Shown piece after piece: positions 1 to 32,173 of a stretch of 32,173 nucleotides of DNA. Source of the stretch: Gammaproteobacteria bacterium (GTDB taxonomy: Bacteria > Pseudomonadota > Gammaproteobacteria > GCA-001735895); the NCBI GenBank assembly GCA_029862005.1, contig JAOTYD010000037.1, positions 1 to 32,173 of the forward strand. Direction: 5' to 3'. Below the pieces are notes generated by a model, which had not been told where the DNA came from, ran no database searches, and saw nothing but the letters and a program-made list of their open reading frames with translations. Position numbers and translations under genes: made by a program. How positions within the stretch are numbered: the stretch's first letter is position 1; every line of letters begins with the position of its first letter.

Positions 1-1314
1 CCAGAGATGGACCTGTTTCCGTGGGACCTGGCGCGTTTCGGTGCCTGGGCGACGAAACCCTTTACCCGGGCGCGCACACTGGATCAGTATGCGCATCGAT
101 TCAAGATTCATTTTCCCTACGAAGAGTGCGAGGCCGGCCGTCCGATCAAGACCCGTCCCGTGTACGAACGCCAGCAGGCGCTCGGTGCGGTGTTTGGCCT
201 CAGTTATGGTTACGAGCATCCGTTGTGGTATGCGCCCGCGGGCATGCAAGCGATCGAAACCTACGGCTTTGAGCGTCAAAACTGGTTCGACCCGGTTGCC
301 GAGGAATGTCGTGTCCTGCGTGAAGCAGTTGGTATCATCGACGTATCCAACTTTGCCAAGTACCGGGTTCGTGGTGCCGGCGCGGCTGATTATCTCGATC
401 ACCTGGTCACCAACCACCTGCCCACGGAAAACGGGCGCTCATGCCTGACGCCGATGATCGGGTTGCGCGGTGGTATCGCCGGTGACTTTACCATCACCAG
501 GCTGGATGATGAGGATTTTCTGATGATCGGTTCCGGTATCGCCGAACGCTATCACCAGCGCTTTTTTAACATGGTGGCCCGCGACGATAGCGTTTCTTTC
601 GAGAGCTTTACCGAGGCCTGGGGTGGATTCAATGTCGCCGGTCCCAACGCACGCAAACTGCTGCAACAATTGACCGATGCCGATTTGTCGAACGCCGGTT
701 TTCCGTTCATGTGCAATCGTAAAATCCGCGTGGCCGGTCTCGATGCCGTCGCGATCAGGGTCTCGTTTACCGGGGATCTCGGCTGGGAGATATACGTGCC
801 GCTCGAGCATCAGCTAGCGCTTTACGAGGCCTTGCTGGAAAAGGGCGACGCACTCGGTGCAAAACCGGTCGGTGGGCGTGCGCTACTGTCATTACGGGTC
901 GAGAAAGGCTACGGCAGCTGGAGCCGCGAATATTCGCCCGAATACTGGCCGCAGGAAGTCGGGCTGGAGCGCTTGATCAAGCTCGACAAACCCGAGTTCC
1001 TGGGGCGCGAGGCTTATCTCGCGATCAAGGACAAGCCGCCGCGCGAAAAACTCGTTGTCGCCAGGGTTGAAACTACCAATGCCGATGCCAATGGTGGCGA
1101 GCCGGTATTCCTGGTCGATGGTACCCCGGTAGGTCGGGTCAGCTCGGGCGCATTTGGACATAGCGTTGGTGCCTCGATTGCGCTATGTTTCATTAAGACC
1201 GATCACGCTGTCGCCGGCACCGAACTCGACATAGCGATTCTGGGGGTCCCGCATCGCGCTGTCATCCTCGAAAAACCGCCTTTCGATGCCAGTGGCGAAC
1301 GTTTGAGAGCATAA
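1..1314 (+). CDS. Dimethylglycine/sarcosine dehydrogenase-like protein, GcvT-fold C-terminal part (5' truncated by window)
   Basis: The reading frame is already open at base 1, so only the last ~437 residues are here; the ATG at 7 is probably internal. The visible part has the linker typical of dimethylglycine/sarcosine dehydrogenases (start of the fragment to about residue 75) and then a GcvT/aminomethyltransferase-like domain to the end, including an EECRVLREAVGIIDVS-type segment at residues 95-115 of the ATG-numbered fragment. The missing N-terminal part in this family is a DAO-type FAD domain of about 400 residues. Such enzymes oxidatively demethylate N-methylated glycines or related compounds and pass the methyl carbon to tetrahydrofolate. 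Its stop lies two bases before the dddP-like ATG, so the two are almost certainly co-transcribed. The exact substrate cannot be told from this fragment. Confidence 0.85.
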   Translation, partial: PEMDLFPWDLARFGAWATKPFTRARTLDQYAHRFKIHFPYEECEAGRPIKTRPVYERQQALGAVFGLSYGYEHPLWYAPAGMQAIETYGFERQNWFDPVAEECRVLREAVGIIDVSNFAKYRVRGAGAADYLDHLVTNHLPTENGRSCLTPMIGLRGGIAGDFTITRLDDEDFLMIGSGIAERYHQRFFNMVARDDSVSFESFTEAWGGFNVAGPNARKLLQQLTDADLSNAGFPFMCNRKIRVAGLDAVAIRVSFTGDLGWEIYVPLEHQLALYEALLEKGDALGAKPVGGRALLSLRVEKGYGSWSREYSPEYWPQEVGLERLIKLDKPEFLGREAYLAIKDKPPREKLVVARVETTNADANGGEPVFLVDGTPVGRVSSGAFGHSVGASIALCFIKTDHAVAGTELDIAILGVPHRAVILEKPPFDASGERLRA

Positions 1315-1316
1315 CC

Positions 1317-2648
1317 ATGGCCAGTAACCCTTACTCGATTCCAAATCCCAAGGTCAATCCCGCAAGCCGGCCCGCGATGCGCCCGGACAATACACCGGAC
1401 GACAACGATCGCATCGAAATCGGCCCTACGCCACTGGCCTACGCGGAATGGGAGGACGCGGGATTGCAATGCCCGGACCTGCCGGAAATGCGGCAGTATC
1501 GTCTCGATAGAATAGTCGCGGGTCTTATCGCCAGCGATCTCGACGCGGTGCTGCTATTCGATCCACTGTCGATTCGCTACGCGACCGATACCACGCACAT
1601 GCAATTGTGGAATGCGCATAATCCCTTCCGCGCCTGCATGGTCACCAGCGATGGTCACATGGTGTTATGGGAATACGGCGGGTACGCCTATCTGTCGGAA
1701 TACAATCCATTGGTGCGCGAGGTACGCTTTGGTGCATCGTTCTTTTATTTCGCCACCGGCCAGCGCACCGAGGAAAAAGCGGGACTGTTTGCCGGCCAGG
1801 TCGTGGACCTGCTGCAGGAACGTGTCGGTTCCGGTCGCCGGGTTGCGGTCGACAAGATCCAGATCGCCGGTCTGCGCGCGCTCGATGAAGCCGGCGTCAA
1901 GGTCATGGACGGTGAGGAGCTGATGGAGCACGCGCGCTCTATCAAGGGGCCGGATGAAATCCTGGCGATGCGCTGCGCGATTCATGCCTGCGAGGCTTCG
2001 ATCGCGGAAATGCGTGAACTGACCCAGCCCGGGATGACTGAAAACGATGTCTGGGCGGAACTGCACAAATCCAATATACGCCGCGGCGGCGAATGGATCG
2101 AAACGCGGATCTTATCGACCGGGCAGCGCACCAATCCGTGGTTCCAGGAATGTGGTCCGCGTATTATCGGCAACAATGAAATCCTGGCCTTCGATACCGA
2201 TTTGATCGGCTGTTACGGCATGTGTACCGATATTTCCCGCACCTGGTTTATTGGTGACGGGCAGCCCACGCAACGACAGAAGGATATTCACAAGCTTGCG
2301 CACGAGCACATCATGACCAATGCCGATATCGTCAAGCCGGGCATGAGCTTCCAGGAACTGACTGAGCAAGGCCATCACTTGCCGGATATTTATATCCCGC
2401 AACGTTACGGTTCAAAATTTCATGGTGTCGGACTGTGCGATGAATGGCCTGCCATCAAGTACCCGATCGACTGGGAGGAGCGCGGCTACAGCGGCGTCCT
2501 CGAACCCGGCATGATGCTCTGTGTCGAAGCTTATGTCGGTGAAGTGGGTGGACCGGACGGCATCAAGCTCGAGGATCAACTGCTGGTGACCGAAGACGGC
2601 TACGAAAACCTGGTGGTTTGTCCGTTTGATTCTTTGTTGATGGCTTGA
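1317..2648 (+). CDS. dddP: DMSP lyase DddP (M24 peptidase-fold metalloenzyme)
   Basis: Predicted to cleave dimethylsulfoniopropionate to dimethyl sulfide and acrylate in the cytoplasm. The 443-residue length and the N-terminal DNTPDDNDRIEIGPT stretch (24-38) match DddP as I remember it. Metal ligands fit D293, D305, H369, E404 and E419, which is a constant offset of -2 from the D295/D307/H371/E406/E421 set I recall for roseobacter DddP. Y364 and D375 fall at the same offset from the substrate-binding Tyr366 and catalytic Asp377. Ordinary M24 aminopeptidases such as PepP have different ligand spacing. The ATG at 1317 follows the upstream stop by two bases, so translation may be coupled; no strong ribosome-binding site is seen. 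Known roseobacter cases are alphaproteobacterial, so transfer is possible. No acrylate-detoxifying genes (acuI, acuN/K) are in the window. Confidence 0.88.
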   Translation: MASNPYSIPNPKVNPASRPAMRPDNTPDDNDRIEIGPTPLAYAEWEDAGLQCPDLPEMRQYRLDRIVAGLIASDLDAVLLFDPLSIRYATDTTHMQLWNAHNPFRACMVTSDGHMVLWEYGGYAYLSEYNPLVREVRFGASFFYFATGQRTEEKAGLFAGQVVDLLQERVGSGRRVAVDKIQIAGLRALDEAGVKVMDGEELMEHARSIKGPDEILAMRCAIHACEASIAEMRELTQPGMTENDVWAELHKSNIRRGGEWIETRILSTGQRTNPWFQECGPRIIGNNEILAFDTDLIGCYGMCTDISRTWFIGDGQPTQRQKDIHKLAHEHIMTNADIVKPGMSFQELTEQGHHLPDIYIPQRYGSKFHGVGLCDEWPAIKYPIDWEERGYSGVLEPGMMLCVEAYVGEVGGPDGIKLEDQLLVTEDGYENLVVCPFDSLLMA

Positions 2649-2699
2649 AATTGACGTTAAGTGTTCGTGGGTAACGAGTTTGCAAGGTAACAGGATTCG

Positions 2700-4235
2700 A
2701 TGAATATTTTATTTATCACCGCGGATCAATGGCGCGGCGAGTTTTTGTCGGCCCTCGGGCATCCGCATGTCAAAACCAGCAACCTGGACGCACTTGCCAG
2801 CGAGGGCGTGTTATTCAAGGATCATTATGCCCAGGCGACGCCCTGCGCACCCAGCCGCAGCTCGATGCACACCGGCATGTACATGCAGAGTAATCGATGT
2901 GTGGTTAACGGTGCACCATTGGACAGCCGCTTTACCAACTGGGCATACGAAGTGAAAACTGCCGGGTACGAGCCATCCTTGTTTGGTTATACCGATTCCG
3001 CGATCGATCCACGCGGACTCGACCCCGACGACCCGCGGCTCAAGCACTATAGCGAACCCCTGCCCGGTATCGGTCTGTACACCCCGATGCGTGACGAGGT
3101 ATCGGTCGAGTGGGTCGAGTATTTGCGCGACAAGAATTATCCCTTGCCGGAGCGACCGTGGAGCCTGTACTCAGAACTGCGCGAGGGCGTCGACTGGGCG
3201 GCAGGTGGTGATACGGTACTGCCGCTCGCGATAGACCGCGAAGATCATGAAACTCACTACATGGTCGATCGTTGTATCGACTGGATCAAATCACAGTCAA
3301 AACCCTGGATTACGCATTTATCGTTATTGCGACCGCATCCGCCGTTAGCCGCACCCGAACCCTACAACAGTCTGTACGATCCTGAGGAGATGCCTGAACC
3401 GTCTCGTCGCGAATCACCCGATGAAGAAGCCGCACAGCACCCGCTACTGGATTATTTCATCAACCACAGCCGCTTTCGCGCGCCCGATTCGCGGCGCCAG
3501 ACGCAGCAGGATATGGTCAATTACTTCGGCCTGATGCAGGAAGTTGACGACAACCTGGGTCGTCTTTTCGATGCGCTCAAGGCCGGGGATGAGTGGGAGT
3601 CGACGCTGATTATTTTCACCTCGGATCACGGCGAACAACTGGGCGACCACTGGTTGATGTCCAAGCTCGGCTATTTTGATCAGTCTTATCACATTCCGTT
3701 GATCATTCGCGATCCGCGCAGCGAAGCCGATGCTTGCCGGGGTCAGCAAATCCGGGGCTTCAGCGAAAATGTTGACGTGATGCCAACCATGCTCGACTGG
3801 CTCGGCATCGAAATCCCGAACCAGTGTGACGGTTTCTCGCTGCTGCCAGTATTGCGCAACGGCGAAATGCCTTCCGGATGGCGCGAGCAGGCTTTCTGGG
3901 AGTGTGATTTTCGCAACGTCCGGGACGATAGCCTGGAACGGCACCTTGGTCTAACGCTACATCAGTGTAACCTGTCGGTGATTCGCGACCATCAATATAA
4001 ATATGTCCACTTCGGTGCATTGCCGCCACTGTTTTTTGATCTGCAGCAGGATCCCGGCGAATTCGTCAACCAGGCGCAAAATCCGGAGTACCAGGCCCTG
4101 GTGCTTGAGTATGCGCAAAAAATGTTGTCACTGAAGATGAATCATGCCGAGCGTGGTTTGACTGAAATAATGCTGGGCGAGGGTGGAGCAGTTACACGCC
4201 GTGCGCCGTTGCGTAACCTGGCTTCAGGCGTTTAG
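2700..4235 (+). CDS. Phosphonate monoester hydrolase / sulfatase family protein
   Basis: Alkaline-phosphatase-superfamily hydrolase of 511 residues. It carries the CAPSR motif (C49-R53), the recognition site for conversion of Cys to formylglycine, the usual catalytic nucleophile. Metal-site residues are visible as D9 and D309-H310 (TSDHGEQLGDH), with H213 in RPHPP. The order and spacing of motifs, and the C-terminal YKYVHFGALPPLFFD stretch, resemble the Rhizobium/Burkholderia phosphonate monoesterases more than choline sulfatases. These enzymes are promiscuous towards phosphonate monoesters, phosphodiesters and sulfate esters, so the natural substrate is open. It starts 51 bases after dddP on the same strand and may share its transcript. 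Its 3' end overlaps the convergent response-regulator gene by 12 bases. A formylglycine-generating enzyme is not in the window. Confidence 0.85.
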   Translation: MNILFITADQWRGEFLSALGHPHVKTSNLDALASEGVLFKDHYAQATPCAPSRSSMHTGMYMQSNRCVVNGAPLDSRFTNWAYEVKTAGYEPSLFGYTDSAIDPRGLDPDDPRLKHYSEPLPGIGLYTPMRDEVSVEWVEYLRDKNYPLPERPWSLYSELREGVDWAAGGDTVLPLAIDREDHETHYMVDRCIDWIKSQSKPWITHLSLLRPHPPLAAPEPYNSLYDPEEMPEPSRRESPDEEAAQHPLLDYFINHSRFRAPDSRRQTQQDMVNYFGLMQEVDDNLGRLFDALKAGDEWESTLIIFTSDHGEQLGDHWLMSKLGYFDQSYHIPLIIRDPRSEADACRGQQIRGFSENVDVMPTMLDWLGIEIPNQCDGFSLLPVLRNGEMPSGWREQAFWECDFRNVRDDSLERHLGLTLHQCNLSVIRDHQYKYVHFGALPPLFFDLQQDPGEFVNQAQNPEYQALVLEYAQKMLSLKMNHAERGLTEIMLGEGGAVTRRAPLRNLASGV

Positions 4236-5132
4236 ACCTTTCCTGATGGTGGCGAGCACTTCGTTGCCGTTACCGATGTATTCGAGGTCGTCGAAGCTCG
4301 ACAAACGCGCCACAGCGATACCACGGCCATGCGGGTCAAAGGCGCGATCAGGATCGAAATCGAGGTAAGGCGTCCAGTCAAATCCCTGCCCCTGGTCACG
4401 TATCCTGATCTGCACCGTATCGTTGGCGACATTAAACTCGAGTTCGATATAGGTGCCGGCGTTTTCGCTCGCGCCAAGGCGGCGCTCGACTTCAAGTTGC
4501 CAGTTTCCGTTGCGCATCAGCCTGCTTTTTTCGGGATAACCGATTTTCAGATTGCCGTGTTCAAGTGCGTTTACAAGCAGTTCGGAAATTCCGGTAACCG
4601 CACGTTGCGGTTCGGGGCACAGGTGAGCTACCTGCAAGGCAACCAGGTTGCATTGTTGCAGGTTGTGGATGCGGAAACGCCCAAAGGTCATGAGCTTGAA
4701 GATCTGGCGTCCCGCCCTCAACGATTCCAGCAATGATTTCTCATGCAGCCGGTCGTTTACTGCCCCCCGGATCACCGATTTGAGGATTTCGCCATCATAG
4801 GGTTTGGTCAGGTAATAGTAGGCACCGGCCCTTAATCCCGCGACGATTTCCTGGTTCTCGGCTTTCGCGGTTTGCATAACCACCGGCACATGCTCCAGTT
4901 CATTGGTGCGTTTTATATTCGCCAGTAACTGCATGCCATCCATGCCGGGCATCCTGCTATCCAGCACGATGGTATCGTAGCGTTCCGGGTCTGCTTGCAG
5001 TATCGACCAGGCTTCACGGCCATCGGCTGCCCTGACCAGTTCGTAGTTCTCTTCTTCGAGATGTTCGCAGATAATGTCGAGATTGATGGGCTCATCATCG
5101 ACAATCAGTACGGTGGCTTCTGTGCTATTCAA
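4224..5132 (-). CDS. Response regulator with REC receiver and HATPase_c (RsbW/anti-sigma-like) output domain
   Basis: The N-terminal receiver (about 1-125) has the acidic pair D12/D13, phospho-acceptor D58 (VLDSRMPGMDG), T88 and K110 (YLTKPYDG). The C-terminal half (about 150-302) is a GHKL ATPase domain: ELLVNALEHG (184-193) as the N box, DQGQGF (246-251) as the G1 box and HGRGIAV (268-274) as the G2 box. There is no dimerisation/phospho-His domain, so this is not a classical histidine kinase; the layout resembles serine-kinase/anti-sigma outputs of partner-switching systems. The frame starts with TTG at 5132; a GGAG about 9 bases upstream on the minus strand supports it, and no ATG lies before the receiver core. 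It is tail-to-tail with the phosphonatase gene. No partner anti-anti-sigma (STAS) gene is in view. Confidence 0.87.
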   Translation of the reverse strand: MNSTEATVLIVDDEPINLDIICEHLEEENYELVRAADGREAWSILQADPERYDTIVLDSRMPGMDGMQLLANIKRTNELEHVPVVMQTAKAENQEIVAGLRAGAYYYLTKPYDGEILKSVIRGAVNDRLHEKSLLESLRAGRQIFKLMTFGRFRIHNLQQCNLVALQVAHLCPEPQRAVTGISELLVNALEHGNLKIGYPEKSRLMRNGNWQLEVERRLGASENAGTYIELEFNVANDTVQIRIRDQGQGFDWTPYLDFDPDRAFDPHGRGIAVARLSSFDDLEYIGNGNEVLATIRKGLNA

Positions 5133-5239
5133 TCCCGGTTACTCCGACGTTCAATGTGAAAGTGTCAGGCTCCAGGCGGTCTTTGACTAACATCAGCAAG
5201 GCAAAAGTCAAAAATAAAACGTAATGAATCCTTGCACCT

Positions 5240-5283
5240 ATTTAACCATAGCTGCGGGTAAATGTAGCCAAGACGGGTTAAAT
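5240..5283. repeat. Short inverted repeat between divergent genes
   Basis: An 8-base perfect inverted repeat (ATTTAACC at 5240-5247, GGTTAAAT at 5276-5283) separated by 28 bases lies between the response-regulator gene and the FAD oxidoreductase gene. A second one (TTTGACT at 5182-5188 with AGTCAAA at 5206-5212) is nearer the regulator start. Either may be an operator or a transcript hairpin. Function is not known. Confidence 0.3.
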
Positions 5284-5365
5284 AACTAAGAATAATCGAC
5301 ACTGGTATGAAATGATTTGATGGCAGTCTGACCCTGATAAGAATTCTGAAAAACCGTTTGGATTG

Positions 5366-6664
5366 ATGATAGATAACTCATTTTGCAGCGATGATTTCAA
5401 GGCGCAATGCTACTGGTGGGATCAAACGCCCAGGCCAGCGATAGAAACAGAGGATTTGCCCGACAAAACCGATGTGCTGGTAATCGGCTCGGGCTATACC
5501 GGGTTGCATTGCGCGCTGCAAACCGCGGCGGCTGGACGACAGACCACGGTGATTGATGCAGATGCGGCAGGCTGGGGCTGCAGCACGCGTAACGGCGGCC
5601 AGATCAGCGGTGAAATAAAACCCGATTATGAAGAGTTGCGCGATCGGTATGGTGATGACCGCGCCCATGCGCTGATAAAAGAAGCCCGCGGCGCACTCGA
5701 ATGGCTTGGCGATTTTATATCACAGCAGGATATCGACTGTGACTACCTGCGTTGCGGACGCTTCCTCGCTGCCCATAGCCCGCGCCAGTTTAAAAAACTG
5801 GTGGACCGTGCTCGAAACCAGCCTCGTGGTCTCGAGCAGAATCTGCAGATCGTTTCGGCACGGGATCAGGTCAGCGAAATCGATAGTCCCTGTTACCATG
5901 GCGGCCTGGTCATAGAACGGCACTGTTCGCTGGATCCGGCCAAATACCATGCGGGCCTGATGCGCAAAGTCCTGCATAACGGGGCGCAGGTAGTCGACTA
6001 CTGCCAGGCGACAGCCATTGAGCACGTTGCCGAGGGATTCAGGGTCAGTACCAGCCGCGGAACGATTCAGACCCGGGAACTGGTGATTGCAACCAACGGC
6101 TACACCGGCACGGTTACGCCATGGCAACGTCGACGGATTATTCCGATTGGCAGCTACATGCTCGCAACTGAGCCGATGGATCCGGCGCGCCTGGATCGGT
6201 TGATGCCGCGGCAGCGGGTGTTTAGCGATACCCGCAAGATCGTGGTTTATTTTCGGCAGTCCCCGGATGGTCGCAGCTTGCTGTTTGGCGGCAGGGTTTC
6301 GGTATTCGAGTCCGATCCGGTCAAGAGTCTACCCGCGCTGCGACAGGAAATGCTGCGCATCTTTCCACAGCTCGAGGATGCCAGGATCAGCCATACCTGG
6401 ATGGGTTTCGTCGGTTACACCTTCGACACCCTGCCGCATCTCGGGATCGAGGATGGAATTCACTACGCGATGGGCTATTGCGGATCGGGAATCTGCCTGG
6501 CGAGTTACCTGGGTAACCGGCTCGGTTTGCAATTACTCGGAAACGAGGAGGGTCATAGCGCGTTCAACCACCCGGGATTCCAGACGCGACCGCTGTATAG
6601 CGGCAAACCCTGGTTCCTGTCGGCTTCGGTGCGCTACTACCAGGTGAAGGACCGGATTGGCTGA
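5366..6664 (+). CDS. FAD-dependent oxidoreductase, DAO family (gamma-glutamylputrescine oxidase PuuB/OrdL-like)
   Basis: Flavoprotein of 432 residues. The dinucleotide-binding motif VLVIGSGYTGLHCA is at about 38-50 and GWGCSTRNGGQISG at about 69-82, a pattern typical of PuuB/OrdL-type amine oxidases. A C-terminal WMGFVGYTFDTLPHLG segment closes the DAO fold. Such enzymes oxidise a secondary or gamma-glutamylated amine with FAD and O2, giving an aldehyde or imine and H2O2. TTG at 5363 and ATG at 5366 are adjacent in frame; I take the ATG. It faces the phytanoyl-dioxygenase gene with a 27-base gap. A PuuA-like glutamine-synthetase-family ligase lies far away at 30.3-31.7 kb, so a joint glutamylated-amine pathway is possible but not shown. 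Confidence 0.87.
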   Translation: MIDNSFCSDDFKAQCYWWDQTPRPAIETEDLPDKTDVLVIGSGYTGLHCALQTAAAGRQTTVIDADAAGWGCSTRNGGQISGEIKPDYEELRDRYGDDRAHALIKEARGALEWLGDFISQQDIDCDYLRCGRFLAAHSPRQFKKLVDRARNQPRGLEQNLQIVSARDQVSEIDSPCYHGGLVIERHCSLDPAKYHAGLMRKVLHNGAQVVDYCQATAIEHVAEGFRVSTSRGTIQTRELVIATNGYTGTVTPWQRRRIIPIGSYMLATEPMDPARLDRLMPRQRVFSDTRKIVVYFRQSPDGRSLLFGGRVSVFESDPVKSLPALRQEMLRIFPQLEDARISHTWMGFVGYTFDTLPHLGIEDGIHYAMGYCGSGICLASYLGNRLGLQLLGNEEGHSAFNHPGFQTRPLYSGKPWFLSASVRYYQVKDRIG

Positions 6665-6691
6665 AAGGGCTGGAAGCGGACATCGCCGCGG

Positions 6692-7510
6692 CTAGCTTTT
6701 TACGACCTTCGGAAAAACCTGGGGAAATTCCTCGCAGTCCAGTGGTTCGCCCGGCTTCAGGCGTTGCTCGAGCCCGGGAAACGGCGGCGAAATTTCGCCG
6801 CTGCGGATGGCATACACCGTGTCGTCACCCAGCCAGCGTGCGGCGAAACCACGGCGGCGATGGGTGGCCGAGAGATTTGATGGTGCCCCATGTATTGTCA
6901 GGAAGTGAAATGCAATTGCATCACCGGGCTCGAGGTTCCAGCTGCGGATGTCATATTCAGTGCGATTAGCATCGATATCGGGAATCGACTCCAGTTTGTC
7001 GTCGTCGTGGTCGTAATCGACACCACTGAATTTACGCGGCAGGAACCAGCGTCCCCAGTCGTGGGAACCGGCAACAAATTCGGGGCAGGTTTCGATGCTG
7101 ACCGGATCCAGCGGAATCCACATGCTGCAGACCTGGCGACCGTCGACACAGTAATAGGGTTGATCGTGGTGCCAGGGTGTAACCTTGTCGGTTCCCGGCT
7201 CCTTGACCAGCACGTGCTCATGAAAAATACGCACGCTTTTCGACATCATCAAATCAGCGGCAATCCCTGGTGCCGGCGAATCAAACATGAAATCTCGATA
7301 CTCGGGGATTCGATCCCAGTTGCAGTAGTCGCCGAAAAATCGTCCCGCCTGTCCCGGCTCCAGGTATTCCCTGCCAAAGGGCCCCGGGTCGCGCATGTTG
7401 GCCTCGACCCCGGCGCGCAGCGTTTCGATCCAGTCGCTGAAAACACCGCGTAACAATAACACGCCGTCGCGCTTGAAGGCGTCAACCTGGCCTTGAGTCA
7501 GTTGCGACAT
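6692..7510 (-). CDS. Phytanoyl-CoA dioxygenase (PhyH) family protein
   Basis: Non-heme Fe(II)/2-oxoglutarate oxygenase of 272 residues. The iron facial triad is visible as H114-x-D116 in WHHDQPYY and the distal H207 in TIHGAPSN, with arginines at 218-220 suited to bind 2-oxoglutarate. It hydroxylates an unactivated C-H of an unknown small molecule; family members act on fatty acyl-CoAs, ectoine, halogenated and other metabolites. It lies 15 bases downstream of the DUF1330 gene on the minus strand and is very probably co-transcribed with it. No good ribosome-binding site is seen at its ATG, which fits translational coupling. Confidence 0.88.
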   Translation of the reverse strand: MSQLTQGQVDAFKRDGVLLLRGVFSDWIETLRAGVEANMRDPGPFGREYLEPGQAGRFFGDYCNWDRIPEYRDFMFDSPAPGIAADLMMSKSVRIFHEHVLVKEPGTDKVTPWHHDQPYYCVDGRQVCSMWIPLDPVSIETCPEFVAGSHDWGRWFLPRKFSGVDYDHDDDKLESIPDIDANRTEYDIRSWNLEPGDAIAFHFLTIHGAPSNLSATHRRRGFAARWLGDDTVYAIRSGEISPPFPGLEQRLKPGEPLDCEEFPQVFPKVVKS

Positions 7511-7525
7511 GGCGCCGGTGAGGAT

Positions 7526-7810
7526 CTAGTTACCTTCAACAATACAAAGATCGCGTTCGGCCGCGTCGCGAGCAAATGACAGGGCTTCGCGGTAGGCTTC
7601 CGAATGGTAGCATCGCTCGGCGTCCTCGACGCTCGGAAATCGCACCACGACATTACGCGCGCGTTCTTTGCCTTCGAGCCAGATGGTACGCGTCGCACGT
7701 GCGAGAAATTCACCACCGTGCGCTTCGATCGCTGCGGTGGCGCGTTTGGCGTACTCACCGTAAGCATCGGGATCGGTGACGTGGACATGGGCAATCCAGT
7801 AGGCGGCCAT
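7526..7810 (-). CDS. DUF1330 domain-containing protein
   Basis: A 94-residue protein consisting of one DUF1330 domain, a dimeric alpha-beta-barrel (ferredoxin-like) fold. Typical features are AYWIAHVHVTDPDAYGEYA near the N-terminus, HGGEFLAR at about 35-42 and VVVRFPSVEDAERCYHSEAY at about 54-73. The biochemical role of the family is not established. A good ribosome-binding site (GAGAGG) precedes the ATG. It is the promoter-proximal gene of a two-gene minus-strand unit with the PhyH-family oxygenase, which hints at a shared metabolite. Confidence 0.88.
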   Translation of the reverse strand: MAAYWIAHVHVTDPDAYGEYAKRATAAIEAHGGEFLARATRTIWLEGKERARNVVVRFPSVEDAERCYHSEAYREALSFARDAAERDLCIVEGN

Positions 7811-7862
7811 GGTATTCCTCTCGAATAATCAGCTGTGAAAGGATTGTTATACTAGAGCGGTT

Positions 7863-8537
7863 GTGGTTGGAAGGAAACCGGTTTTTAAACACAGGAAACC
7901 GCTGAAAAAAGACAAAACTAAAATTGTGAATCAGTCAAAAATAAAACGACACCTGGATGCACTGGCTAAAATCGATCCGGATTTGCGTCGTGGTCTGAAA
8001 CTGGTACGCTACCCCGCGCCCCGAATCAGGGAACAGGGTTTCGAAACCCTGCTGTCGACGATCGTTGCGCAACAGATTTCGACCGAGGCGGCGGCCGCGA
8101 TCATGCGCCGGGTGCAAGCGCTGCTGCCGAGCATGGAGGCAGAAGCGGTGCTCTGCTTACCCGCGGGCGCCCTGCGCGCCGCCGGTTTATCGGCACGCAA
8201 GGTCGAGTATGTCGAGGACCTGGCACGGGCGATCGCCGAAAATCAATTCGAGGTGTCAAAACTTCCTGACCTGGAAGACCAGGCGGCAATCAACGCGATT
8301 ACGTCGCTCAGGGGATTCGGTGTCTGGAGTGCCGAAATCTACCTGATGTTTTCGCTGCAGCGCGCTGATATCTTCCCGGCTGGCGACCTGGCGCTGCGCA
8401 TCGCGCTGCAGAAGTTAAAAGGCATCGAGCAACCACTCAGCGACAAACAGGCACGCGAGGTGGTCGCACCCTGGGCGCCTTACCGCAGTGCCGCGAGCCT
8501 GTTCCTGTGGCATTACTACCGCGGCGCGCCGACCTGA
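7863..8537 (+). CDS. DNA-3-methyladenine glycosylase II family (AlkA-type HhH-GPD)
   Basis: Base-excision repair glycosylase that removes alkylated purines. The HhH-GPD core runs from about residue 57 (FETLLSTIVAQQISTEAA) through the helix-hairpin-helix LRGFGVWSAEIYLMFSL (149-165) to the catalytic aspartate D175 in FPAGDLALR. It lacks the N-terminal TBP-like domain of E. coli AlkA, so it is the short form of about 200 residues. The annotated start is GTG at 7863; an in-frame GTG at 7926 would remove a very basic 21-residue leader and is an equally possible start, since neither has a clear ribosome-binding site. It is divergent from the DUF1330 gene across a 52-base gap. Confidence 0.85.
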   Translation: MVGRKPVFKHRKPLKKDKTKIVNQSKIKRHLDALAKIDPDLRRGLKLVRYPAPRIREQGFETLLSTIVAQQISTEAAAAIMRRVQALLPSMEAEAVLCLPAGALRAAGLSARKVEYVEDLARAIAENQFEVSKLPDLEDQAAINAITSLRGFGVWSAEIYLMFSLQRADIFPAGDLALRIALQKLKGIEQPLSDKQAREVVAPWAPYRSAASLFLWHYYRGAPT

Positions 8538-8591
8538 CCAGGTATACACCAGGCTTGCCGAATACCTGAACACTATTTATATTGAGCCGTG

Positions 8592-9377
8592 ATGGACAAG
8601 CTCATTGACCTTAATAAATACCCTTTGCACCGGCTCGAAAGTGCTGCCGGGCAGCAATTGGTGGCGCAGTGCATCGATGATCTCGAGCGTAAGGGCATGT
8701 TCACGCTGAAGGGCTTCATGCGGCGACCGGTTATCGATGAAATATTACCTGGTTTGCTGCAGAAGCTTGAGCATGAATCGTTTTGTCATAGCCGCGAACA
8801 TAACATTTACTTCAGCGACAATGTTGATGATGTTGCAGCCGACCATCCGGCCCTGGCGCGGGTTAACACCATCAATCATACGCTCTGCGGCGATCAGCTG
8901 GCTGACGAGTTACTGCAAATCTATCGCTGGTCAGGACTGACCGATTTTCTCGCGCGGGTGATGGGCAAACCGATACTGTACCCGATGGGTGATCCGCTCG
9001 CCTGCGCCAATATACTGGGTTACTACGAAGGCGAAGGGTTGAACTGGCATTTCGATCGCTCCGAGTTTACAACAACACTGCTGTTGCAGGCGCCGCGTGA
9101 AGGGGGTGAGTTCGAGTATCGACGGGAATTGCGCAGCGAGCAGGATCCAAACTATGACGGTGTCGCCAGCCTGTTGCGCGGAGAGGACCGCGAAATTGCG
9201 AACTTGAAGCTTGAGGCAGGTGATCTCAACGTGTTCAAGGGTAAAAATACCGCGCACCGGGTAACGCCACCGAAGGGTGATCGGGCCCGGCTCGTGACTG
9301 TTTTCTCTTATTATGAAACGCCCGGCAGGATGTTTTCAGACGAGGAAAACCTCGGCTTTTATGGCCGAACCAATTGA
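8592..9377 (+). CDS. 2-oxoglutarate/Fe(II)-dependent oxygenase family protein
   Basis: A 261-residue oxygenase. The iron ligands are H153-x-D155 (NWHFDRSE) and H222 (NTAHRV), followed by R233 in DRARLVTVFSYYE as the 2-oxoglutarate-binding arginine. The double-stranded beta-helix core spans about 140-245. The pattern resembles bacterial amino-acid or peptide hydroxylases of the 2OG-FeII_Oxy group; the substrate cannot be inferred. GTG at 8589 is followed directly by ATG at 8592, and I choose the ATG. It is the second 2OG oxygenase within 3 kb, in a family different from the PhyH-type one. Confidence 0.85.
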   Translation: MDKLIDLNKYPLHRLESAAGQQLVAQCIDDLERKGMFTLKGFMRRPVIDEILPGLLQKLEHESFCHSREHNIYFSDNVDDVAADHPALARVNTINHTLCGDQLADELLQIYRWSGLTDFLARVMGKPILYPMGDPLACANILGYYEGEGLNWHFDRSEFTTTLLLQAPREGGEFEYRRELRSEQDPNYDGVASLLRGEDREIANLKLEAGDLNVFKGKNTAHRVTPPKGDRARLVTVFSYYETPGRMFSDEENLGFYGRTN

Positions 9378-9385
9378 CTCCGGGC

Positions 9386-9666
9386 AACGTCATCCCCAAG
9401 CAAGCGGCCCCCAGCGCACGCTGGGTTGACGTATCGGAATCTCGTAATGATACCAGGGTGGGTGGAAAATATTTTTGCGGGCAAAAATGTATTCCACCCA
9501 CGGTAACCAGTGTCAGAACGTTATCTGAGTCAGGAAAGCCGATTAGATGATTCCCATGATTCTTCATTCCCGCGCCAGCGGGAATCTAATAATGTGCGGT
9601 ACGGTGCAAGATTATGATACGTCAACCCAGCGTGCGCTGGGAGGCCGCTTACGCAGGAATGACGTT
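9386..9666. repeat. Composite inverted-repeat element (MITE/REP-like)
   Basis: Two ~50-base arms (9386-9435 and 9616-9666) are near-perfect inverted copies; both share the core CCAGCGCACGCTGGGTTGAC, and a weaker match continues inward. Inside are a hairpin at 9458-9501 (GTGGGTGGAA against TTCCACCCAC) and the short palindrome ATTCCCGC-GCCA-GCGGGAAT at 9566-9585, which belongs to a class of extragenic repeats common in proteobacteria. No convincing gene is present. The layout suggests a non-autonomous mobile element or a nest of REP sequences. No target-site duplication was recognised. Confidence 0.7.
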
Positions 9667-9691
9667 TAATTTTACGAGCGCAGCAGCACGC

Positions 9692-9721
9692 AAAAAAAAG
9701 CCGCGACTGGAGGGCCGCGGC
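9692..9721 (-). terminator. Rho-independent terminator of the Met-rich repeat protein gene
   Basis: Read on the minus strand, a GC-rich stem (GCCGCG pairing with CGCGGC, 10-base loop) is followed at once by eight T residues. It lies about 40 bases after the stop of the minus-strand gene at 9763-10350. Confidence 0.82.
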
Positions 9722-9762
9722 ACAAGTTGGGATAAAGATCCCTATGGAGGTCATTCAGAAAC

Positions 9763-10350
9763 CTAGCAGGTATATCCGAACCAGGTAGGTGTCTTGTCAG
9801 GATTTTCCGGATCGCAGGTTTGGCCGCCCATCCATCCCGCATAGGTGGCCGGATTCAGGTAAGTCATGTAGTTAGCCGGATTCATGGTCTCTTTGTACAT
9901 CGACGGATCCATGACGTGCATGTAGGAGCCCGGGTTCATCCAGTAAACCATGGTTTGCGGATCCATCATGACCTGGTAAGAGGCCGGGTTCATCCACGCC
10001 ATCATGTTTTCGGGTTTCGTGAATTCCATGTAAAACTGCGGCTGCATAAATTGCGCGTAGCTCGACGGATTCATGAAGGCCATGTGGGTCGGCATATGGG
10101 TCTTGGGATCAACCCACTGCATCCAGGCGCCCGGGTGTGCAGCGTTGAATTTAAGCTCGGTGGATATCGCGGGCAGCGCCGGGTTGGCCATCGCGCTCAT
10201 CCAGTAGTTGGGGTCAAACATATCGACGTTAGCAGGTGGTGCGTCGACCTTGGTCGTTACCGCGGCTTCAACAGCCTGGTTGGCATTTGTAGCCAGGCTC
10301 AGCGTCAGCAGTGCTGTTGCCGTCAGTGCTAATAGCTTGTTTCTAATCAT
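9763..10350 (-). CDS. Secreted Met-rich nonapeptide-repeat protein, function unknown
   Basis: Not recognised. The 195-residue protein has a signal peptide (about 1-23: RNK, then a hydrophobic core, ending TNA). Residues 96-176 consist of nine back-to-back nine-residue units without an indel, with a consensus close to x-S/T-Y-M-x-F/W-M-N/D-P; examples are QTMVYWMNP, GSYMHVMDP and SMYKETMNP. A further unit GAWMQWVDP stands at 74-82. The protein is very rich in Met, Tyr, Trp and Pro and ends in a short tail with two cysteines (C179, C195) that could form a disulfide. Met-rich exported proteins sometimes bind Cu(I), but no established metal motif is claimed. It is a single-gene unit: a terminator follows and an AT-rich upstream region (10351-10440) could hold its promoter. 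Confidence 0.85.
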   Translation of the reverse strand: MIRNKLLALTATALLTLSLATNANQAVEAAVTTKVDAPPANVDMFDPNYWMSAMANPALPAISTELKFNAAHPGAWMQWVDPKTHMPTHMAFMNPSSYAQFMQPQFYMEFTKPENMMAWMNPASYQVMMDPQTMVYWMNPGSYMHVMDPSMYKETMNPANYMTYLNPATYAGWMGGQTCDPENPDKTPTWFGYTC

Positions 10351-10498
10351 GATCAGTTACTCGTGGTTTTTAAAAATTTGTAGGATGGCTTGAAATCTGT
10401 GTCTGATTATTAAGCATATAAGAAATAACTAATATACTTATAAAGAGTTATGCGCTGTATCCCGATGGGAATAGTGTGCTTAACCTCGCATGCGGTAA

Positions 10499-11860
10499 CT
10501 AGTTGGTGGCTGCCCGGGTAAATCTATGGAAACGCAGGGTCAACAGACAGGCCGACACGGCGAGACCGGCTGCGAGCCCCCACCACAGGCCGGCGCCATC
10601 CATCCCGTAGTAAAATGCGAGTAACGAGCCGCCACCGATCCCGAGAATCCAGTAACCGAAGCCCGCTATCCACAGCGGCACCAGGTTATCCTTCATGCCC
10701 CTGAGCGCGCGCGCGGCCGCGGCCTGCAGTCCATCGAATACCATGAACAGGGCAGCGATATAGAGGAACTGGGTTGCCAGTGCCGAAACCCGGGCATAAC
10801 CCGGATCATCGGGCGATATGAAAACCAGGATTATCTGTTCCGCGTAACTGAGTGGCACCACGATCAGCGAAGCGGTGACAGCAATTACCAGGCTCATGCC
10901 GAGCAAACCGGCGCGGCGTGCATCTGCCATGCGGTTGCGGCCGGTTGCGAGTGCCACGCGAATCATGGTGGCCTCGGCAAGCCCGAAGGCGATTACGAAA
11001 GGAATGCCTAACCAGGCCGCCGTAATCTCGTACGCTGCCAGCGTTTTGGCGCCGATGACGCCGGACAGGATCGAGGCGGCCACGAATAAACCGGCTTCCA
11101 GGAAGGTAAGCCCCGCCACCGGTAGGCCCAGCCACAGGATTTCGCGGCACAGGGGCCAACGCAGGTGCCATTTTTCCCGGAACAGGCCAAAACCCCGGAA
11201 CATCGGTTTGCGGTAGACGTGCAGTGCCAGTGCCACGAACATGAACCACGAAACAATCGTGGTCGCGAGTCCGGCGCCGAACAGGCCCAGTGGCGGTAGG
11301 CCGATACCACCGTATACAAACCACAGTGTCAATCCGTAGTTCAATCCCACGGCAATGATGCTGATCACCAGCACCGACACGGTCTGCGACAATACCGCGA
11401 CAAAATTGCGAAACACCGCGAACCAGAGCACCGGCAGTACCGAGCCAGTCAAGCCCCGCAGGTAGCCCTGCGCGAGTTCGATGACCCTTGGATCCTGGTT
11501 GGTGGCAATGAACGCGAGATCGAGGTTCCAGATTAACAGCATTGCCGGCACACCGAGACCCGTGGAGACAATAAGGCCCTGCCGGACCGACTCACCCAGC
11601 TCGGCTTTTTTGCCGGCGCCGAGCGCCTGCGCCGCGAGGACTCCGACAACGGATAGCAGCGCTATCAGGACGATCAGAATCTCGAACGAGAGGTGACCCG
11701 CAATACCAACGGCCGCGAGTGAATGGTAGCCGAGTTTGCCAACCACCATCTTGGTAGTCAGAAACATCGCGAATTCGGCCAGGTAGGCAGCCGAGAGTGG
11801 AACAGCGATGACGACAAACTGCCTGAGTTCGTCTTTTAAAGTGGTATTAATTTGCTGCAT
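10499..11860 (-). CDS. MATE family efflux transporter
   Basis: Inner-membrane multidrug/metabolite antiporter of 453 residues with about 12 hydrophobic segments arranged as two homologous halves. The N-terminal half contains AQALGAGKKAELGESVRQG (about 89-107) and the second half TMIRVALATGRNRMADARRAG, the paired loop motifs of MATE proteins (NorM-like branch). MATE proteins exchange Na+ or H+ for cationic drugs or metabolites. No clear ribosome-binding site precedes the ATG. It is divergent from the TAXI transporter genes and separated from the next minus-strand gene by about 150 bases. Confidence 0.92.
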   Translation of the reverse strand: MQQINTTLKDELRQFVVIAVPLSAAYLAEFAMFLTTKMVVGKLGYHSLAAVGIAGHLSFEILIVLIALLSVVGVLAAQALGAGKKAELGESVRQGLIVSTGLGVPAMLLIWNLDLAFIATNQDPRVIELAQGYLRGLTGSVLPVLWFAVFRNFVAVLSQTVSVLVISIIAVGLNYGLTLWFVYGGIGLPPLGLFGAGLATTIVSWFMFVALALHVYRKPMFRGFGLFREKWHLRWPLCREILWLGLPVAGLTFLEAGLFVAASILSGVIGAKTLAAYEITAAWLGIPFVIAFGLAEATMIRVALATGRNRMADARRAGLLGMSLVIAVTASLIVVPLSYAEQIILVFISPDDPGYARVSALATQFLYIAALFMVFDGLQAAAARALRGMKDNLVPLWIAGFGYWILGIGGGSLLAFYYGMDGAGLWWGLAAGLAVSACLLTLRFHRFTRAATN

Positions 11861-11977
11861 GGGAGCGTTATATTTTTATTCGCGTTAATGTAGACGATTC
11901 GGCTCTCCAGTGATAGCAAATCCCGCAGATATGCTGCTCTAGCAGGCTTTGGTGCTGGATAATGTGGGCTTTATGCT

Positions 11978-12006
11978 TTGACAATAGCCTCCGACCTATT
12001 AATAAT
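11978..12006 (+). promoter_or_regulatory. Sigma-70-type promoter of the TAXI transporter operon
   Basis: A perfect -35 hexamer TTGACA (11978-11983) is followed after 17 bases by AATAAT (12001-12006) as a -10. This would give a start near 12013 and a leader of about 95 bases before the ATG at 12108. Inferred from sequence only. Confidence 0.55.
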
Positions 12007-12107
12007 GATGGGTCTTAGAGTGAATCTACAGGTAGTACCACGAGCGCCGAATTGCGGTACTGCGAAATATAAAAAATAATCGGCATAATCAATCGAAGGA
12101 GATAATC

Positions 12108-13076
12108 ATGAAAGTATTAAGCAAAGTCGCTCTGGCCTCGCTGTTGGCGGCGTCGCTGAGCAGCGGCAGCGCACTGGCGGCCGGTCAACAGTTTATTTCG
12201 ATCGGCACCGGCGGTGTAACCGGGGTGTACTACCCCACGGGTGGCGCCATCTGCCGACTGGTCAACAAGAACCGCAAGGAGCACGGCATTCGTTGCTCGG
12301 CTGAATCTACCGGTGGTTCCATTTACAACATCAACACGATTCGCGCCGGTGAGCTCGAATTCGGTGTTGCCCAGTCTGACTGGCAGTATCACGCCTACAA
12401 CGGCACTTCCAAGTTTGCCGACCAGGGCGCTTATAAAGACCTCAGAGCGGTATTTTCGGTTCATCCTGAGCCGGTTACCGTTATTGCCAGCGATGGTTCC
12501 GGTGTCAAAGAACTTTCCGATGTCAAAGGCAAGCGGATGAATATCGGCAATCCGGGTTCCGGAACCCGCGGTACCTGGGAAGTTATCGAGGAAGCCATGG
12601 GCTGGACTCGCAATGACCTTAAACTGGCCGCTGAAATGAAATCTGCGGAAACCGGCCAGGCCGTGTGCGACGGCAAGATCGATGCTTACTTCTGGCTGGT
12701 GGGACATCCGTCGGCGCTGACCCAGGAGTCACTGGCAACCTGTGATGCGCACCTGGTGCATGTGAAAGGTGCGGCGATCGACAAACTGGTAAAAGAAAAC
12801 TCGTTTTATCGCAAGGCGACTATTCCGGCCGGTATGTATAACAACAAGGAAGATATCCAAACCTTCGGTGTGGGTGCGACTTTCGTAAGCAGCGCCTCGG
12901 TCCCGGACAACGTGGTTTACACGGTTGTCAAGGCAGTCTTCGAAAACTTCGATGACTTTAAAAAACTGCACCCGGCGTTTGCTAACCTGACTGAAAAGGA
13001 AATGATCACCGATGCCATCTCGGCACCGCTGCATCCCGGTGCGGTCAAGTACTACAAAGAAAGAGGCTGGATGTAA
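12108..13076 (+). CDS. TAXI family TRAP transporter solute-binding protein
   Basis: Periplasmic substrate-binding subunit of 322 residues. A cleavable signal peptide ends near SALA (about residue 24). The mature protein begins with the TAXI hallmark [20 protein letters not shown], followed by [22 protein letters not shown] and [21 protein letters not shown], which line the ligand pocket in this family. Known TAXI proteins bind glutamate or other small carboxylates; the ligand here is unknown. A strong ribosome-binding site (AAGGAG) precedes the ATG. It is the first gene of the operon, and a hairpin with a T-run separates it from the permease gene, which would favour excess binding protein over permease. 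Confidence 0.95.
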
Positions 13077-13092
13077 CATCCAACCGGGAAAT

Positions 13093-13130
13093 AACCAACG
13101 GGTCGCATTTGCGGCCCGTTTGGTTTTATT
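13093..13130 (+). terminator. Intra-operon terminator/attenuator between binding protein and permease
   Basis: A 14-bp, slightly imperfect stem (13093-13106 with 13111-13125; loop ATTT) is followed by TTTTATTT. It lies 16 bases past the stop of the binding-protein gene and before the permease gene. Likely a partial terminator, or a 3' stabiliser, that keeps the binding protein in molar excess. Confidence 0.75.
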
Positions 13131-13160
13131 TACCGAATAATAATAGAGGGGGGGATTGCG

Positions 13161-15797
13161 ATGGCGGAGCAAAAACAAGCCCAGAGTTTGCAGGACGAAA
13201 TTGTCGCTGCGGTCGATACCGGTGCTCGGGCGCCCATTGGATGGGAGGCAAAATTCATTGCAACCGTCACCTTCACCTGGGCGCTGTTTCAGCTTTATAT
13301 TGCCTCGAACCTGCCGTTCTGGCTCAGTGACGTCACCGGCTTTAGCCTGGTTGTAACCAACTCCAATGCGCGCCTGATTCACCTTGCCTTCGGTTTTTTC
13401 CTGGCAGCGCTCGCATTTCCGCTGTTTAAAAAGAGCTCGAAAACGTCGATCCCCTGGTACGACTGGATTCTGGCAATTACCGGCGTCGCCTGCTGTCTTT
13501 ATATCGTCGTGTTACGCAATGAAATCGCGGTACGTGCCGGCCTGCCGACGCAAGGCGACCTGATCGCGTCAACCGTGGGCATGATTATCCTCGGTATTAC
13601 CGTTTACCGGGCGCTGGGCCTGCCGCTGCTGATCGTTGCGAGCGTATTCGTCAGCTACGTGTTTTTCGGCAATTCCGAGTCGCTGCCCGAAGCGATCCAG
13701 TGGAAAGGGGCCTCCTACGGCAAGGCCATGTGGCACTTCTGGATGCAGAACGAGGGCGTGTTCGGCGTTGCGCTCGGCGTTTCGGCTTCATTAATATTTT
13801 TATTCGTGTTGTTCGGCTCGATCCTGGAAAAAGCCGGCGCCGGTAATTACTTTATCAAGATCGCGTTCGCGCTGCTGGGCCACCTGCGCGGTGGGCCGGC
13901 CAAGGCCGCGGTCGTCGCGTCTGCGCTCAGTGGTTTGTATTCGGGATCCTCGATCGCAAACGTGGTCACCACCGGAACCTTCACCATCCCGTTGATGAAA
14001 CGCACCGGGTTCAGCCCCGAAAAGGCGGGTGCGGTAGAGGTTGCATCGTCGACCAACGGGCAGCTTACGCCGCCAGTCATGGGGGCCGCCGCGTTTCTGA
14101 TCGCCGAATTCACTGGCATCAGCTATACCGACATACTCAAGCACGCGCTGGTGCCGGCACTGGTGTCCTACATCGCGCTGGTTTACATCGTGCATCTCGA
14201 AGCGCTCAAGTTGAATTTAAAGGGATTGCCCAGGCTGCCGTCGACGAAGACGTTTGCCAGCAAACTCATCGGATTTCTCGGGGGCTTTATTGGCATCAGC
14301 ATCCTCGGAATTGCGGTGTACTACGGTCTCGGCTGGATCAAGGTCGCGGCCCCCGACTACGCCTTTGCGATCGTCGCCATCGGCTGTACTGGTGCCTACC
14401 TCTACCTGGTCTGGATTGCTTCGAAGCAGCCTGATTTGAAGGTCGATCCGCCCGATGCGCCGATTCTCGAGCTCCCCCATGCGGGTACCGTCGCGGTTAC
14501 CGGCCTTTACTTTATCCTGCCGATCGTAATCCTGATCTGGTGCATTATCATTGAGCGCCTGTCACCGGCGCTGTCCGCACTCTGGGCTACGGTAGCCATG
14601 ATCGTGGTCGTGCTGACGCAGGATGCCCTCAAGGCTTTCTTTCGTGGCAGCGGTAACTATGGCGCAGCATTCAAGGTCGGCCTGGGTCACTGGATTGAAG
14701 GCATGATCGCCGGTTCCAGGAACATGATCAGTATCGCGGTCGCCACTGGCGCCGCCGGCATAATCGTCGGCACCATTTCGCTAACCGGTGCGCACCAGGT
14801 GGTTGGAGAGTTCGTCGAATTCCTGTCGGGTGGTAGCCTGATCCTCATGCTGATCCTGGTGGCGCTGATGAGCCTGATTCTCGGCATGGGCTTGCCGACC
14901 ACGGCTAACTATATCGTGGTGTCATCGCTGATGGCACCGGTTATCCTGGTGCTCGGTGCCAAGAGCGGGCTGATCGTGCCGCTGATCGCGGTGCACCTGT
15001 TCGTGTTTTATTTCGGCATCCTGGCGGATGACACGCCGCCGGTCGGGCTTGCGGCATTTGCCGCGGCGGCGATCTCCGGGGGTGACCCGATCAAGACCGG
15101 TATCCAGGGATTTGCCTACGACATTCGAACCGCGCTGTTACCGTTCCTGTTTATCTTCAATACCGAACTGTTGTTAATCAATGTCGGGGTGGTGAAGGCC
15201 TTTTTCGTGTTCGGGGTCGCGGTGGTGGCGATGATGCTGTTTGCATCCGCCACCCAGGGCTACATGTTTACCCGCAACCGCAAATGGGAATCGGCACTAT
15301 TGCTATTAATCGCGTTTACGCTGTTCCGACCGGGTTACTGGCTGGACAGGGTTTCACCGCCTTACGATATCTATAATCCCGATGTCGTCTACGAGGTTGT
15401 CGATGAGGTGGGACCGGATGGCTTGCTTATGATTATTGTAAGCGGTCCGGATTTCGATACCGGCGAGATCGCATCTACAACGGTGCTGGTTAACCTGGGA
15501 CAGCCGGCCGATGCGATCGAAAGATTACGCAAGGCTGGATTGACGGTTACCGTCGCGGATGGACGCGCAATCATCGAAGAGCCTTTCCCCGGTACGCCAT
15601 ACTTCGAGAGTATCGGTAAGTCTTTTGATTACTACGGTGACGAACCCGTGCAAATTGCCGAGATCCGCCAGCCCGCCGATCGTATCGCGAAGGAAGTGTT
15701 TTACATTCCCGCGGTATTGCTACTGGCATTTATCATGTTTCTGCAAAAGCGTCGTGCTCGTGATGAACAGGTTGCGGAGGTCGGGGCGCCAGCCTGA
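13161..15797 (+). CDS. TRAP transporter permease, fused DctQ-DctM (TAXI type) with C-terminal DUF3394-like domain
   Basis: Inner-membrane permease of 878 residues driving Na+-coupled uptake with the TAXI binding protein. The first ~180 residues form the DctQ-like small subunit and about 190-700 the DctM-like large subunit, with the signature GLYSGSSIANVVTTGTFTIP and STNGQLTPPVMGAAAFLIAE, then GMGLPTTANYIV. After the last core helices a hydrophilic segment (about 730-850) containing PYDIYNPDVVYEVVDEVGP resembles DUF3394; it is followed by a final membrane helix and a basic tail. A strong purine-rich ribosome-binding site (GAGGGGGGG) precedes the ATG. Confidence 0.95.
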   Translation: MAEQKQAQSLQDEIVAAVDTGARAPIGWEAKFIATVTFTWALFQLYIASNLPFWLSDVTGFSLVVTNSNARLIHLAFGFFLAALAFPLFKKSSKTSIPWYDWILAITGVACCLYIVVLRNEIAVRAGLPTQGDLIASTVGMIILGITVYRALGLPLLIVASVFVSYVFFGNSESLPEAIQWKGASYGKAMWHFWMQNEGVFGVALGVSASLIFLFVLFGSILEKAGAGNYFIKIAFALLGHLRGGPAKAAVVASALSGLYSGSSIANVVTTGTFTIPLMKRTGFSPEKAGAVEVASSTNGQLTPPVMGAAAFLIAEFTGISYTDILKHALVPALVSYIALVYIVHLEALKLNLKGLPRLPSTKTFASKLIGFLGGFIGISILGIAVYYGLGWIKVAAPDYAFAIVAIGCTGAYLYLVWIASKQPDLKVDPPDAPILELPHAGTVAVTGLYFILPIVILIWCIIIERLSPALSALWATVAMIVVVLTQDALKAFFRGSGNYGAAFKVGLGHWIEGMIAGSRNMISIAVATGAAGIIVGTISLTGAHQVVGEFVEFLSGGSLILMLILVALMSLILGMGLPTTANYIVVSSLMAPVILVLGAKSGLIVPLIAVHLFVFYFGILADDTPPVGLAAFAAAAISGGDPIKTGIQGFAYDIRTALLPFLFIFNTELLLINVGVVKAFFVFGVAVVAMMLFASATQGYMFTRNRKWESALLLLIAFTLFRPGYWLDRVSPPYDIYNPDVVYEVVDEVGPDGLLMIIVSGPDFDTGEIASTTVLVNLGQPADAIERLRKAGLTVTVADGRAIIEEPFPGTPYFESIGKSFDYYGDEPVQIAEIRQPADRIAKEVFYIPAVLLLAFIMFLQKRRARDEQVAEVGAPA

Positions 15798-15837
15798 ATT
15801 GATACTGCATCAACTTAACGCTGTGGCCGGGTAATAG

Positions 15838-16683
15838 ATGTCGCCATTTATCGTCGGCCTGGTGCTGTTGGCCGCACTGCTGCATGCCGGCTGGAACGCG
15901 ATGGCGAAGTCGGGCGGAACACCGCAGTATAGTATCGCTTCCTACCGACTGGTAAATGCAGTCTGGTGCCTGCCGTTACTGTTTCTGTTCCCGTTGCCGC
16001 TGGCCGCCAGCTGGCCTATGTTGCTGGCTTCGACGCTGATCCATACGGCCTACTATTACACCCTTTCGAAGTCTTATGGTAGCGGCGACCTGTCCCAGGT
16101 TTACCCGCTGTTTCGCGGTCTTGCCCCGGTGCTGGTGGTGCTCGGTGCAGCACTGCTGGCCAGCGAGTACTTGCCGATGGGGGCGATGCTCGGTATCGGG
16201 CTCGTCAGTGCAGGGCTTATCAGCATAGCGTTCAGCGGCGGCGTCCTCGGCAAGATTCCCGGCCCCGCTCTGCGTTGGGGCCTCGCAACCTCGGTGTTGA
16301 TTGCGGCCTATACCGTTGCCGACGGTATGGGGGTGCGCGCTGCCGGCAATCCGTTCAGTTATATTCTTTGGTTATTTGTATTCGAACCGATTCCAATCGG
16401 ACTGTGGTTGCTGGCAACGGACCGCAGCGGATGGTTCGGATACATGCGCGCCAAGCCGGGCAAAATTACTGCCGGTGCCCTTGCGGCGGCAACCGCCTAC
16501 GCGATGGTCATCTACGCGATGAGCGTTGCACCGATGGCTATGGTTTCCTCGCTACGCGAAACCAGTGTAATATTTGCCGCCCTGATCGGTACCCTGATGT
16601 TCCGCGAACCCTTCGGACGTCAACGCATTATCGCCGCTGCGCTGGTATGCCTCGGCGTAGTACTGATCAAGGTCCTCAGCTAA
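15838..16683 (+). CDS. DMT superfamily (EamA) transporter
   Basis: Small inner-membrane permease of 281 residues with about 10 transmembrane helices in two EamA repeats. The first repeat begins at FIVGLVLLAALLHAGWNAMAK and contains YYTLSKSYGSGDLSQVYPLFRG; the second ends with ETSVIFAALIGTLMFREPFG. EamA proteins typically export or import amino acids and metabolites; the substrate here is unknown. It follows the TRAP permease by 40 bases and precedes the PLP-enzyme gene by 15, so it probably shares the operon. The ribosome-binding site is weak. Confidence 0.9.
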   Translation: MSPFIVGLVLLAALLHAGWNAMAKSGGTPQYSIASYRLVNAVWCLPLLFLFPLPLAASWPMLLASTLIHTAYYYTLSKSYGSGDLSQVYPLFRGLAPVLVVLGAALLASEYLPMGAMLGIGLVSAGLISIAFSGGVLGKIPGPALRWGLATSVLIAAYTVADGMGVRAAGNPFSYILWLFVFEPIPIGLWLLATDRSGWFGYMRAKPGKITAGALAAATAYAMVIYAMSVAPMAMVSSLRETSVIFAALIGTLMFREPFGRQRIIAAALVCLGVVLIKVLS

Positions 16684-16698
16684 CGGGAGTAACCAGTA

Positions 16699-17712
16699 AT
16701 GTCGTTGACCCAAGATTTTCCGCACGTTGAACTCAGCCACAAGCCGACCCCGCTCGAGCTGTTGCAGAATGTCAGCGCCGAGTTCGGTACCAATGTCTGG
16801 ATCAAGCGCGACGATTGCACCGGCCTCGCCTTTGGTGGCAACAAGAGTCGCCAGCTCGAATTCTATATCGGCCAGGCGTTGCAGCAGGGCGCCGATACGC
16901 TGCTGACGACCGGTGCGGTACAGTCCAACCATGTGCGCATGACGGTCGCCGCCGCACGCAAGATGGGTCTCGAGGTCGAGGTTCAGCTCGAACACCGCGT
17001 CGATCGCGAGCAACCGGAGTACCACCAGTCCGGCAATCCTTACCTGGTCAAGTTGATGGGTGCAAAGATCCACTATTACCCGGAAGGTGAAGACGAGGCG
17101 GGTGCCGACCAGGCGCTTGAGACGCGCGCCGTGGAAATTGCGCGGCAGGGCGGTAAGGCCTACGTCATTCCACTATCGAATGTGCACACGCCTTACGGCG
17201 CGCTCGGCTATGTCGATGGCGCCGAGGAGCTGATGCAACAGCTCGACGAAATGCATATCAATCCGGTCGGTTTCATTGTGCCGACCGGGTCCGCGTCCAC
17301 TCATTGCGGCTTCCTGTACGGGATCAGGGCCTGTGGCAGCCAGGCACCGGTGTACGGCGTCTGCGTGCGCCGGGATGCCGAGAGCCAGCGACAGCGCGTC
17401 GGCACCAAGCTGAAAGCCGTGAGCGATACCATCGGCCGGGAGATTGATATTCCCGAAAGCGATATTCTCTGTGACGACAGCATGCTGGCACCGGGATACG
17501 GCTTGCTTAACGACGCAACGGTCGAAGCGATCAAGTTCCTGGCGCGGCGCGAGGGTATCTTGCTGGATCCAACCTACTCGGGGAAGGCCTTCGCGGTATT
17601 ATTGCAGATGCTGAAACGGGGCGAGTTTAAGCAGGATGATCACTTGGTTTTTCTGCACACCGGTGGAGCCGCGTCGCTGTTTGCCTACCCCGAGCTGGTT
17701 GAAAGTGAGTGA
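16699..17712 (+). CDS. PLP-dependent D-cysteine desulfhydrase / L-cysteate sulfo-lyase family enzyme
   Basis: Fold-type II PLP enzyme of 337 residues. The Schiff-base lysine is K49 in FGGNKSRQLEF, preceded by WIKRDDCTGLAFGG. TGAVQSNHVRMT (about 76-87) would contact the cofactor and carboxylate. FLHTGG close to the C-terminus is the phosphate/pyridine region. The family covers D-cysteine desulfhydrase, ACC deaminase and CuyA, the cysteate sulfo-lyase that releases sulfite and ammonia. The middle region (QLEHRV, YPEGEDEAGAD) reminds me of CuyA more than of DcyD, but this is from memory. Co-location with an uptake system and a 2-hydroxyacid dehydrogenase fits catabolism of a sulfur-containing amino acid. 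A good ribosome-binding site (GGGAG) precedes the ATG. Confidence 0.82.
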   Translation: MSLTQDFPHVELSHKPTPLELLQNVSAEFGTNVWIKRDDCTGLAFGGNKSRQLEFYIGQALQQGADTLLTTGAVQSNHVRMTVAAARKMGLEVEVQLEHRVDREQPEYHQSGNPYLVKLMGAKIHYYPEGEDEAGADQALETRAVEIARQGGKAYVIPLSNVHTPYGALGYVDGAEELMQQLDEMHINPVGFIVPTGSASTHCGFLYGIRACGSQAPVYGVCVRRDAESQRQRVGTKLKAVSDTIGREIDIPESDILCDDSMLAPGYGLLNDATVEAIKFLARREGILLDPTYSGKAFAVLLQMLKRGEFKQDDHLVFLHTGGAASLFAYPELVESE

Positions 17713-17797
17713 TCACGGCTATTTTTCGATAGACGCGGAATTTATAGATACCTACAATCTAGCGTTTTTTAAAGATGCAACCTGAGGAGAGACCTCG

Positions 17798-18769
17798 ATG
17801 TCAAAACCTAAAGTAATCGTTACCCGTCGTTGGCACCCGGAAGTCGAGGCGGTGCTGGTGGAGCGGTTCGATACCCGGCTCAATGACGATGATCACCCGA
17901 TGTCGGTTGCCGAGTTGCAGGATGCGCTGCGTAGTGCCGACGCGGTGTTACCGACCGTGTGTGACAAGGTTACCGCCGAGGTACTCGGTGCCGATAATAT
18001 TCGTGCCAGGATTCTCGGTAGCAACGGTGTTGGTTTCAACCATATTGACCTGGAAGCGGCCAAAGCTACTGGCCTGACCGTTACTAACACCCCGGAAGTG
18101 CTTACCGATTGCACCGCAGACCTGGTAATGACCCTGTTACTGGCGGTGGCAAGACGGGCAGGCGAGGGCGAACGTCACCTGCGCAACGGCGAATGGACCG
18201 GTTGGCGCCCGACCCACATGATGGGTACCAGCGTTACCGGCAAAACCCTGGGTCTGATCGGTATGGGGCGTATTGCACGTGCGGTTGCGGCGCGTGCCGC
18301 GCATGGTTTCAATATGAAGATTATATTTCATGATCCGTTTCCGCCACCTGCCGAGGCCATCGCGGGCCTGAATGCGACCGAGTGCGCATCGCCCGAAGAA
18401 GTGTTTCAACAGGCCGATTTTGTTTCGCTGCATTGCCCCGGTGGCAAGGAAACCTATCACCTGATCGGCGCTGATGCGTTCAGGGCGATGCAGCCCGGTG
18501 CTTTCCTGATTAATACGGCTCGCGGCGATGTGGTCGACGAGGCTGCGCTGGTTACGGCGCTGGAGAATGGTGAAATTGCCGGTGCCGGTCTCGACGTATT
18601 CGAGAAAGAGCCCGCGGTAACCGAGGGATTGCTTAAGCTTGAGAATGTCGTGCTGTTACCGCATCTCGGCAGCGCCACCCGGGAAACCCGCAAGGCCATG
18701 GGGATGCGCGTGGTCGAAAATATTGAAGCCTTCTTCGCCGGTGACACCCCGCGCGACAAACTGGTTTAA
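17798..18769 (+). CDS. D-isomer-specific 2-hydroxyacid dehydrogenase (glyoxylate/hydroxypyruvate reductase-like)
   Basis: Soluble NAD(P)H-dependent reductase of 323 residues. The Rossmann motif is GLIGMGRIARAVA (152-164). The catalytic set is R242 (NTARGDVVDE), E271 (DVFEKEP) and H289 (LPHLGSAT), all in place. The acidic D179 at the end of the second beta-strand (IIFHDP) suggests NADH rather than NADPH. It interconverts a 2-oxo acid such as glyoxylate, hydroxypyruvate or a sulfonated analogue with the D-2-hydroxy acid. The ribosome-binding site (GAGGAGAG) is strong and an 85-base gap precedes it, so it may have its own promoter. Confidence 0.92.
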   Translation: MSKPKVIVTRRWHPEVEAVLVERFDTRLNDDDHPMSVAELQDALRSADAVLPTVCDKVTAEVLGADNIRARILGSNGVGFNHIDLEAAKATGLTVTNTPEVLTDCTADLVMTLLLAVARRAGEGERHLRNGEWTGWRPTHMMGTSVTGKTLGLIGMGRIARAVAARAAHGFNMKIIFHDPFPPPAEAIAGLNATECASPEEVFQQADFVSLHCPGGKETYHLIGADAFRAMQPGAFLINTARGDVVDEAALVTALENGEIAGAGLDVFEKEPAVTEGLLKLENVVLLPHLGSATRETRKAMGMRVVENIEAFFAGDTPRDKLV

Positions 18770-18848
18770 ATCAACAACCCGAAATCTGCAACGCCAGGAA
18801 TCGGCATCGCGGAGCAACAGGGAGTAAACGGCCGCCGCTAACAACCCG

Positions 18849-21800
18849 ATGAACAACAAGCGAAAATGCCAATTCTGGATCGATCGCGGCGGTACTTTCA
18901 CGGACGTGGTGATGCGTGCGCCTGATGGGACCTTGAAAACCCACAAGTTGTTGTCGGAAAATCCTGAACAATATGCAGACGCCGCGCTGCAGGGTATCCG
19001 CGACCTGCTAGGCGTTTCCAGTAACGTCCCGATCCCTGCCACCGCCATCGAAGCGATAAAGATGGGTACCACCGTGGCCACCAACGCGCTGCTGGAGCGC
19101 AAGGGCGACCGCACGCTCCTGGTCATCACGCAAGGCTTCGGCGATGCACTTCGCATCGGCTACCAGAACCGCCCCCGCCTTTTCGACCGTCATATCGTAT
19201 TACCGGAAATGCTCTACGAGCAGGTTATTGAAGTAACCGAAAGGGTTACCGCCAGTGGAGATGTACTGCAAGCCCTGGACCGGGAAACTGTAACAGGTGA
19301 TCTGCAGGCTGCCTACGACAACGGTATTCGTTCGGCAGCCATTGCCTTTATGCATGGCTACCGTTTCCCGGCGCATGAGCAGGCAGTCGCCGCAATCGCC
19401 CATGAAATCGGCTTCACCCAGGTGTCCGTCTCGCATGAAGTCAGTCCGCTGGTAAAACTGGTGTCGCGTGGTGACACAACCGTGGTGGATGCCTACTTGT
19501 CGCCGATCCTGCGCCGTTACGTTGAAGGGATTGCCAACGAGATAGCAGGTGATATTGTGGATGCAACCCGGTTGATGTTCATGCAATCCAATGGTGGCCT
19601 GACCGACGCCAGCCTGTTCCAGGGCAAGGACAGCATTCTGTCCGGTCCCGCCGGAGGCGTTGTCGGCATGGTCCGTAGCGCTGTGATGGCAGGCTTTCAC
19701 AAGGTAATCGGCTTTGACATGGGTGGTACCTCTACCGACGTGTCCCACTACGATGGCGAGTACGAGCGCGAATTTGAAACGCTGGTGGCGGGTGTTCGTA
19801 TGCGCGCGCCGATGATGCGCATCCACACCGTCGCCGCCGGCGGTGGTTCTGTCCTGCATTTCGACGGTGCGCGCTATCGCGTCGGACCGGATTCTGCTGG
19901 TGCCAATCCCGGGCCGGCATGCTATCGCCGTGGTGGTCCCCTGGCGGTTACAGACTGCAACGTGATGCTGGGCAAAATCCAGCCGAAATATTTTCCCCGT
20001 GTCTTCGGGCCGAACGCCGATGAAATGCTGGATGTCGAGATCGTGCGCGACAGGTTCAAGGTGCTGGCCGATGATATTTCAAAAGCCAGCGGACAATTGA
20101 CCACGGCGCAAGAGGTTGCCGAAGGCTTCCTCAAGATTGCCGTTGAAAACATGGCCAACGCCATCAAACAGATATCCGTGCAACGCGGCTATGACGTCAC
20201 GGAATACACCCTGAATTGCTTCGGGGGTGCGGCCGGGCAGCATGCCTGCCTGGTTGCCGACTCGCTGGGTATGAAGCGGGTCTTCCTGCATCCTTTTGCA
20301 GGCGTCCTGTCGGCTTATGGCATGGGTCTGGCCGATATCAGGGCGATGCGTGAGCAGACGGTGGAAATACCGCTGACACCCGAAGCCCTGGAACCCCTCG
20401 GGAAGACCCTGGATGTCCTGGATGCAGCAGCTCGATCGGAAGTTGTCAATCAAGGCGTGCCCGACGCCAATATCGACGTGGTTCGTAAGATTCATCTTCG
20501 TTACGAGGGCACCGATACCCTGCTAATCGTCAACTTTGCCGGCCTGAACGCGATGATCGCCGAATTTGAGAAAGCTCACATGGGCCGATTCGGCTTTAAC
20601 GCGCCTGACCGTGCCCACATTGTCGGCACCGTGTCGGCCGAAGCGATTGGCCTGATGGAGCGTGCCGAAGATAACACCATCGAGGCTGCACCCGATAACT
20701 CCGCAGCGGAAATACTGGACACCGTGTCTCTCTATTCCGGTGGCGAAACCCACCAGGCACCAGTCTATGATCGTGACGTCCTGAAATCGGGACAACAGGT
20801 AAACGGCCCTGCCATTATCATTGAAAGCACGGCGACCACCCTGGTCGAGCCAGGCTGGCAGGCAACCACGACGTCCATGGGCCACCTGGTATTGAAACGC
20901 GTCATCCCGCTGCCGAGCCGTGTCGCTATCGGCACGGACCATGGCGTGGCAGGTGACAGGGGCGCCGATCCGATACTTCTCGAAATCTTCAACAACCTGT
21001 TTATGTCCATTGCCGAACAGATGGGGGCGACACTTGCGAACACGGCTTATTCCGTCAACATCAAGGAACGGCTCGACTTCTCCTGTGCCATCTTTGACCG
21101 GGATGGCAACCTGGTAGCCAATGCACCCCATATGCCAGTGCACCTTGGCAGCATGGGCGAGAGCATCAAGACTGTCATTCGCGAACGCGCTGACACCATC
21201 AAACCCGGCGATGTATATGCCCTCAATGCGCCCTATAACGGTGGTACGCACTTGCCAGATGTAACGGTGATATCCCCCGTATTTGATGAGGCCGGGTCGG
21301 AGTTGTTGTTCTTCGTCGCCTCGCGAGGTCATCATGCCGATATCGGCGGCATTACGCCAGGGTCCATGCCCGCCAACAGCACAACGGTGGAAGAAGAGGG
21401 CATATTGATCGATAACTTCCTGCTGGTTGAGAAGGGAAGGTTACGCGAGCAAGCTCTTATCGAGTTGCTGGGCAGCGGTAAATACCCGGCTCGAAATCCG
21501 CATCAGAACGTGGCTGACATGTCAGCCCAGATTGCCGCCAACGAAAAAGGCGTGCAGGAACTTCGCAAGATGGTGGATCATTTCACACTGGGAACAGTCA
21601 ATGCTTATATGCGCCATGTACAGGACAATGCGGAAGAATCCGTGCGCCGGGTGCTGGGTGTCCTCAAGAATGGCGCTTTCAGGTACGAGTTGGACCAGGG
21701 TCACCATATTCAGGTAGCAATAGCCATCGACGAGAAAAATCGAAAAGCGGTAATCGATTTCACCGGAACATCGGATCAGTTGAACAGCAATTTCAATGCA

Positions 21801-22487
21801 CCGTCTGCCGTGTGCATAGCCGCAGTCCTGTATGTTTTTCGCACCCTGGTGGATGATGATATACCCCTGAACGCCGGTTGCCTGAAACCGCTTAAAATTA
21901 TCATCCCCGATGGCTGCATGTTGAACCCGCGCTATCCGGCTGCCGTCGTTGCCGGAAATGTCGAAACCTCCCAGAGCGTCACCGAAACGCTCTACGGTGC
22001 GCTTGGCGTAATGGCCTCTGCCCAGGGAACCATGAACAACTTCACCTTCGGCAATGACGAGCATCAGTATTACGAAACCATTTGTGGAGGATCGGGTGCC
22101 GGCCCTGATTTCGATGGTACCGATGCGATCCATACGCATATGACGAATACCCGGCTTACCGATCCGGAAATTCTGGAATGGCGTCACCCGGTAATACTGG
22201 AAAGCTTCTCCATCCGAGCTGGATCGGGTGGCCAGGGTACCTACAGGGGTGGTTGCGGCGTCGTCCGCCGCGTTCGCTTCCTCGAGGCCATGACAGCTTC
22301 CATCTTGTCAGACCATCGCCGCGTACCACCTTTTGGCGTCAACGGCGGCAAGCCCGGGCAAGTGGGCCGTAACTGGGTAGCCAGGGTTAACGGTTCTATC
22401 GAGGAACTGGCTGGAGCTGATAGCACCGAAATGAAACCCGGCGACGTGTTCGTAATTGAAACTCCCGGCGGTGGTGGATTCGGTTAG
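18849..22487 (+). CDS. 5-oxoprolinase-type hydantoinase, fused HyuA-HyuB
   Basis: Large cytoplasmic ATP-dependent amidohydrolase of 1212 residues, the length of single-chain 5-oxoprolinases. The HyuA half has the N-terminal actin-like motif FWIDRGGTFTDVV (about 9-21), FMQSNGGLTD, SGPAGGVVGM and GFDMGGTSTDVSHYDGE. The HyuB half starts near residue 700 (ADPILLEIFNNLFMSIAEQM) and ends with the family's GDVFVIETPGGGGFG C-terminus. The reaction is probably ATP-driven opening of a lactam or hydantoin ring such as 5-oxoproline to glutamate. It lies 79 bases after the dehydrogenase gene. The ATG lacks a close ribosome-binding site; a GGGAG about 30 bases upstream is too far to be certain. Confidence 0.92.
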   Translation: MNNKRKCQFWIDRGGTFTDVVMRAPDGTLKTHKLLSENPEQYADAALQGIRDLLGVSSNVPIPATAIEAIKMGTTVATNALLERKGDRTLLVITQGFGDALRIGYQNRPRLFDRHIVLPEMLYEQVIEVTERVTASGDVLQALDRETVTGDLQAAYDNGIRSAAIAFMHGYRFPAHEQAVAAIAHEIGFTQVSVSHEVSPLVKLVSRGDTTVVDAYLSPILRRYVEGIANEIAGDIVDATRLMFMQSNGGLTDASLFQGKDSILSGPAGGVVGMVRSAVMAGFHKVIGFDMGGTSTDVSHYDGEYEREFETLVAGVRMRAPMMRIHTVAAGGGSVLHFDGARYRVGPDSAGANPGPACYRRGGPLAVTDCNVMLGKIQPKYFPRVFGPNADEMLDVEIVRDRFKVLADDISKASGQLTTAQEVAEGFLKIAVENMANAIKQISVQRGYDVTEYTLNCFGGAAGQHACLVADSLGMKRVFLHPFAGVLSAYGMGLADIRAMREQTVEIPLTPEALEPLGKTLDVLDAAARSEVVNQGVPDANIDVVRKIHLRYEGTDTLLIVNFAGLNAMIAEFEKAHMGRFGFNAPDRAHIVGTVSAEAIGLMERAEDNTIEAAPDNSAAEILDTVSLYSGGETHQAPVYDRDVLKSGQQVNGPAIIIESTATTLVEPGWQATTTSMGHLVLKRVIPLPSRVAIGTDHGVAGDRGADPILLEIFNNLFMSIAEQMGATLANTAYSVNIKERLDFSCAIFDRDGNLVANAPHMPVHLGSMGESIKTVIRERADTIKPGDVYALNAPYNGGTHLPDVTVISPVFDEAGSELLFFVASRGHHADIGGITPGSMPANSTTVEEEGILIDNFLLVEKGRLREQALIELLGSGKYPARNPHQNVADMSAQIAANEKGVQELRKMVDHFTLGTVNAYMRHVQDNAEESVRRVLGVLKNGAFRYELDQGHHIQVAIAIDEKNRKAVIDFTGTSDQLNSNFNAPSAVCIAAVLYVFRTLVDDDIPLNAGCLKPLKIIIPDGCMLNPRYPAAVVAGNVETSQSVTETLYGALGVMASAQGTMNNFTFGNDEHQYYETICGGSGAGPDFDGTDAIHTHMTNTRLTDPEILEWRHPVILESFSIRAGSGGQGTYRGGCGVVRRVRFLEAMTASILSDHRRVPPFGVNGGKPGQVGRNWVARVNGSIEELAGADSTEMKPGDVFVIETPGGGGFG

Positions 22488-22639
22488 TAGAATGAGGGTC
22501 GGAAGTCCGGATCGTCGTCCGATGATCAGCAACTCGGAACTAAAGGAGGGCCAGACCCCGTTAATGTGCCGAATATATTACTACAGCTTGATAATCACCT
22601 TCTGGCGCGAAGGGGATTCTCATGCAGTAAACCCGATAC

Positions 22640-23113
22640 CTAGGCGAATCCTGGTGGATTCCACTGGTCCATCATCTTCTGGCGAGCGGCGTCGAGCCGC
22701 TCGGACATTAGCGCCGCGAACCGCTTGAATAATTCATATCCGAATTTCGGATCTTCCTGGCATCGCGCCAATATTGCGCTGCCATCAAACTCGATCAAAT
22801 CGGAATCTTCCAACGCGCGGGCCATAAAACTCCAACGGTAGGGTGGTATAAGCCAGGACCAGCCGAGTATTTGATCATTGCCAAGAGTTTGTATGTCAAG
22901 CGCCGGTCCCATCAAAGCCGGCACCTGTATAGACATTTGCCCCTCGCGCAACAAATAGAATTTATCGGCAGGCTTTCCGTATTGAAACAGGACATCACCC
23001 ATCTTCATCTGCAGCTCGGTCGCGGAGTCTGACAGGAACTTCACATAGCTGTCATCCATTCCGGAAAAGAAAGCATGATCGGATAAATAATCCTCGATTG
23101 ATTGTTTACTCAT
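22640..23113 (-). CDS. Stand-alone cyclic nucleotide-binding domain (CRP-fold) protein without DNA-binding domain
   Basis: A 157-residue protein that is essentially one cNMP-binding beta-barrel (about 14-130), with MGDVLFQYGKPADKFYLLREGQM as strands 2-4 and a C-terminal helix. No helix-turn-helix follows. The phosphate-binding cassette, normally FGE.AL....R.A, is replaced by a tryptophan-rich ILGWSWLIPPYRW, so canonical cAMP binding is unlikely and another ligand or a protein-protein role is plausible. It contains no Fe-S cysteine cluster, so it is not an FNR. It is divergent from the DUF4332 gene across 450 bases. Confidence 0.85.
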   Translation of the reverse strand: MSKQSIEDYLSDHAFFSGMDDSYVKFLSDSATELQMKMGDVLFQYGKPADKFYLLREGQMSIQVPALMGPALDIQTLGNDQILGWSWLIPPYRWSFMARALEDSDLIEFDGSAILARCQEDPKFGYELFKRFAALMSERLDAARQKMMDQWNPPGFA

Positions 23114-23563
23114 CTGTCTGCCCTCTGCGTTTTTTGGTCAGGACGACCAGTATTAGGCTCGTTTCTACATTTTTCATTGATCCCCGGCAATAACAGGATA
23201 ATTATTCAAAACGAAAAAAAGGCAGCACGCTTACATCAGTCGTTTCATCAAAACCAGTTGGATTGGCAATAAAATGTCGGCACGGGTAGATTTTACGCGC
23301 CTCAAAGCCTCTTAGACCGGACCCTGGTCTGACAGGTATCCAGTTTACGTTGAAGCATTTAGCCTTTTGGCGCTAAATAACCGTCTACTATTTTTCCATC
23401 ATTTCCGACGAGTATTGATTATTGTCAAATGCCAGTTGGTAAAAATTTAATATTATTTTTTATTGTGGTTAGTTATATTAGTCACCGATCTAAATGCGAG
23501 ATATCGGGAACGGGGTTGACCAAGCCCGGTTCGTCAACAAAAAAACAGAAATAGGAGAAACTA
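23114..23563. other. 450-base AT-rich intergenic region between divergent genes
   Basis: No gene is seen. It contains a small hairpin at 23314-23330 (AGACC pairing with GGTCT) and, at its right end, an FNR-type box with a matching -10 for the rightward DUF4332 gene (annotated separately). The minus-strand promoter of the CRP-fold gene must also lie here but was not pinned down. Confidence 0.6.
23415..23456 (+). promoter_or_regulatory. FNR/Anr-type box with class II promoter for the DUF4332 gene
   Basis: TTGAT-TATT-GTCAA (23415-23428) matches the FNR consensus TTGAT-N4-ATCAA at 9 of 10 positions. A -10 TATTAT at 23451-23456 implies a start near 23463, placing the box centre (23421.5) at -41.5, exactly the class II FNR activator position. 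Leader length to the GTG at 23564 would be about 100 bases. Confidence 0.6.
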
Positions 23564-23971
23564 GTGAGCACATCTATTGAAGCGATTGAAGGTATTGGGC
23601 CAGCGTATGGTAAAAAATTACGTGCCGTTGGTTGTGCAAGCCCGGCGCGACTGCTTAAAGACGGTGGCACAAAAAAAGGAAGAGACAGGATCGCCAAGGA
23701 AACAGGTATCAGCAGCTCAGTTATTTTACGCTGTGTCAATATGGCCGATTTGTTCCGTATAAAAGGAGTAGCTAGTCAATACGCCGAGCTACTTGAAGCA
23801 TCAGGTGTCGACACAGTCAAAGAATTGAAAAATCGAAATGCTGCGAATCTTGCTGCAAAAATGCAGGAAGTCAATAAGGCGAAGCGACTTACTCGAACCG
23901 TACCCAGCGAAAAAATGCTATCAGACTGGATCAACCAGGCCAGTAAGTTAGCTCCGATGGTGAGTCACTAG
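23564..23971 (+). CDS. DUF4332 domain-containing protein (helix-hairpin-helix repeats)
   Basis: A 135-residue protein with two helix-hairpin-helix-like units: IEAIEGIGPAYGKKLRAVG (about 5-23) and DLFRIKGVASQYAELLEASG (about 62-81), the arrangement found in DUF4332. Such folds bind DNA or proteins non-specifically; the cellular role of the family is not known. The start is GTG with a good ribosome-binding site (AGGAGAAA). Predicted to be driven by an FNR-type promoter. A perfect small hairpin follows its stop, before the YidB-like gene, and the two genes share a similar GGAGAAACT leader, suggesting coordinated expression. Confidence 0.85.
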   Translation: MSTSIEAIEGIGPAYGKKLRAVGCASPARLLKDGGTKKGRDRIAKETGISSSVILRCVNMADLFRIKGVASQYAELLEASGVDTVKELKNRNAANLAAKMQEVNKAKRLTRTVPSEKMLSDWINQASKLAPMVSH

Positions 23972-23972
23972 T

Positions 23973-23989
23973 ACAACACTTCGTGTTGT
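23973..23989 (+). other. Intergenic hairpin after the DUF4332 gene
   Basis: ACAACAC-TTC-GTGTTGT is a perfect 7-bp stem with a 3-base loop, immediately after the TAG stop. No T-run follows, so it is more likely an mRNA-stabilising or processing hairpin between two co-transcribed genes than a terminator. Confidence 0.5.
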
Positions 23990-24060
23990 TGTCAGGTCGC
24001 GTGTCGCAGGTACGGGCACGCGTGCAACGCATGTCGACTGAAATAAAAAAGGAGAAACTC

Positions 24061-24477
24061 ATGAGTTTATTGCAAATGGCTGCGCAACTTTTTCTGGACA
24101 AGAGCGACACTAACACCGGGCTCGACGTCGGTACAGTGGCCAGTGCGTTAAAAAATTTGTTGCCCGGTGATGGCGATGACCTGAATATCGGAGCGTTGGT
24201 TTCACAATTTGGTTCAGGTGGTTTGGCATCGATGGTCGGGTCATGGTTAGGTGATGGTGACAACGATGCAATAGCCGGCACCAATATTGTTGATGCATTA
24301 GGCTCACAAAAGGTTGCTTCGTTTGCTTCCGAGTTGGGAATTGACACCGACAAGGCTTCAGAAGGATTGGCCGGCATGATCCCCGAGCTTATTAACAAAA
24401 ACAGCAGCGGAGGATCACTTCTCGACTCGGTAGGGGGCGCTGCAGGAATGGCTAGTTTTGCGAAGAAACTATTTTAG
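24061..24477 (+). CDS. YidB/DUF937-like protein
   Basis: A 138-residue, acidic, Gly/Ser-rich protein without signal peptide or membrane helix. SLLQMAAQLFLDKSD, ALKNLLPGDGDDLNIGALVSQF and GLASMVGSWLGDGDN, and a run of helices ending AAGMASFAKKLF, fit the YidB/DUF937 family. Its function is unknown. The frame is open from 23983, but the ATG at 24061 has an AAGGAGAAACTC ribosome-binding site and starts the conserved domain, so I choose it. It lies 90 bases after DUF4332, on the same strand and probably in the same transcript. Confidence 0.8.
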   Translation: MSLLQMAAQLFLDKSDTNTGLDVGTVASALKNLLPGDGDDLNIGALVSQFGSGGLASMVGSWLGDGDNDAIAGTNIVDALGSQKVASFASELGIDTDKASEGLAGMIPELINKNSSGGSLLDSVGGAAGMASFAKKLF

Positions 24478-24523
24478 GAAATTGACTTCGCGAGAACTGG
24501 CGCTCGGCACATAAGAATTGTTG

Positions 24524-24811
24524 CTAATCGGCATCCTTAGTAAGCCGGTTTATTTCCGTCTCCTGGCTGGCAATTAATTTGATACAGCCTGTCAGGTCTT
24601 TTTCAAGCCGCTCTATTTCTCGCTGCATCTGAACTATTGTTCTCCATGCCTGCCTCACTGACTTGGGCCGTTCATCCGTTGTTTTATATGCTCTTAAATT
24701 CATACCTTTAACATAGTCCAAAATAATCCAGGCTGCTCTCGGTGCGATCATCAAAGGCGCACCAGGCAAATAAGTTGTTGAAATATAAAAGAATAACATC
24801 AGATATTTCAT
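24524..24811 (-). CDS. Small hypothetical protein with hydrophobic N-terminus and C-terminal coiled coil
   Basis: Not recognised. From the ATG at 24811 the product has 95 residues: a hydrophobic N-terminal segment (about 1-32) with no clear cleavage site, then a basic middle and a heptad-like C-terminus (WRTIVQMQREIERLEKDL... ETEINRLTKD) typical of a coiled coil. An upstream in-frame start at 24838 adds nine residues with three cysteines. It converges on the YidB-like gene. It may be a membrane-anchored coiled-coil protein; it could also be spurious, but the coiled-coil amphipathicity argues for coding. Confidence 0.45.
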   Translation of the reverse strand: MKYLMLFFYISTTYLPGAPLMIAPRAAWIILDYVKGMNLRAYKTTDERPKSVRQAWRTIVQMQREIERLEKDLTGCIKLIASQETEINRLTKDAD

Positions 24812-24838
24812 GCATAGACCGGCGCAGCAGTCGCCCAT

Positions 24839-25116
24839 GCCCCACTAGTTTTTCTCTTAAAACTCATGGAATTGAAAAATAACTTGCGATCCCCTGTCGC
24901 GAAATTTTATGAATTTAGGAATAAAACCCGTAAAGTTGTTGATTTTTTCTTAGCCCAGAGAGTGTTCAGGAACGCTTCGCTTGGGCAATAAAAGACGGTG
25001 AAAAGTCCTTGTTCAGAGGCTGAGAACGGCGAGAAGCAGACGCCTGACATTAGATAATATATTATCAGGTCAATTACCTTTTAATCATGCTGTTATATGA
25101 ATAACCGGAGGTGCGC
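24839..25116. other. Structured intergenic region with palindromes
   Basis: No gene is seen. There is an imperfect hairpin at about 24954-24987 (GCCCA pairing with TGGGC, inner stem GTGTT-CAGG-AACGC). The perfect 14-base palindrome GATAATATATTATC at 25053-25066 has partly overlapping flanks, CCTGA (25043-25047) and TCAGG (25065-25069). The palindrome lies about 50 bases before the next gene and could be an operator. Confidence 0.4.
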
Positions 25117-25386
25117 ATGGATAAAGCGTTAATAGGGTTTCTTTTAGTATTTGGAATCTTGCACCTAATACTAGTAGTTGTTCCAGTCACAACTACTCTG
25201 CGAGCATCTATCTCCGGTAAAAGTAAGACGCTATGGTGTGCATTCCTTGTGTTCCTTCCCTTCATCGGTGTAGCTTTGTTTCATTTCCGATTCAGGACAA
25301 GTTTGTTCCTGGGAAAAACATGGGAACCGAGCCCGCATGATTTAGGGGTAAGAAATCCGCATGATTCAACAAACGATCGAGATTAA
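25117..25386 (+). CDS. Small two-helix membrane protein, PLDc_N-like
   Basis: An 89-residue protein with two hydrophobic segments (about 4-26 and 38-56) and a polar C-terminal tail. The pattern (LVFGILHLILVVVP, then SGKSKTLWCAFLVFLPFIGVALF) resembles the PLDc_N / phospholipase_D-nuclease N-terminal membrane domain found alone in many small proteins; function is unknown. The start at 25117 is preceded by GGAGG at a good distance; a GTG two codons earlier is less likely. Confidence 0.65.
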   Translation: MDKALIGFLLVFGILHLILVVVPVTTTLRASISGKSKTLWCAFLVFLPFIGVALFHFRFRTSLFLGKTWEPSPHDLGVRNPHDSTNDRD

Positions 25387-25454
25387 CCTTGGTTCACATA
25401 ACAAGCGCCTGCAGTCGGACCATAGTGTCCGCTAGCGCGACATTTTGAGTGTCT

Positions 25455-25659
25455 CAGTTGGGTTATGGACTCAATCGGTCGATGCAACATCTAATCTCTA
25501 ACTACCAAGAGGAGGATGTTGATAATGAAGCAACGCCCGAGAATCTACTACACCGAAGATCAGAAAGCCTATTATTCGAACAGGCATCGGAACAGTGTTG
25601 GTAGGCTCCACCGATTCGAACCGTTCGGCATTGCATTGGGTTTTTCCTGTTTAGACTGA
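25455..25659 (+). mobile_element. IS30-family left-end remnant with truncated transposase start
   Basis: TCAATCGGTCGATGCAAC (25471-25488) resembles the terminal repeat of IS30-type elements. GAGGAGG follows, then an ATG at 25525 opening a 44-codon frame that begins MKQRPRIYYTEDQKA, the usual N-terminus of IS30-family transposases. After about 15 residues the similarity decays, and the frame stops at 25659. No rest of the transposase (DDE domain) or right end is present, so this is a decayed or deleted copy. Confidence 0.6.
25525..25659 (+). pseudogene. IS30-family transposase, 5' fragment
   Basis: Forty-four codons remain of a gene that is normally more than 300 codons long. The first 15 residues match the family's N-terminus; the remainder (for example SVGRLHRFEPFGIA) only faintly recalls the following helix-turn-helix. 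It cannot be functional. Confidence 0.55.
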
Positions 25660-25668
25660 TCAGTCTTG

Positions 25669-26868
25669 TCAGTCCAATTCGCAGTCCTGGGCCAGAGTCT
25701 GACAGATAAACGCTCTGGATATACCCAGCTGATCGGCAATATCATCCATAACTACACGCTCAACATCATTGGCCTTTCCGTCGGCCTTAGACATCACACA
25801 TATGTCGCGCATTACCTGCATACGCTGTGTCGAACTGGCCTGTTGGTTCGCGGTTTTAATTCGGTCCGGCAAGGTCTCTATAATGCGGTCAATGTTGAGA
25901 CTCTTGTTGAACTCTCCCTTGCCAAAAAACTTTTCAAATAACTTGATCTCACTTTCGCTGATTCCTTTTTCGACATTGGCCACAGCAATAGCACCGGAGA
26001 ATAGTAGTCGGCGCATTGCACTGGCAGTATCGGTTCTAGCCTCTAGGTAACTCGGCTCCATCAGGCTCAATAGCCTTTGCACCCCGACTTCAAGGTACTC
26101 ATGAGAATTACCGCCCTCTGTCATCAATTCTGACTGATTGAACAGTTGCAGCGCCTTGACTCTAAGCGGACTAAACGGATGGGTCGAAAACCAGTCCTCC
26201 TTTGGAGCCCCCTGTCCGGGCTCAGCATCTTCAACCTGCATTTCATCAACCTGCTTAAGAAACTCATCCAGATCGAAACGAATGATCTTATCGCCAAGTC
26301 CGGAAGCCAGTTTGAATAATGATCGGGCAATACCATTCATATCTCCGGCACAGAATGCACCGGCTCGGTCCGCCGAAACCTCTGCATTTCGAGACCAGGC
26401 AAACAAGTCCAGTGCGAGGCGCGGATCGGGGGGCTGATTACCCCGCAACAGGTAGCCGATGGGGATTTCGTGATGATTGTAGACGTGATGACCGAACTCA
26501 TGGCCAATCACAAACTTAAGTTCGCTGCCATTGAATTTTTCCAACAGGCTGGATGAAAACATCACGAACAGCTTTCCGCCTTCCGGCTTAAAACAGGCAG
26601 CGTTGTATTGAGGGCTAGAGTATACGTAGAGTTCGTGCGGAATTTTCATCGCAAGCTTTTCAATGCACTCGTCCGCCATCTCGTGCACATTGGGTGCCAT
26701 GAAACGGCTGAGGCGAACCGAGGTCCCGAGCAAGCGTCTACGCGTACCCATGGGCCCATCTTCTTGTATCTTAGCGATATGTTCGTTAACCCGTACGACA
26801 TCGGGATGTTTCAGCAACTCCGCGGCCATCTCCCGATCATTCTGATACCTGATTGTTTCTCGATCCAT
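25669..26868 (-). CDS. M48 family metallopeptidase with C-terminal TerB-like domain
   Basis: Zinc protease of 399 residues. The HEFGH zinc motif is at 123-127 and the third ligand E163 is in NAEVSADRAG (161-170). The STHPFSPLRVKAL segment (228-240) is the family's substrate-groove motif. Residues from about 283 to the end form an all-helical acidic domain (MRRLLFSGAIAVANVEKGIS, then CVMSKADGKANDVERVVMDD) resembling TerB/tellurite-resistance domains. No signal peptide or membrane helix is evident, unlike HtpX or BepA, so it is probably cytoplasmic or peripheral. It lies downstream of the CNNM-like gene on the same strand, 268 bases away. Confidence 0.9.
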   Translation of the reverse strand: MDRETIRYQNDREMAAELLKHPDVVRVNEHIAKIQEDGPMGTRRRLLGTSVRLSRFMAPNVHEMADECIEKLAMKIPHELYVYSSPQYNAACFKPEGGKLFVMFSSSLLEKFNGSELKFVIGHEFGHHVYNHHEIPIGYLLRGNQPPDPRLALDLFAWSRNAEVSADRAGAFCAGDMNGIARSLFKLASGLGDKIIRFDLDEFLKQVDEMQVEDAEPGQGAPKEDWFSTHPFSPLRVKALQLFNQSELMTEGGNSHEYLEVGVQRLLSLMEPSYLEARTDTASAMRRLLFSGAIAVANVEKGISESEIKLFEKFFGKGEFNKSLNIDRIIETLPDRIKTANQQASSTQRMQVMRDICVMSKADGKANDVERVVMDDIADQLGISRAFICQTLAQDCELD

Positions 26869-27012
26869 TCGTTTTCATACCGTCAAGATTGAGTTAGCCT
26901 AACATCTCGATCCCCAGGGTCAACTCACCCAGTTCATGTCCCGCCCTGGTTCTCCAAAGCAGACACCCACAATCGTGATTTGAGATTTCGAGAACGGCCA
27001 GGAACAATGGGA

Positions 27013-27089
27013 TGGACTCCTCCTCACCTCATCGGCATCGATGTGCCAAACTGAGATTGACATTTCAGTTAACGATAAAGAGGAGTCCA
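27013..27089. repeat. Inverted repeat upstream of the M48 gene
   Basis: TGGACTCCTC (27013-27022) and GAGGAGTCCA (27080-27089) are perfect 10-base inverted copies 57 bases apart, in the 268-base gap between the M48 and CNNM genes. No gene is seen there. It could be a mobile-element scar or an extended transcript hairpin; nothing further is recognisable. Confidence 0.45.
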
Positions 27090-27136
27090 CGGTGAAGATT
27101 AATCGACACTCGCAGTTTATATTCACAAATTATGAG

Positions 27137-28570
27137 TTAATTATCTGTCACCCCGGAATCTTTCGCTGACTTGGCAGGGTTCTCGTCCACCGGTTGATCT
27201 GGTTCCTCTAGCGTCTCGGCCTCCTGGAACTCGAATCGCACCTTGAGAATCTGGTGTCGATCCATTTTCAAAACTTCGAGACAGGCACCATCGAGCTGAA
27301 CTCGATCGCCAACTTCGGCGATGCGGCCAAGGCGATGGTTGATGTACCCTCCAAGGGTTACGTAGTCGCCGGTGGGAAACGGGTAGTTCAGCTTGTGCTC
27401 TAGTTCCGTAACCCGGACGCCAGCGCTGATCTTGTAATGACGGCGATCCTCCATTTTGATGTGGCGGTGTCTCGGGGTAAACTCATCCTCGTAGTCACCT
27501 ACTATCTCTTCGAGAATATCTTCCAGCGTTATCAAGCCGTCGGTTCCGCCGTATTCATCCAGAACGATGGCAATCTGCCGCCGGTTACTGATGAAGTCCT
27601 TGAGTAATGTTTTCAGCGGCATTGTATCGGGGATGTAATAAGCCGGCATCATCACATCGGCGACCGGTTGGGCCAGGGTATCGACTATCCGTTCCGGTTT
27701 CTCCGCAGCCGCCATGATGCTGAGCAGTTGCTTCACCGAAACGATGCCAATAATGTTGTCCATTGTCGTTTCGTAGACCGGGTAACGCTCGCGTAATTCT
27801 TCCTTAAACAGGGTGAGCACATCCGCAACGACAGCAGTATGCGGTATCGCTTCAACCTCGGTGCGTGGAATCATGGCATCCCGCGCTGTGTGTTCATCAA
27901 GATCGAAAACCCCTCGAAGCATCTTGGTCAACTGGGGATCGAGGACTCCCTCCTGTTCACTGGCGCTGAGTATGGTGCGAATCTCCTCGCCTGTTATCGA
28001 GAAGTGCGGCTCGCCGTTCTCTATTAGCTCGCGTTGCCCGATTAACCACAGTAGGCCATTGGACGAATGATTCATGAACCAAATGAGCGGGCGCAGTATG
28101 GTATGCAGCCCATTGATGACTCTGGCAACCGACAAGCTAATTGCTACCGCCTTGTGGAAGGCAAGCACCTTGGGTGCCAGTTCGCCTACCACAACGTGTA
28201 GAAAAGAGATGATCACGAAAGCGATAATATAAGAGAAGGTCTGGGTCAACTGTAATACTTTCTCGCTGTCACCCAGCAGGCCAAAGGCTAGTTGGAATCC
28301 CGGGAACATAATCTGATTAAGCGTGACAATGCCGATAGCACCTAAACCCAGCGAAACGAGTGTAATTCCGATCTGGGTGACCGAATAAAAGCGCTCCGGT
28401 TGGTCATGGAGCACCTGGACTATCCTGGCCGACTTGCTGCCGGTACTGGCCAACTGATTTATACGACTGCGTCGCGCCGAGGTTAGTGCGATCTCCGACC
28501 CGACAAAAAATGCGTTGCCGACAACCAGGAACAGAATCAACAATAATTTTCCGATCAATAACCAATCCAT
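27137..28570 (-). CDS. CNNM/CorC (TlyC, hemolysin C) family membrane protein
   Basis: Inner-membrane protein of 477 residues. The N-terminal DUF21/CNNM domain with 3-4 helices (about 1-195) contains NAFFVGSEIALTSARRSR. Next come a pair of CBS domains (about 210-335; MIPRTEVEAIP, then DVMMPAYYIPDTMPLKTLL) and a CorC_HlyC domain (about 345-430, from IVLDEYGGTDGLITLEDILE). The tail is acidic and Pro/Glu-rich. Family members take part in Mg2+ or other cation transport and homeostasis; the 'hemolysin' name is historical. The ribosome-binding site AAAGGAG is well placed. An FNR-like box with a suitable -10 lies about 100 bases upstream. Confidence 0.93.
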   Translation of the reverse strand: MDWLLIGKLLLILFLVVGNAFFVGSEIALTSARRSRINQLASTGSKSARIVQVLHDQPERFYSVTQIGITLVSLGLGAIGIVTLNQIMFPGFQLAFGLLGDSEKVLQLTQTFSYIIAFVIISFLHVVVGELAPKVLAFHKAVAISLSVARVINGLHTILRPLIWFMNHSSNGLLWLIGQRELIENGEPHFSITGEEIRTILSASEQEGVLDPQLTKMLRGVFDLDEHTARDAMIPRTEVEAIPHTAVVADVLTLFKEELRERYPVYETTMDNIIGIVSVKQLLSIMAAAEKPERIVDTLAQPVADVMMPAYYIPDTMPLKTLLKDFISNRRQIAIVLDEYGGTDGLITLEDILEEIVGDYEDEFTPRHRHIKMEDRRHYKISAGVRVTELEHKLNYPFPTGDYVTLGGYINHRLGRIAEVGDRVQLDGACLEVLKMDRHQILKVRFEFQEAETLEEPDQPVDENPAKSAKDSGVTDN

Positions 28571-28636
28571 AAATCACTCCTTTGCGGCTCTAAATTTACC
28601 GCGCTCGATGTATACGCCGAGAATCAATATTTCTCG

Positions 28637-28677
28637 AGTATATTTTATCGATAATGCGATCTTCTGATATTGATCAA
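28637..28677 (-). promoter_or_regulatory. FNR/Anr-type box with promoter for the CNNM-like gene
   Basis: CTGAT-ATTG-ATCAA (28664-28677 on the plus strand; palindromic) matches the FNR consensus at 9 of 10 positions. On the minus strand a -10 TATACT (28642-28637) implies a start near 28630, putting the box centre at about -40.5, within one base of the class II position. Leader to the ATG at 28570 is about 60 bases. Confidence 0.5.
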
Positions 28678-28956
28678 GGCTTTGAGCAATTATTGAGCCG
28701 GAATCGATGGCGATTAGGCCGATAACTCTGCTTATCGGGCTGGGACGGTCTACCTGAACCAAGCTGCATTATGGCCCGGATTACAAACGGTCTTTTTTTT
28801 TTGTAATGTTTGATTGAATCATTTACAGAATTTGGATTTTGTCGAGAGTCCGTTATGTTCGTTGGCAGACGCCCGATAATAGGAGCCCGGTGTACGCTTT
28901 TGGCTGAATCCACCTAATGCTCTTCATCTCGCCGCTGCGCGCTGAGATCGATTAAA

Positions 28957-28999
28957 TTGATGCAGATCAAAAAATCGAAGCTGGTAATCCCTTATACAG
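28957..28999 (+). promoter_or_regulatory. Perfect FNR/Anr box with class II promoter for the 34-residue microprotein
   Basis: TTGAT-GCAG-ATCAA (28957-28970) is an exact match to the FNR consensus. TATACA at 28994-28999 serves as -10, with the start at about 29005-29006, so the box centre (28963.5) is at about -41.5 to -42.5. The ATG at 29031 follows after about 25 bases, which include a GAGGAGG ribosome-binding site. Confidence 0.72.
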
Positions 29000-29030
29000 T
29001 GTGATCCTGAGGAGGTAACGGAGAAATATT

Positions 29031-29135
29031 ATGCGGGAAACGCTCCCGGATCTTATCGAGGACAGGCCGATTACGCTTGGCGTCTGGCTTATTGGTGGGT
29101 CTGTTGTCGCGCTTTTGGTCGCTCTGCTACTCTAG
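29031..29135 (+). CDS. 34-residue single-helix membrane microprotein, FNR-type promoter
   Basis: A short frame: a polar N-terminus (MRETLPDLIEDRPITLG) and then a hydrophobic helix of about 17 residues running to the last residue. GAGGAGG precedes the ATG, though at about 14 bases, and a perfect FNR box with class II spacing lies upstream, which together argue strongly for a real gene. Size and topology recall accessory subunits of terminal oxidases (CydX, CcoQ/CcoS-like), but I see no specific signature and no oxidase genes nearby. It ends 18 bases before the convergent alcohol dehydrogenase gene. Confidence 0.6.
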   Translation: MRETLPDLIEDRPITLGVWLIGGSVVALLVALLL

Positions 29136-29153
29136 TTATTCGCAAGCACTCTT

Positions 29154-30299
29154 TTATAAACAGGCCTCGAACAGGGCCCTGGTATTGTTCTTGTCCATCT
29201 CAATCGGATTGCCACCGACGCTGGGATCCTTGAGGGCTGATTCGACCAGCCAGTCCAGGTCAGGGTCGGTAATCCCGAGCTCGGTCAGGTTGGCTGGAAT
29301 TCCCAGTGATGCGTTCAGTTCGACGACATAGTCATAGAAACCATCGAAGCCACCGGCAATCCCGAGGTATGCGGCGAGCGCTTCGATGCGGATTTCGATT
29401 GCGGCTCGATTGAACTTCAGCACGGGCGCCATGACAACCGCATTGGTCGTGCCGTGGTGACTGTTGTAAAACGCACCGATCGGGTGTGATAGCGCGTGTA
29501 TCGCACCGAGCCCTTTCTGAAAAGCGGTGGCGCCCATCGCGGCGGCCGACATCATGTGGGCACGGGCCTCGATATCGTTGGCATCGGCATAGGCGCGCGG
29601 CAGGTACTCCTTGACCAGGCGCATGCCCTCGACCGCGATACCCTGGCTCATCGGGTGGTAATGCGGTGAGCAATAGGCTTCCAGGCAATGCGCAAATGCG
29701 TCCATACCCGTGCCGGCGGTGATGCCCGCTGGCATTCCGACGGTTAGTTCCGGGTCACAGATAACCACCGCGGCCAGAATCTTAGGGTGAAAGATAATTT
29801 TCTTCTCATGCGTTTCCGAGTTGGATAACACGCCTGCGCGACCTACTTCGGAACCCGTGCCGGCAGTCGTTGGTACTGCGATAATCGGTGCGATCTTGTC
29901 GGCATCGGCACGGGTCCACCAGTCGCCGACATCTTCATAGTCCCAGACCGGGCGGGTTTGTCCGCACATGAAAGCGACGATCTTGCCGAGATCGAGACCC
30001 GAGCCGCCGCCAAATGCGATAACGCCATCGTGCCCGCCGTCGTTATAGGCCTTGAGCCCCTGTGCGAGATTATTTTCATTCGGATTCGGATCGACCTCGG
30101 CAAAAAGGGCCTGGTCCAGGCCGGCCTGCTCGAGCAATGCAAGTGTGTTCTGGGTGATGGGTAAATTTGCGAGACCGCGGTCGGTAACCAGCAGCGGCCT
30201 GCTGATGCCGACCGCACTGCAGGCATCGGCAATTTCGCTGATGCGACCGGCGCCGAAGCGTATCGAGGTTGGATACGACCAGTTTCCGACAAGTTGCAT
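29154..30299 (-). CDS. Iron-containing alcohol dehydrogenase
   Basis: Group III (Fe-ADH) NAD(P)-dependent dehydrogenase of 381 residues. The nucleotide-binding GGGSGLD is at 97-103 (VIAFGGGSGLDLGK). PTTAGTGSEV is at 143-152. Metal ligands fit D200, H204, H268 and H282, with spacing matching FucO. It oxidises an alcohol or reduces an aldehyde or semialdehyde; the substrate is unknown. It starts 29 bases after the glutamine-synthetase-family gene on the same strand, so the two are probably one operon, and it may handle an aldehyde or amino alcohol released from the glutamylated product. It could also be compared with DddB-type dehydrogenases of DMSP metabolism, but it is 27 kb from dddP. Confidence 0.93.
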   Translation of the reverse strand: MQLVGNWSYPTSIRFGAGRISEIADACSAVGISRPLLVTDRGLANLPITQNTLALLEQAGLDQALFAEVDPNPNENNLAQGLKAYNDGGHDGVIAFGGGSGLDLGKIVAFMCGQTRPVWDYEDVGDWWTRADADKIAPIIAVPTTAGTGSEVGRAGVLSNSETHEKKIIFHPKILAAVVICDPELTVGMPAGITAGTGMDAFAHCLEAYCSPHYHPMSQGIAVEGMRLVKEYLPRAYADANDIEARAHMMSAAAMGATAFQKGLGAIHALSHPIGAFYNSHHGTTNAVVMAPVLKFNRAAIEIRIEALAAYLGIAGGFDGFYDYVVELNASLGIPANLTELGITDPDLDWLVESALKDPSVGGNPIEMDKNNTRALFEACL

Positions 30300-30328
30300 G
30301 ATTCTATCTCACAGTTATGGGAGTGTTG

Positions 30329-31696
30329 TTAAGCTCTTTCAAAGCCGCGGTTGACTTCGTAATCGGTAACCTTGCTGTTGAAATCTTCCTGTTCCCATTC
30401 AGCGGCGCGCACGTAATGATCGATAACATCGGAGCCCATGGCGTTACGCAGCATGTTAGATTTCTTCAACGCCACCGTGGCATCAGCCAGGGTGGCCGGG
30501 ATTTCGCGCGCCTTACGCGCCTGGTAGGCGTCACCCTTGAATTCTATTTCCAGCTCGAGTTTCTCTTCGATGCCGGCGATGCCGGCGGCAATCTGTGCGG
30601 CAATTGCAAGGTAGGGATTTAAATCACTGCCGCCCACCCGGCATTCCACGCGCACGTTGCGCGTGCCATCGGCGACGACGCGATAACCCGCGGTGCGATT
30701 GTCGAGCGACCAGATGGCCCTGGTCGGGGCGAAGGTGCCTGCGACGAAACGCTTGTACGAATTAACGTAAGGCGCCAGGAAAAAAGTATTGTCGCTGGCG
30801 TACTTGAGCAGTCCAGCGAGGTATTGGCACATCAGCGTAGACATGCCGTACTCGGCAGCGGCATCGAAAAACACCGGGTCGCCACCGGTAGAAACCAGCG
30901 ACTGGTGAATATGGCTGGATGACCCCGCCGCATCGTGACTCCACTTGGCAAGAAAGGTAACCGCGCGCTCATTCAGAAACGCGATCTCCTTGACCGCGTT
31001 CTTGACCAGGCAATGGTTGTCGGCCATTTCCAGGGCATCGCTGTAGCAGACGTTTATCTCCGCCTGGCCCGGGTCGGCTTCACCCTTGGTGTTTTCAACC
31101 CGTACGCCAGCGCCCTGCAACCCGTTACGGATTTTTCGCATCAAGTTTTCTTCCTTGGTGGTCTGGAAAATATGATAGTCCTCGTTGTAAGGACTAATGG
31201 GGGTCATCTCGCGATAAGATTTATCGCGTAAATCTTCGAAGCTGTCGCGGAACACGAAAAACTCGAGCTCGGTGGCCACCGCCGACGCCAGTCCCATGCC
31301 CTGTAACCGATTGATTTGATATTTTAAAACCGCGCGTGGTGAATGTGGTACCTCGGCATGAGTATGATGATCAAATAGATCGCACATTACCATTGCCGTG
31401 CCCTCGAGCCACGGCAGAATTCGCAGCGTTGCGAGGTCTGGCTTCATGATGTAGTCGCCGTAACCGGCTGCCCAGCTGGTGGCGGAGTAGCCATCCACGG
31501 TGTACATTTCGAGGTCGGTTGCGACCAGATAGTTACAGCAGTGGGTCTCTTCCCAGGCGCTTTCAAGAAAGAACTCGGCCTGAAAACGCTTACCCATCAA
31601 GCGACCCTGCATATCGGGGATGACAGTAATGACAGTATCGATTTGCCCGGAAGCTACCTTTTCCTTAAGCGCCTGAAGCGAGAGATTACCTGGCAT
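30329..31696 (-). CDS. Glutamine synthetase family protein (PuuA-like gamma-glutamyl-amine ligase)
   Basis: ATP-dependent ligase of 455 residues. The N-terminal beta-grasp domain is shortened (VITVIPDMQGRLMGKRF at 22-38). The catalytic domain has metal ligands E143 and E145 (ATELEFF), E213 (GQAEIN), H264 (SSSHIHQSL), the NRTAGYR segment at 333-339 and E351, and ends with GGSDLNPYLAIAAQIAAG (355-372). The degree of divergence and length fit gamma-glutamylpolyamine or other GlnA-like ligases rather than housekeeping GlnA (about 468 residues); the adenylylation-tyrosine region is not recognisable. Likely reaction: Glu + amine + ATP to gamma-glutamylamide. It is the first gene of an operon with the Fe-ADH. 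Confidence 0.9.
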   Translation of the reverse strand: MPGNLSLQALKEKVASGQIDTVITVIPDMQGRLMGKRFQAEFFLESAWEETHCCNYLVATDLEMYTVDGYSATSWAAGYGDYIMKPDLATLRILPWLEGTAMVMCDLFDHHTHAEVPHSPRAVLKYQINRLQGMGLASAVATELEFFVFRDSFEDLRDKSYREMTPISPYNEDYHIFQTTKEENLMRKIRNGLQGAGVRVENTKGEADPGQAEINVCYSDALEMADNHCLVKNAVKEIAFLNERAVTFLAKWSHDAAGSSSHIHQSLVSTGGDPVFFDAAAEYGMSTLMCQYLAGLLKYASDNTFFLAPYVNSYKRFVAGTFAPTRAIWSLDNRTAGYRVVADGTRNVRVECRVGGSDLNPYLAIAAQIAAGIAGIEEKLELEIEFKGDAYQARKAREIPATLADATVALKKSNMLRNAMGSDVIDHYVRAAEWEQEDFNSKVTDYEVNRGFERA

Positions 31697-31846
31697 AGTC
31701 TTGTTTCAAAATATTGTGACAAAAGGGCGTCTGGAACTGGAGCTGACACCGGAATATCGAAGCGGGCATCTTTCCATTATCGTCAGGCACAGTCAAGCGG
31801 GACTGGCATGGTTGCCGGTCCGCGAATGCAAATTAGATAAAAGCGG

Positions 31847-32095
31847 TTAGTGCTTGGTTGTGCTGAAGATGTTGCGGAAGGTCTGGATGAAGGAGTTTTC
31901 GAGCTGTTTCTGGCGCTCGTAGGCCTCGCGTTCAAGCTTCGCGCGCAAGGTTTGGCGCCGGCGCTCTATTCGATCCCGGTGTTCTGCACGGTCGTTACCG
32001 ATGGCGCAGCTGGCCACCTGGGTGTAAGTAATCGGCAGGCTGGTGTCGGTATTATCCATCTTATCGATTCCATTATCGGTGGTATCGTCGTTCAT
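31847..32095 (-). CDS. Small hydrophilic hypothetical protein
   Basis: Not recognised. The 82-residue product has an acidic, Asp/Thr-rich N-terminus (about 1-20), then a segment with two cysteine-free halves around a single C30, and a strongly charged helix (RAEHRDRIERRRQTLRAKLE, about 36-55, continuing to 65) likely to be a coiled coil. GGAGA lies at a suitable distance before the ATG at 32095. There is no signal peptide or membrane helix. It stands 150 bases upstream of the glutamine-synthetase-like gene on the same strand, but the gap suggests a separate transcript. Confidence 0.6.
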   Translation of the reverse strand: MNDDTTDNGIDKMDNTDTSLPITYTQVASCAIGNDRAEHRDRIERRRQTLRAKLEREAYERQKQLENSFIQTFRNIFSTTKH

Positions 32096-32173
32096 CGATT
32101 CTCCATACTTTAAACAGCAATAGATTTCCTGAGAAACAGAGCAAGAGTCTAGACATTTGTGACGTAAATTCCG

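Follow-up and report, generated by a model that had tools for sequence, protein, structure and literature searches.

What does a DddP-family gene do when it stands immediately downstream of a gene for a dimethylglycine dehydrogenase (DMGDH)-like demethylase, and is its product a DMSP lyase? The window analysed here, 32,173 nucleotides long, is the entire contig C37 (G000:C37:1-32173) of a 3.99-Mb genome in 105 contigs, and the demethylase ORF at its start is therefore truncated at the 5' end by the contig edge. This ORF stops with TAA at 1312-1314 and the ATG of the DddP-like ORF lies at 1317, two bases past the stop, as a sequence-only reading of this DNA had described (Table 1).

Table 1. 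Features of the window discussed in the text
Feature	Position	Strand	Basis or remark
DMGDH-type FAD/folate N-demethylase, C-terminal 437 aa, 5' part lost	1..1314	+	Pfam FAO_M, GCV_T, GCV_T_C
DddP-family M24-fold metallo-lyase (predicted), 443 aa	1317..2648	+	NF043017, 653 bits
Sulfatase / phosphonate-monoester-hydrolase-like, PehA-like, third gene of the block	2700..4235	+	Score below the PehA cut-off
Response regulator with HATPase domain, convergent; often a neighbour of the pair in the subclade	4224..5132	-	Pfam
FAD-dependent amino-acid/amine oxidase-like (DAO); frequent neighbour in the subclade	5363..6664	+	NCBIfam, Pfam
TAXI-TRAP transporter, EamA transporter, D-cysteate-sulfolyase-like PLP enzyme, 2-hydroxyacid dehydrogenase, hydantoinase A/B fusion	12108..22487		Consecutive genes; possible second catabolic cluster

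The sulfatase-like protein has an intact CAPSR formylglycine-type motif, and the DAO protein is pipecolate-oxidase- and aminophosphonate-oxidoreductase-like in NCBIfam, with scores below the cut-offs. Further along the window, the D-cysteate-sulfolyase-like enzyme scores 362 bits against a cut-off of 450.

The demethylase partner

A complete orthologue of the demethylase (L022:7578-9998, 806 aa) includes the DAO domain and carries DAO, FAO_M, GCV_T and GCV_T_C, with the FAD and folate parts in one chain. Its best PDB match is mitochondrial DMGDH (5l46, 626 bits), and with the three domains of the window piece this bears out the DMGDH-like identity proposed for the partner. The STWHAA, HQY and YY motifs and the folate Asp of the orthologue align with mitochondrial DMGDH and DMGO, and the folate Asp is also found in the window's C-terminal piece; we take these to include the FAD-linking His, the active-site His/Tyr and the folate Asp in their DMGDH roles. 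Domain order, FAD-His motif, active-site His/Tyr and folate Asp are shared by the orthologue with mitochondrial DMGDH (5l46, 4p9s) and bacterial DMGO (1pj5), whereas the window demethylase differs from these enzymes in adjoining a DddP gene, and the window itself holds the C-terminal half only. The C-terminal part is under purifying selection (pN/pS 0.08-0.20 in six comparisons of the window with relatives). The window demethylase resembles DmdA in its GcvT fold, but the DmdA model gives it 88 bits, and three related proteins 64-115, against a cut-off of 410; the complete orthologues, unlike DmdA, carry a flavin domain, and DmdAs over the cut-off are encoded elsewhere in the genome. By sequence, the partner is a predicted DMGDH-type flavin/folate N-demethylase.

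Family, fold and phylogeny of the DddP-like protein

The window protein scores 653 bits to the NCBIfam DddP equivalog NF043017 (cut-off 600), lower than the 753-881 bits of five matches from the same bacterial class that belong to clade R (see below); a DddP over the cut-off is uncommon in this class (10 of 369 sampled genomes). Its best matches among solved structures are RlDddP (4rzy; 56% identity, 561 bits by phmmer) and RdDddP (4b28; 54%). The residues that the sequence-only reading had cited (D293, D305, H369, E404, E419, Y364 and D375) are at the claimed positions; to these we add D295. In our alignment, D293, D295, D305, Y364, H369, D375, E404 and E419 correspond at a constant offset of 2 to RlDddP 295, 297, 307, 366, 371, 377, 406 and 421, and all six metal ligands (RlDddP D295, D297, D307, H371, E406 and E421) are kept.

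The spacing of these residues had also been taken as a sign of DddP. While the positions hold, their diagnostic value does not: every one of the 87 aligned rows has the metal ligands and Tyr366, including paralogues that are 36-48% identical and fall under the DddP cut-off. These residues are therefore not diagnostic of DddP, and we dropped ligand spacing as proof. Asp377 is present in 81 of the 87 rows and missing in 6. Each of the 38 rows of clade W (36 of them distinct), to which the window protein belongs, and each of the 20 rows of clade R retains the full set of ten DddP active-site residues examined; the other 29 rows keep Trp95 in 21 cases, Phe278 in 19, Asp377 in 23 and the ligands with Tyr366 in all 29. 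Judged from these sequences, Trp95, Phe278 and Asp377 (RlDddP numbers; Trp98, Phe276 and Asp375 in the window protein) discriminate DddP better than the ligands or Tyr366 do. A change specific to clade W was sought at the ten positions in the 87-row alignment, and none was found. In their available text, PMC5395565 and PMC4108388 describe the DddP roles of the ligands, the Tyr, the Asp, a Trp and a Phe, with the Asp and the Phe standing in for two peptidase histidines. The numbers 95 for the Trp and 278 for the Phe were assigned by alignment here, not by the cited papers. PDB titles name His243 and His361 of APPro as mutated positions, and the Phe and Trp numbers come from alignment to APPro and RlDddP residues.

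An AlphaFold monomer model of the protein (34 sequences; pLDDT 84.6) gives TM 0.92 to both 4rzy and 4b28, matching the DddP-type N-domain and overall fold, and TM of about 0.6-0.7 to prolidases, creatinase and ectoine hydrolase. The gene is under purifying selection (pN/pS 0.05-0.15 in six comparisons with relatives). The protein is thus like the two solved DddPs in predicted fold, length, six metal ligands, Trp/Tyr/Asp/Phe set and an NF043017 score over the cut-off, but it is 54-56% identical to them and falls in the sister clade, and its gene is coupled to a demethylase gene; clade W also has near-fixed differences, for example at Rl positions 179 (M to Q), 253 (A/S to K) and 391 (G to R).

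The first tree was built from 87 rows, 85 of them different, and carries a long-branch warning for the distant outer rows; in it the window protein falls in clade W (38 rows, support 100/100), the sister of clade R (20 rows including RlDddP and RdDddP, 100/99); the two clades join as 58 rows at 100/100. Repeating the analysis with four named plasmid proteins in addition and without three near copies gave the same split (36 rows at 100/100, 21 rows at 100/99 and 57 rows at 100/100), with some weakly supported forks within clade W. The reference DddPs in both trees were RlDddP and RdDddP; more divergent active DddPs are known from Oceanimonas (DddP2), fungi and HWgs001. The earlier label "DMSP lyase dddP" holds as a family name, and in the proposed phylogenetic comparison the protein stands in a sister clade of the two solved DddPs. 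We know of no assayed member of clade W. The DddP of HWgs001 shares 55% identity with the nearest reference DddP and is reported in PMC10989825 to cleave DMSP; as it is active and about as divergent as the window protein, we count it in favour of a lyase function for the latter. With two dmdA genes and an acuI/yhdH-type gene in the same genome, the window protein may plausibly release DMS from DMSP. Many distant plasmid relatives carry a Xaa-Pro peptidase annotation.

Conservation of the pair and its cluster

The window's subclade of clade W comprises 28 loci, including one from Arenicellales (L037) and one from a Rhizobiaceae MAG (L038), and 26 of these are readable, with at least 700 nt upstream (L059 and L065 are not; L065 and L069 are loci of a single MAG). 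In 25 of the 26, the window included, the immediately preceding gene, in the same orientation, is the demethylase, with gaps of 1-41 nt, so the neighbourhood check that had been suggested recovers the pair in relatives. The exact 2-nt gap recurs in 17 subclade loci, though both bases and the stop codon vary. L036 is the only subclade member with readable DNA and no demethylase upstream, though it does have the iron-dependent alcohol dehydrogenase (Fe-ADH) and class-V PLP genes. With a model score of 653 bits and a junction shared by 25 of the 26 readable loci, we do not attribute the DddP-like assignment and the pairing to chance.

The sulfatase-like gene is found within ~220 nt downstream in 19 of 24 readable subclade loci, again including the window; it is 1.2 kb off in L033, represented by a C-terminal stretch only in L032 and absent from L037, L038 and L059. 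Among the 18 subclade loci with at least 4.5 kb upstream, 16 have the class-V PLP gene and 14 the Fe-ADH gene (one a fragment), and a TauD-like dioxygenase, an FMO-like protein, the response regulator and DAO are frequent in the cluster. The chemistry suggested by the cluster is that of nitrogen compounds, phosphate/sulfate esters and alcohols, and in those of its genes that were scanned we recognised neither an acrylate gene nor a DMSP transporter. We rejected naming a substrate from the cluster: the NCBIfam matches of the Fe-ADH, class-V PLP, TauD-like, sulfatase-like and DAO proteins are all under the curated cut-offs, and therefore no substrate name follows. U12, a flavoprotein encoded upstream in relatives, gave a model of pLDDT 69 whose best PDB matches are mostly ornithine/lysine N-monooxygenases with TM of at most 0.52 among the best 50 rows, and is therefore flavin monooxygenase-like at most.

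A W-type DddP (at least 80% identity; one a fragment) is present in 23 of 31 searched genomes of the genus, many of them incomplete MAGs, and was found in none of 10 genomes from two sister genera of the family. Relatives with at least 80% identity are MAGs; their titles give Gammaproteobacteria, or in two cases just Proteobacteria. Elsewhere in clade W a GCV_T-family neighbour occurs in 3 of 11 loci: L039 has an unlike DMGDH (36%) ~0.6 kb upstream of DddP, L070 has two unlike DMGDHs in tandem (33% and 38%), and in L040, from an Aestuariivirgaceae MAG, a clade-W DddP is immediately followed by a TMAO demethylase (NF053776, 1255 bits, cut-off 1100) and an acyl-CoA dehydrogenase (L040:5960-11105). 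A GCV_T-family gene stands directly upstream in none of the 16 readable clade R loci, L049 having two at 3.5 and 7.9 kb, and in none of 15 other loci, the own-genome paralogue on C17 having a sarcosine-oxidase alpha gene 2.5 kb upstream. Neighbour counts across loci are not counts of independent events.

Other DddP-family loci have neighbours of their own. The Pseudomonas loci L052 and L053 have the gene directly downstream of an ABC transporter, whose binding protein in L052 is OpuAC, of glycine-betaine type; L053 has the same gene clusters. On a Rhizobium anhuiense plasmid (L147), a distant DddP-like M24 protein (41%) is encoded with a Rieske oxygenase, a 4-hydroxyproline epimerase and a glycine-betaine transporter; the nearest tree row to it is a paralogue from our source genome (G000:C6, L011), and the two are possibly an M24 family of betaine catabolism. 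On a Paracoccus yeei plasmid (L145), a DddP-annotated gene of clade R lies near a DMT transporter and hydantoinases A and B and adjoins a gene for a hydroxyproline-dehydratase-like enzyme (300 bits, cut-off 500); as the strain came from a human sample, its DMSP label is open to question.

The source genome has 24 GCV_T, 10 MTTB and 16 M24 matches in profile searches. Two dmdA genes exceed the cut-off, compared with none in 14 control genomes, and one AcuI/YhdH-family gene does so too, although the family is no specific marker of DMSP use, being over its cut-off in 2 of the 14 controls as well. The organism looks like a methylated-compound specialist, and since its genome has DMSP demethylation genes, DMSP is favoured as a real substrate of DddP. 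Six of the 10 MTTB genes have a GCV_T match no more than 5 kb away (0.6 expected). A similar clustering of M24 genes (4 of 15 within 5 kb, 0.9 expected) was set aside as weak once the pepP-gcvT neighbourhood, which we take to be the one known from E. coli, is left out. A second DddP over the cut-off (G000:C17:39442-40779; L010, L109; 636 bits, 57% identical to the first) has genes for a Cys/Met PLP enzyme and an MTTB-family methyltransferase next to it, and a soxBA-like operon lies ~2.5 kb upstream. In G265 (L111) an ORF as long as the MTTB occupies the corresponding position, and G361 (L110) has different neighbours.

Substrate and alternative explanations

In our judgement there is an even chance that the locus is a translationally coupled operon segment encoding a predicted DMSP lyase and a separate N-demethylase within a catabolic cluster for methylated osmolytes. 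To the observed family, residues, predicted fold, gap, conservation and cluster, this reading adds DMSP as the probable substrate, a putative single transcription unit and a presumed metal; the spacing by itself suggests shared regulation of the pair. The DddP protein would be a di-iron, beta-eliminating lyase that converts DMSP to acrylate and DMS and, probably, DMSOP to acrylate and DMSO, with iron holding the substrate carboxylate, Trp98 and Tyr364 facing the sulfur and Asp375 taking the alpha proton. Its partner would oxidise a dimethylglycine-type N-methyl amine and pass the carbon on to tetrahydrofolate. What links the genes would be the shared supply and regulation of onium osmolytes, with no common intermediate; we propose that lyase and demethylase are co-ordinated because both osmolyte classes arrive together. 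Three points count against this reading, namely the clade separate from RlDddP and RdDddP, the model score below that of the clade R matches and a cluster without a recognised acrylate or uptake gene.

It is possible, if doubtful, that clade W acts on another onium substrate, opening a betaine-type nitrogen compound whose N-methylated product goes to the neighbouring demethylase. Creatinase, which also has the M24 fold, feeds sarcosine oxidation, and gene pairs of creatinase and sarcosine oxidase/dehydrogenase exist; these resemble our pair in setting an M24-fold enzyme beside an FAD/folate N-demethylase, but the window protein, unlike creatinase, keeps the DddP metal and catalytic residues (TM ~0.65 to creatinase, 0.92 to DddP). 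This alternative stays because of the separate clade, the lower score and the many enzymes of amine, ester and alcohol types in the cluster. Also in its favour are the several different GCV_T-family neighbours in clade W (the DMGDH orthologue and those of L039, L070 and L040) and their absence directly upstream in clade R, DddP-family genes beside betaine-type genes such as the OpuAC-type transporter of L052 or with a Rieske oxygenase, hydroxyproline epimerase and glycine-betaine transporter, the MTTB beside the own-genome paralogue, and the Rieske oxygenase gene adjoining even the clade R gene of Loktanella. Against it stand the ten unchanged active-site positions, the lack of such a neighbour in the available flanking DNA of 8 of the 11 clade W members outside the subclade, and the fact that a chance GCV_T neighbour is not very rare, 6% of the source genome lying within 5 kb of one. 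RlDddP is also inactive on Val-Pro, as the available text of PMC5395565 states. We think it rather unlikely that clade W is a separate enzyme type in the DddP fold, a lyase for the nitrogen counterpart of DMSP or another betaine; such an enzyme might, for example, split beta-alanine betaine into an N-methylated amine and acrylate, and the amine would be demethylated by the coupled DMGDH, or by the TMAO demethylase in the Aestuariivirgaceae relative.

An M24 peptidase of Xaa-Pro type with a DddP-like sequence would account for the fold, the Pfam Peptidase_M24 match and the annotation of the plasmid relatives, but is very unlikely: as in DddP, Phe and Asp replace the peptidase histidines, the protein has the Asp that serves as sixth ligand, and over its full length the model is much closer to DddP than to prolidases. 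From its GcvT-fold kinship with DmdA, the DMGDH-like enzyme might itself be the demethylase of DMSP or of a sulfonium product, in line with the sequence-only reading's alternative of an activity on a DMSP-related compound. We nevertheless consider this highly improbable: the closest solved structures are DMGDHs, the DMGDH/DMGO amine-oxidase residues are kept in the orthologue, and two separate DmdAs are encoded in the genome. Moreover, flavin amine dehydrogenases require an amine lone pair, which a sulfonium lacks, and we know of no flavin oxidation of a sulfonium methyl. Finally, although the window is a contig of a MAG, with its first gene truncated at the end, an assembly or binning artefact is in practice refuted, as the same junction is found in 24 other loci, each from a different assembly record.

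That dddP occurs outside roseobacters, which had been thought worth recording, is already in print: the accessible parts of PMC10989825, PMC4108388 and PMC10686828 report it in Oceanimonas, fungi and a Rhodobiaceae symbiont and predict it in 4.0-15.6% of surface-sediment bacteria. While dddP in gammaproteobacteria, fungi, symbionts and sediments is known, the DMGDH-DddP pairing is not something we found in print; as the sequence-only reading had supposed, no description of it turned up in the available text of the open-licence literature, which is weak evidence of absence. PMC7487153, as far as its available text goes, names both DddP and dimethylglycine dehydrogenase, but its topic is DmdA evolution and dddP appears in the reference list only. 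Nor did we find DddP, M24 and a native substrate treated together in the open-licence literature.

In ocean metagenomes, according to PMC10686828, dddP accounted for ~65% of all ddd genes; it serves as a proxy for DMS production, sediments included. The large sister clade described here passes the standard DddP model yet sits in a nitrogen-demethylation cluster, and the dddP proxy could fail there; if its members were lyases for a nitrogen compound, sediment "dddP" counts would overstate DMS production. Alternatively, clade W may be where DMSP and betaine catabolism are wired together.
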